Virus record (IMG/VR): IMGVR_UViG_3300027833_000078
Coordinates: 1-46,964 of that record
Origin: a virus
Strand: one strand, 5' to 3'
Length of the DNA stretch: 46,964 nt
Shown here: positions 1-46,964 of the stretch, one piece after another
Layout: every line of letters begins with the position of its first letter
How positions within the stretch are numbered: position 1 is the stretch's first letter
The notes under the pieces: model-generated
What the model saw: only the letters and a program-made list of their open reading frames with translations
Databases searched by the model: none
What the model was told of the DNA's origin: nothing
Translations under genes and position numbers: made by a program

Positions 1-331
1 CTTCCCATATACGATCTTGTACGTGTTGTGGGCAGGGTGTTTCTGCTTTGCCTAGTACATATTCATATACATTAATGTCTTTGTATTCATCAGGCATAAA
101 CCATTCACTTTGACATACACCGTCAAACGTCTTTTCGTCTACATCTAATGGAATATACTTTTGTAGTTTGTTAATACCTTGTTCTTCACATACATTATTA
201 AACTGATCTACATCATCGTTTTTGTCGCAAAGAACTACATGAACTTTATCTGCGTTACCAGAATATATCATGTCAATTAAGTCTCGATTAGAGAATCGTG
301 GAATACCTAAGTTATCTGTTTTCATTAGCAT
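1..331 (-). CDS. Conserved hypothetical early protein, 3' end outside window
   Basis: The frame stays open from an ATG at 331 to the left edge (110 codons visible), so the C-terminus is missing. The visible protein is soluble and acidic, contains the early motif LGIPRFSNRDL and a Cys-containing stretch, and shows no domain I recognise. A second in-frame ATG lies at 325. A sigma70-type promoter (361-366 / 338-343) would start transcription at about base 331, so the 331 ATG would be leaderless; neither ATG has a Shine-Dalgarno sequence. The gene lies just downstream of late structural genes but has an early promoter. Function unknown. Confidence 0.75.
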   Translation of the reverse strand, partial: MLMKTDNLGIPRFSNRDLIDMIYSGNADKVHVVLCDKNDDVDQFNNVCEEQGINKLQKYIPLDVDEKTFDGVCQSEWFMPDEYKDINVYEYVLGKAETPCPQHVQDRIWE

Positions 332-337
332 ACAGTT

Positions 338-366
338 ATTTTAACTGATATTGATTAAATTGTCAA
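338..366 (-). promoter_or_regulatory. Early sigma70-type promoter (TTGACA-N17-TAAAAT)
   Basis: On the minus strand TTGACA occupies 366-361 and TAAAAT 343-338, with 17 bases between. It lies inside the 3' end of the 77-aa gene and points at the partial gene at 1-331. With a standard distance of six bases after the -10 hexamer, the start site falls on the A of the ATG at 331. Confidence 0.7.
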
Positions 367-574
367 GTCCTTTTTCCGAATCATCATTAGTTTTTTGCAT
401 TGCCTTTGCACTACGCACATGCATTTCTTCTGCATACATATTCATGATAACTGAAATTTGTTCTTGGACGGAAGGGTTTCTCGTTTGCCAGTATTTTCTT
501 TTTAAATCAAATAGTTTTTCTTCTACTTCTGAATCTTTCAATAAAGAGAAGTCATCAACCAAAGGGTTAAACAT
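341..574 (-). CDS. Small conserved hypothetical protein (77 aa)
   Basis: A 77-residue, highly charged and probably all-helical protein with no membrane segment or cysteine. Its ATG overlaps the stop of the upstream structural gene in a TAATG, so it is probably translated by coupling and made late. Small proteins of this size and charge pattern occur beside structural genes in marine T4-like phages, but I cannot name a function. Its 3' end also holds the early promoter of the next gene. Confidence 0.75.
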   Translation of the reverse strand: MFNPLVDDFSLLKDSEVEEKLFDLKRKYWQTRNPSVQEQISVIMNMYAEEMHVRSAKAMQKTNDDSEKGLDNLINIS

Positions 575-1170
575 TAACTAAATGTTCCTATGACTTTAGC
601 ATAGATGTTTGTTCCGCCATCGTGTGTCCAAAATTCATAAATTTCTTTATTACTTGTTACTGTTGCTACTACACTAGTTGCTGTTGTCGATGCCCAAGAG
701 TCAGTGGATATTTTCTTAAACTGTGCTGTATTTTCACCATTAAATGTAATAGCTCTACTAGTACCGCCATCACTTGAAATTTCAACAACCATTCTAGCAT
801 ACCCTGCATCTGGCCAATCTGCAAGAGTAAGTGTTAGGTCGCCTGTTACTACACCTGTTTGATATACACCATTCAAGTAACTTATGTTCTGTAATGTGTT
901 AATAGTACCGTTAGCACTTACGCCTTCGGCACAATCTTTTAGTAATGCATTAGTAATTTCGTTTCCGCCGAAATCGTTATCAAGTCCATCTTGACTTATA
1001 AGTGCATTTTTTAAGATTGCATTATTTTGCAACTCTGTAAGTTCTGCTTTCGCCGCTACAAAGTTTGATTTAATTATGTTAAAGTTATCTCTAAACCCTT
1101 GACTATCATTATCGATACCCGCTACTGGATATGTGTCGTCAATTGTTGTGTCTACTATATTACTGGCCAT
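574..1170 (-). CDS. Virion structural / fibre-like protein (198 aa)
   Basis: A 198-residue protein. The N-terminal 50 residues carry IDNDSQGFRDNFNIIKSNF, a version of a module that marine T4-like phages use at the start of several structural proteins; related forms (NDGTGD..RE.F) start the 229-aa and 2955-aa proteins here. The rest (about 100-198) is beta-rich with alternating Thr/Val and a WTHDGGTNIYAKVIG ending, suggesting a small beta-sandwich head. The start is fixed by GGAG about 7 bases upstream and a GATAAATA late promoter giving a leader of about 13 bases. Likely a late tail or fibre component; its position in the virion is inferred. Confidence 0.75.
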   Translation of the reverse strand: MASNIVDTTIDDTYPVAGIDNDSQGFRDNFNIIKSNFVAAKAELTELQNNAILKNALISQDGLDNDFGGNEITNALLKDCAEGVSANGTINTLQNISYLNGVYQTGVVTGDLTLTLADWPDAGYARMVVEISSDGGTSRAITFNGENTAQFKKISTDSWASTTATSVVATVTSNKEIYEFWTHDGGTNIYAKVIGTFS

Positions 1171-1188
1171 TGTTTTCTCCTGGTATAT

Positions 1189-1196
1189 TATTTATC
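1189..1196 (-). promoter_or_regulatory. T4-type late promoter GATAAATA
   Basis: GATAAATA on the minus strand, matching the T4 late -10 element TATAAATA except for the first base. The expected start (six bases after the box) is about 1183, leaving a leader of about 13 bases that includes a GGAG ribosome site for the 198-aa gene. Confidence 0.75.
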
Positions 1197-1201
1197 TAGT
1201 A

Positions 1202-4200
1202 TTATACATTAAAAATATAATTTGGAAAGACTATATATCTTTCATCTTGTATTCCTGTTGCACTATCAACAACATATCTGTCTACATCAAAGTTTATTCT
1301 TTTAAAATCAAACTCTCCGTTTGTAAGTGCGTTTTTCACATTTTTTTGAACCTTTTTAGATTCACCTTCTTTACAGTATGCTAACGGAATTGCTGTTACA
1401 TAGTCAATTTCGCTTATACTTCCGTCTTGTCCTGTACGCATCCAAAGTGGCAAATACTCTCTTTGACTTTTACCAATGCTTTCCAACTGTTCTCTCATAT
1501 TAGTTGTGTTACTAATATACATGTGTAGTTCATTTGCGTTGTTAATAGTTACCGCATTACTATCTGATTTTACAGTGTTTTGATTTTGGCTTCTATATCT
1601 GTTTCTTATTGGTTCACTGTCACTTATATCTACATCGATATTAATTTCTGATCCGTCACGTAAGGTTACATCTATATCTGCGTTATCAATATTTTGTATT
1701 GTTTCGCCTTGGCGTGTTCCTACTGTAAATCCTTGGCCTTGATCGAGTACTACTTCCATATCTCTAAAACGTCCGTCAACAATAGCAATATCAAACCCAC
1801 TGTCCTGTGCTGTTACATCGTCCATTACTTCTAATGATACAGAATCTGCTGTAAGATTAGGCTGTGGTATATTTGCAAAGCTATTTGCAACTTTTCCTTT
1901 TTTACTTTCACGAGGGTCAATTACTTCTAGGTATACTATTTCATATACAACATCGTTTGATCCAGGATCTTTAGCAACGGCTGTTTTTACATCGCCAATT
2001 TTATAATTTCTACGTTTATGATTCTTTGCTGTAGCAGCTACATACTCGTCTATATTTTTAGTTTCAATTCCTGCATATGCTAACATATTAACTCTAGTTT
2101 GTATACCGTAGTTAGGATCGCTTGCTCTGTATATTGAAGTAGTTGGAAATATATCCGGATTGCTTACAAAGCGTTTAAATTCTTTTCTTATAACAGGTTC
2201 AAGCATAGGTCTAATATACAAATTACTGTATAATGTATCGTCTTGATCAATTATATTAATAGTGAAATCTCTTTCAATTGCACTATAACCAAATCTATCT
2301 TCTGCTTTAATTTTTATAGTATATTTTCTATCAACTGAAGTTGTACTAGCATCTAGACTAAAGTCAGCATTATCAAATGTAGTTAATCCTAAACTTTGCA
2401 AAGTACCAAACTGTGTAACTTTGCCTATTATTTCGCCTGTGTAAGCTAATCTAAGCCCGTTTGGCAAGCTCCCAGACACAATGGTATATATTAGTCTAGT
2501 ATCTGGAACATTAGTTGTAGCAGTTACACGTTTTGTGCTATTAAAGTTTGCTGTAATACTTCCTAAGTCTGCAGGAGTAGTCCAATTTAACTCACTGTCA
2601 ACTTCGCCTAATATTCTTATTGTAAATGTCTTAGGCTTGCTTGGATTGTTTACATCTGCATTAGCATATGTAATTAATTCTTTTTCAAAAAATCCATCGC
2701 CGTATAATGCTAGGCTTACTGTTTGACCAGTTACAAAACTTCTACCAGGTTCTAACGGTTTATTAAAATATACTAGATCTTTGTTATTATCAAGTAATGT
2801 AAATTTTACATCAGCGCCTGTGAATATCTGTTTCATTCTTGATTCTTTTGTAAGAGCATTATCAGGTGCCCAAAAAGTTATACTGCCTGCTGTAGCGCCA
2901 GCATCAACAAACACAGGTAATTCATTACCCTCAAATATTCTAATAACAGATTGTGATAACGTTTCACTTGCACCAAATGCTAGTGGTGTTGTACCGCCTG
3001 CTTCAAAGTTTAATACAATACTTGCTGTATCACTATCAACTTGCCATTTCTTATAACCGTACACACTTTGTATTGTGTATGTTTCCGGAGTAGCACTTTG
3101 ATTGTCGTAAACAAGTTTCTTATCTTTCCACTGACTTCTTTCAAACTCATTTAACTTTTCTACAAAAATAGATTGTGCGTTTGCTACACTATCTAGTGCA
3201 AGTGTAAAACTTAAAAACGGTCTTAAACTTTCTGTTAATGTAATTTCATCAAATTCTTCATCTGAGCCGTCGACTGATTCTACAGTATATGGTCTGCCAT
3301 TAAGTACTATAACTTGATTTTGTAAATCGTTTAAATCATCAATGCCGTCATTAAGTGTTATACCGTCTTGTACATTTAGAGGAAGTTTGTATACTTTAAA
3401 TGTACGTTTACCAGATAATGTGTCTTCGTAGAATGTTCCTGTAATAACAGCATAATCCAAGTCGTTTGTATAACGTGTTGCTCTTACTGTAAATTTGTAA
3501 TCTTTAAAACTTTGAGGTTGATAAGGTATTGTACCTGTTAGCTCGCCGCTTAATGTATCTAGTTTTAATCCTGGTGGTAAAATACTTTCTGAGTTGTCGT
3601 TATTAAGTTCGTCTAAACTATATAAAAGATTTCCCTGTAATGTATCCGAGTTATAAACATCAAGATATACTGTAGTGTTGTTATTTGATTTTTTATATCC
3701 AAGGTTTCCGGGTGTAAGCCATTTAGGATCGCGTATATTAGTATTGTCGGCTTTAAACACACCGTTTGAAACCTTCATAATACTGTTGTCTGATCTTAGA
3801 TAGTCGTCTCCTACAACATAAATTTTGAATGTTCTTTTTGGTGGTGTGCTAGTTACTCCGTCATTAATTGTAACTTTAAATTCGTAGTACCTATTTAACT
3901 TTTTAGGTATTTGCGGGTCTGATTGTGTATCGTAACGTACATTGTCGTAAAAGTAACTGTCAAAGCCTCTGTCTGCTTTTATTGAAAAGTCACTTGGGTA
4001 TGCATCGTATGGACTAGTATCAAATCCGCCTCTTTCCGCTTCTCTATCTAATGCAAGTAAAGGTTCTATAACACCTTGTATTTTTCCTGTACTTGTAAGA
4101 GTTAGTCCTGGCGGTAGGGTGCCCTCCCCTGGAACTATATAATATTCTATTGTTTGCCCTGTTGATGTATCTGCATCTATGGCTAAAAATTGGTAATCAA

Positions 4201-4558
4201 TAATTTGATTATCTAATACAAATAGAGTTTCGTTTTGGCCCATGGGTAACAATCCTGGCTGTGTTATCCATATAGGCTCGTCTGGGCCTGTAACTTCTAT
4301 TGTGTAAGTTCTATCTTCTGTAACATCGCCTAATTTTGCACGTAATACAAATTTAAATATTTTTACAATTTCAACCTCAAACGCTGTGCCTTTAATTTCA
4401 ACACCGTCCAGTCTTAGACCACGTGGTAATTTTCCTGCTAACAATGTAACAGTCGCACTAGAGTCCACAGGTAATATAAAATCTCCTGTTTCTAATTTAA
4501 CTCTTTCTACAAGTGTTCTTAGTTTGTAGTTGTTTGGTTGTGTCCAGATACTTGCCAT
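1202..4558 (-). CDS. Large virion structural protein with Ig-like (He_PIG/cadherin-like) repeats, 1118 aa
   Basis: Contains at least four copies of the putative-Ig signature LP.GL.L...G.I.G: near residues 44 (KLPRGLRLDGVEIKG), 147 (TLPPGLTLTSTGKIQG), 326 (ILPPGLKL..LSGELTG) and 695 (SLPNGLRLAYTGEIIG), with Ig-like strands such as RTYTIEV, RTFKIYVVG and RDFTINI after them. This repeat type is common in phage fibres and surface adhesins. The last third lacks the motif and may be the partner- or virion-attachment part. The start is supported by AAAGGA upstream; the gene follows the 229-aa gene by 24 bases and shares its late promoter. Exact place in the tail is unknown. Confidence 0.8.
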   Translation of the reverse strand: MASIWTQPNNYKLRTLVERVKLETGDFILPVDSSATVTLLAGKLPRGLRLDGVEIKGTAFEVEIVKIFKFVLRAKLGDVTEDRTYTIEVTGPDEPIWITQPGLLPMGQNETLFVLDNQIIDYQFLAIDADTSTGQTIEYYIVPGEGTLPPGLTLTSTGKIQGVIEPLLALDREAERGGFDTSPYDAYPSDFSIKADRGFDSYFYDNVRYDTQSDPQIPKKLNRYYEFKVTINDGVTSTPPKRTFKIYVVGDDYLRSDNSIMKVSNGVFKADNTNIRDPKWLTPGNLGYKKSNNNTTVYLDVYNSDTLQGNLLYSLDELNNDNSESILPPGLKLDTLSGELTGTIPYQPQSFKDYKFTVRATRYTNDLDYAVITGTFYEDTLSGKRTFKVYKLPLNVQDGITLNDGIDDLNDLQNQVIVLNGRPYTVESVDGSDEEFDEITLTESLRPFLSFTLALDSVANAQSIFVEKLNEFERSQWKDKKLVYDNQSATPETYTIQSVYGYKKWQVDSDTASIVLNFEAGGTTPLAFGASETLSQSVIRIFEGNELPVFVDAGATAGSITFWAPDNALTKESRMKQIFTGADVKFTLLDNNKDLVYFNKPLEPGRSFVTGQTVSLALYGDGFFEKELITYANADVNNPSKPKTFTIRILGEVDSELNWTTPADLGSITANFNSTKRVTATTNVPDTRLIYTIVSGSLPNGLRLAYTGEIIGKVTQFGTLQSLGLTTFDNADFSLDASTTSVDRKYTIKIKAEDRFGYSAIERDFTINIIDQDDTLYSNLYIRPMLEPVIRKEFKRFVSNPDIFPTTSIYRASDPNYGIQTRVNMLAYAGIETKNIDEYVAATAKNHKRRNYKIGDVKTAVAKDPGSNDVVYEIVYLEVIDPRESKKGKVANSFANIPQPNLTADSVSLEVMDDVTAQDSGFDIAIVDGRFRDMEVVLDQGQGFTVGTRQGETIQNIDNADIDVTLRDGSEINIDVDISDSEPIRNRYRSQNQNTVKSDSNAVTINNANELHMYISNTTNMREQLESIGKSQREYLPLWMRTGQDGSISEIDYVTAIPLAYCKEGESKKVQKNVKNALTNGEFDFKRINFDVDRYVVDSATGIQDERYIVFPNYIFNV

Positions 4559-4582
4559 ATAATAAATCCTTTCAGCGCAACT

Positions 4583-5272
4583 TTACAATGTAGGTAATAG
4601 CCCGTCATCCGTATTTAATGTAGTTGGCCCAGTTAGAGTACCGTAATCGGCATCGACTAAACTTTTAAAGAAGTCAACAAAGTTATTGTTATTCTCTATA
4701 ATTTCACCAAAGTCTAAATTAACATATAAATCATTTAGTGTACGAATGTCTACTCCCCATACATTACTAAGTATGTTATTACTTTGTATTACACCTGCGT
4801 TAAGAATTGCAAAGTTATTAGCCTGAAGATTTGCTGTAAGTGTAGGAGCTGTGTCACTTGCTAACGTTGCGTTACCTGCAATAGTAACAGTGCCAGAAGC
4901 ATCATCTGCTGTAGTTGTTATTCCGCCTGAGCCGTTTATTCTCAACGTGCCTCTTGCTGGAATAGTTGCTGTTCCTGTATCAGCAACTATAGGTGTAGCT
5001 GCAAGTCCTGCATCAACTGTTAAAACAATTTCATCAGGGTTATTAGTAACAACAACATCGTTACTGCCTACAAGTGTTTTATACTCTAAGTTATAACCAG
5101 TGCGTTGTTTAAATACACCTGCACCTGTTCCTAGGTTTAACCCTTCGGTTTTATCATCAATACGTAAATCAAGGTCCTCTAAACTTTGATTAATTTTGAT
5201 AAATGCTTCACGCAGGTCATCTCCTGTCCCGTCATTTGCAATTCTACCTATGTTTACTAGTTGTACAGCCAT
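4583..5272 (-). CDS. Structural/fibre protein with NDGTGD N-terminal module (229 aa)
   Basis: The N-terminal 40 residues (VNIGRIANDGTGDDLREAF and following helix) match the start of the 2955-aa protein, a module typical of marine T4-like virion proteins and probably used for assembly onto the tail. Residues 70-150 are low-complexity Thr/Ala/Gly beta repeats (ITTTADDASGTVTIAG), as in trimeric fibre shafts. A short C-terminal region (about 165-229) completes it. AGGAAAC precedes the ATG. Transcribed from the minus-strand member of a pair of mirror-image late promoters and co-transcribed with the 1118-aa gene. Confidence 0.75.
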   Translation of the reverse strand: MAVQLVNIGRIANDGTGDDLREAFIKINQSLEDLDLRIDDKTEGLNLGTGAGVFKQRTGYNLEYKTLVGSNDVVVTNNPDEIVLTVDAGLAATPIVADTGTATIPARGTLRINGSGGITTTADDASGTVTIAGNATLASDTAPTLTANLQANNFAILNAGVIQSNNILSNVWGVDIRTLNDLYVNLDFGEIIENNNNFVDFFKSLVDADYGTLTGPTTLNTDDGLLPTL

Positions 5273-5296
5273 TGTTTGTTTCCTATTGTATATATG

Positions 5297-5304
5297 TATT
5301 TATC
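5297..5304 (-). promoter_or_regulatory. Late promoter GATAAATA (minus member of divergent pair)
   Basis: GATAAATA on the minus strand, giving an expected leader of about 18 bases before the 229-aa gene. Together with 5311-5318 it forms an exact 8-base inverted repeat with a 6-base centre, so two late promoters face away from each other. Confidence 0.75.
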
Positions 5305-5310
5305 AAAGCT

Positions 5311-5318
5311 GATAAATA
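5311..5318 (+). promoter_or_regulatory. Late promoter GATAAATA (plus member of divergent pair)
   Basis: GATAAATA on the plus strand, with an expected start at about 5324 and a 14-base leader that carries AAGGAG before the ATG at 5338. It is the mirror image of the box at 5297-5304. Confidence 0.75.
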
Positions 5319-5337
5319 TGTATACAAGGAGTAATAT

Positions 5338-7608
5338 ATGCCAAGACCATCATTTAAGAACATCGGACTACGTAGAGATTTAAATTTGTCTGATTTGCAA
5401 AGCAAAGACCAGGCACTTAATAATGTTTTAAATAACCTAGTAGTTGGGTCTGATAACAAGTCGTTTAGTGGTGGAGATTTAGATGCTATTAAAGGCATAA
5501 GCAACAGTACAGTGGTTAACAGAGATATTGGTCTTATGGCCGGTCTTGCTGTTAAGAACACTATATTAGAAGATGGTGAGCTTGTAGACAGGGTTGCAAC
5601 TCCTATAATTACAGTAAAGAACCAATTAGATACTATTATTGCAACTACTAATGATCCACCGTTCTTTAACGGAGGCGATGGGTTAATTGCAACATTTTAT
5701 GATGTTGATCAAATTGCTACTAACTTATCAAAGAACACAACAGGCATAACACTTATTGCGCCGGGCGAAGCGCCAACAGTAACTAAGCCTTTTTGGAACA
5801 ATGGTGTATTTGAATTTAGTAATAAACTAGATGATACACTAGGCGGAGCAAATGGCCTTATTCAATGGCAGGGTTTTTATGTTCCAGATGCTAGTGGCCC
5901 TAGCACATTTAGTTTTGAAACTACCGGTCTTGTTATGTTTGAAGTAGCAGACGAATTCGGTGACCTACAAGTTGTACAGAATACATTTGCTGAAGAACGC
6001 CCGATAGAACATAAGAGTGCAATGGTTAATGAACTTAGTGTAACTGTAGACACTATTGATGCTAGGACAGTAATCATAGGCGACCAAGTTACTGCAGCTG
6101 AAGATGCTTTTGGTAATGCAATACTTGCTAGTGAAATTAGTACAGGCTTATTTGTTGATGGAGTAGGTAAAACTTCTATTACATTAAATCAAAGTATAAC
6201 TGTGCCTGATGAAGCGATACTTACATATAGTATTGCTAATAAAATTGGTAGTGATGCATTTAGATTTTCACACACAGAACCAACATTACAAAAGTATGTT
6301 CCGCTTGAAATAAGATTGTCATACTGGTATTCCGAGGAAGATACTAATTACTTTAACAAATACATAGATGCTAATTTAACTACAAATATTAAAGACAGTG
6401 GCAATTGGCCATATTGGTATTTGTACCAATCAGTACCTGCTGATTTTGATGAAGACAGTTTTAAAGGATTTTATGATAATCGACTGTTAACTGGTGGCGG
6501 AGAAATTGGACCACTTGATGTTAACTTTAGTACTCAGTATGCAAAATGGTTAAGCATATCTCCTTTAACAGTTACATATGCTCCACCTTTAAGATTTGCC
6601 AATGCGTTACGTGCTGAATACACATATAATCTAGTACAAGATAGTAATATCTGTAGTACAACATCAACAAGTCCGTATACTGATAATATTGAAATTGGTA
6701 ATAAAATTATTACTCCGGCGTTTATAAACGGGGCCGAAGTTACAGATATTTCACGTAATAATATTGTTATCATAAATGGCACAGCAAGTGGTGATGCTAC
6801 TATTGCTGTAAAGTTTTTAGATCATAGAGGGTTTTTAGATACACAAGCAGCTACGTCTAGCGGCAATGATGTAACAATCGATACTACAGACAAACTTAAA
6901 GTAGGAACAGTTGTTGTTTGTGAAAACAACCCAGCTGGCACAGATTACATACGTGTAACAAGTATATCAAGTATTAGAACTTTTACAACTAATATTGCAT
7001 TAAATTTAACAGGATTAGAGGAAGTATTCTTCTATAGCGATAAAGGGTTAAACAATAATAGTTTAAACAATTTTTGTATTGGAACATTAGGTAGAGAAAT
7101 TGCTACAACAGCATCTCCAGGAGATACACAGTTAGTTCTTAATGATGTTACCGGCTTTGGGCTTAATAATGTTATACAAAGTAGTCCTTACTTAGCTGAT
7201 ATTGATCCAGACGATACTAGCACACTTACTAGAATCATTGCTATTGATGTTAATACAAACACTATTACAATTAACAAGCCTGTAGAAGCAGGTGATGATA
7301 TGGTTGCAGGTACTACTGTTGTTATTTGTCCTACTGATACTACGCAAAATAAAGAAGCATGTGTTATACCACTTAATACAGCACCACCGTTTGTGGGCAC
7401 CTTAGAAGGTCTTAGAACAACGGACGGCTTAGGTGCTACTGTTGGTCTTCAAATGACTAACGCTAACAGCATACTTAAAGTTAGAGACTTTGTTGCAGAA
7501 AATGCAACAGCAACAGAGCTTAGTTTAGGGGACGCATTAGCATATGATAGGACAATACCTATTACGTTTAATGGAACAGTGTATAGGGCACTAGCATCAA
7601 CTAGTTAA
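5338..7608 (+). CDS. Fibre/structural protein with PA14-like domain (756 aa), reversed orientation
   Basis: The N-terminus (about 1-110) is helical, with LSDLQSKDQALNNVLNNL, a form seen in marine T4-like structural proteins. Residues about 112-235 look like a PA14/GLEYA-type carbohydrate-binding beta-barrel: GLIATFYD, then a Trp/Phe-rich stretch, then IQWQGFYVPDASGPSTFSF and a final strand. The remainder is beta-rich with several similar 'nttitinkpv' strand patterns. AAGGAG lies 7 bases before the ATG. It is the only long plus-strand gene in a large minus-strand late cluster and runs tail-to-tail into the 336-aa gene with a 12-base overlap. Probably a receptor-binding or decorating tail fibre; the domain call rests on pattern only. 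Confidence 0.8.
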   Translation: MPRPSFKNIGLRRDLNLSDLQSKDQALNNVLNNLVVGSDNKSFSGGDLDAIKGISNSTVVNRDIGLMAGLAVKNTILEDGELVDRVATPIITVKNQLDTIIATTNDPPFFNGGDGLIATFYDVDQIATNLSKNTTGITLIAPGEAPTVTKPFWNNGVFEFSNKLDDTLGGANGLIQWQGFYVPDASGPSTFSFETTGLVMFEVADEFGDLQVVQNTFAEERPIEHKSAMVNELSVTVDTIDARTVIIGDQVTAAEDAFGNAILASEISTGLFVDGVGKTSITLNQSITVPDEAILTYSIANKIGSDAFRFSHTEPTLQKYVPLEIRLSYWYSEEDTNYFNKYIDANLTTNIKDSGNWPYWYLYQSVPADFDEDSFKGFYDNRLLTGGGEIGPLDVNFSTQYAKWLSISPLTVTYAPPLRFANALRAEYTYNLVQDSNICSTTSTSPYTDNIEIGNKIITPAFINGAEVTDISRNNIVIINGTASGDATIAVKFLDHRGFLDTQAATSSGNDVTIDTTDKLKVGTVVVCENNPAGTDYIRVTSISSIRTFTTNIALNLTGLEEVFFYSDKGLNNNSLNNFCIGTLGREIATTASPGDTQLVLNDVTGFGLNNVIQSSPYLADIDPDDTSTLTRIIAIDVNTNTITINKPVEAGDDMVAGTTVVICPTDTTQNKEACVIPLNTAPPFVGTLEGLRTTDGLGATVGLQMTNANSILKVRDFVAENATATELSLGDALAYDRTIPITFNGTVYRALASTS
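7590..7605. terminator. Possible hairpin at convergent gene ends
   Basis: ACTAG and CTAGT are separated by 6 bases and span the 12-base overlap of the two convergent genes. The stem is only 5 bp and no T-run follows on either strand, so this is a weak candidate for a bidirectional stop or RNA-end structure. Confidence 0.25.
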
Positions 7609-8607
7609 GCATAAGAAGTAATCAATACCGTCTATTTTTACTTTTGCCTTGTGAGTGAATGTAACATTGTTTACATTTCCACTTTCATTAATTGGCGCCA
7701 CACCATTAATAAGTATTCCGTTATTTAATTTTAAATCACCAGTTTGTGCTGTTATAGCACCCGTAGACAATTGAGTGTTTACACCTGTACCTGTTACTTC
7801 CCAAGGATTTGATGTATCACTAAATGCTCTTATACGTTGAATGTTTGAAAGTGGACTTGCTGGGTTTGTAATATACAAGCCTGGACTATTAGAGTTTACT
7901 CCCTCAGTAAGAATCATGTCTGAAGGATCTTCAATATTAAACATACCTTCCATTCTAAAGTCGTCATCTGTAGCAACATTTCTATCACTTACAAATTTCT
8001 TATCTGCTTGATATTTTGCAATATCTAAGTATTGATATATTGATAAGAACTGGTTAGCATATGTATCATCAGTATCAATGCCGGATGCTCCTTCACCTTC
8101 AACTCCTGATGCTCCTTCACCAAGGCCACTACTAAAGCCTGCGGTATCTTCTACAGCGCCTAAGTATGTTAAGTTAGAAAGTACAACAGCATCTGACCTT
8201 ACAACTTTAAAACCTGCTGCAGGGGGATCAAATGTATATTGACTGTCTCCCTCAAAGTCAGATGCAAAACCAAAAGTAGTTTCGCCGTCACTTTGTGTAA
8301 TAAACAGATCATTTTGAAGTACACTATCATCCATGTAAGTTATTCTTACAGGATCACCGTTTGTGAATACAGCACTTCTTGAGGCATTTAATTCTGCCGT
8401 GTCGTTTACTATTGTAATAAGCCCTGTAATAAAATTATACTCAGCATCTGCAATAGTTAACGAACTAACATTTTGATTATTATTAATAAACAAACTTATA
8501 TCGTCAGCAATAGGTGCTGTGCCTAAGTTGTTAAGTGCTTGCCTATCCTGTGTGTTTTCTAATAGGTTCGCTGATTTTAGAAACCCTTGTACGCTTGATG
8601 TTGCCAT
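7597..8607 (-). CDS. Tail-fibre-like protein (336 aa)
   Basis: The N-terminus holds DRQALNNLG, the '..ALNNLG' helix common at the start of phage fibres. Near residues 160-180 there is an imperfect duplication (GEGASGVEGEGASGI), a flexible Gly-rich linker. A Tyr-rich helix (QFLSIYQYLDIAKYQADKKF) follows, and the C-terminal 60 residues resemble fibre tips in which a short beta domain ends in IDGIDYFLCLTS. GAGG lies about 7 bases before the ATG. Last gene of the long late transcript; its 3' end overlaps the oppositely oriented 756-aa gene by 12 bases. Confidence 0.75.
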   Translation of the reverse strand: MATSSVQGFLKSANLLENTQDRQALNNLGTAPIADDISLFINNNQNVSSLTIADAEYNFITGLITIVNDTAELNASRSAVFTNGDPVRITYMDDSVLQNDLFITQSDGETTFGFASDFEGDSQYTFDPPAAGFKVVRSDAVVLSNLTYLGAVEDTAGFSSGLGEGASGVEGEGASGIDTDDTYANQFLSIYQYLDIAKYQADKKFVSDRNVATDDDFRMEGMFNIEDPSDMILTEGVNSNSPGLYITNPASPLSNIQRIRAFSDTSNPWEVTGTGVNTQLSTGAITAQTGDLKLNNGILINGVAPINESGNVNNVTFTHKAKVKIDGIDYFLCLTS

Positions 8608-8608
8608 A

Positions 8609-10993
8609 TTATAACCTCATATTCCAGCCTTTGGATCTTAGAAACTCTATTTGCTCTACAGCATCACCTGTAGGTATAGATGTGTTTGCTAAGTTAACGC
8701 TTATACCACCACGTGGATTGTTTTCGTAATTTGCAACAAGATCTGCTACAATACTATTTACCGCTCCTGCTGGCAAGTTAGGATTATTGCTTATGTCGAA
8801 TCTATATAATGACCTACATGCTATTAGAGCGCCTGCTGTATAATCAGTAAAGTTATTGTTATTCATATAAAAATCATAACATAGCACTAAATTATTCATG
8901 TCAGGAACAGCACCAGTAATTAGGTTATAACTAACAAACAATCTTCTTAGATTTGGTGTTTCAAGACCAGCAAATCCTGTTAACTGATTACTATGTACAT
9001 AAAAGTATTGTAACGCATTACTTTGTATTACTGGAATATTACCGCTGAATTGGTTGCCATATAAATGACAGTAATATAAGTTAGGGTTATTAAAAAAGTT
9101 TGGTAATGGCCCTGTAAAGTTATTTTGTAACATTACAATATAACGCAAGTTCTGCATTGTATTTAAACTTGGGAACGCACCACTTACTCCTGCATTGAAA
9201 CTTCTAAATACAATACCAATCATACCTGTTGGTTTTTCAAAACAATCTGGGTGCATTGGCGCATTTAACAAACTACTACTTGCTACTTGGAAGTAACGCA
9301 TAGCATCTGCACAATCGTCAAATACATCATCGTATAATACATAATCTTGCTCTGTGTCTGAACGTCCACCACGTAGTGCTGTGTATTGTCCTTGGAAATA
9401 GTATAATTGTGAGTTTCCAGCAAACTTTGGTATTGGTCCAGTATATGCACTTCCGTAACAGTATATAAGTCTTAGAGATCCACAGTTTGCAAACTTATAT
9501 GCTCCTGAGCTTGTAGTAAATAAGTTTCTATCTGCAGGTACATTAGCTGCACTATTGTAATGAGCATAAAAATCCTGTAGTGAATTTTTGTTTGTTAGGT
9601 TCGGAATGTTTATTCCTGGATTACCGCCTATGTTTATATAGTTAATTACACTACTAGCAAACGACATGCTGTCATCAGTAATTGAATTACTGTATATATT
9701 AATTTGTCTTAGATCTGGCAAGTCTTTAACACTTTGCGGTATTTCATTAAAACTGTTTCTATATAGATAATAGTTTTGGCATGTGTTTGAAACTTCAGGT
9801 CCTGCTCCACTTGGATCTTCAGCATCTTGATCAAAGTAATTAAATGCTCCACCTCTGTTGTGGCCATTTAAGTTAAGAGTTAATAAGTTTGTAAGTGTTG
9901 TTAAGTCTGCTGTAATACTTCCATTAAATGTATTACCAAATCTTATTTCTCTAACTGTTGTAGGTATACGTGCTAACACACTTGAATTAAATTTACGTAA
10001 AGTAGGCTCGTCACCTAATGTAAAGTTATTCTCTCTAACATCTAATAATCTAACATTAGGAACAAACTGTGTAAAGTCCGGGAACGTTTTTATAATGTTG
10101 TTGTTTACATATAAATTTTGACAATTTTCTAATGCAGCCGCTGGAAGTTTTTCTAACCCTATTCCTGACATTGGCAATGTTAAAATATTATTTGGATTAT
10201 GATATATTTCAACATTCTTAGACGCAGCACCTGTATCTCTATATCTTAAGAAACTACGTGTTGTATTACTGCCGCCTACATTTTCATATTCTTTTGTTAA
10301 GTAGTCAAATTGATTATTTACAACACGCCAACTAACAGCACCGCTTGTAACTAATCTTAAATCACTATCTAAGTTTCTAAAAAATCCTTCAAATACTAAA
10401 GGTATTCCTTTCATAGCATATAGATATACTGTTTGTCCGTTGATAGTTGCTTGTACTTTATGTGTAGGAACTTCAGAACTTCTAAAACGTACTGTGTCTG
10501 CCGGTTTCAGTATTTCTAATGTGTTTGCTTCAACAGCACCATCAATTTCAATTGTGCTTCCGTAGAATATTGGACTTGTATTTGTTGCAGGACTGTCTGT
10601 ACTACTCCAGCTACTAACACGGCTTGTACTAATGTCTGCAAACTTTAGTGTACTATTGTCATCATCAATATATTGATACTTAATTGCGCCAGCACCTAAT
10701 GCACCGTTGACTGATAAGTTACCTTTAAGTGCTGATCCAGTTCCTGCTGTTTCATCAATAATAGTAGAGTACTGTAATGTGTCTTGATATAGTTTAACAA
10801 GGTATGTTTGTACAGGAACATTAAGTCCGCTTAATGTTTTTACATCATCTGCTGTAATACCTAAGTCACCAGCAGCGTTTCTAATAACATCAAGGTCATT
10901 AATATCTATACCTATATTTTCTAATGCCGCTGCAGGATCTGCGACATCTGCAAGACTCCTGTTTACGTTTAGACCAAATTTAATGTCTGCCAT
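8609..10993 (-). CDS. Leucine-rich-repeat tail-fibre protein (794 aa)
   Basis: Residues 1-80 resemble fibre N-termini (PAAALENIGIDINDLD); 80-270 form a mixed beta region. From about 275 to the end it is a leucine-rich-repeat domain of the long-repeat type: repeated units such as LRYIVMLQNNFTGPLPNF, LYYCHLYGNQFSGNIP, LQYFYVHSNQLTGF and LRRLFVSYNLITGAVP, with an N-x-(F/L)-x-G-x-(I/L)-P core familiar from plant and bacterial LRR proteins. The hydrophobic core often uses Tyr/Phe instead of Leu. LRRs bind proteins or glycans, so a receptor-binding role is likely. The ATG overlaps the upstream stop (TAATG) and follows AGGAAG. Confidence 0.82.
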   Translation of the reverse strand: MADIKFGLNVNRSLADVADPAAALENIGIDINDLDVIRNAAGDLGITADDVKTLSGLNVPVQTYLVKLYQDTLQYSTIIDETAGTGSALKGNLSVNGALGAGAIKYQYIDDDNSTLKFADISTSRVSSWSSTDSPATNTSPIFYGSTIEIDGAVEANTLEILKPADTVRFRSSEVPTHKVQATINGQTVYLYAMKGIPLVFEGFFRNLDSDLRLVTSGAVSWRVVNNQFDYLTKEYENVGGSNTTRSFLRYRDTGAASKNVEIYHNPNNILTLPMSGIGLEKLPAAALENCQNLYVNNNIIKTFPDFTQFVPNVRLLDVRENNFTLGDEPTLRKFNSSVLARIPTTVREIRFGNTFNGSITADLTTLTNLLTLNLNGHNRGGAFNYFDQDAEDPSGAGPEVSNTCQNYYLYRNSFNEIPQSVKDLPDLRQINIYSNSITDDSMSFASSVINYINIGGNPGINIPNLTNKNSLQDFYAHYNSAANVPADRNLFTTSSGAYKFANCGSLRLIYCYGSAYTGPIPKFAGNSQLYYFQGQYTALRGGRSDTEQDYVLYDDVFDDCADAMRYFQVASSSLLNAPMHPDCFEKPTGMIGIVFRSFNAGVSGAFPSLNTMQNLRYIVMLQNNFTGPLPNFFNNPNLYYCHLYGNQFSGNIPVIQSNALQYFYVHSNQLTGFAGLETPNLRRLFVSYNLITGAVPDMNNLVLCYDFYMNNNNFTDYTAGALIACRSLYRFDISNNPNLPAGAVNSIVADLVANYENNPRGGISVNLANTSIPTGDAVEQIEFLRSKGWNMRL

Positions 10994-13900
10994 TAATCTT
11001 CCTTCGTTGTGATACTTGCACTTACTAAATTAACATCGTTATTAATTAAACTTCTTGCTGTAATAAACGTTGCTGTAGTATTTAATATTCCTGGCGTAAT
11101 TGTTGTCCTATCTGGTCCGTACACACTATCTAAGCCAACAGTATTATTTCTATTAGGCGCAACATATAATGTGTCTTTCAATTTACCTGGTCTTAAAGGT
11201 TGCGAGTTTTGTACATCTACACTTGTACTTGCTAGTCTTTCTTTTTCTAAGTAGTTAGCTGCAGGAACGCCTGCACTTGCTCCACCGGAAAATACTATGT
11301 CAACTCCGCTATTTGAAATCCATTCAGGACAAAATGCTCTTGTAGTTCCGTTTATGTATTCAGTAATAGTTACGTTATTCATTTTAGCATTGTCTCGCAT
11401 AAACACAACAAGATATAATGGCTTTGGCTGGAAACTAAAAATTTGTACTTTGTTTACACCTTTGTCAGGATCACCTGTTATTAGTTTATCTGTTAGTCTT
11501 ATAGGTGATACCTTTAAATCAAATGCACTACTACTAGGAGCTCCGTCTACATCTACATAATACTTTTCAACGCCTTCGCTAGTGTCAAACGTTTTGAGTG
11601 CAGATGTAAATTTAATTCCACTTGCTGTATCGCCTTCACCAAACTCTCCACCTATTAGATTAAAGCCATTAATTAACTCACTAGGCTCTTCGTCAAATAT
11701 AATAACATTGCTTGCAGCTCCACTTACAGGATCTGTTGATGTATATGTTACAGCAAATTCTAATCTACTTTCAATTGAACATTTAATACCAGAACATGTA
11801 CCAGAGTCAGTACCTGCCGGCCTAGGTAATCTGTAATCAATATCATAACGTATGCCTAATGGTGCGTCACCTTCTGCTTCTTCAAATCCGTCTCTATTTC
11901 TAAACAAGCTACTATGGGTAAATTCTGCATGTAGTATGTCATCTAAGTTAGGTTCTATTTCTGTAACGCCATCTTTTAACAAAAATTTAACTTCCTGTAC
12001 TGGTGTGCCAAGTGCATTAGTGCGTGTTGCTATAATTGGTTTGTTTTCCGTAACACCAATTAAGAATTCACAAAACTGTGTTCCTGTTGTTATTACTGGA
12101 TTTAAATAGTTACAATCAAAACTGTCACCTGTTACAGGATATGTACTACCTGCAATAGCATCGTAGTAACTTGTAAATCTTACAGACGTTGTGTCTACAC
12201 TAGCACGGTCTGTTACTACTCCGTTTAATACTACTTGCGGGTCAATGGTACCTGTTGCACTTTTTTCGTATGCTCCATCAAATCCTATTCTCTCAATGTT
12301 TGCTGTACTTTCACTTGTTCGTGATGCATAACAACTATTAATGCCAGGAACAATAAGTTTACTATCATCGTCTCTTGTTCTAAATATTGGGTCACCGTCT
12401 GATGTACCGCCGCTTATATATGCTGCAAAGCCACTTGTATCTACTTCTGTATCGTATTCTGGATCACTATATAAAGCAAATTGTGTATCACCTACTACGT
12501 CGATGTAGTATGATTGCAGGTTAACTTCTGTCATACCTACAACATTTTCTAGTGTAACTTTTTGTCCAGTAAAGTATCCATGTGCAACGTCTGTAGTCAC
12601 AATGCCACAACTTGCTTGACTAATATTAGTTATATTAATTTGTGGTTGTGGGTTTGTGGTTATTTCGTTACCAGCACCGTTTATGTTTACACTACGTACT
12701 ACACCGTTTTCATTACTATGTAAACTTGGTGCATAGTGATGTCCAAATGCTGGGCATCCTTCTATTTCAACTACTTGTACTTCTGTAAGCTGATCACAGT
12801 CTATTTTTACATCTACTGGATAAACGTTTTTCTTATTTGGTTTTCCTACACCGTCACTGTTCTTAATAAACTGTTTAGGATAAATTCCTGCAACACTTGT
12901 TTGTCTAGCGTTGTTTACAATCTTGTCATCTGATGTGTAACTGTAGTACTGACCAGCACTATTATCACCGCCATCAATATAACAAGACGCACCATACTTG
13001 TACAAGTATTGTGGAGTTCTAATGTTACCAGTGTTTTTAATATCTTGTAAGTATCTAAACTTAAAGTAAGGATCTTGCAAACAAGGTTCGCCTAGCTGAT
13101 TTTCAATTGTTAGTGTATGCATTAATACCCAACGTGCATCTCCTGTGTCTGTTGGTACGTAAGCATAAAACTTAGCACCAATAGCACCGTACCAACCAAA
13201 TTCAATTTTGTACATAGTAACTTTTGTTGGATCAAGTAAGTAACCTGATCTACCATTACCATCAAGTGGATCACCGTTAAAAAAGTCTCTTGTAATTACA
13301 AGTTCAAAAAATTCAGTTTCGTTAAATGGTTCTCTACTTGGAACAGTTGTTTGTGACGTATTGTTAAAGCCCATACGCTGTAGTACTTCGTTTGGCAATC
13401 TTACTGAGCTTCTACGTATAATATTAAACTGTGGACCTTTTATTTGAAATATGTATTCGTCTGTTGGATTACCTATACCCCATTCAATTACATTGTCAAT
13501 ACTTGCTTCGTCTCTACTTGCTCTAAAGCCAAAAGTAAATCCAGATATACGTCCTGGTTGATATCTATATGCTTTTTTACTTTGAAGTAATCCAAAGTAT
13601 TGGTTTTGATCTGATTGTCCAGGTCTTGTATTTGTAGCATCATACCCTGTAGGAAATCTTATTGGAGTATTAGTACCAGGATCTAATAACAACCCGTCAC
13701 GCATGTTCATCCATGATTGACACCAGTTTTCAATTTTATCATATCCTAGTTGTTCGTTATCAGGATAGTTTACATCTCCGTCTGATACATCACACAATGA
13801 AGGATCTAAAAAGTTTTCATTTGCAAACTGAGGATAGTTAGTTACGTAGTCATTATATAAATCATTGCCTAAATTTATAAATTCTAAGTACCTATTAAAT

Positions 13901-14436
13901 ACCGCAGGATTATAACCACCATTTACAAAGTTAGGTCCTGGAGGAAATGTAAATGCTACAGGAAAACTTTCAACAACAAGTGCTTGCTCGTTTGTTTCTT
14001 CTTTTAGTCTAGTAAAGTAATGGTTGCCATATGTAATATTACGTCTATTATACCAACCAGATGGTCTGCCAAATACTCCGTTATATTGATAGAACTCCCA
14101 TTCTTCTTCGTTAACACCGTATGTACTTACATCACTGAATAAACTAAGTTGCACTTCTGCTCTTGGAATACCTAGTAATGTTGTACTAACTTGTGATGTT
14201 TCAGCAAACTGTTCTTCAATAGTTAACTGTGTATTATCAGCAACAGCATTGTTTATTACAACACTTGTACTGTTCTCTGCTTTAGAGAGAGCTTCTACCG
14301 GACCTTCATCTTCAGTAACAATTATGTTACCATTTGAATCTCTTAGTGGTACACCTTTTACAATGTCATAAAGAGGTACAAATGATTTCGATGTAGGTAT
14401 AGGTATTCTGTCGAAACCTATTTTGATTTGAGGCAT
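10993..14436 (-). CDS. Giant virion structural protein (1147 aa), paralogue of its upstream neighbour
   Basis: It shares several blocks, in the same order, with the 1579-aa protein encoded just upstream: LLGIPRAEVQLSLFSDVSTY (near residue 88), RYQPGRISGFTFGF (near 292), KVTMYKIEFGWYGAIGAKF followed by DTGDARWV, KYGASCYIDGGD, and a final EKERLAS segment. The YIDGGD block is typical of large structural proteins of marine T4-like phages. The order of shared blocks implies tandem duplication. GGGAGGAG precedes the ATG; the stop of the upstream gene is 3 bases away (TAATAGATG). Presumably part of the baseplate periphery or long fibres; no enzymatic motif seen. Confidence 0.82.
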   Translation of the reverse strand: MPQIKIGFDRIPIPTSKSFVPLYDIVKGVPLRDSNGNIIVTEDEGPVEALSKAENSTSVVINNAVADNTQLTIEEQFAETSQVSTTLLGIPRAEVQLSLFSDVSTYGVNEEEWEFYQYNGVFGRPSGWYNRRNITYGNHYFTRLKEETNEQALVVESFPVAFTFPPGPNFVNGGYNPAVFNRYLEFINLGNDLYNDYVTNYPQFANENFLDPSLCDVSDGDVNYPDNEQLGYDKIENWCQSWMNMRDGLLLDPGTNTPIRFPTGYDATNTRPGQSDQNQYFGLLQSKKAYRYQPGRISGFTFGFRASRDEASIDNVIEWGIGNPTDEYIFQIKGPQFNIIRRSSVRLPNEVLQRMGFNNTSQTTVPSREPFNETEFFELVITRDFFNGDPLDGNGRSGYLLDPTKVTMYKIEFGWYGAIGAKFYAYVPTDTGDARWVLMHTLTIENQLGEPCLQDPYFKFRYLQDIKNTGNIRTPQYLYKYGASCYIDGGDNSAGQYYSYTSDDKIVNNARQTSVAGIYPKQFIKNSDGVGKPNKKNVYPVDVKIDCDQLTEVQVVEIEGCPAFGHHYAPSLHSNENGVVRSVNINGAGNEITTNPQPQINITNISQASCGIVTTDVAHGYFTGQKVTLENVVGMTEVNLQSYYIDVVGDTQFALYSDPEYDTEVDTSGFAAYISGGTSDGDPIFRTRDDDSKLIVPGINSCYASRTSESTANIERIGFDGAYEKSATGTIDPQVVLNGVVTDRASVDTTSVRFTSYYDAIAGSTYPVTGDSFDCNYLNPVITTGTQFCEFLIGVTENKPIIATRTNALGTPVQEVKFLLKDGVTEIEPNLDDILHAEFTHSSLFRNRDGFEEAEGDAPLGIRYDIDYRLPRPAGTDSGTCSGIKCSIESRLEFAVTYTSTDPVSGAASNVIIFDEEPSELINGFNLIGGEFGEGDTASGIKFTSALKTFDTSEGVEKYYVDVDGAPSSSAFDLKVSPIRLTDKLITGDPDKGVNKVQIFSFQPKPLYLVVFMRDNAKMNNVTITEYINGTTRAFCPEWISNSGVDIVFSGGASAGVPAANYLEKERLASTSVDVQNSQPLRPGKLKDTLYVAPNRNNTVGLDSVYGPDRTTITPGILNTTATFITARSLINNDVNLVSASITTKED

Positions 14437-14439
14437 CTA

Positions 14440-17400
14440 TTATTGCTCCTCCCACGTTAAGCTGGCACTCAATGAAACCTGCGCAGCTGCACTATTAAGT
14501 GTATTACTAAACGTTGCTACGTAAAGGGTTTCTATTTGATCTGTTAATGGGTAACTTATATATTCTTTGTTATAATCAAAATAAGTTGCTAAGTCAAACT
14601 CTTCAGCACCTGGAGCAATATAGTAACTTGCTAGTTCTGTACCTGTTCCTGGAATTGGTGTTTGTGCCCTCAATGCAACTTCTACTGAACTTAAACGTTC
14701 TTTTTCGAAAGTAGTTTCGCTTGAAGTAAGTACTGTACCTTGTGGGTCATACACGCCTTCTTTTAAGAATGATGCCGCACTAGCAAGAACTAGTGTACCA
14801 TTGTATATTTCTGTTGGATAAAAGAAATAATTATCATTAGCTTTTTCTAATCTTCCTAATACACTTATAAGTGTTTCAGAGCCATTTAAACTTGCACGGA
14901 AGTAACCGTATGTAAAGTCTCCGTTCTGTGAAAGGAAATCTGTATTTGTTGTAGATAGTAAATACTGACTGTTTAGATTTACTTCTGCATTAATTGCAAA
15001 ACTACCTGTTGTTCCTACAGTTGTTTGGAACGTTGGAGTTTTAACCAATGTCATTTTAGCATTTACAGTACCGTCAGCACCAGCACTTAAACGTGTTGGA
15101 TATACCTGTACTCTGTTTCTAACGTCATCACCATTACCTGATGTAATGTTATCTTTAGTCTTTAAACCATATAACAATGCAGGTCTATCTACAATTACAT
15201 TTAATGTTGATACTTGGCTTACTGGCTTATTAAGATATAAATCATTACCATCTACCCAAATAACTTTAACGTTTTGGTCTTGTGAGTTACCTGTAATTAT
15301 TCTAGCATTCATATAGTATGTACTTACTGCAGGAGCATCTCTGCCTGTTGTATCTGGATCTAAGTTAGTTACTGACATTATAGGCGTAACTGGATCTGCA
15401 GCATTAGTATTATCAACACCTAATTTAAATTTACTACCATATACATCTGTAGGAGTTTCACTACTATGATTGAATAGTCTTACAGTACCTCTGTCACCAC
15501 CGTCAATGTAGTAAGAAGCACCGTACTTAACAAGGCTTTCTGAATAACTACCATATGGGTTTTGTAACCTATTAGCATTTGGAACACCAAAGCGTGATTC
15601 ACTACCGCCGCCATATACTAGATATGTAATTGGAAGTGTAGCATTACCTAATGAAGATATTTTTAACTGGTTTGAACAACGTAAATGGTGTACTCTTACC
15701 CAACGTGCATCACCGTTATCTACTGGAACATATGCTAAGAACAATGCACCAACAGCACCATACCAACTAAATTCTACTTTAAGCATGGTAACCTTACTAA
15801 AGTCCATATCCCAAACACTTGTTTGTTCTTTTGCAGAAACACCTGTTCCTAAGAACAGCTCGCCTGCTTTTTTATCTAGTACGTTATCACTGTATACACT
15901 ATTACGTGTTGTTCCGTCTAAACTATCTCCTGAGAATCTAGTTCTACCAACTCTATATTCATATACACTGTAGTATGTTGGATCAACATGATCTCTGGTC
16001 CATGTTTTATATTTGAAGTTTAAGTCATCTATCTGTGTTCTTAATGATGCTGCATCAACACTTGTGTCAATTGCTGTATCAATGTACCCAATTACTACAT
16101 CTGAAGACTCTGCTGGCAACACACCTGATGAGCTATACAAGTATGGGAACATGCCATCGTATCTTTCTTCAACTCCAGCAAGTCCAAACGACTTATTATA
16201 TTCTGTCGGATGTATAAACGGTACTGGTGTTTCAATAAAGTGACTTGTGCCTGCACCAGTTAATGTAATTGCAATATTATTACTTGCTGATACATCAAAC
16301 TGGTCAAAGTCAGCAACCGCAGGATCCATAAGTTCTATTACGTTTCCTTTAGGCCCGCTTACATTTGATACCCAATAAGTTTTGCCGTCAGTTAGTTCTG
16401 GACAATCACCGTAATAGTTTACGTACTGTCCTATTGTAACACTTCCTTCTGCTAAAGTAAAGGTATCATTTGCTGTGTCAATTTGTGCTGGTGTTTTAAT
16501 ACGCTTTTTAAGTAATGTTGGATCATATACAGCTGCGTGTACCATAATTAGTCCATCACGTAATATTACCAAATCACCAAACTGTCCTGCTGTTCCATAA
16601 TCAACAGCACCGATATATTCTGTTGTAAAGTTGTTTACAATAAGATTACCTAGTGTATTAAGTTTGTCAGTTTGTGCTGTTGTAAGCGCAAATCTAGTTG
16701 CCATACTTGGTAAGTTAACAGCACTTCCATCTGTTCTTGTAACAGCTACAGTTCCAGTTGATGTTAATAAGTCTTTTAAGAATACGTGTCTATTAACTTC
16801 TGCAACAACACCGCCGCTTGTTTGTGAGTAAACTTTTAATGCGCCGTCACTATAGTATTTTGCCGCATTGTATACAGTTGCCGCATTACCGCCAAACTGT
16901 ACATCACTGCCATAGCCGTTCATTACATACTTAACGTCTCTAACACATTTGAATTTAAGTACTTCTTCAAAGTCTGCTTGTGTTGCGCCTTCTGGTAAGT
17001 CCGTAACAGCATCGTAACTTAAACTTTGACTTACTAAGTAACCGTAGTATAATGCATACACAGCAAATATAGTTTCTATCTTGCTACGCTGTCCGTATGT
17101 AGCAGCCGCAATCTGTGCATTAGTAATTGCACCAGTAGTACCGTCTGGTCCTAGTTGTGCAGGGTATGCACCTGAGCCGTTTGCTGTTACCGCTTGTATT
17201 TGATACTTAGCAAGGTCACCAATTTTAGTTCTTGCACCTAGCTCATTTATTCCTGCTAGTATATCACGTATCTTGTTTCTAAAGAAATAGTGTGTTTCGC
17301 CCTCACGCTCTGCATCTGCTAATAATCCTGTATCGTAAGTTGCTCCATTTGCTATAATGTGGCCATTGCCGCCCCAACGTAAATCGTTAATATAAGCATC

Positions 17401-19179
17401 TAGTGCAAATTCTAAATCTCTCTTACATTTTAGATCATCGCCTGTAAATGTTACAGGTGCTACTGAAACTACAATAGCATCTTTGCCTGCTATAATTGCT
17501 GTTTGAGCTGCTGTCATTGAAGCTGCACCCCATGAAGTATCAGGTACTGTTCTTGTAACTGGTAAACTTAATAGTATGTCGCCTTCGTTGATAACATCTC
17601 TAATGATTGTTGCAGACGCAACAACTATGTCTGAGTCTGCATTACTAGCAACGCCGTTGCCTGTACTTTGTGTTTCGCTGTTTCCTGTTGTTTTAGTAAT
17701 AGTTACATTTTTAACAATGTCATCAAGTATAGTAGCTAAGTGGCCATATGCCGCTACTGTTTGTGTAATATAATTTGCTGTTTGATCACTCTTACTAAAT
17801 CCATCATAAAAGAAAAACTTAGCTGAATCATATATAGCACTGTTGCCGCCATATAATAAATCATATGATATAGCATTTAAAACAAACAATACATCACGTG
17901 TACATTTGAATACATTGTGACTTGCACTTGGATATTGATCTGCTACCCATGCATTAATCTCTGCCGCAATAAAATCTCTGTTTGCAACTAGTTGGTCTTT
18001 AACAGCAACTCTACTTGCTGTGCCGCCTGCTGTTGGATCAGTAAATGTAACAGCTTTTAAAAATGCAATTTGTTCTTGTTGTGTAGAACTTGCATAGTTA
18101 ACTCTTGTGCCTGCATCTACTGAAACAGCTCTTAAATTATTGTACCATGTATCTACAGCAGCATCTGCTGTAGGATCTACACCTGCTAGTGCTTTAACTT
18201 GTGTTTGTGAATTGTCAATTGCTGTAGTAACACTTGCTGGTAATGGATATTCGTTTGAATTAGATTCTGCTAAACCTTGGAATGTTGAACCGTAGTTTGT
18301 TACTAGTGTAATGTCTGTACCAATAGCATCTAAGAAGTAACCTAAATCTCTTTGGCATTTTACAGCCGTGTTACTAATTACACTTTTATCAATAATGTCA
18401 AATTTGTTTTCTGTTAAGTACTTTGTTGCTGTTGGGTAAGCATTATACGTACTTTCAGCTGTACCAGGGGCCTTGCCGCCTAGTGCGTGATCTTCTAATT
18501 GTTGTCCTGAACTATTACCAAATTGCAAAGGGTTCTTTCTGATAATAGATTGTGTACGTCTTACAACAGCAAACTGATCGCCTTGTCCAGTGTCTCTTGT
18601 TTCCCAATAGTATCCGTCAAACTTATCAAAGATACCATACTTTTTAACGTCTGGGTTTCTTGTTGGTTCTCTTTGTCCTGCACCTACTACGTTGCCAGAT
18701 GCAAACGAACTCTTAATACCAAACGTAGCTGCTGAAACACGTCCTGGTTGATATCTAAAAAATCTTTTACTTGTTAATATCGCTGTTTCATCTGCTGGTG
18801 CTGTAACTTTAGCACCCGACTCTTCAGGTAAGTGTAAAATACCCCATGCTTGGGCGCCGCCTACTCCTGTATACTGTGTATCTGCATTGCCTACTTCCGA
18901 ATAATCTGCTGGTACACTAGACCACTCACTTGGGTTAACATCGTATGTGTTAACGTCAGCAAATATACCTAGTGCAACTTCTGATCTAGGTATACCTAGT
19001 AGTGAAAGTGCAACTTCTGATTGTATCTTATTTTGCTCAACGACTGGTATCGCTGTTTGGTCTGTAGCAACTACAACAGGAATACTGTTTGCAGCCGGTT
19101 GTGCGCCGGGTGTAACTGGAGTAGTTCTACCTACGTTTACGACCGAAGCATTGTTGTTAATATTGTTTAAACTTGACAT
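14440..19179 (-). CDS. Giant virion structural protein (1579 aa) with fourfold internal repeat
   Basis: A paralogue of the next gene, with LLGIPRSEVALGIFADVNTY, RYQPGRVSAATFG, KVTMLKVEFSWYGAVGALF, NGDARWV, KYGASYYIDGGD and EKERLSS in the same order. It differs by a large middle region with four copies, about 155 residues apart, of a helix motif K-C-x-R-D-(L/V)-6x-A/G-3x-D, in three copies followed by GGN (starting near residues 272, 424, 581 and 742). Each copy keeps its cysteine. The region between motifs is Ala/Ile/Tyr-rich and probably helical. The start overlaps the stop of the upstream gene (TAATG). Virion structural role is by family and context. Confidence 0.82.
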   Translation of the reverse strand: MSSLNNINNNASVVNVGRTTPVTPGAQPAANSIPVVVATDQTAIPVVEQNKIQSEVALSLLGIPRSEVALGIFADVNTYDVNPSEWSSVPADYSEVGNADTQYTGVGGAQAWGILHLPEESGAKVTAPADETAILTSKRFFRYQPGRVSAATFGIKSSFASGNVVGAGQREPTRNPDVKKYGIFDKFDGYYWETRDTGQGDQFAVVRRTQSIIRKNPLQFGNSSGQQLEDHALGGKAPGTAESTYNAYPTATKYLTENKFDIIDKSVISNTAVKCQRDLGYFLDAIGTDITLVTNYGSTFQGLAESNSNEYPLPASVTTAIDNSQTQVKALAGVDPTADAAVDTWYNNLRAVSVDAGTRVNYASSTQQEQIAFLKAVTFTDPTAGGTASRVAVKDQLVANRDFIAAEINAWVADQYPSASHNVFKCTRDVLFVLNAISYDLLYGGNSAIYDSAKFFFYDGFSKSDQTANYITQTVAAYGHLATILDDIVKNVTITKTTGNSETQSTGNGVASNADSDIVVASATIIRDVINEGDILLSLPVTRTVPDTSWGAASMTAAQTAIIAGKDAIVVSVAPVTFTGDDLKCKRDLEFALDAYINDLRWGGNGHIIANGATYDTGLLADAEREGETHYFFRNKIRDILAGINELGARTKIGDLAKYQIQAVTANGSGAYPAQLGPDGTTGAITNAQIAAATYGQRSKIETIFAVYALYYGYLVSQSLSYDAVTDLPEGATQADFEEVLKFKCVRDVKYVMNGYGSDVQFGGNAATVYNAAKYYSDGALKVYSQTSGGVVAEVNRHVFLKDLLTSTGTVAVTRTDGSAVNLPSMATRFALTTAQTDKLNTLGNLIVNNFTTEYIGAVDYGTAGQFGDLVILRDGLIMVHAAVYDPTLLKKRIKTPAQIDTANDTFTLAEGSVTIGQYVNYYGDCPELTDGKTYWVSNVSGPKGNVIELMDPAVADFDQFDVSASNNIAITLTGAGTSHFIETPVPFIHPTEYNKSFGLAGVEERYDGMFPYLYSSSGVLPAESSDVVIGYIDTAIDTSVDAASLRTQIDDLNFKYKTWTRDHVDPTYYSVYEYRVGRTRFSGDSLDGTTRNSVYSDNVLDKKAGELFLGTGVSAKEQTSVWDMDFSKVTMLKVEFSWYGAVGALFLAYVPVDNGDARWVRVHHLRCSNQLKISSLGNATLPITYLVYGGGSESRFGVPNANRLQNPYGSYSESLVKYGASYYIDGGDRGTVRLFNHSSETPTDVYGSKFKLGVDNTNAADPVTPIMSVTNLDPDTTGRDAPAVSTYYMNARIITGNSQDQNVKVIWVDGNDLYLNKPVSQVSTLNVIVDRPALLYGLKTKDNITSGNGDDVRNRVQVYPTRLSAGADGTVNAKMTLVKTPTFQTTVGTTGSFAINAEVNLNSQYLLSTTNTDFLSQNGDFTYGYFRASLNGSETLISVLGRLEKANDNYFFYPTEIYNGTLVLASAASFLKEGVYDPQGTVLTSSETTFEKERLSSVEVALRAQTPIPGTGTELASYYIAPGAEEFDLATYFDYNKEYISYPLTDQIETLYVATFSNTLNSAAAQVSLSASLTWEEQ

Positions 19180-22100
19180 TAGTTAATTTTCCCTTTGGCT
19201 ACTACGAAATTGTTTTGTAATGCTACTTGTCCAGCGTTACCTATTACAGTAATATCACCAAACCCATCACCCAAATCAATACCAATAGTATTGCTTATCG
19301 TATTTATTGTTTTTATCGTTCCATTGATTCCTCCCGTTGGAGGAGTTGTATTATGGCCAACTAATCTTACTATATCTTCTAAGTTTAGTCCAGCCGTATC
19401 AGTTACAGGAACTTCGTAATGACTACCTGCTATCTGATTCCCATTTCCATTAATAGTTTTCTGTGGTACATATTCTGTTGCAACAATTCTATATACTAAT
19501 CCTTGTGAGTTAGCATTATTTGCAACTAGTTGTGTATAACTTGCTCTACTAAGTAAGTCACTAACCCTTGATGCTACAATACGGAATGCAAAAGCCCCAT
19601 TTACATCACCATCGTTGGTAAATGCTATGTAATCATCACCACCAAGTGTTTCGCTGTAATCTGTTGAAAGTTCTTCAACATTGTTTGTTTTTGTCAACTC
19701 GTTTATTATTCCTGTTAACTGTCCTTGATTTGCTGTAAAGTCAAAAAAGTCGCCATTTTCTTGATACACAAATTGAGGACTATTAAAATCAATTCCGCTT
19801 TCTATGTTTATATTTACACTATCAAATTCTGAATTCAATACATCTGGATTAGCAATAAACTCACCAGCTGGTCCTAGTAATACGTTTGGTGAAAGTACAA
19901 TCTTTGTTGCACCGTAAGCAAATATGCCTTCGCCACAGTTATCAACAATGTTAGGTGATACAATACCCTTTTGTACAGCACTAATACTTACTGGCCCAGG
20001 ATAATCTCTAAATGTGTTGTGTGCAATTTTAATAGTTCTGCACTCGTCTGCATATAATGGATTCCAATCATAACTATAAGTTAATCCACCACCTGTTATT
20101 TCACTGTTTAGAATTGTTAAGTTTTGTGTAATTGATGCATCGTATGCATATATGCCGCCGCCAATAACATTATCTAACTCTACGTTTTCAAATAGTATAT
20201 CATTACCATAAAGGTAAACAGCATAGTTCAAATATAGTGTTGTTGTGTCTGTTGTTAAGTATTGGTTCTGTGCATTACCGTCTATACGTAAATCTCTAAT
20301 AGTAATGTTACTATATGATGCATAACCAGGCTTTGGTCTTATAAAGTTATTATCACCAGTTGATGTATCTGTTGACCAGTATTGTTTTATTATTCTTGTT
20401 TGATCACCGCTACCTTTAAGTGTAAACCCATCTGGTATTTCTAATCGTTGTATAAAGTATGTTCTATTTTCTAATGATAAACTATTTCTATTCTGTGATT
20501 TAGCTGCATCAATTGCTGTTTGTACAGCAATAGTATCGTCAACAACTACTTCAACAGTTGATTGATCTGCAAAGTAACTAGTTGCTGTAGTAATCACATT
20601 TGTATCTGTGTTTATATTTGTTATTGATGTATCTATAAATCCTAGTTTTGGAGTACCTGGTGCAACAAGTGGAACATGTACTAGTCCGCTAGTTGCTGTG
20701 TACATACCTTGTACTGATTTTTTACTCCACGGTGTTACAGCAAAGTCATAATAGTCAGTATAAACAATATTACTTAATGCATTGCCTAATTCTTTTGGTC
20801 CTAATACTGTATGTAGTGTATAATCAACTTCAGCACCTACTTTTCTATAAACTAGTATGTTGTGTGATGAAGAGACTCTACTTACAACAACTTGAATATT
20901 TTTATTGTTGTTAAAATCTGTTATTTCGTCTGGTTCAATAGTAACATCTACAGCACTTGTTACAGCACTTATTTTACCTGAGATTTGATCCATTTGTGCA
21001 ACACGATAACTAAATGTTACTTCGTTGCCACTTGCATCTGGTGTAGCAAATCCAACCCTACTTACTTGTACACCCAAGTTACTTTGGTCTTGATCGATAT
21101 TATCTGAACTAGCACCAAATATTCTTAGTTTCATTGACGTTGCTAAAAAGTCAATGTCTGCTGGATTAACAGTAATTTGATTAGTTGAAGTATCTGTTAA
21201 TGTAGTACCGTCAAACTTTACACTTGTATTAAATTCTTCGTTAACTGATATTGCACCACTGACAATCAAGTTGCCTTTAATACTAACGCCACCATCAACA
21301 CTTAATGCACCTGTTTCAAAGTCTAATGCAGTTTGTGTACTCTTAATTTTTAAACCAACAGCTTGATTTAATTCTAATTTAGTTTCTGTAAGCGTTGCAC
21401 TTGTTTGGTCATTAGTAACAAATGTAATTGTATCGTCACTAGCACCAGGAGTAGTTTCTGCACTAACATATGTTAGTCCATCTACTGATCTTACGCCACC
21501 TAGTCCGTTCCAGTTATTTCCATCATATCCTTCAAAAATACCTAGTGTACTGTTTAGGCGCATTGCACCAGCTACATTGGGCGAACGTTCAGCTGTTGTT
21601 CCTGCCGGAAGCACTACAGCGTTTGTGCCTACAATATTAACGTAGCCGTTGCCTTTTGGATCAAGTGCAATATTACTATTGTCTTGTACAGTTCTAATTG
21701 TTGTTCCACTAAACTCTATATTTTCAATACTATCAAATGTTGTAAAACTAAAGTTTCCAGCGCCGTCTGTTTTAAGAAGATCGCCAGCATCGCCATCAGT
21801 AATGCCTAAGTCTGTTAGTGTTGCAGGTATTGTTGGTTTGTTTTGTACATCATCCCATTGTGGATTTGTTATAGGTAAATCTAAGTATTCAAAATCACCG
21901 CCAGCACTTACTGTTAAGTATTGTCCTGCTGTTGGTGTTTGGCTATTGTCGTTAAGTTTTTCAGGAGTAATAAAGTCATCATCAATTTGACTAAGTGCAA
22001 TTTGTCCACCTAAGTCAACAAAGTTACTTGCACCACCACCACCGCCTCCACCGGAGATAGTAAGGAACTGTAAGTTACCCGAACCGTCTGTTGCAAGTAC

Positions 22101-22520
22101 CTGACCAATTGTACCATCATCAACATCTAATTGACTAATGCCTATTGTGTTTGCATTAATTAATGCTGCAGCTGTTGTACCTGATAATGCTCCGCCTAAC
22201 GTTGGTGTCTGGACAGGCAAGTTTTGAAAACTAATTGTACCTGTTCCGTTGGTTGTTAAGAACTGACCAGTTGCACCGTCACCTATACCTAGTTGTAGTA
22301 TTGATGTAGGAATTACTGGCTTGTTTTGTAAGTCAGTGTAATCGTTTCTAAACACAGTCCCATCTACAACTAATTGCGATGCTGTAACTGTTCCTAATGC
22401 TGTTATATCAAGAGCATTTACAATGCTACTGTTTGTCAGTAGTAGATTATCACCATCCGGTAATTCTCTAAACTGGTTACCTGCTGTTGTATCTACTACT
22501 AGTGGAAATCTATTGGCCAT
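19179..22520 (-). CDS. Tail fibre/spike with pectate-lyase-like beta-helix domain (1113 aa)
   Basis: Residues 1-260 contain fibre-shaft repeats (D(L/V)QNKP.IP....LGI.DG..G..L.T.G.G..F, at about 62, 135 and 224) and a run of seven glycines near 157. Residues about 660-885 read as a right-handed parallel beta-helix of the pectate-lyase type: a start VQTAIDAAKSQN, then RLEIPDGFTLKGSGDQTRI, NITIRDLRIDGN, ILFENVELDNVIGGGIYAY and LTILNSEITGGG. Such domains in tail spikes bind or cleave polysaccharide; I cannot identify catalytic residues. The C-terminal 200 residues are beta-rich. A late promoter at 22542-22549 and AGGATAAGA fix the start. The stop overlaps the next start. Confidence 0.82.
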   Translation of the reverse strand: MANRFPLVVDTTAGNQFRELPDGDNLLLTNSSIVNALDITALGTVTASQLVVDGTVFRNDYTDLQNKPVIPTSILQLGIGDGATGQFLTTNGTGTISFQNLPVQTPTLGGALSGTTAAALINANTIGISQLDVDDGTIGQVLATDGSGNLQFLTISGGGGGGGASNFVDLGGQIALSQIDDDFITPEKLNDNSQTPTAGQYLTVSAGGDFEYLDLPITNPQWDDVQNKPTIPATLTDLGITDGDAGDLLKTDGAGNFSFTTFDSIENIEFSGTTIRTVQDNSNIALDPKGNGYVNIVGTNAVVLPAGTTAERSPNVAGAMRLNSTLGIFEGYDGNNWNGLGGVRSVDGLTYVSAETTPGASDDTITFVTNDQTSATLTETKLELNQAVGLKIKSTQTALDFETGALSVDGGVSIKGNLIVSGAISVNEEFNTSVKFDGTTLTDTSTNQITVNPADIDFLATSMKLRIFGASSDNIDQDQSNLGVQVSRVGFATPDASGNEVTFSYRVAQMDQISGKISAVTSAVDVTIEPDEITDFNNNKNIQVVVSRVSSSHNILVYRKVGAEVDYTLHTVLGPKELGNALSNIVYTDYYDFAVTPWSKKSVQGMYTATSGLVHVPLVAPGTPKLGFIDTSITNINTDTNVITTATSYFADQSTVEVVVDDTIAVQTAIDAAKSQNRNSLSLENRTYFIQRLEIPDGFTLKGSGDQTRIIKQYWSTDTSTGDNNFIRPKPGYASYSNITIRDLRIDGNAQNQYLTTDTTTLYLNYAVYLYGNDILFENVELDNVIGGGIYAYDASITQNLTILNSEITGGGLTYSYDWNPLYADECRTIKIAHNTFRDYPGPVSISAVQKGIVSPNIVDNCGEGIFAYGATKIVLSPNVLLGPAGEFIANPDVLNSEFDSVNINIESGIDFNSPQFVYQENGDFFDFTANQGQLTGIINELTKTNNVEELSTDYSETLGGDDYIAFTNDGDVNGAFAFRIVASRVSDLLSRASYTQLVANNANSQGLVYRIVATEYVPQKTINGNGNQIAGSHYEVPVTDTAGLNLEDIVRLVGHNTTPPTGGINGTIKTINTISNTIGIDLGDGFGDITVIGNAGQVALQNNFVVAKGKIN

Positions 22521-22541
22521 TGTTTCTTATCCTATTTACTA

Positions 22542-22549
22542 TATTTATC
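22542..22549 (-). promoter_or_regulatory. Late promoter GATAAATA inside the end of the 49-aa gene
   Basis: GATAAATA on the minus strand, with an expected leader of about 15 bases before the 1113-aa gene. The TAA stop of the 49-aa gene (22545-22547) lies within the box. Confidence 0.75.
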
Positions 22550-22694
22550 GCCTAATATTTTTAAGTGATTGATCAATAGTGTCTTTAGGATCTCCTTTGA
22601 TCTTTACTTGTAACCTTGGACCACGATTGGCGATAACTGTTAACCGTCTTCCATTTTCGTTTGTGACACTTTTTCCTTGTGGACGTTTTGCCAT
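22545..22694 (-). CDS. Small basic protein (49 aa), unknown
   Basis: A 49-residue frame beginning MAKRPQGKSVTNENGRRL and ending LKNIRR. It is rich in Lys/Arg, with no cysteine and no membrane segment, so RNA, DNA or virion-surface contact is conceivable. Evidence that it is real: its ATG overlaps the stop of the 2955-aa gene as TAATG, AGGAAG lies about 8 bases before it, and it fills the only space between two late structural genes. Its stop codon is embedded in the late promoter of the next gene. I do not recognise a family. Confidence 0.6.
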   Translation of the reverse strand: MAKRPQGKSVTNENGRRLTVIANRGPRLQVKIKGDPKDTIDQSLKNIRR

Positions 22695-25600
22695 TATGTT
22701 CTTCCTACTACTACTTCAACAATGCCTTCTCCAGCATCGTCTTTGGTGCCTACAGCCTTACCAATAACAGTACCAACAGTTGGCGTGTTATTAACAACAG
22801 CATATCCTCTTAACCCACTTGATACAAGTAAGTCGCCTTTTGCTACTTTACCAATTACCTTACAAGGTACACGCCCTTGTAGTGCAATACATGTTGCAAT
22901 GCCTGGACAATCTTGGTTCATAACAAACGCTGGCTCAGCACTTACAACACCAGCAACTCTATGATCAAGGTGTATGTTTGTTGTAGTAACTTCACTGTCA
23001 CCACCAAATACTAATACAGTACCAACTTCATACTCTGTGTCTGCTGAATACATCTCAGCCAAGTCAGCGTAGGTTGATTGTAGTTTAGAACCACTTGACA
23101 AACTCCAGTCACCTGTAATAGTACCTGTTGTTGCTGCGGCTCCTGTTGATATAGTTCTTACTGTAAGTGTATCAGTAGTTTCTATAGTTACGCCACCAGT
23201 AAATGTTTTTAATCCAGCAATACTTTGATTGCCTGTTGTGTAAACTCCATTAGTAACTGATCCAGCATTACCGGTAATATCACCTGTTGCCGTTCCGGTC
23301 CATTCAATATCATCGTTTACATAAACTTTACCTGTTCCGTTTGCACTTAGTGTTAAATTAGTATCAGTAGTAATACTCGTAATATCATTGCTATCAATAA
23401 TAACGCCACCTACAGTTAAACTTGTATCAATGACAACATCTTTAAAGTAACCATTTTTGAATTTTAAGTTTGCATCACCTAAATTAACACTGTTGTCGTC
23501 TTCTGGTGTAATTGCAAGTGTATCAACAGTACTGTTGCCTGTAGTATCTCGCATACCAAAAGTTATAGCTTTTTGCGTAGTGCCGTTTGATACAATAATA
23601 GCAACATCACCAGCGACTGCTTTACCACTGTATGCACCTATCGCAATACCTGCTGATGTATCACCTTTTTCGTTTTGTGCTTCAATGAAGTTAGTATAAG
23701 TCCATTGTGATGCTACAAACGGTGTTACTGTTGTGCCAGCAGGGTTGACTTGAGCTGTATCAAATGCTGTGTCAGCAGCCGCATGTAATGTGCTTCTATC
23801 AAATATATCTGGATCAGTGCCTACATCAGTACCGTCTGGATCTTTAAGATCACCAATATTTAAGTTACCAAATACAGTTGTGTATGCTGCAGTAGTTGCA
23901 TCACCACCTGATGCTTGTATACTCTTGCCGCCCTGTATTGATTGAAGTGTAAGTATGCCGGTTGAACCAGTGCCAATTTGTGTTAGTACAGTATTGTTGT
24001 TAAGTGCAAATCCTTGAGCATCAATAATACCAGCAGCCGTTGTTTTTACAAATGCATTTACTTCACCAGTTGTTGTGTCGTTAACTACTAGATATGTTTC
24101 AGATCCTACTGTCTCAAGTGTTCTAGTCAACACACCAGTTGCTTGTGTTGTTGCAAAGTCAGTGTGTTGTATGCCTTGACCTTCGTCAACTACTGTAGTA
24201 AATGCAACTTCTGCAACGTTTGCTTCTGCACTTGTTGAGTTACCTAGTACAGTGTCTGCAGCAATTTGCTCTAGTTTTGATTTAGGTATACCGTTGTCTT
24301 TGAGTTCAACGTGTCCTCTAGTAACTTTAAAGTTAGCACCGTCAAATGCTGATAAACCTAGTTTTGCTTGGTTAGTTGCATAACTATTATCGTCTACTAG
24401 ATCTTTAACAACAATGTTGCTTTGTGATCTTTTAACAGTACCGCCACCAGTAACGTTTGGAAGGCTTGCGTTTGCTGTAAACACTGTGCCTGCTGTACTA
24501 GCACTTGCACCAAATGCAGTTTCAAAGTTTGTACTGCCTTGTACAACAATAGTATATGTTTCGCCTAGTACAACTTCCGTTGCCGGAATAGTAATTAAAC
24601 TAGTTTGTGCTGTCACAAAAGTATCAGCTTCTTGCATGTTTAACTTGCTTTGTACAATAGCTGCTGTTGGATTTACATCTTGGTTAATAATTACTTCATC
24701 GTTGATCTGCATATCAAAGTATGCTGTTGGTCTATCTGGGTCTGCATTTCCTGCATCATCATCATTAATTAAACGTCTTGTTGTAAATGCAATATCACTT
24801 ACAGGTGTACCTGTGTTAAATGGTTCTTCACCAATGTTAATAATTTCTTGGAATGGCCCATTAATATATTTTGCATTACCGTCAACAGCGCCGCCGCCAT
24901 CTGGTCTTGCGTACACATCCGGTGCTGCAGATTTTAAGCCTTCTAGTGTACTACCTGAGAAGTTTAAGTTAAATTCAGTTAACGTAGCAATGTCTGGACC
25001 CTTAGTAAAGTAGATTACAGTAACGTCACCTAAGCCGTTATCATAAAAATCATATGTACCTGTAATAGTACCAAAGTTAGTTGTGCCTGCGCTGTTAGTT
25101 AATAGTTTACCTATTGTAAATCCGTTTGGTGAACCAATACTGTTACTGTCTAAGTATATAGAATATGTTCCGGTTAAGCCTAATACTTGATTAGCATCAC
25201 CTGTGCTTATTTCTACATCTCTAAGTGTCTTGAATTTTTTAACACCTTCTGATCTACTGTCTACATAGTCTTTGTTTACAGCGGTTGTACCTGCTGTAAG
25301 TGCAAGGTCTACTGGAGCAATACCAAGTATTGTGTTTTGGTTTGCTTGTAGATCACCTGTTAGTGGAACACTACCGTTTTGCTGTAGTACACTTGGTCCT
25401 AATGGATTAGTTACAGCATTACCTTGTTGATCGTAACCTAAACGTCTACTTACATACCCTCTGACAGCACTTTCAACTGGAACTGAGTCATTAGCATTAT
25501 CACTCATTGCACTGTCTGTTGAGAACTCAGTAACAACAACACCACGTTTAAATCCAATACCGTCAACATCTGAAAGTGCAATACTTGCCGCAAATGTAAC

Positions 25601-28600
25601 TGTACCAGTACCTTGGTCAACTGTAAAGAATCTACCTACACGGAAGAAACCATCTTGGTCTGTACTTACAAAGAACACTCTACCTTTGTTACGTTCATTT
25701 ATTTCGTTTGTTTGAGTTGCTTCTCTAGCTGGGAAGCCTAAGATAACATTTGGATAGTTTGTTTGGTTAAATGACCCTGTACCAATATCTAAGAAGTCAT
25801 GTCCTGTTGCTCTACATGTACTAATTTGAATTGTAATCTTTGCAGGTGCACCATCTTGTAGACCAGCACGTAGTAAAATACCAGCGCCAAAGCCTTGTGT
25901 TACAGGTTGTGAAAGTCCTGAAGCAACCGCTGTTATGTTTGTTTCTTTAACTTCAACAACCGTTGGTACTATATTAATAAGTCCTGTAGCAAGGTCTGTC
26001 ATAGTTGTATATGACCCGCCTGCATCTATACTAATTTCTAGTGCGCCTGTTGTGTTAAATGCTACACCTGACCAATCATATAAGTCTAAAATTTGTTCAT
26101 TAGTTTGTTTAACTTTAACTTTACCAGTTGCACTTGTGTTACCTACTTGTCTAACAATTACTTGCCTTTCAGCTAGGTTAAAGAAGTTTTGTCTTAACCA
26201 ACTTGCCTTCTCATTAAGTGTTAGACTTGTTTCACTAACTTCTTTAATATCAACTACAGCATATGTATTTGATTCGTTAAAAACTGATTGTACATTATGT
26301 ACTCCACTTTCAATTTTGACTTCTCTATAGTTGTATACAATGTGCTTCTTACCTCTCCATGATATTACTTTAGGTAATTCATAGTTAATAGTATAATCGC
26401 GCCCAGTGTCATCAGCTGGTATATTTTGATACTGTGCATCAGTGTCAAAGTTATTGTTTATTCTAAAGATATCTTTAGATTCTGTTAATAAGTTAATAGC
26501 GATAGTAGTATCGCCTTGTGTGTTACCTAGTGTAGTTGAACTAGATGCAACACTAAGCGTTGCACCGGTTGTTGCTACATAACTATCTTCTACTAACAAT
26601 CCTACAAAGTCATATCCAGCATCAAATCCTGTAAGGGATTCGTCATCTTCTAATATATTACCAGCACTATTATTAACACCAAAACTTATTGATCTATAAG
26701 TATCAATTGGATCGTCATCAAAGTTTACAGCCGTACTTGGACGGATTGTTAAACTACCAACACTTTCAATATCTCTAAATAAGTGTGTTGCATTGTTTCT
26801 AATATCAACTGGTTTGTTGATTGGAATCTCATCAAGTAATCCGTCATTATCAAATGAGTCACTTGATGTGCTAAAGTTTAATTTATATACTTGGCCATCT
26901 CTATCCGGAGTGTATCCTGCAATACTGTTGATTGAACCAGTTATTGACATTCTTCGAATACTACCAGTCTGTAAACCATTATCTACATTTATTGTACTTC
27001 TATTAATCTCAGTAACTGTTACAGTTGCGTCATTAGCCGTACTAGTACCTCCTAACTGTGTACCTACTACAGTAAATGTATCACCAATTTTATAATGATC
27101 TCCACTCTCTGTACCAAATATGTCTACACTGTATATGCCGCCATTTTTATTTGCTTTAGAAATAACAATTTTTGCTTGAGTTGATTCGCTTACTGGTTCT
27201 AATTCATTGTTACCGATAATGCCGTTAACATTAGTAGTTCTTGCTGTCGGATTGTATGTGTATTCTGTGTTGTCGATTGAATACCCGTCAACAAGAATAC
27301 CATTCATTTTTTGAATGTTTGCTAGTTCATAACGTGCAATTCTATTAAGAGGTGTGCTGCCATCATCGTGATAGTAATCAAGTTCGCCTTTGTTACTTGG
27401 AATATGTTCTAAGTCATAAACATGTAGACTTAATTGTTCATCAAGGTTAGTATAACCTGTTGTGTCAACTTCTTCAACATCTGCGCCACTATCAACTGTG
27501 TTTACAAATACACTCATGCCGTTTGACCAACTACCTGAAGTTCCGCTAAGGTAAATCTTTTTACCTACTGATGCAAATACTGATACACCACTAGCACTTG
27601 GTGTTGAACTTGCGTTTGCAATAGCGGCACCTGCTGCTACAGTTACGTTTTGATCTAACTCTATCACAGTTACTGCTGAGAATGTCTTAGCACTTTGCGT
27701 CATGTCGTCTTTTAGTACAACATCATCTGGTACTTCATTAGGATCACTACCTTCAGCAACAAGACCGTAAACACCGTTTGCATTTGAGCCGTTTAATGAT
27801 CTAATTTGACCACCATTGCCTGCATAGTATGCTGTGTGACAGTAGTATGTAAACATACTAACCATCTCTGACAAGCCGCCGTTAATAGTAACAAGACCAT
27901 AGCCTAAGTCATTAACTTGTGTAAAGTCATTACCTAGTTGTGATCTGTTACCAGCTGTTTGTAATGTAACACTGAAGCCGCCAGCCGGTATTGGTAATTC
28001 AATAGTGTCCCAACCTACATTTACAGTTGCATCAACGTCACTTACTGGACCTGATGTCGAGTCAAGAATTAATCTTGCAGTTGGTGCAAGTAATCCACCG
28101 TCATTATAATCTGTAACATCGTTTACTTGATATCTAATACCATTAATATAAAATGGTGCTGGAGTTTGCGGCTTTCTAATTGATAAACCGCTTCCTGGGT
28201 CTGCTGTAATTAACAATTCATAACCGTTGCCTTCTACAGAAGTTACCTTAACTGGAGTGTTAGCACAGAATGCATCGACTAACATACCGCCTCTAAACGC
28301 TTGTCTGTTTAGCGATTGTGAAAAACTTGAACCTGTTTGTATGTATGGTGACTTAGTAAGTATTTGCCCTGTTGGGTCAAGCACACACATAAAGCCGCCG
28401 TGTCCTTGTACGGTCATATTACGTAAGATAGTAGCATCATTCATTAAGAATGCATCTAGTTGATTTGAACGTTTTGCAGGGTTCCAATCATCGTTTGGAT
28501 CACTATCGTTACCCCATTTAACCAATTCAAACATATCATAAAGTAGGTTACCGTTTCCTGCTACAGTTGTACCACCTGTAAGGTTAGCATTAATATACTG

Positions 28601-31561
28601 AGTAGGATGATTAGCACCTTTAAATGCTGTGTATAGTGAATTGTCATACACTGAGTTTATAACAACATTTTGTATTACGTCTGCTGCTGCAGATATACTT
28701 TGGAATCTTGGTGTTGCTTCGTTTGGAAAGTTTAGTCCGTCAAAGAATATTGATCCTTGTGCATGTAATACGTTAATGCTCTTGCCTTCACGCAAGTCTG
28801 TAGCAATAGCATCTATTAAACTGCCAATTGTTCTTCTATATCTATCTTGTGCGCTAGTATTCCAATCTAAACTATCATAACCAGTTAGGTTAGCATTTTC
28901 AGCATAAGTTATGTATGCTATATTTTCTTCAATAATAAACTGTTTGTTCTTTTCAATTAAAATAGCTGCATCAATATAATTACCCGGGTTAGTAATAGTT
29001 AAATTACCACCGTTGTCAACATTCTTGGGTATTGATGGATTGTAAAGATAATGTCTTCCAAAGAAGCCGTCTGTTTCACCAGACAATGGATTAACGTATG
29101 CTTCACCTTCTGTTGGTAAGTTAGGATCTGCTACACCAGTAATACTATCGTTTCCACCGGTAAGTCCGTCAAATTCTTTATCTCTATAAAAATATGAAGT
29201 AGCCCACGGTGATTGTGATACTTGAGGTTTTGGTCTAATAATAACTCGTCTAAATTCGTCACCAACTAACGAAACGTTAGCAGGTACTTTAATAGGATAG
29301 TCTTCAAAATATTGACCTGTTTCAATTTTAACAGTAATTTGTCTGTTATTAACAATATTACCCATTTCAAGTTGTTCACCAATAGTAAACTCTTGTGCTG
29401 AAAGAAGTTGTAGTTCGCCTAAGTCATTTGTCGAACCAGGATTATTAACATTGTCATCGCCTGGGAAGTATCTAATAATTTTACCAATGGCGCCACTTGT
29501 TTTACCTCTAATAACCTTACCAACTCTAAGGTCTCTGTTAGCAGGATCACCTTGATCAACTTTGCCCTGTGTTATACCGTTTACTGAGTTACTAAAAAAT
29601 AACTCGTATCTACTACCAGTTCTTTCTGTTGGAGCTGTAAATACACCGTCAGTAACAATATCACGCTGAACAGCTAAGTTTGCTGTAACACTACCTGCAT
29701 CGTCACTATCTGGTTGGTTAGCACCGTATGTAATTATATCTTGTGTATAGATTGTTTGTAAAGAGCTAAACGGAGTATTAACAACAACACTTGCTGTTAC
29801 AGTTCTTGCTCGTTCTATCAAGTGTGCGTATACGTCTTTTAATAAGCCGTTTTGTGATCTACCATACTCGTCGTTATAAAATTCAACACCAACTCTAACT
29901 GATAAGTTTTGTGCAAGTGTTCCTGCAACATGATCTAGTAATGCTGCTTTTATACCGTTACGCAAGTCTAATTCTAATGCTCTATTGTTAACAACTCTAT
30001 TTGTCCATGTAACATTAGTAGAACCTACTGTTGTAGTTGCTTTAGCTGTAATTTGTGCATCTTTCCATGCTTGAACTTCAGCAATAATATAATTTAAGTT
30101 TGACTCTACTAGTGTTTTAGTATTTGCTCTACTTCCTAATCCAGAACCTACAGCAAATCCTGTTTGTGTAACTTGTGAAAGTTCTACAACAGGCGGTTGA
30201 CCTTCAGTAACTTGACGTGAAGTAAATATATCCTGCATATACGGACCTGGTTCAAACGGCGATGCAATTTGTATTTGTTCTGCTTTACGTGCCGCCGCAC
30301 CAATTGTTCTATATGAGTATGCTAATGAACTACCTTCTTTGCCTGGAGGTGCTACACTTTGATCATCATTACCAACAACACTAACAAATATATTAGCACT
30401 TGATTCTGTTGACTGACTGTCAACATATAATTTTGTTACCGCTTGTAAATCTGTTAATCCTTGTGGAGTACCTGCGCCTGCAAGATCGCCTGGATGATCG
30501 TGTAATGTAAGTGGACCTTCCATTGTATCACCTTGTCTACGTGTGATAGCATCACGTGGTAGTACTTGGTGACTTAGGAAAAAGCCTTCAATGTCTATAT
30601 CATAAGCTGCATCAGTAATTGATAATGCAGCAGAGTCTGTAGTTGTTAAGTTATAACGTCTACTGTTTCTGTCTGTTAAGTCTTCTAGTAGTGCATCATT
30701 TTTATTTACAAAAAATCCTAGGTTATTAGAATCTAATACACCTATATAAACAGTATCACCATTTTGTATAGGTGTGTAAATAGGCAAGTTATTGTCATCA
30801 ACATCTATACTTGAAATAGTGTTGCCTGTTGAAGGATCTTGTCTTGACCAATTAAGCCCAGTTCCTGCAGTATTAAAAATAAATGCTGATCCATCTGAAC
30901 CTCGTGACAAACCGTGTGCAGGAACAAGTACAACACCTTGTGCGCCTACAATGTCTTGTACAGCATCAATATTTTTTGTATAAGCAATAGCATCAGTTGG
31001 TTCAGCTGGAACGTTGATTGTATCGCCTGGGTCTTGTCTAAGTATGTAATTTCTATCTGCAAACTTTTTATCAATTACAAGATCATCAGTAGTAAACGAA
31101 GTACCATGTACATTGTTAAAGTTATTAGCATCTGTTGTACTTGTGCCTACGTTAGCAATAGCAACGCCAGCTGCATTTAATGGTCCGCCAAGTACAGGCT
31201 TTGGATCTGATTGTACTGAAACAGCATTTAGTTTTAAAATTATTTTACCAGCTTCTGAAACACTTACACTAATTGTGTCAATCTCTGCAGGATTTTCATC
31301 ACTGTTTGAACCTAGTTTTCTTACTTCAATCCCAGTACCGTCTTGTTTTACTATTGGAAGGTAAGCATCGACACCGTCACCTTTAAATGGTGTTAAGCTA
31401 TCTGGTGTATCAGCAAGTAACGTAAAGGTAATTTGACCGCCTTTACCTACTACCGCATATATCTCTTGAAAGTTTTCGTTTACCTTACGAAACGACTCTC
31501 TAATACTATCACCGGTTCCGTCATTTCCTTCAATACCGATATCTACTTGTTGTCTTGCCAT
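22694..31561 (-). CDS. Giant virion structural/tail-fibre protein (2955 aa)
   Basis: The largest gene of the window. N-terminus: VDIGIEGNDGTGDSIRESF plus helix, the shared attachment-type module. Residues about 390-430 carry a YRTIGAAARKA start of a beta-helix-like region that continues to about 1100 with strand-turn patterns such as VPANVSLVGDEFRRVIIRP and ATILRNMTVQGHGG. Residues about 1910-2050 hold a block I recognise from giant marine T4-like structural proteins (DFLDIGTGSFNQTNYP, then STDQDGFFRVGRFFTVDQG, then GFKRGVVV). The last ~135 residues start with YADLAEMYSADTEYEVG, resembling C-terminal fibre domains that act as folding/cleavage modules (Peptidase_G2-like); this is tentative. 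GGAG lies 10 bases before the ATG. Confidence 0.85.
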   Translation of the reverse strand: MARQQVDIGIEGNDGTGDSIRESFRKVNENFQEIYAVVGKGGQITFTLLADTPDSLTPFKGDGVDAYLPIVKQDGTGIEVRKLGSNSDENPAEIDTISVSVSEAGKIILKLNAVSVQSDPKPVLGGPLNAAGVAIANVGTSTTDANNFNNVHGTSFTTDDLVIDKKFADRNYILRQDPGDTINVPAEPTDAIAYTKNIDAVQDIVGAQGVVLVPAHGLSRGSDGSAFIFNTAGTGLNWSRQDPSTGNTISSIDVDDNNLPIYTPIQNGDTVYIGVLDSNNLGFFVNKNDALLEDLTDRNSRRYNLTTTDSAALSITDAAYDIDIEGFFLSHQVLPRDAITRRQGDTMEGPLTLHDHPGDLAGAGTPQGLTDLQAVTKLYVDSQSTESSANIFVSVVGNDDQSVAPPGKEGSSLAYSYRTIGAAARKAEQIQIASPFEPGPYMQDIFTSRQVTEGQPPVVELSQVTQTGFAVGSGLGSRANTKTLVESNLNYIIAEVQAWKDAQITAKATTTVGSTNVTWTNRVVNNRALELDLRNGIKAALLDHVAGTLAQNLSVRVGVEFYNDEYGRSQNGLLKDVYAHLIERARTVTASVVVNTPFSSLQTIYTQDIITYGANQPDSDDAGSVTANLAVQRDIVTDGVFTAPTERTGSRYELFFSNSVNGITQGKVDQGDPANRDLRVGKVIRGKTSGAIGKIIRYFPGDDNVNNPGSTNDLGELQLLSAQEFTIGEQLEMGNIVNNRQITVKIETGQYFEDYPIKVPANVSLVGDEFRRVIIRPKPQVSQSPWATSYFYRDKEFDGLTGGNDSITGVADPNLPTEGEAYVNPLSGETDGFFGRHYLYNPSIPKNVDNGGNLTITNPGNYIDAAILIEKNKQFIIEENIAYITYAENANLTGYDSLDWNTSAQDRYRRTIGSLIDAIATDLREGKSINVLHAQGSIFFDGLNFPNEATPRFQSISAAADVIQNVVINSVYDNSLYTAFKGANHPTQYINANLTGGTTVAGNGNLLYDMFELVKWGNDSDPNDDWNPAKRSNQLDAFLMNDATILRNMTVQGHGGFMCVLDPTGQILTKSPYIQTGSSFSQSLNRQAFRGGMLVDAFCANTPVKVTSVEGNGYELLITADPGSGLSIRKPQTPAPFYINGIRYQVNDVTDYNDGGLLAPTARLILDSTSGPVSDVDATVNVGWDTIELPIPAGGFSVTLQTAGNRSQLGNDFTQVNDLGYGLVTINGGLSEMVSMFTYYCHTAYYAGNGGQIRSLNGSNANGVYGLVAEGSDPNEVPDDVVLKDDMTQSAKTFSAVTVIELDQNVTVAAGAAIANASSTPSASGVSVFASVGKKIYLSGTSGSWSNGMSVFVNTVDSGADVEEVDTTGYTNLDEQLSLHVYDLEHIPSNKGELDYYHDDGSTPLNRIARYELANIQKMNGILVDGYSIDNTEYTYNPTARTTNVNGIIGNNELEPVSESTQAKIVISKANKNGGIYSVDIFGTESGDHYKIGDTFTVVGTQLGGTSTANDATVTVTEINRSTINVDNGLQTGSIRRMSITGSINSIAGYTPDRDGQVYKLNFSTSSDSFDNDGLLDEIPINKPVDIRNNATHLFRDIESVGSLTIRPSTAVNFDDDPIDTYRSISFGVNNSAGNILEDDESLTGFDAGYDFVGLLVEDSYVATTGATLSVASSSTTLGNTQGDTTIAINLLTESKDIFRINNNFDTDAQYQNIPADDTGRDYTINYELPKVISWRGKKHIVYNYREVKIESGVHNVQSVFNESNTYAVVDIKEVSETSLTLNEKASWLRQNFFNLAERQVIVRQVGNTSATGKVKVKQTNEQILDLYDWSGVAFNTTGALEISIDAGGSYTTMTDLATGLINIVPTVVEVKETNITAVASGLSQPVTQGFGAGILLRAGLQDGAPAKITIQISTCRATGHDFLDIGTGSFNQTNYPNVILGFPAREATQTNEINERNKGRVFFVSTDQDGFFRVGRFFTVDQGTGTVTFAASIALSDVDGIGFKRGVVVTEFSTDSAMSDNANDSVPVESAVRGYVSRRLGYDQQGNAVTNPLGPSVLQQNGSVPLTGDLQANQNTILGIAPVDLALTAGTTAVNKDYVDSRSEGVKKFKTLRDVEISTGDANQVLGLTGTYSIYLDSNSIGSPNGFTIGKLLTNSAGTTNFGTITGTYDFYDNGLGDVTVIYFTKGPDIATLTEFNLNFSGSTLEGLKSAAPDVYARPDGGGAVDGNAKYINGPFQEIINIGEEPFNTGTPVSDIAFTTRRLINDDDAGNADPDRPTAYFDMQINDEVIINQDVNPTAAIVQSKLNMQEADTFVTAQTSLITIPATEVVLGETYTIVVQGSTNFETAFGASASTAGTVFTANASLPNVTGGGTVKRSQSNIVVKDLVDDNSYATNQAKLGLSAFDGANFKVTRGHVELKDNGIPKSKLEQIAADTVLGNSTSAEANVAEVAFTTVVDEGQGIQHTDFATTQATGVLTRTLETVGSETYLVVNDTTTGEVNAFVKTTAAGIIDAQGFALNNNTVLTQIGTGSTGILTLQSIQGGKSIQASGGDATTAAYTTVFGNLNIGDLKDPDGTDVGTDPDIFDRSTLHAAADTAFDTAQVNPAGTTVTPFVASQWTYTNFIEAQNEKGDTSAGIAIGAYSGKAVAGDVAIIVSNGTTQKAITFGMRDTTGNSTVDTLAITPEDDNSVNLGDANLKFKNGYFKDVVIDTSLTVGGVIIDSNDITSITTDTNLTLSANGTGKVYVNDDIEWTGTATGDITGNAGSVTNGVYTTGNQSIAGLKTFTGGVTIETTDTLTVRTISTGAAATTGTITGDWSLSSGSKLQSTYADLAEMYSADTEYEVGTVLVFGGDSEVTTTNIHLDHRVAGVVSAEPAFVMNQDCPGIATCIALQGRVPCKVIGKVAKGDLLVSSGLRGYAVVNNTPTVGTVIGKAVGTKDDAGEGIVEVVVGRT

Positions 31562-31562
31562 C

Positions 31563-31937
31563 TTATTTTAGCTCCAAAATTTGTATATTGTCTTCTATGT
31601 TATCATTAAAATTTACACTTACGCCGCAGCCGCATGCTGATTGTGCATTAGGATTATTGATAACAAATTGAGTTTGGAATACGTCTCTTGAATAGTCAAT
31701 TTCACTACCGAACAAATACATTAAACTGTGTGCGCTTACTACTAAGTTGCCTTCACCTGTATCTATTACTTCGTCGTGTTCCTCAACGCCTTCTTTCTCA
31801 ACCATATCCCATTCGTATTCAAAACCAGCACATCCACCGCCTTTAAGCCCTAAATGTACAGCAAACTTCTTTGGCTCTACATTACATAATTCATTTACTT
31901 TGCTTTTGGCACTCTCTGTGAGACTTAATACGAACAT
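31563..31937 (-). CDS. iscA: IscA/HesB-family iron-sulfur carrier-like protein (124 aa)
   Basis: A-type iron-sulfur carrier fold with the three family cysteines: Cys36 in KGGGCAGFEY and Cys102/Cys104 in SACGCG, close to the C-terminus. In bacteria these proteins bind Fe or an Fe-S cluster and pass it to client enzymes. The frame stays open upstream to an ATG at 32036, but that would lie beyond the late promoter; the ATG at 31937 has AGGAG at the right distance, sits 13 bases after the expected transcription start and gives the normal family length. It is the first gene of the late transcript that continues into the 2955-aa structural gene. HesB/IscA-like genes are known in marine T4-like phages. 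Confidence 0.88.
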   Translation of the reverse strand: MFVLSLTESAKSKVNELCNVEPKKFAVHLGLKGGGCAGFEYEWDMVEKEGVEEHDEVIDTGEGNLVVSAHSLMYLFGSEIDYSRDVFQTQFVINNPNAQSACGCGVSVNFNDNIEDNIQILELK

Positions 31938-31956
31938 CCATAACTCCTGTTTAATA

Positions 31957-31964
31957 TATTTATC
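31957..31964 (-). promoter_or_regulatory. Late promoter GATAAATA for iscA and the giant fibre gene
   Basis: GATAAATA on the minus strand; expected start near 31951, 13 bases before the iscA ATG, with AGGAG in the leader. It is divergent from the box at 31988-31995, with 23 bases between the two boxes. Confidence 0.75.
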
Positions 31965-31987
31965 GAATCGTTTTATAATCCTAATGT

Positions 31988-31995
31988 AATAAATA
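31988..31995 (+). promoter_or_regulatory. Late promoter AATAAATA placed for a leaderless mRNA
   Basis: AATAAATA on the plus strand is followed by exactly five bases and then the ATG at 32001. By T4 late geometry (+1 six bases after the box) the A of the ATG is the first transcribed base. Confidence 0.6.
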
Positions 31996-32000
31996 TACTT

Positions 32001-32288
32001 ATGTTTATAAAGGAATTTGTAGTTCAAACCAGGCACGAGAGGCTCTCTAAGCTAGGTTTCTCACATTCTTACACACGTAGTAAAACATACGTATTGCTTC
32101 GTTGTGATAGTTGCGATGTTGAGTTTAATCGTCCAAGAGGTAAGATGGAGCCTAAACGGTTAAACAATAATTATTTTCATGTATGTAAAAATTGTGATGC
32201 AAAGAAATTTGCACAAAAAAAGGGAGTAGAACGCAAACAAGTTTGGAACATGAGTGCTAGTTCTGATCTCCCTATTAATAAACTTTAG
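32001..32288 (+). CDS. Small zinc-ribbon-like protein (95 aa)
   Basis: Two CxxC pairs, Cys35/Cys38 (RCDSCD) and Cys62/Cys65 (VCKNCDAKKFAQKKG), about 23 residues apart, suggest a zinc-ribbon or treble-clef fold as in small phage nucleic-acid-binding or HNH-related proteins; no HNH catalytic histidines are visible. Basic between the pairs. No other in-frame start exists upstream, and no Shine-Dalgarno precedes the ATG; the gene appears to be read from a leaderless late mRNA. It runs against the bulk of the neighbouring genes and overlaps the next gene tail-to-tail by 4 bases. Confidence 0.75.
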   Translation: MFIKEFVVQTRHERLSKLGFSHSYTRSKTYVLLRCDSCDVEFNRPRGKMEPKRLNNNYFHVCKNCDAKKFAQKKGVERKQVWNMSASSDLPINKL

Positions 32289-32536
32289 GCTATGTAGCTT
32301 GCATTAACATAGCAACAGCTAGGACCGTCTTCATGATCTAGTCCTTCTTTTGCATGTTCAAATACAGTTTTACACCAATCATCTCTGTCGTATGTGCTTA
32401 CAACATCAATAATTTGAATAATTTGGCCTGTTTCAACTTTAGTGATAGTAGCGTTGTGTAGTTCTTTAGTAACACCTTCAGATATTTCTCTAGTGTTATC
32501 AGATGTTTCTACAGTTAATGTATATTCTCTGGCCAT
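32285..32536 (-). CDS. Hypothetical protein (83 aa)
   Basis: An 83-residue acidic protein, beta-rich at the N-terminus (REYTLTVETSD) with two adjacent cysteines near the end (SCCYVNASY). No family recognised. It follows the small membrane-protein gene by 6 bases and is presumably expressed from the late promoter at 32883-32890. Its 3' end overlaps the convergent zinc-ribbon gene by 4 bases. Confidence 0.7.
   Translation of the reverse strand: MAREYTLTVETSDNTREISEGVTKELHNATITKVETGQIIQIIDVVSTYDRDDWCKTVFEHAKEGLDHEDGPSCCYVNASYIA
32289..32313. terminator. Possible hairpin just after convergent stops
   Basis: GCTATGT and ACATAGC form a 7-bp stem around an 11-base loop, starting one base after the plus-strand stop. 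No T-run follows, so it may be a weak or factor-dependent terminator or an mRNA 3'-end guard. It lies within the coding end of the 83-aa gene. Confidence 0.3.
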
Positions 32537-32542
32537 ATCTTA

Positions 32543-32707
32543 TTAGTCTTCTTTTTTCCAAATAGTCCATGCACCGTATGCTATTGCACCGTATGCTACT
32601 AAACTTGCAATTGGTTTAAAAATTAAAAATGCAATGCCTGCACCAATTAGTACAGCGCCATCGAGTGTTGTTCTTTCACTTAATCTTTTTATAATCCAGT
32701 TTTTCAT
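32543..32707 (-). CDS. Small membrane protein (54 aa)
   Basis: A 54-residue frame, MKNWIIKRLSERTTLDGAVL then a hydrophobic stretch to AYGAWTIW and a charged KKED end. Residues about 17-50 can form one long or two short membrane segments. The ATG overlaps the stop of the 51-aa gene (TAATG), which supports that both are real. Similar short membrane proteins are frequent in marine T4-like phages; role unknown (envelope or lysis-related is possible but unsupported). Confidence 0.65.
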   Translation of the reverse strand: MKNWIIKRLSERTTLDGAVLIGAGIAFLIFKPIASLVAYGAIAYGAWTIWKKED

Positions 32708-32862
32708 TAGTATCTATATCCTCCAGCTTTAACATTTTCTGTTGTTTTCATAGACTTCTTACTTTCAGGTAATTTGTCGTCCTTCTTAAGGTTGATAGGT
32801 TGGAAAGGTTTCTTATCAATTCTAAGCCCATCGATCTTTTTTAATTCTAATTTCTCTACCAT
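32707..32862 (-). CDS. Small Lys-rich hypothetical protein (51 aa)
   Basis: A 51-residue frame, MVEKLELKKIDGLRIDKKPF and ending KAGGYRY, about a quarter lysine, predicted largely disordered. AAGGAG lies 9 bases before the ATG, and a CATAAATA late promoter gives a leader of about 15 bases. The stop overlaps the ATG of the membrane-protein gene (TAATG). No family recognised; a minor virion or chaperone-type role would be a guess. Confidence 0.65.
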   Translation of the reverse strand: MVEKLELKKIDGLRIDKKPFQPINLKKDDKLPESKKSMKTTENVKAGGYRY

Positions 32863-32882
32863 AATTAGTCTCCTTGTTAACA

Positions 32883-32890
32883 TATTTATG
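32883..32890 (-). promoter_or_regulatory. Late promoter CATAAATA
   Basis: CATAAATA on the minus strand with normal spacing to AAGGAG and the ATG at 32862. It would serve the 51-, 54- and 83-aa genes. A weaker TGTAAATA on the opposite strand (32889-32896) could serve the 89-aa gene. Confidence 0.6.
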
Positions 32891-32929
32891 TAAATAATAG
32901 AGTTAATTTATTAATATGGAGAATAAACT

Positions 32930-33199
32930 ATGTTTAGTTGGTTACGAAATCTTTTTTCATCTGCAGAGCCAGTAGTAGAAACACCTATTGCAAAGCCTGA
33001 ACCTGTTAAGACAACACAAGCCAAAAAGCCTGCGGCGAAACCTGCAGCTAAGAAAGCGACTGTTAAGAAAGCAGACTTATCAAAATTAACCAAAGATAAA
33101 CTCGAAGCATTTGCTAAAGAGAATTTCAAGGTTGATATTGATAAAAGAAAGAAAAAAGCTGATTTAGTAGACGAAGTTCTTAAACTATCTAAGAAGTAG
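32930..33199 (+). CDS. Lys/Ala/Pro-rich protein with HeH/LEM-like C-terminus (89 aa)
   Basis: The N-terminus is short and hydrophobic (MFSWLRNLFSS). Residues about 20-47 are a Lys-Ala-Pro tract (AKKPAAKPAAKKATVKKA) like histone H1 tails. Residues 48-89 fit the HeH/LEM or Rho-N helix-extended-helix motif: LSKLTKDKLEAFAKENF, then KKKADLVDEVLKL. Such motifs sit in DNA- or RNA-binding and phage structural proteins. GGAGA precedes the ATG by about 7 bases. It is on the plus strand, divergent from the 51-aa gene, and overlaps the 98-aa gene tail-to-tail by 11 bases. A nucleic-acid-binding role is inferred. Confidence 0.75.
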   Translation: MFSWLRNLFSSAEPVVETPIAKPEPVKTTQAKKPAAKPAAKKATVKKADLSKLTKDKLEAFAKENFKVDIDKRKKKADLVDEVLKLSKK

Positions 33200-33207
33200 A
33201 GTTTAAG
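33179..33207. terminator. Inverted repeat across convergent gene ends
   Basis: CTTAAACT and AGTTTAAG form an 8-bp perfect stem around 13 bases, straddling the overlapping stops of the 89-aa and 98-aa genes. There is no T-run on either side. It is the strongest of three such elements at convergent junctions in this window. Confidence 0.35.
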
Positions 33208-33485
33208 GAATTTAGTCTTTCAATAGAAGATTCACAGCGAGCCAGTTTACGTTCTAAAACGTTAATTGCGCCTCGCTGTTTTCTTATCTGTTCTTCTAGA
33301 CTATTCACATAGCGTTGACTAGGTACTTGCTGTTCAGAGCCGTCTTCTGATACCATTACAAAATGATCAACACCTTGACCTTTAAGTCCACCCGCTACGC
33401 GGTTAGGATTTTTTGTTGATTCTTTTTTAGACGCTTTCGAGCTCTGGCTCTTGTTGCTGTACATTGTGTTTAAATAATTCACCAT
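33189..33485 (-). CDS. Hypothetical coiled-coil protein (98 aa)
   Basis: Residues 1-35 are Ser/Lys/Asn-rich and probably disordered; the middle (QGVDHFVMVSEDGSEQQV) looks like a short beta hairpin; residues 58-95 form a heptad-patterned helix (NSLEEQIRKQRGAINVLERKL). The start at 33485 is supported by GAGGAG 7 bases upstream and a consensus late promoter; the internal ATG at 33464 has no ribosome site. The gene begins inside the end of uvdE (59-base overlap), so a late gene is nested in an early one. Confidence 0.72.
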   Translation of the reverse strand: MVNYLNTMYSNKSQSSKASKKESTKNPNRVAGGLKGQGVDHFVMVSEDGSEQQVPSQRYVNSLEEQIRKQRGAINVLERKLARCESSIERLNSLNSTS

Positions 33486-34518
33486 GTGTTAACTCCTCTT
33501 TGTATTTATATAAGTCGATACTAGCAAGGTTCTTGCACTTGCTTTCGCACATGATATCTGCATAGTCTAAGAAGCTCAATGCCCACTCATTACAACTCTT
33601 GTTAGGATAGTAATCACTGTGCGCTCGTAGTTTTGCTTTCTTATAACCGTTTGCTAGTAGTTGTGGCATTTCGGGTTTTAATACATGATCAAAGCCTTCG
33701 GGCAAATGTTCGTTGCGACTGTATGAATAATGTATCACAGGTCGTTCGCCACGCCAGCTATCTATTACACGAGCAAATCTAGAGTCGGTGGGCCTAATGT
33801 ATTCACCCTCACGGCACCAGTGGTGGTGTATGTCAAGTACGAGAGCGCATGTGTCGACGAGCTCAAGTGAGTGTTCGATACCCCATTTGTTTTCGTCATT
33901 CTCGATCGTGATCGTGTTTCTCGCTTCTGGAGAAAGTCTGTGGTCGACTGCATGTTTGATACCGGCTGGACCTTGGCGACCGCTGATGTGTACATTGCAC
34001 TTAAAGTCTTGGAACTTCTTGCCGTATCCCATCCAGCGTATGACATCGGTGTGATATTCAAATTCTTCTATACTCCGTTCTACTATTTCTGGATTATCCG
34101 AAGCAAGGACCGTAAATTGGCCCGGGTGCATCGAGAGTCTAACATCGAGGGCTCTTGCTGTGTCTCCGACTTTTGCAAACTCTTTCTCACAGTACGCAAC
34201 CACATCAGTCTTACGCCAATAATAAGACCAATCACGCTGGGTATAAACAGGAAGTACATCACTACCGAGTCGGACCATTCTAAGTTGCGGAGGAAGACTT
34301 CCCACATATTCAATCAACCTTTTGTATGCGGCAATGTTATGGACCATAATGTCCCACAAGCGTTGCTCGGCTACATCAACAGTCTGTCTATTGAGCCATT
34401 GTACTGTTGTGCTACGAGTATTTAGCGGTCGCTGAATTTCTTCTAGTATCTTTTTCTTCTGTGTTTGATCGTGGTGCATGTACTTACATGCAAAGCCTAT
34501 ACGTTTAAGATTGTACAT
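33427..34518 (-). CDS. uvdE: UV-damage endonuclease, UvdE family (363 aa)
   Basis: TIM-barrel UV-damage endonuclease, which nicks DNA 5' of UV photoproducts using divalent metals. Family motifs in order: an N-terminal RIGFACKY, RLSMHPGQ (residues 127-134), a conserved His in the CNVHISG strand, TIENDE (204-209), DIHHHWC (229-235) and KLRAHSDYY (297-305). The start at 34518 is chosen because the alternative ATG at 34554 lies inside the -10 box and ahead of the expected transcription start (about 34546). Two hand-counted 60-base samples inside it are 48% and 50% G+C, against 32% in a structural gene and 40% in the ligase, hinting at separate ancestry. It overlaps the HAD gene by 14 bases. Confidence 0.9.
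   Translation of the reverse strand: MYNLKRIGFACKYMHHDQTQKKKILEEIQRPLNTRSTTVQWLNRQTVDVAEQRLWDIMVHNIAAYKRLIEYVGSLPPQLRMVRLGSDVLPVYTQRDWSYYWRKTDVVAYCEKEFAKVGDTARALDVRLSMHPGQFTVLASDNPEIVERSIEEFEYHTDVIRWMGYGKKFQDFKCNVHISGRQGPAGIKHAVDHRLSPEARNTITIENDENKWGIEHSLELVDTCALVLDIHHHWCREGEYIRPTDSRFARVIDSWRGERPVIHYSYSRNEHLPEGFDHVLKPEMPQLLANGYKKAKLRAHSDYYPNKSCNEWALSFLDYADIMCESKCKNLASIDLYKYKEELTHGELFKHNVQQQEPELESV
33503..33510 (-). promoter_or_regulatory. Consensus late promoter TATAAATA inside uvdE
   Basis: A perfect T4 late box on the minus strand, located in the coding 3' end of uvdE. It gives a leader of about 12 bases containing AGGAG for the 98-aa gene. Confidence 0.75.
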
Positions 34519-35212
34519 CGAGTAGTTTCCAAGTTTCTTTGTAGTTGTATACATTATAGCACATACCTAAGTCATTGTCAATGATTTGTTTCTTTAAGGG
34601 ATAGTCGTTACCGTCAACATCCATTCTATCACCAAAGAAGTGTATTGTGTCACTTGGATCAAAGTCGATTAGTATTTGACTCTTATCTGAACCTTTGGGT
34701 GCAATATCAATACCTGTTTCACCGCCCGGACGTGCTTCCAGATTAGGAAACAATTTGTTAAACGACTTTGCTATTTTGTTCCGTTCGTCCTCAAATGTAT
34801 CATATGCTACATACCTTGCACGTTGTTCCATATCAGCATTGCGGCCTACTACACTATAATTTACCATGCCTGGACGATGTTCAAAGTGTAAGCCTGCACG
34901 TATTGTAAAAGGACTTTCTGTAAGTTTAATACTTAACCATTCGTGTGCATCTTCAGGAAGTAACCAATGCGATGCTCTTATGTGCGTATTGCCTTCCCAG
35001 ACATCACAGCCTGAACAGTTGTACACACGTTTTGCTAAGTTGTATGTTGGTTCAGTAATTTGCTCTACTGTCTTAGGCTTGTCGCTGCCTGTAACAAGAT
35101 AAACATCGTTTACTAAACAAAATGTATTAAAGAACGCTCTGAACTCGTAATCTATTTTACTACGACTTGGAGTTAGTGTTCCGTCTACGTCAAATATATA
35201 TTTTATTGCCAA
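34505..35212 (-). CDS. Phosphomannomutase-like HAD-family protein (about 235 aa)
   Basis: HAD superfamily, resembling eukaryotic-type phosphomannomutase. Motif I is IFDVDGTLTPSR with the nucleophilic Asp; then LVTGSDKPKTVEQ (motif II region), the substrate block MVNYSVVGRNAD....RARY, GGETGIDIAPKGSDKSQ, and the metal block IHFFGDRMDVDGNDYPL. All the expected HAD acids are present. It may convert sugar phosphates or act as a phosphatase. Its start is uncertain: a TTG at 35212 follows GGTGA by 7 bases, while a GTG at 35227 has no ribosome site. It overlaps the glycosyltransferase stop and the uvdE start, so the three are translated together. Confidence 0.85.
   Translation of the reverse strand: MAIKYIFDVDGTLTPSRSKIDYEFRAFFNTFCLVNDVYLVTGSDKPKTVEQITEPTYNLAKRVYNCSGCDVWEGNTHIRASHWLLPEDAHEWLSIKLTESPFTIRAGLHFEHRPGMVNYSVVGRNADMEQRARYVAYDTFEDERNKIAKSFNKLFPNLEARPGGETGIDIAPKGSDKSQILIDFDPSDTIHFFGDRMDVDGNDYPLKKQIIDNDLGMCYNVYNYKETWKLLDVQS
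34553..34581 (-). promoter_or_regulatory. Early promoter TTGACA-N17-TATAAT for uvdE
   Basis: TTGACA at 34581-34576 and TATAAT at 34558-34553 on the minus strand, 17 bases apart, located inside the HAD gene. The expected start is about 34546, giving a 28-base leader with GGAAAC before the ATG at 34518. Confidence 0.8.
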
Positions 35213-36012
35213 TTTTCTATCACCCACGGATCATGACAATGTTCTGGATTAGGATCGCCGTGGAATACACATACGCAACATTCTATTCTTGGTACAACGG
35301 ATTCAATATCTTTAAATTCACGCTGTCCTCTAATGCCGCCTGGCTTAAAGTCTTTAGTAGCTCTTACTTCCCACTTCCAACTTTGTGTCCAACTATCCGG
35401 ATACAACATTGCCGCTTTAGTTTTATATGTTATGTCGTACAAATAATCTTGATCACCAAAGAATAACTTTTGATACTTTACTGGATCTTTCTTATATGTT
35501 TCCCAAACAAAGTCAAGTTCACCTGTTTTAAATTTAACAACAGAGCTGTTGTATTTTTTATAACCGGGGCGCATTGCTCTTGTGTAGTCTTTTACTATAC
35601 ACCAATGATTAGGTTGCCATGTTAATAGTTTATCAACGTTGCTGCTTATAACAACATCTAAGTCCAAGTATAGTATTGTGCCTTTGATAGGCAAGTCTTT
35701 TGAAAACATGTATGGCTTGTTCCACCATCCAGGTAATCCTTTAGGTAAGTTTAGTATTTGTATGTCAGGATTAAGATCCATAGGATCATCAGTTAAACAT
35801 GCAAATTTGTAGTCAAGGGTACAGTTGCGTTTGATCATGTTATACAGTTTGTTAACATAATCACTAGAATATTTTGTGCCATGTTTCAGACACAAAATAT
35901 AATAGTCTTGTGGAAGCTGGCTTACGTGTTTAGCAGACTTTGCTTCTCTACGTTCTGCTTTTATTGCAAGCCATTCTTCTTTGGTATACTGACTCTTGTC
36001 TACCTTAGCCAT
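35203..36012 (-). CDS. Glycosyltransferase-like protein (269 aa)
   Basis: GT-A-type nucleotide-sugar glycosyltransferase. Residues 1-35 are a charged N-terminal extension; then ILCLKHGTKYSSDYVNKLY, ACLTDDP, GWWNKPYMF and the metal-binding D-x-D in TILYLDLDVVI. A later GDQDYLYD (acceptor side) and a His-rich end (CVFHGDPNPEHCHDPWV) match phage members of this family. It would transfer a sugar to an unknown acceptor (virion protein, host glycan or modified DNA). It overlaps queD by 8 bases and the HAD gene by about 10, in one early operon. Confidence 0.82.
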   Translation of the reverse strand: MAKVDKSQYTKEEWLAIKAERREAKSAKHVSQLPQDYYILCLKHGTKYSSDYVNKLYNMIKRNCTLDYKFACLTDDPMDLNPDIQILNLPKGLPGWWNKPYMFSKDLPIKGTILYLDLDVVISSNVDKLLTWQPNHWCIVKDYTRAMRPGYKKYNSSVVKFKTGELDFVWETYKKDPVKYQKLFFGDQDYLYDITYKTKAAMLYPDSWTQSWKWEVRATKDFKPGGIRGQREFKDIESVVPRIECCVCVFHGDPNPEHCHDPWVIENWQ

Positions 36013-36484
36013 CTACGTGTGACGTCTTTTGTACTGAGTATGGTGTATAGATAGCACTATTCGCGCCATGCTCTGCACACTCAGCTGATTCACACCAGCA
36101 ACGGCCATCACTAACTTCTCTAATAAGTTGATCAGCAAACTTCCAAGCATGGTATGCAAACTTTTCACAACCGACGCCGTCGAATGTTCTAATCTCTGCT
36201 AGACCTTTTTCTTCTAATGCTTTAAAAGTTTCTAATTCAGGATCAGCAATATCAATTGCTGTCTTATGATCAAAACTATCTTCTAACCAAGCCTTAAGAG
36301 GTTTCAGTCCTCCAAAGTCAACAGCCCAGTTTTTTTCATCTAGGTCACTACACCCAAATACAAATTTAAATTGTAAACTGTAACCGTGTAGTAAATGACA
36401 ATGCGAATGCATTGCTTTAGGTTGACGGAACACCGCTGATAATCCGATGTTGTGTCCGTATGTTTTAGTGCTGTAATAAGCCAT
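36005..36484 (-). CDS. queD: QueD-like 6-carboxy-tetrahydropterin synthase family protein (159 aa)
   Basis: T-fold pterin enzyme family; QueD makes 6-carboxy-tetrahydropterin from dihydroneopterin triphosphate, the first dedicated step towards preQ0 and queuosine or 7-deazaguanine DNA bases. Visible motifs: MHSHCHLLHGYS (25-36, zinc site region), WAVDFGGLK (53-61), FDHKTAI (71-77) and GCEKFAYH (105-112, catalytic Cys/Glu region). The usual early His is a Phe here (SAVFRQ) and HGH is HGY, so the metal ligands seem rearranged, as in a marine subfamily. AGGAGAG precedes the ATG. First gene of its early operon, with an unusually long leader. No QueC/E/F is in this window. Confidence 0.85.
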   Translation of the reverse strand: MAYYSTKTYGHNIGLSAVFRQPKAMHSHCHLLHGYSLQFKFVFGCSDLDEKNWAVDFGGLKPLKAWLEDSFDHKTAIDIADPELETFKALEEKGLAEIRTFDGVGCEKFAYHAWKFADQLIREVSDGRCWCESAECAEHGANSAIYTPYSVQKTSHVDG

Positions 36485-36552
36485 ATTCTCTCCTATAAGA
36501 TAACGGCGGAGTATTTAAAGAGGGTCGACGTAGTAAAGTCCTCTGTGTTAAT
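36485..36552 (-). promoter_or_regulatory. Structured 5' leader of queD, possible riboswitch
   Basis: The expected queD mRNA start (about 36552) leaves a 68-base leader; other early leaders here are 23-39 bases. Close to its 5' end AGAGG (36544-36540) can pair with CCTCT (36523-36519) around 16 bases, and the loop TTTA can pair with TAAA just after the stem, an H-type pseudoknot layout. PreQ1-I riboswitches begin with a similar AGAGG..CCUCU stem and tail, but the usual A-rich tail is not clear here, so this is a candidate only. Confidence 0.35.
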
Positions 36553-36558
36553 ATACTT

Positions 36559-36587
36559 ATTATACTATAAATTGTTTAAGGTGTCAA
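36559..36587 (-). promoter_or_regulatory. Early promoter TTGACA-N17-TATAAT for queD operon
   Basis: TTGACA at 36587-36582 and TATAAT at 36564-36559 on the minus strand, 17 bases apart. The -35 box lies in the last codons of the 193-aa gene. It would drive queD, the glycosyltransferase and the HAD gene. Confidence 0.8.
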
Positions 36588-37146
36588 GTGAAACATTTGG
36601 ATAATTCCAAGTTTCTTGTAATTTACTGTGTATGTTGTATATTACAAATTGCTTCTTAGGGTAAGACTCAAACACTTTACCTATTTGATGTATCCAGTAA
36701 CGAGGATCTACAGCACGTTTATCTGCTCTATCATAGTTTTTAGAATCTTTATAAACGTTATTAACAGTTGGTGTGTTACTGTACATATCAAAGCCAATCA
36801 AATGAACTGTTTCATCTTTGGCCTTTTGTGCGGCTACAAGAACAGCATATGGACCACTACCCCATTGAAACGGCTCGTCCCAGCGTTCATTACCTTTGTA
36901 GGGCAATTCAGGAAGTTGTCTTATGTTTTTGTATTTCTTGTATCTTGGGAACCAATCGTATCTAGTGTAGACTTTAGTATTAGTGTTTATCTTGTGTTCT
37001 AATGCTTCTTCAACCATTCGCTTGTCTACACATACAAGATGATCTACATCAAAGTCTCGCATAATTGCATTGCAACCAACTTTGGTTCCATACAAAGAAG
37101 AGATATCAACTCCGGATCGACTTTCACCGTTACCAAATACATACAT
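36565..37146 (-). CDS. Sialyltransferase/DUF115-like Rossmann protein (193 aa)
   Basis: The N-terminus VFGNGESRSGVDISSLYG followed by VGCNAIMRDF, and later SGPYAVLVAAQKAKDETVHLIGFDMYS, parallel the layout of GT42 sialyltransferases and DUF115-type enzymes: a GNGxS nucleotide loop, an (R/G)CN strand, and an S-G-x-x-A-x-x-A helix leading to I-G-F/I-D. It could use an activated sugar or a pterin; the activity is not established. No Shine-Dalgarno precedes the ATG; the sequence AGTAAATA-N5-ATG suggests a leaderless late-type mRNA. It follows the 158-aa gene by 8 bases. Confidence 0.7.
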   Translation of the reverse strand: MYVFGNGESRSGVDISSLYGTKVGCNAIMRDFDVDHLVCVDKRMVEEALEHKINTNTKVYTRYDWFPRYKKYKNIRQLPELPYKGNERWDEPFQWGSGPYAVLVAAQKAKDETVHLIGFDMYSNTPTVNNVYKDSKNYDRADKRAVDPRYWIHQIGKVFESYPKKQFVIYNIHSKLQETWNYPNVSLDTLNNL

Positions 37147-37151
37147 GTAGG

Positions 37152-37159
37152 TATTTACT
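37152..37159 (-). promoter_or_regulatory. Weak late-like box AGTAAATA before a leaderless start
   Basis: AGTAAATA on the minus strand is followed by five bases and the ATG at 37146. It deviates from NATAAATA at the second position and overlaps the stop codon of the upstream gene. It is listed because the spacing equals that of two better leaderless cases. Confidence 0.35.
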
Positions 37160-37631
37160 CTATAATAAGAACGATATCATCAAACATCTGGACTTTAGCT
37201 TTTGTAAAAAGCAGATATACGCAATCAAACTCACTGTATAAACTTACTTCATATACGCCAGCTGGCATATTTTCTGGTCTAGGTATGCCCCATTGATGAT
37301 CAACAACTCCTGTTGCATTACCAAGGTAGTCATCTGACCTCAAATATACTTTTTTATCAAAATCAAAATCAAATATCTCACCGGTTTCGTTATTAATTGC
37401 ATGTGAGTGTACTCTTGTCAGCACACATTTATGCTCACGACTGCCTTCTAAAATAAAATTAATTTGATCACCAGTTACTGGATTGTTTGTTACAGAAATA
37501 CCAGAATTGTTAAACACAAATGCATTAGTGAAACTTACATACATGACCCCTAGGACAATAAGTGCCGCCATACTTAATCCGCTAGTTACGTTAGTTGCCG
37601 CCTTTATTATTTTAAATGTATTATCCCTCAT
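37155..37631 (-). CDS. Membrane-anchored protein with beta-rich outer domain (158 aa)
   Basis: Residues about 17-40 form one hydrophobic segment (SMAALIVLGVMYVSFTNAFVF), probably an uncleaved anchor; the remaining 118 residues are a soluble, mostly beta domain with two cysteines (HKCVLTRV, FDCVYLLF) that could pair in the periplasm. AAGGAAAC precedes the ATG, which lies inside the end of the 103-aa gene (11-base overlap). With that two-segment partner it forms a membrane pair, which could act in lysis or superinfection exclusion; this is a guess from topology. Confidence 0.7.
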   Translation of the reverse strand: MRDNTFKIIKAATNVTSGLSMAALIVLGVMYVSFTNAFVFNNSGISVTNNPVTGDQINFILEGSREHKCVLTRVHSHAINNETGEIFDFDFDKKVYLRSDDYLGNATGVVDHQWGIPRPENMPAGVYEVSLYSEFDCVYLLFTKAKVQMFDDIVLIIE

Positions 37632-37932
37632 TTTTTAGTTTCCTTATGTCTTCTCTAACATCTGCGACTTCTTGGTCAACGTCAGTTAAGTTAGCACTTG
37701 CTCGAGCAAGTGTAGTTATTAGATATTTTATAGTAAAAATTGCCCACCACCACCAAGTAACAGCGGTAACCGCAAAGCCTATTAGTCCTACATAAAATGC
37801 ATATTCGATTTTTACTATCTCAAATATTGTTAGAAATAATGTTGTCAACAAGAACAACGTAGGGCTTATCCGTGCAAACAGATCCCATCTTTCGACTTGT
37901 TTTTTAATTTGTTGATTTTTAATGTTATCCAT
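37621..37932 (-). CDS. Two-segment membrane protein with C-terminal coiled coil (103 aa)
   Basis: Charged N-terminus (about 1-20), a hydrophobic segment near 22-42 (ISPTLFLLTTLFLTIFEIV), a second near 46-72 containing WWWWAIF, and a C-terminal helix (75-103, ADVREDIRKLKNEG) with heptad spacing. The layout is compatible with a holin or an inner-membrane partner, but no family was recognised. A possible weak promoter (TTTACC-N18-GATAAT) puts the start codon about at the first transcribed base, and no ribosome site is visible. Confidence 0.68.
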   Translation of the reverse strand: MDNIKNQQIKKQVERWDLFARISPTLFLLTTLFLTIFEIVKIEYAFYVGLIGFAVTAVTWWWWAIFTIKYLITTLARASANLTDVDQEVADVREDIRKLKNEG

Positions 37933-37981
37933 ACCGTATTATCAGCCCCCGCATATTGGTTGGTAAAGGTCTTTTAGTTAA

Positions 37982-39115
37982 TTATGAAGATATTTGTCCG
38001 AAAGGCTTCCATTCGCCCGGTGTACCTTCTCTAGTACATACCCAGCCAACATAACCAGTCGGTTTTGGATCTTCGTTCCACACAATATCGCCCTTCCGAT
38101 ATTGTCCTTCTACAGGTGTTCCAGAACCTGTTTGAAACTTTTTGTTTTCAAATTTTATAGGACCTGCAACAGAAAGACTAACGTCATCTGATACTTGATT
38201 AACTCCTACACCTAGTTTGCCGTGTATACTTACTTTAGCATCACTAGTATCTTTGTTGCCAAAGTTTACTTTGCCGTTGGCCGATACAACAATACGTGAA
38301 GTATCATCTGTAATCACATGCAAATCATGTGTAGTATACGTGCCCACTCTTACCTCGGGTTGGTCAACATCAATTATAAATTCTGAGTCAAAGCCCATAA
38401 CACCTACTGCACCATTTGGTGCTTCAGTTCCTAACCCTAGGCGGTCTGCATCTGCATTCCAAAATAGGTGTTGACTAAGTGTTAGATTGCCTTTGACTTT
38501 AAGATCATTAAGTACACCGACTTGTTTTAAACTACTTGTTTTAACGTCTGGTCCTAATGAGCTTTTGTCTATAACATAGTTACCGTTTACAAAGTATGCA
38601 GCATCAGCATGTAGGTCTACAGAATCGCTACTCCAAAGTCTATCTGGATTAGGTCTATATACTAGTTGCTTTGTAGTCTTGCCTTCTGCAAGCCAAAGTA
38701 GTCCTTTGTTATAGATGTTGCCATCTTTATCATTAAACTCTAATGGTCCTGAACGTTCATTGCGAACGTCTGCTGTTACTTCGTCTACATGTAGTTTCTT
38801 GGCATATACTTCGCCGTCTACATGTAAGTCTCCTGCTACATTAGTATTGCCTACAAGTGTTTCAACGTCTAACGTATCAGTTACTATTCCGTCATCATTT
38901 ATAAAAACAACTAGCCTGCTGGACTCGTCTTTGATGCCGGTACTTTTAAATTTTGATATTGTGCCGCCTTGGATTAAATCTCCACTAAGACTATTAAGTG
39001 CTAGTTTAGACAAATCAGGCGTGTTATCGATGCTTGATAAAGCATCAACAACTTCTGCTAAAATTGGTAGTCCTTCTACAGCTATACGGACTTTATTGGG
39101 ATCTAGTTGCTTCAT
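37982..39115 (-). CDS. Late tail-fibre-like protein (377 aa), outside the main structural cluster
   Basis: Fibre features: shaft repeats such as GDLHVDGEVYAKKLHVDEV and LKVKGNLTLSQHLFW (about 90-230), a region listing expected state (DRLGLGTEAPNGAVG), and a C-terminal module of about 45 residues with GDIVWNEDP, GYVGWVC and GTPGEWKPFG, a common tip or carbohydrate-binding end in phage fibres. The frame extends to a TTG at 39130, but the late promoter GATAAATA (39121-39128) overlaps that, so the ATG at 39115 is chosen; it lies exactly where transcription should begin. The gene is separated from the other fibre genes by early genes. Confidence 0.8.
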   Translation of the reverse strand: MKQLDPNKVRIAVEGLPILAEVVDALSSIDNTPDLSKLALNSLSGDLIQGGTISKFKSTGIKDESSRLVVFINDDGIVTDTLDVETLVGNTNVAGDLHVDGEVYAKKLHVDEVTADVRNERSGPLEFNDKDGNIYNKGLLWLAEGKTTKQLVYRPNPDRLWSSDSVDLHADAAYFVNGNYVIDKSSLGPDVKTSSLKQVGVLNDLKVKGNLTLSQHLFWNADADRLGLGTEAPNGAVGVMGFDSEFIIDVDQPEVRVGTYTTHDLHVITDDTSRIVVSANGKVNFGNKDTSDAKVSIHGKLGVGVNQVSDDVSLSVAGPIKFENKKFQTGSGTPVEGQYRKGDIVWNEDPKPTGYVGWVCTREGTPGEWKPFGQISS

Positions 39116-39120
39116 GTAAG

Positions 39121-39128
39121 TATTTATC
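39121..39128 (-). promoter_or_regulatory. Late promoter GATAAATA placed for a leaderless mRNA
   Basis: GATAAATA on the minus strand, then five bases, then the ATG at 39115. It overlaps the stop region of the upstream 433-aa gene. Expected +1 is the A of the ATG. Confidence 0.65.
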
Positions 39129-40428
39129 AAACAACTTTCAGAAGCACTGTCTCCGCATTTATACGACCATTAAGTTTTGTGTCTGTAGTCTTAATGTCGT
39201 CCATATACTTACGTAAGGCTACTTTACCAGCATTTTTAAACTCTTTAAGTTGCTCTGCAGGCTTCCGCATAGTCTTTTGTATACTTTCTTCTTCCAAGAA
39301 TCCTATAATTGTAGTACCTTTAACTTGAAGTCCGCTACCTGGTCGTTGCATTTTTTGCGGATCAGGATCTTTAGCAACATACTTGCCTATTTTACGTGTC
39401 TTAGTATTGAACACCCAAAGCTCGTTTGCGTATATGATGTCTGCAGGATTAATACTAACAAGTCCGAACTTATCATCTTGCTTCTTAAACTTGAGCTTTT
39501 GTACTAATTTTTCAGCACTGTACACTTTAGCCTTACGTGGCCTACGTGTTGCTTTTGCACTTTCAATAACCATGTCACATGATGTCATTATCTTTTCTAA
39601 TGCTTTGAGCAATAACGCCATTTGTTTCTTAGATCTATGATCGTAACCTTCTTTAAGTTGTGCCCACATATCAGCTTCTTGCTCATCCATCTTCTTTAGT
39701 TTTGCTGGTGTAGGCATATTGTGCCATTCAACTACTTCATCTATTTCTGCTTTATAGATGTCTTTAATTTTTCTAGCATGTGCTTGTGACACTTTCTCTT
39801 TAATAAAGTGTACATTAATATCTAAACTGTCTATTTTAAAATCGTCTGGATCATTAATAAATCCGTCTAGCCAAAGATCAATAGCTTCGCATGCCACATG
39901 AGCCTGCATCAGAATACGATCTTGAATCGTTAGTACTGGCTTTGCAAGAGTCTTTGTTTCTACTTCTTGTTCTTCTTTTTTCTCTGCTATTACTGTTTTA
40001 CCAATTTCAATACATTTAGCAATAGAGTTACGTAAGAATCTATCTACACCACAAGTTAGTTCTCCACTAGTGCCCGGCAAACTTAGCCAGTGATCTGCTT
40101 CTTTCTTGTTTAGTCTAGGTGCACCGTTGGTATCCATTCGTGCTACAATGCCTGCTGTAACACTTAACGCATTATTGGGTGCGGCTTTAACAGCCTTAAT
40201 ATCGTCTTTAGAATATTCATTGTCAGTCATCCACTTAGGAACGTTAGCATACAAGTCTACTGGCTTGAAATGCTCGTAGTACCAAGAGTGTACATACCGA
40301 CGATGTCTATGTAGTGCTTGACCTGTCCATTCTTCCCAGCCTTCCCAATCCGGCTCTTTAAGTTTGGCTCCTCGTTGTATACGTGGTGCGGCCCTAGGCT
40401 TCTTTCTTTTAGTTTTTGGCAATGCCAT
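39127..40428 (-). CDS. Conserved marine T4-like phage protein of unknown function (433 aa)
   Basis: A 433-residue soluble protein. The first 25 residues are strongly basic (MALPKTKRKKPRAAPRIQRG), suggesting nucleic-acid contact. The middle is helical and charged, with EEQEVETKTLAKPVLT and KATRRPRKAKVYSAEKLVQKL. No catalytic motif or cysteine cluster is seen. GGAGAAC and a good early promoter precede it, so it is made early. Its length and character match a hypothetical protein shared by many marine T4-like phages, but I cannot give a function. Confidence 0.8.
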   Translation of the reverse strand: MALPKTKRKKPRAAPRIQRGAKLKEPDWEGWEEWTGQALHRHRRYVHSWYYEHFKPVDLYANVPKWMTDNEYSKDDIKAVKAAPNNALSVTAGIVARMDTNGAPRLNKKEADHWLSLPGTSGELTCGVDRFLRNSIAKCIEIGKTVIAEKKEEQEVETKTLAKPVLTIQDRILMQAHVACEAIDLWLDGFINDPDDFKIDSLDINVHFIKEKVSQAHARKIKDIYKAEIDEVVEWHNMPTPAKLKKMDEQEADMWAQLKEGYDHRSKKQMALLLKALEKIMTSCDMVIESAKATRRPRKAKVYSAEKLVQKLKFKKQDDKFGLVSINPADIIYANELWVFNTKTRKIGKYVAKDPDPQKMQRPGSGLQVKGTTIIGFLEEESIQKTMRKPAEQLKEFKNAGKVALRKYMDDIKTTDTKLNGRINAETVLLKVV

Positions 40429-40457
40429 TTTTCTAGTTCTCCAAATGCTTTACAAAA

Positions 40458-40486
40458 AGTATATATGCTTTAACGCAAAAAGTCAA
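40458..40486 (-). promoter_or_regulatory. Early promoter TTGACT-N17-TATACT
   Basis: TTGACT at 40486-40481 and TATACT at 40463-40458 on the minus strand, 17 bases apart. Expected start about 40451, with a 23-base leader containing GGAGAAC before the ATG at 40428. Confidence 0.75.
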
Positions 40487-40719
40487 GTATTAATTAGTCT
40501 TAAATACGTTAAATGCTTGTCTTCAAACAGTCCTGTTACTTTTACTTTATATCCCATTGAGTAATCATCGGGGTAAATGTGGTATTTTAACTCATTACCG
40601 TGTTTCATTGCCCACTTGCCGTTTGGAGTCTGTTGCCATTCGTATATTGCGGGCGAGACGTAAAGGTCGGGGTCTTCCACATCCCCCATTGCAAAGGTGT
40701 GTAAGACATGCCGTTCCAT
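40483..40719 (-). CDS. Conserved hypothetical protein (78 aa)
   Basis: A 78-residue protein with HTFAMGDVEDPDLYVSPAIYEWQQT near the start and a Tyr/His-rich middle (GNELKYHIYPDDYSMGY), ending in a beta hairpin. The 'MGDVEDP' start followed by WQQT resembles small proteins common in T4-like phages with no assigned role. Its ATG overlaps the stop of the membrane-protein gene (TAATG). Its stop region contains the -35 of the next early promoter. Confidence 0.75.
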   Translation of the reverse strand: MERHVLHTFAMGDVEDPDLYVSPAIYEWQQTPNGKWAMKHGNELKYHIYPDDYSMGYKVKVTGLFEDKHLTYLRLINT

Positions 40720-40952
40720 TACTTAGATAAGTCGTCGATGAGTTTTTGTTGTTCGTCTTTGAAGTCTTGATAACGTTGACGAACGATGTCTACTGTAAAA
40801 TCAATAAACATAAATGCTGGAGCAATATAGAAGTACTCTGCTCCGATGGTAAATGAAGCTGCAAAGCCTAGTGCAAAATACGAAAGGTATCGTTTTGAAT
40901 ATCCTTCCATATCTGTAAAGTTCCATTTAAGGAAGTACATAATTTTTTTCAT
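40719..40952 (-). CDS. Small membrane protein (77 aa)
   Basis: Two hydrophobic stretches (about 24-40, LSYFALGFAASFTIG, and 42-58, FYIAPAFMFIDFTVDIV) with a charged C-terminal helix (RQRYQDFKDEQQKLIDDL). GGAGAG lies 5 bases before the ATG, and the start overlaps the ligase stop as ATGA, so it is coupled to ligase. Function unknown. Confidence 0.72.
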   Translation of the reverse strand: MKKIMYFLKWNFTDMEGYSKRYLSYFALGFAASFTIGAEYFYIAPAFMFIDFTVDIVRQRYQDFKDEQQKLIDDLSK

Positions 40953-42256
40953 AGTTTCTCTCCTGGTTCAAAGCCTCTGAACGTTTTAAACCTTGGGAAC
41001 CTTAAACTGTATGTGCCGTCTTGATTCTGTGTAATTGCGTCTGCACGTACTTCTACAAGTTGTTTTAAAAGACTATCTTTCTCAGCCCAAAAATTATCTC
41101 TATTAAGATCGCTAAACCCGGAACCAACATTAACTTTAATGTGTCTTTCATCGTCCATGCCTTCGCAGACAATAGCACCAAGTCGACCTTCGTTACGTCC
41201 TGTACCTTCTTCAACATCTACAACTTCCAATGTCACTTCGATAAACGGTTTTGCTTTAAGCCAAGCGTGTGTTCGTTTACATTCATAAGGTGCATCAATG
41301 TCTTTAATCATAACGCCTTCGTAACCACCGTCTACAGCCGCTTTATTTAACGCTGTAAAGCGTTCTTGGCCTTCGGGTGTGTCCAAGTCAACATCTTCCC
41401 AGTCCAACGCTTGTACGTGCTCTAAGACGTCTTTATGGTCGTCTACCCAATGCTTGGTAATTAGGCTTCTAAAGCTCTGCGGCTTGTCCCAACTACCTGC
41501 TTTGAAACAACCTAGCGGAATAGTATCAAACACATGCAATACAGCGTCACTATTTTGAACAGTTTCTTTACGTTGAAGTTGCTTCATAAGATCTTGGAAG
41601 TTAGCACTCATTACCTCTCCATCTAATACAAGCGGATAAGGTACAGGATGGTCTTTAATTACTGTTTCAAGTTCTTCAATGATGTGTCCGAAGTTGTGAA
41701 ACTGTTTGCCGTTACGGCTAAACATTTCTACTTTATTACCTTGTATAATTGTAATAACACGGACGCCATCTAGTTTAATTTCTATTTGCTTTTTACCAAC
41801 CATTTTCTTTTCGTGCTTGGCAGAGTCATGTGCTAGACTACATGTAAATACAGGCACTGTACCTGGTGCTACTTTGTTAACAGTCTTTTCGCTCATGCCA
41901 CAACGCAAGTCTTTGATTAAGATACGTCTGTAAAAGCCATTCCACTGTTCTGTAGTAGCAATGCCCATTGCAAGTTCAATTGCATCACGTGCCGCATGTC
42001 CTGTTAGTTCACGATTGGCAAGTTTATCAGCAAGCTCTTTAAACACTGGCCATGAAAGACCTTGTCCAGTTAGTACATCTGAACGCTCAGGTACTTGCTT
42101 AACACCAAACGTAACAAGAGCATCTAGTGCTAATGTAATACCTTCAAAAAACTCTGGAACACCTTCTTCAAGTGCTTCTTTTAGAATTGCTTGTTTAGCC
42201 AGCTTACTATTGTCCGCTTCTAACTTAGCGATTATATCTTGTGGTTGTGTTCTCAT
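40949..42256 (-). CDS. ATP-dependent DNA ligase, T4 gp30-like (435 aa)
   Basis: Seals nicks in DNA by lysine adenylation. Nucleotidyltransferase motifs: I, IEIKLDGVR with Lys161 as the adenylated residue; III, MFSRNGKQF; IV, VLDGEVM; a later EGVMIKD; and WLKAKP as motif V. An N-terminal helical domain (1-150) precedes the core, and residues about 350-435 form the OB-fold (RLGAIVCEG, FPRFKTFRG). Slightly shorter than T4 ligase (487 aa). GAGGG precedes the ATG; the start overlaps the stop of the 96-aa gene (ATGA). It has its own early promoter inside that gene. Confidence 0.93.
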   Translation of the reverse strand: MRTQPQDIIAKLEADNSKLAKQAILKEALEEGVPEFFEGITLALDALVTFGVKQVPERSDVLTGQGLSWPVFKELADKLANRELTGHAARDAIELAMGIATTEQWNGFYRRILIKDLRCGMSEKTVNKVAPGTVPVFTCSLAHDSAKHEKKMVGKKQIEIKLDGVRVITIIQGNKVEMFSRNGKQFHNFGHIIEELETVIKDHPVPYPLVLDGEVMSANFQDLMKQLQRKETVQNSDAVLHVFDTIPLGCFKAGSWDKPQSFRSLITKHWVDDHKDVLEHVQALDWEDVDLDTPEGQERFTALNKAAVDGGYEGVMIKDIDAPYECKRTHAWLKAKPFIEVTLEVVDVEEGTGRNEGRLGAIVCEGMDDERHIKVNVGSGFSDLNRDNFWAEKDSLLKQLVEVRADAITQNQDGTYSLRFPRFKTFRGFEPGEKL

Positions 42257-42543
42257 ATTTGTTTGCCCTCTGTTCCTGTTACTAAGTACATTTTCTTTAT
42301 TATAGCATCGACATCAACGGATGTCAAGAAGCCTTTTACCGTATCATTATCATTAGTAATGCCAGGTAGTTCTTCTTGAAAATCACCTTTGTATACAGCA
42401 ATTTCATACAGCCCTTCTTCGCCGCCATATGAAACTTCGTTCTTTACAATACTTAACACGTATCCGTCAAACTGTACTTTTGATTGTATTCCTATTGGAT
42501 TTATTGTTTGAATAAACTCTAAGTCGTTATATGCTGAAATCAT
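42253..42543 (-). CDS. Hypothetical protein (96 aa)
   Basis: A 96-residue acidic, beta-rich protein with VQFDGYVLSIVKNEVSYGG and a C-terminal VDVDAIIKKMYLVTGTEG. It resembles small modulators located beside replication genes in T4-like phages, but no family is recognised. It overlaps the SWIM gene by 17 bases and the ligase by 4. The ligase early promoter lies within its coding end. Confidence 0.7.
   Translation of the reverse strand: MISAYNDLEFIQTINPIGIQSKVQFDGYVLSIVKNEVSYGGEEGLYEIAVYKGDFQEELPGITNDNDTVKGFLTSVDVDAIIKKMYLVTGTEGKQI
42299..42327 (-). promoter_or_regulatory. Early promoter TTGACA-N17-TATAAT for DNA ligase
   Basis: TTGACA at 42327-42322 and TATAAT at 42304-42299 on the minus strand, 17 bases apart. 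Expected start about 42292, giving a 36-base leader before the ligase ATG. Confidence 0.8.
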
Positions 42544-42763
42544 AATCCATTGCCCTTTCTACTCTTTCGTTAATGCCTGTACTGTGCTTACACTTACCTC
42601 TAAAAGTAAAGCCAGTACAGTCACATGTAAAACCTTTGTCTGTAAGTTCTACACTATATTCATTATCTTTAGAACCTTTTACAGGCCAAACAGTACCTAC
42701 CATCCAATGACCTTTAGGCTTGAAATAAGCAGGCTTCAAATACTTCTCTTGAAACTTACTCAT
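42527..42763 (-). CDS. SWIM zinc-finger protein (78 aa)
   Basis: The zinc-binding pattern C-x-C-x8-C-x-H is visible as Cys47, Cys49, Cys58 and His60 (FTCDCTGFTFRGKCKH), the SWIM signature, preceded by a beta hairpin (YSVELTDKG). SWIM domains bind DNA or protein. Alone and this small, it may be a regulator or recombination accessory; inferred only. Its start overlaps the HD-protein stop (ATGA) and its end overlaps the 96-aa gene by 17 bases. Confidence 0.82.
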   Translation of the reverse strand: MSKFQEKYLKPAYFKPKGHWMVGTVWPVKGSKDNEYSVELTDKGFTCDCTGFTFRGKCKHSTGINERVERAMDYDFSI

Positions 42764-43266
42764 TTCTTCACCTGGTTCTTTGCTATTGTAACCAACTTAG
42801 GATCTGCTTTTGTTAATACTTCTAACAACAAACGCTTTTCTTCTAAGTACAATTTTGCAAACTTAGGGTCATGTGCAACAATACTTTCAGTGTTGTCGAT
42901 CATGTCTGCTACTTTTACAGTTTGTACATCAGCTGGTGCTTGGCTAAGTCTAACACGGTCCTGTGCCTTACGTGCTTTACGATTAGGACCACCTTCTACT
43001 TTTGGTGGATCACTTAACGCAACAACCATATCTGCAACGTCAGCGCCAAATGCTTTCTGGATGTCTTCTTTAGTGATATGAGTATCTTCAATGACATCGT
43101 GTAACAACGCAGCCGCCAAAACTCTCTCGTCTTGTACAACAGTACTAACAAGATTCATTACTCGGATGGGGTGTGTTACGTAAGGTTCGCCGGTGTATTT
43201 ACGGATTTGACCGATAGCACCGTGTGCCGCTGTAGCGTACAACTTTGCTTTGTCAACTAATGTCAT
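42760..43266 (-). CDS. HD-domain hydrolase, MESH1/SpoT-like ((p)ppGpp hydrolase family), 168 aa
   Basis: Single HD domain of the type in SpoT and small alarmone hydrolases. Metal and catalytic residues: His15 in the first helix (TAAHGA), His32 in EPYVTHP, His56-Asp57 with Glu-Asp in LLHDVIEDT, and Asp121 with Asn125 in VKVADMIDNT. No synthetase, TGS or ACT domain. Likely removes (p)ppGpp (or a related nucleotide), which would blunt the host stringent response during infection; the substrate is inferred. It has its own early promoter with a leader carrying AGAGG. Confidence 0.87.
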   Translation of the reverse strand: MTLVDKAKLYATAAHGAIGQIRKYTGEPYVTHPIRVMNLVSTVVQDERVLAAALLHDVIEDTHITKEDIQKAFGADVADMVVALSDPPKVEGGPNRKARKAQDRVRLSQAPADVQTVKVADMIDNTESIVAHDPKFAKLYLEEKRLLLEVLTKADPKLVTIAKNQVKK

Positions 43267-43301
43267 GTGTGCCTCTATCTGTTTGCCTAATTTATGTATA
43301 T

Positions 43302-43330
43302 ATTATAGCAAAGAAATAGGGTCTTGTCAA
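43302..43330 (-). promoter_or_regulatory. Early promoter TTGACA-N17-TATAAT for the HD hydrolase
   Basis: TTGACA at 43330-43325 and TATAAT at 43307-43302 on the minus strand, 17 bases apart. Expected start about 43295 and a 29-base leader. Confidence 0.8.
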
Positions 43331-43914
43331 CCTCTTTTTACAGAAATTTTCACATTAAATGACAGACTTATTCTGGTGTCATCGGTGTCGTTTGGTCTTA
43401 CACCGTGATATAACCAACTAGGGAATAGCACTAGTTTGCCTACTTCAGGGTGGTAATACAAACACTCATCTGGTTTAAAATAGTGCGAACTAACTAGACT
43501 AGTAATAGGGTTCATTAAGTACAACGATCCATCTTTACCGTTAGTTTGGAAGTAATAAACGCCACTAATATCAAACCCACCGTGATTATGAACTGTTGTA
43601 TGTTCGCCTTTTTGTGTGTTAGTAAGCCAAGAGCTTTCAATTGATATGTCGTATTCGTTATCACTAAAAGATGATAGATAACGTTGTATGTGTATTAACA
43701 GATGTTTCTTGGTAAACTCTAGTTTGTATAGATTAAGATAGTCTGTTTTAAATGTAGGATCGCTAAGGCTGTGATTAGTTTCTCCCCACCCTTTGTGCTT
43801 AGTAAACTCAACTTGTGATAGTGTATCACTTATCTCGTCTTGCACTTTAGTACGATCATCATTTACAATGTAATCGTAGTATGCGGGTGTATAAAACAAA
43901 CCTTCTACAGCCAT
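43327..43914 (-). CDS. 2OG-Fe(II) oxygenase family protein (195 aa)
   Basis: Double-stranded beta-helix dioxygenase. The iron site is visible as His109/His111 in TTVHNHGGFDISGVYYF and a distal His170 in FPSWLYHGV, with Arg181 (TRISLSFN) suited to bind 2-oxoglutarate. Members are common in T4-like marine phages; proposed roles include protein or nucleic-acid hydroxylation, and the substrate here is unknown. AAAGGTAG precedes the ATG, and the gene follows tRNA-Ala by 16 bases, so tRNA processing and this mRNA share a transcript. Its end overlaps the -35 of the next early promoter. Confidence 0.85.
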   Translation of the reverse strand: MAVEGLFYTPAYYDYIVNDDRTKVQDEISDTLSQVEFTKHKGWGETNHSLSDPTFKTDYLNLYKLEFTKKHLLIHIQRYLSSFSDNEYDISIESSWLTNTQKGEHTTVHNHGGFDISGVYYFQTNGKDGSLYLMNPITSLVSSHYFKPDECLYYHPEVGKLVLFPSWLYHGVRPNDTDDTRISLSFNVKISVKRG

Positions 43915-43930
43915 AACTACCTTTCAAACT

Positions 43931-44006
43931 TGGTGGAGCCGGAGGGGATCGAACCCACGACCTATTGGTTGCAAACCAATCGCTCTCCCTACTGAGCTAC
44001 GGCCCC
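43931..44006 (-). tRNA. tRNA-Ala (TGC)
   Basis: Full cloverleaf on the minus strand: acceptor GGGGCCG/CGGCTCC, loop TTTGCAA with anticodon TGC, T-loop TTCGATC, discriminator A and encoded CCA (43931-43933). Confidence 0.93.
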
Positions 44007-44012
44007 ATTTAA

Positions 44013-44088
44013 TGGAGCTCGGAACAGGAGTTGAACCTGCGACCTGAGGTTTACAAAACCCCTGCTCTACCAACTGAGCTATCCGAGC
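44013..44088 (-). tRNA. tRNA-Thr (TGT)
   Basis: Full cloverleaf: perfectly paired acceptor GCTCGGA/TCCGAGC, loop TTTGTAA with anticodon TGT, T-loop TTCAACT, discriminator T and encoded CCA. Six bases separate it from tRNA-Ala. Confidence 0.93.
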
Positions 44089-44102
44089 GTTAACTACTTT
44101 AC

Positions 44103-44480
44103 TTATGAAACAGCGCCTGCATCTGCTACAGGTCCTGAATCGTCTTCATCACTTACTGCTTTTGTTGCTGCAATGTCAGCGGCTGTAAACTTTACGTCTT
44201 TGCCTGCAAGTTTCATTTCAAGTTCTGCATTTAGTACTTTAGCAAGACTACCTGGTCCTTCCCAGATTTCATTTAACGCTTCATTGATTTTATCTAGAGA
44301 CACACGCTTCAATCTGTAAATACCAAAATGGTGTTGTAAAAATCCTAACAGTACCTCTGGAATTTTCCTGTGGTCTGTAATAGCAAAGGTACCTGAAAAT
44401 CCATTTAGTCTATATGGGTTATCGATATCCTCGTTCATTTTTTCAATTCTTTCTTGAGTAATACCTTGTATATCTAACAT
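44103..44480 (-). CDS. Hypothetical early protein (125 aa)
   Basis: A 125-residue acidic protein: an N-terminal helix (ERIEKMNEDIDNPY), a core with AITDHRKIPEVLLGFLQHHFGIYRL and a helical C-terminus ending in an Asp/Ser/Ala tail. No domain recognised. AGGAGA precedes the ATG and a good early promoter lies 26 bases upstream of it. tRNA-Thr and tRNA-Ala follow within 15 bases on the same strand, so this gene and those tRNAs are probably co-transcribed. Confidence 0.72.
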   Translation of the reverse strand: MLDIQGITQERIEKMNEDIDNPYRLNGFSGTFAITDHRKIPEVLLGFLQHHFGIYRLKRVSLDKINEALNEIWEGPGSLAKVLNAELEMKLAGKDVKFTAADIAATKAVSDEDDSGPVADAGAVS

Positions 44481-44512
44481 AACTTCTCCTAATGTGTGTA
44501 AGTAAGTTGTAT

Positions 44513-44541
44513 ATTATACTATCAATGAATGTTAATGTCAA
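44513..44541 (-). promoter_or_regulatory. Early promoter TTGACA-N17-TATAAT
   Basis: TTGACA at 44541-44536 and TATAAT at 44518-44513 on the minus strand, 17 bases apart. Expected start about 44506; it would serve the 125-aa gene, two tRNAs and the oxygenase. Confidence 0.8.
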
Positions 44542-44552
44542 CCGTGTAACTT

Positions 44553-44643
44553 TGGAAGAGAGTATGGGATTCGAACCCATGGAACGCCATAAACGTTCAA
44601 GGGATTAGTAATCCCCCGCCTTAAGCCACTCGGCCAACTCTCC
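44553..44643 (-). tRNA. tRNA-Ser (ACT), class II, unusual anticodon
   Basis: Long-variable-arm cloverleaf: acceptor GGAGAGT/ACTCTCT (G1-U72 wobble), D-stem GCC/GGC, anticodon stem GGGGA/TCCCT with loop TTACTAA (anticodon ACT), variable stem GAACG/CGTTC, T-stem ATGGG/CCCAT and encoded CCA. Discriminator U rather than the usual G of serine tRNAs. Bacterial AGU/AGC-reading tRNAs normally have GCT. Confidence 0.85.
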
Positions 44644-44651
44644 GTATTAAA

Positions 44652-44709
44652 AACATACCAACGAATTATCAGTTCCGCTGCATCTGCTATACAGTATGCA
44701 AGGTATGTT
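44652..44709 (-). ncRNA. 58-base structured element between tRNAs, unknown
   Basis: AACATACC and GGTATGTT close an 8-bp stem. Inside, TGCAT...ATGCA and GAA...TTC can form smaller arms. It is not a canonical tRNA (no T-loop, no anticodon arm) but lies between tRNA-Glu and tRNA-Ser and should be in the same transcript. It might be a small stable RNA, a processing signal or a decayed tRNA. Confidence 0.4.
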
Positions 44710-44714
44710 AAACT

Positions 44715-44789
44715 TGGTAGTCCCTAGGAGAGTCGAACTCCTGTTGCCGAGATGAAAACCCGGTGTCCTAACCACTAGACGAAGGGACC
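44715..44789 (-). tRNA. tRNA-Glu (TTC)
   Basis: Cloverleaf with acceptor GGTCCCT/AGGGACT (G1-U72 wobble), D-arm GTCTAGTGGTTAGGAC, loop TTTTCAT with anticodon TTC, T-loop TTCGACT, discriminator A and encoded CCA. D-arm and T-arm closely match E. coli tRNA-Glu. Confidence 0.92.
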
Positions 44790-44798
44790 TTTATTCTT

Positions 44799-44872
44799 TG
44801 GCAGGCGTGTAAGGAGTCGAACCTCAGCTTACGGTTTTGGAGACCGCCGTGCTACCATAACACTTCACACCC
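44799..44872 (-). tRNA. tRNA-Trp (CCA)
   Basis: Cloverleaf with acceptor GGGTGTG/CACGCCT (G1-U72 and U4-G69 wobbles), loop CTCCAAA with anticodon CCA, T-loop TTCGACT, discriminator G and encoded CCA. Its 5' end lies about 3 bases after the expected transcription start. Confidence 0.9.
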
Positions 44873-44881
44873 AATATAACT

Positions 44882-44910
44882 AATATACAGTCAACTTTCT
44901 ACTGTGTCAA
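44882..44910 (-). promoter_or_regulatory. Early promoter TTGACA-N17-TATATT for the tRNA cluster
   Basis: TTGACA at 44910-44905 and TATATT at 44887-44882 on the minus strand, 17 bases apart. The -35 lies in the last codons of the WYL_2-like gene. Expected start about 44875, just before tRNA-Trp. Confidence 0.78.
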
Positions 44911-45211
44911 CCACTTTTTCTACTTTAGTTACTCTTTCGTATTTAAAACTTCTCCAGCCATTTGCATTAACGTCCCAAACAGTTACATTGCCTTCTTTGC
45001 CAGGCTTGTCTGACTTTGGTTGATTAGCTTCAGGAATGATGTCAAACGACTTCGTACATGTCATCACTCTTTCAGCACCATCAAGTTTGTTAAATGTTAC
45101 AACAAGTGTTGTTTCTCTTAGTGAGGTATTTAGTGCTTCCTCTGTAGGAATACCTTTCTTATCGGCTACAAACTGTTTTAGCTCATCTACTTTGTGTATG
45201 GCTGCGCTCAT
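44891..45211 (-). CDS. WYL_2 (DUF2693)-like small protein (106 aa)
   Basis: The pattern TLVVTFNKLDGAERVMTCTKS, then a spacer, then VWDVNANGWRSFKYERVTKVE matches small phage proteins of the WYL_2/DUF2693 type (Sm- or SH3-like barrel), thought to bind nucleic acid or ligands. The N-terminal 30 residues are a helical extension. GGAGGAA lies 5 bases before the ATG, which overlaps the stop of the membrane-protein gene (TGA/ATG as ATGA). The tRNA promoter lies in its 3' end. Confidence 0.7.
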   Translation of the reverse strand: MSAAIHKVDELKQFVADKKGIPTEEALNTSLRETTLVVTFNKLDGAERVMTCTKSFDIIPEANQPKSDKPGKEGNVTVWDVNANGWRSFKYERVTKVEKVVDTVES

Positions 45212-45399
45212 AGTTCCTCCAATATACCTAGTATCTCAGCGGCAATTAATAATGCTCCGCCTAGTATAATATAAGTTCCCCAATTTTCAAGATAGTATCC
45301 GCCTACTATAAATGCGGCTCCTGAAGCAATACGTACAGCACTTTTTACAAGGCTTACATAAAAGTGAAACTTACCTGGATCTTTATTTGCTACTTCCAT
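45208..45399 (-). CDS. Small membrane protein (63 aa)
   Basis: Charged N-terminus ([14 protein letters not shown]), then two Gly/Ala-rich hydrophobic segments (about 20-36 and 41-58). The start overlaps the clpP stop (TAATG), and the end overlaps the WYL_2-like start (ATGA), so it is translated with both. No family recognised. Confidence 0.7.
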   Translation of the reverse strand: MEVANKDPGKFHFYVSLVKSAVRIASGAAFIVGGYYLENWGTYIILGGALLIAAEILGILEEL

Positions 45400-46016
45400 T
45401 ATCTTTTCTCGACTACTTTATCGGCAAGGCCCCATTCAACAGCTTGTTCAGCTGTAAGGAACGTATCAAACTTCATTGTTTCTGCCATTTCTTCATAAGT
45501 CTTACCTGCTGTGTTATGTTTTACATACAACTCTGTAAGACGCTTGTTTACTTTCTTCGACTCTTCAAATGCTCGAATGTTATCTTCCATTTCAAGCTCT
45601 TGCACATACACACTGCCGCCTGTACCTCGTGTACCTGAACTTACTCTGTGAATCATTGTACGTGACTCTGGCAGTACTACACGCTTGCCTGCTGTACCTG
45701 CTTGTGCTAGGAACGATCCCATTGAACATGCTTGGCCCATTACAATAGTACGTATGTCGCACTTGATGTATTGCATAGTGTCATAGATAGCCAATCCTGC
45801 TGTTACAGCGCCACCGGGCGAGTTAATGTACAAGTTAATTGGTTTATCAGGATTATCTGATTCTAAAAACAATAGTTGTGCTACAATGAGGTTAGCCATA
45901 CTATCCTCTACTGGACCGTTAAGCATAATAATGCGATCCTTCATTAGGCGACTGTAAATATCGTATGAACGTTCGCCGCGACTTTCTTGTTCTACTACCA
46001 TAGGCACTAAGGGCAT
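45399..46016 (-). CDS. clpP: ClpP-family serine protease (205 aa)
   Basis: ATP-dependent protease proteolytic subunit. Catalytic triad: Ser98 (GQACSMGSF), His123 (SRTMIHR) and Asp184 (MKFDTFL); oxyanion region INSPGG at 65-70. The protein begins [20 protein letters not shown], equivalent to the mature E. coli N-terminus, so no propeptide is encoded. The handle region after His123 ([13 protein letters not shown]) differs from the host-type QPLGG..GQA. It may form 14-mers, possibly mixed with host ClpP, and use host ClpX/ClpA. AGGAGA precedes the ATG, and the stop overlaps the next start. Confidence 0.9.
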
Positions 46017-46017
46017 A

Positions 46018-46230
46018 TTATTCTCCTGATACTTGGATTAGTGGACGAGTTATTGAGGTATCATTGTAATCACCATCTTCTCGATACTCGCGTCTTGTGA
46101 TGTACTCAGTTAACATGCCACCTGGCTTAACCCGTACTGTTTTGACTTCTCTATAAAGAACACCTTCAACGTCCTCTACTAGTGCGGCACTAAACGGTCC
46201 GTCCATTATTTCTATTTTCTGTTTACTCAT
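46018..46230 (-). CDS. Hypothetical protein (70 aa)
   Basis: A 70-residue beta-rich protein ([29 protein letters not shown]) with an Arg/Tyr-rich second half ([16 protein letters not shown]). GGAGATA precedes the ATG, which overlaps the upstream stop (TAATG). One base separates its stop from the clpP start. No function recognised. Confidence 0.7.
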
Positions 46231-46454
46231 TAGTATCTCCCTTTAATGTTGCGTCCTACTGGTCCTGAGGAAGTAAACTCCATTCCGTGGGCATTACCTA
46301 CAAAGATTTTGCCATTCCAACGCATGTGTATTTTGTTACCTGCTATAAAAGCATCTAACGATTGTTTATCTTTAACATTATCAACTTCACACTCAACTTC
46401 TTGATCATTGCGTGTGTTAATTAATATTGCTGTTTTTTCATATATTGTATTCAT
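46230..46454 (-). CDS. Hypothetical protein (74 aa)
   Basis: A 74-residue protein with DAFIAGNKIHMRWNGKIFVGNAHGMEF and a GRNIKGRY end, a compact beta domain similar to small proteins found in several marine T4-like phages. It overlaps the upstream stop by ATGA and the downstream start by TAATG. A sigma70-like promoter within the upstream gene (46500-46528) could give it a separate transcript. Confidence 0.7.
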   Translation of the reverse strand: MNTIYEKTAILINTRNDQEVECEVDNVKDKQSLDAFIAGNKIHMRWNGKIFVGNAHGMEFTSSGPVGRNIKGRY

Positions 46455-46693
46455 TTCATTCCCATTAGTTTACAATTTAAAACAAAGTTCTCTACAAGTA
46501 GTTTAACAATAATTGCGCCATCTGTCAAGTGATTTCTTTCCATTTCTAACACATGGGCCGCCATCATTATATAGGCTTGGTCTTCTGTAATACTTAGATC
46601 ACCCCAATCAATAGGATCCATCTTCTCGCCTTCCTTAGCAAGTATTACTAAATTGCGTATTGCTTCGTCATCTACTTCAAACATATCTGTCAT
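46451..46693 (-). CDS. Hypothetical protein (80 aa)
   Basis: An 80-residue acidic helical protein (DDEAIRNLVILAKEG, DQAYIMMAAHVLEM, AIIVKLLVENFVLNCKL). No motif recognised. The ATG overlaps the stop of the membrane-protein gene at the right edge (ATGA). Confidence 0.7.
   Translation of the reverse strand: MTDMFEVDDEAIRNLVILAKEGEKMDPIDWGDLSITEDQAYIMMAAHVLEMERNHLTDGAIIVKLLVENFVLNCKLMGMK
46500..46528 (-). promoter_or_regulatory. Possible early promoter TTGACA-N17-TAAACT
   Basis: TTGACA at 46528-46523 and TAAACT at 46505-46500 on the minus strand, 17 bases apart, inside the 80-aa gene. Expected start about 46493, 39 bases before the ATG at 46454. The -10 is weaker than in the other early promoters. 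Confidence 0.5.
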
Positions 46694-46964
46694 GTTATAC
46701 TCGTTACTATGTTCATCATTACCGCTGTTCCGCTTATAGCACTACCTATCATGATTGCTCTATCACCCCAGGCCATACCTACATATACCCAACCACAACT
46801 ACTGAGTACATATGCTATTTGTCCAAACATTGTAAAACCTGCACTTATTGCAAACACGCCAATTACAGCACCTACCATACTAAACCATTTTACATACCAG
46901 TCTGGCGTTCCAGTTGGTGTAGTAGGAGTAAGTTCTTCATTTTCTTGTTGTAGCTCTGCAAGCT
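46690..46964 (-). CDS. Membrane protein, 5' end outside window
   Basis: The frame is open to the right edge. The visible part starts LAELQQENEELTPTTP, a charged coiled-coil tail with a Thr/Pro linker, then PDWYVKWFSM and three Gly/Ala-rich membrane segments (about residues 30-47, 50-64 and 70-88). An internal ATG exists at 46878, but the in-frame upstream codons look coding, so it is probably not the start. Unknown function. Confidence 0.65.
   Translation of the reverse strand, partial: LAELQQENEELTPTTPTGTPDWYVKWFSMVGAVIGVFAISAGFTMFGQIAYVLSSCGWVYVGMAWGDRAIMIGSAISGTAVMMNIVTSIT

Follow-up and report, generated by a model that had tools for sequence, protein, structure and literature searches.

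What does it mean when the start codon of a phage gene falls on the very nucleotide at which its promoter is expected to begin transcription? This question is raised by the locus at 31988-32288 of the window, by which we mean the whole analysed stretch of DNA, the 46,964-base virus record IMGVR_UViG_3300027833_000078. In T4 late promoters the element lies at -13 to -6, and the expected +1 follows from it. The first-pass annotation had pointed to three late sites of the form TAAATA-N5-ATG without a Shine-Dalgarno (SD) sequence, and all three are present exactly at the positions that it gave: AATAAATA-TACTT-ATG at 31988-32003 (+), GATAAATA-CTTAC-ATG at 39128-39113 (-) and AGTAAATA-CCTAC-ATG at 37159-37144 (-). 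The NATAAATA -10 element is matched at 31988 and 39128, and it also stands ahead of gp2, gp25 and further virion genes in pelagiphages. The 37159 site is the weakest of the three, as had been noticed before; here the A of NATAAATA is absent and TAAATA only is found. The early gene at 331 had been described as likewise arranged, and it indeed carries TTGACA (366-361), a 17-nt spacer, TAAAAT (343-338), N6 and the ATG (331-329), which is by its motifs a near-consensus sigma-70-type promoter. A usable SD is absent at all three late sites and at the 331 early site. Permuted motifs of the same composition predict 0.1 chance matches at N4-5 in the window and reach a maximum of 1, against 2 observed with ATAAATA. 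The sites and their genes are the following:

31988..31995, plus strand: late-promoter element AATAAATA in the leaderless arrangement, predicted +1 at 32001
32001..32288, plus strand: 95-aa ORF with CxxC pairs, phrog_5104 (unknown function), predicted leaderless mRNA
39121..39128, minus strand: late-promoter element GATAAATA, predicted +1 at 39115
37982..39115, minus strand: 377-aa tail-fibre-like ORF, predicted leaderless, weakly matching families of short tail fibres and of virion structural proteins
37152..37159, minus strand: weak late-promoter element AGTAAATA, predicted +1 at 37146
36565..37146, minus strand: 193-aa ORF starting MYVFGNGESR, phrog_30607 (unknown function), predicted leaderless
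361..366, minus strand: -35 element TTGACA of the sigma-70-type early promoter, conserved in homologues
338..343, minus strand: -10 element TAAAAT, 17 nt from the -35 element and 6 nt before the ATG
2..331, minus strand: ORF running off the window, DNA polymerase family phrog_11127, predicted leaderless early mRNA

Two of the late elements overlap coding sequence. The element at 39121..39128 covers part of the TGA stop codon of the upstream gene (39129-39127), and the TAA of the element at 37152..37159 (37157-37155) is the stop codon of the upstream ORF. A Pfam search of the leaderless genes of the window gave no match, and a search with 36000-42300 found no DNA of a related cultured phage.

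The same window also holds a contrast class. Other NATAAATA sites lie at 5313 (+), 5302 (-), 1194 (-), 22547 (-), 31962 (-), 33508 (-) and 32888 (-), and the ATG follows 17-24 nt past these seven sites, in nearly all cases behind an SD of the AGGAG/AGGA type. The predicted leaders are about 12-19 nt long; the first-pass annotation had given SD-led leaders of 12-18 nt for the other late genes. Four of these promoters serve as examples:

31957..31964, minus strand: GATAAATA late promoter with SD leader for the divergent gene 31563-31937, an internal control of the leadered class
5311..5318, plus strand: GATAAATA late promoter with SD leader, N19 to the ATG at 5338, leadered class
1189..1196, minus strand: GATAAATA late promoter with SD leader, N18 to the ATG at 1170, leadered class
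22542..22549, minus strand: GATAAATA late promoter with leader, N21 to the ATG at 22520, leadered class

Comparison of the spacing across related marine T4-like phages, which the first-pass annotation had suggested, gave a fixed promoter-ATG gap among homologues and a bimodal one genome-wide. For the 32001 gene 80 relatives were fetched, giving 38 distinct upstream sequences, and in all 38 the gap from TAAATA (or TAAGTA) to the ATG is either 5 (34 sequences) or 4 (4 sequences). For the divergent partner promoter at these loci the gap varies between 11 and 52 and invariably contains an SD. Most of the 80 loci homologous to the 37146 gene retain TAAATA-N5-ATG with differing spacers (ATTTT, CTTGT, ATTAC, ATTGT and TATAT), and in a subset the element is lost and the gene abuts the upstream gene. 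Ahead of the 39115 tail-fibre-like gene GATAAATACTTACATG is retained in an identical arrangement at 14 of 14 homologous loci. The 17/6 spacing of the 331 gene recurs in 76 of 80 homologous loci, where the 6-nt spacer takes 16 different forms. Across the relatives of the window genes the spacing is constant while the letters of the spacer vary, it being understood that homologues within one family are not independent. Homologues that begin at later codons had been named beforehand as evidence against leaderless genes; instead, in the 32001, 37146 and 39115 families homology starts at residue 1 and the ATG itself is conserved. All homologues of the 32001 gene start at this same methionine, and the GNGESR motif, conserved at residues 5-10 of the 37146 family, fixes the start codon there. 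Upstream of the 32001 gene a longer block, TTTTATAATCTTAATGTAAATATAGTTATG (window 31970-32003), is strongly conserved in the relatives (loci L015-L094). Ahead of the late element it contains a TATAAT-like element and an ATG whose next triplet is TAA; the block may represent an overlapping promoter of the sigma-70 type, or else a start-stop element.

A count over 2.18 Mb of related loci, made by clustered families, then gave the distance between TAAATA and the ATG of ORFs with 60 codons or more. The numbers peak at 4-5, almost vanish between 6 and 15 and increase once more from 16 onward; control motifs in the same count are flat. For ATAAATA the distances are bimodal across 11 phage sequences. 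In the positive set 34 gene families fall at N4-6, 12 at N7-15 and 58 at N16-30, or 11.3, 1.3 and 3.9 per nt; the corresponding family numbers in the negative set, made up of T4, KVP40 and three cyanophages, are 2, 10 and 67 (Fisher p about 1e-7 for N4-6 against N7-30 between the two sets). GTG or TTG starts at N4-5 occur once in the positive set, and the leadered genes of these genomes seldom begin with them either.

The initiator region sets the two classes apart as well. The base before the ATG is T or C in 46 of 47 cases at N4-5, versus 59 of 113 leadered ones (p about 1e-9). In 78 of the 113 leadered late promoters of the positive set the sixth base after ATAAATA, where T4 leads one to expect the +1, is A, and the A of the ATG in the leaderless class sits at the same offset. 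Of the 51 leaderless genes one has an SD within the spacer, and of the 113 leadered ones 100 do; one N5 gene of phage HTVC008M, at 16007 (-), has an SD-like stretch further upstream. As features of the DNA, the two discrete spacings, their conservation, the loss of the SD and the pyrimidine/A initiator at the ATG can be regarded as established.

The early promoters of the lineage to which the window belongs show a similar picture. Promoters of the form TTGACA-N16-18-TATAAT-like have a second peak at N5-7 before the ATG, with few cases from N8 to N21. The early N5-7 class accounts for one case at most in T4, S-PM2, KVP40, Cr30 and phiM12; P-SSM2 has four cases at N6-7, and thus the early class is less clean outside the lineage of the window. 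The earlier proposal of a class of leaderless phage genes that includes early ones is supported by four comparative lines: the bimodal spacing with its 34 families, a gap that stays fixed in homologues whose spacer letters change, the pyrimidine/A initiator at the ATG, and the sigma-70 class.

Which phages share the arrangement was assessed on large contigs of the window's lineage and on the complete phages T4, KVP40, Syn9, S-PM2, P-SSM2, HTVC008M, Mosig, Melnitz, Cr30, phiM12 and phiM9. ATAAATA-N4-5-ATG occurs 5 times in contig G001, 3 times in each of G002, G003 and G009, 6 times in G005, 5 times in G006 and twice in G008. HTVC008M has 9 cases, Melnitz 3, and Mosig 6, which taken alone is not above its permutation maximum of 7. 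P-SSM2 and S-PM2 have 1 each, and Syn9, T4, KVP40, Cr30, phiM12 and phiM9 have 0, the zeros of Cr30 and phiM9 being weak evidence because these phages have so few ATAAATA elements. The window's lineage has the leaderless late class, as do T4-like phages of Pelagibacter and Methylophilales, and by motif-to-ATG counts the class is essentially absent from T4, KVP40 and three cyanophages. It is not general to T4-like phages. Midpoint-rooted trees of DNA polymerase and clamp loader, some branches of which are long, place the lineage of the window far outside T4, the cyanophages, the pelagiphages and the alphaproteobacterial T4-likes, and in the polymerase tree HTVC008M, Mosig and Melnitz stand beside the cyanophages. 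From these positions two separated lineages carry the trait, and the cyanophages adjoining one of them lack it. A late sigma factor (phrog_12791, E 7e-79) is encoded by G002, a relative of the window, gp55 homologues are present in HTVC008M, Mosig and Melnitz, and the window fragment has no gp55. A simple explanation by alphaproteobacterial hosts was rejected: the N4-5 class is absent from Cr30, phiM12 and phiM9, though ATAAATA elements are few there, and Melnitz, with a Methylophilales host, contradicts it too. A search for the host through bacterial genomes gave one informative match, to a contig of a Neomarinimicrobiota MAG, and this contig may be a binned phage. A phage initiator tRNA was also discarded, as Met-CAT tRNAs are absent in HTVC008M, Mosig and Melnitz and present in S-PM2 and KVP40.

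In the pelagiphage HTVC008M the class includes genes for the DNA end protector gp2, head completion protein gp4, gp25, a tail completion protein, a tail-tube-associated baseplate protein, CsgF, a phytanoyl-CoA-dioxygenase-domain protein and a cyclase-like protein. Where inspected, the deposited CDS starts of HTVC008M are the predicted leaderless ATGs, including those of gp2 and gp4, and the annotators of Mosig likewise chose them. At KC465899.1 18916-18943 gp2 and gp4 are divergent, with start codons 26 bp apart and two late elements back to back, so that little space remains for two leaders. Relatives of gp2 in marine T4-like phages gave 50 distinct upstream regions; the gap is N5 in 40 of them and N6-8 in 9, and one region has no scored element; given these nine, the rule is better worded as a start at or within a few nt of the AUG. 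The sheath, portal and major capsid genes of HTVC008M (66853, 69453 and 74222) retain SD leaders. In this phage these three genes are SD-led and low-copy virion genes leaderless, as if the arrangement tuned protein stoichiometry.

Our explanation is that these phages employ a T4-type late promoter, NATAAATA, which would be served by a gp55-like sigma factor, in two configurations. In the first, the ATG lies 16-30 nt downstream behind an SD. In the second, the promoter would have moved up until +1 coincides with the A of the AUG, and ribosomes would recognise the resulting leaderless mRNA by its 5'-terminal AUG. The lineage of the window seems to apply the same device to sigma-70 early promoters, with N6 after the -10 element. 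Such messages might be translated by host ribosomes in their ordinary state or in a form altered during infection. We infer from the DNA comparisons that transcription starts at the A of the AUG and that translation is leaderless, and we consider this explanation very probable.

A co-directional ORF ends within 60 nt of, or overlaps, 36 of the 51 leaderless genes, and hence read-through mRNA could also supply many of them. One might then suppose that TAAATA merely provides the upstream stop codon and that terminating ribosomes re-initiate at the ATG on a polycistronic mRNA. The TAA of the motif is the upstream stop in 7 of 51 leaderless cases, the window site at 37157-37155 among them, but this is no commoner than in the leadered class (23 of 113), and 15 of the 51 have no co-directional ORF ending within 60 nt. 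The 32001 gene and the gp2 and gp4 genes of HTVC008M are divergent from their neighbours, and several gp2 homologues stand directly behind terminator-like T runs, which argues against read-through and coupling alike. Coupling predicts neither the pyrimidine at -1 nor the NATAAATA match, and we consider it very unlikely. Alternatively, the promoters could fire elsewhere or the ATGs be wrong, the real starts being later and SD-led and the N5 spacing a by-product. An AAGGA about 10 nt inside the 32001 ORF would suit this, and late promoters can occur within genes, but the homology from the first residue in three families, GNGESR from residue 5, the conserved ATG and the identical choice of the HTVC008M and Mosig annotators make it hardly credible.

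Two further ideas are compatible with leaderless late mRNAs and concern their cause. Genome compaction may have trimmed the leaders, with leaderless output being tolerated and perhaps suiting low-copy virion proteins. The class occurs in phages of streamlined hosts (Pelagibacter and Methylophilales), and in HTVC008M it is the major capsid, sheath and portal genes that are SD-led and gp2, gp4, gp25 and tail-tube-cap genes that are leaderless. Leaders of 1-10 nt, however, would also save space and are rare (12 families over nine positions versus 34 over three), and P-SSM2, a Prochlorococcus phage with a streamlined host too, has one N4-5 case only; we hold this as a tentative possibility. The other idea starts from the ribosomal protein bS21 (PF01165). 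By Pfam search it is present in HTVC008M, Mosig, Melnitz, G001, G005, G006 and G008, all of the leaderless class. It was not found in T4, KVP40, Syn9, S-PM2, P-SSM2, Cr30, phiM12 and phiM9, eight phages without the class, nor in the possibly incomplete contigs G002-G004, G007 and G009, nor in the window. Among the genomes examined bS21 is thus confined to leaderless-class phages, and two deep lineages share both traits. The HTVC008M bS21 is incorporated into E. coli 70S ribosomes and cuts GFP synthesis to about 5% (PMC6375957), and phage bS21 is co-transcribed late with structural genes (PMC9723584). The leaderless late mRNAs might be matched to ribosomes carrying phage bS21, SD-led initiation being lowered and a 5'-terminal AUG favoured late in infection. 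Yet with two lineages only, shared ancestry or host type could explain the co-occurrence, G002, G003 and G009 have the class and no detected bS21 (they may be incomplete), as has the window, strong SDs persist in front of most of the late genes in these phages, and the published impairment may reflect heterologous incompatibility; such matching seems rather unlikely. It is unlikely, too, that there is a second late translation channel in which leaderless mRNAs are preferentially decoded by phage-bS21 ribosomes while bS21 incorporation suppresses SD-led initiation. The co-occurrence is an association with two independent points and an unproven lead. For the earlier suggestion that leaderless translation is possibly favoured when ribosomes change during infection, this co-occurrence and the published data on bS21 are the only support. 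The word "leaderless" is absent from both bS21 papers (PMC6375957, PMC9723584); neither is evidence of leaderless translation, and the link is proposed here only.

Other features of the window may be recorded here. Five tRNA genes (Ala, Thr, Ser, Glu and Trp) at 43931-44872 (-) adjoin a 2OG-Fe(II) oxygenase gene (43327-43914). A single 2955-aa ORF at 22694-31561 (-) stands in a run of very large ORFs (1118, 794, 1147, 1579 and 1113 aa), which are probably tail or adhesion proteins. The ORF at 45399-46016 (-) was ruled out as a T4 prohead protease marker, as it is ClpP-like; its best hit among the matches listed (65.5% identity) is to Pseudomonas phage sp. 30-3, which is a large phage and has a bS21 gene too.

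If our explanation is true, abundant marine phages express an entire subset of their lytic late genes, virion genes among them, from leaderless mRNAs. The class would give annotators a route to late promoters in pelagimyophages, where their prediction by standard methods has been unsuccessful (PMC7029224), and it offers a concrete test of the purpose of phage-encoded bS21. Leaderless mRNA itself is already known; what appears new is the arrangement on T4-type late promoters, and full-text literature searches, with most subscription journals outside their scope, returned no paper describing leaderless T4-type late genes. The -10 element is the same as in known T4-type late promoters (TATAAATA, and NATAAATA in cyanophages, PMC2984593), and a late sigma factor of the same gp55 type is encoded by G002, the relative of the window mentioned above. 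In T4, KVP40 and three cyanophages, however, the element stands ahead of leadered genes, whereas here a discrete subset has the ATG at +1. A -10-like signal about 10-12 bp before the start codon is an established way to infer leaderless genes in bacteria (PMC3160421), and the logic is shared, namely a -10 element at a fixed distance from the AUG and no SD. Unlike those genes, the class described here uses a phage-specific late promoter besides sigma-70 early ones and is found in some T4-like lineages only. Leaderless mRNAs are recognised via their 5'-terminal AUG, and the lambda cI message is likewise a phage mRNA that begins at its AUG (PMC9031893). The cI case, however, is a single repressor mRNA, while the arrangement described here would extend to a set of lytic late genes.
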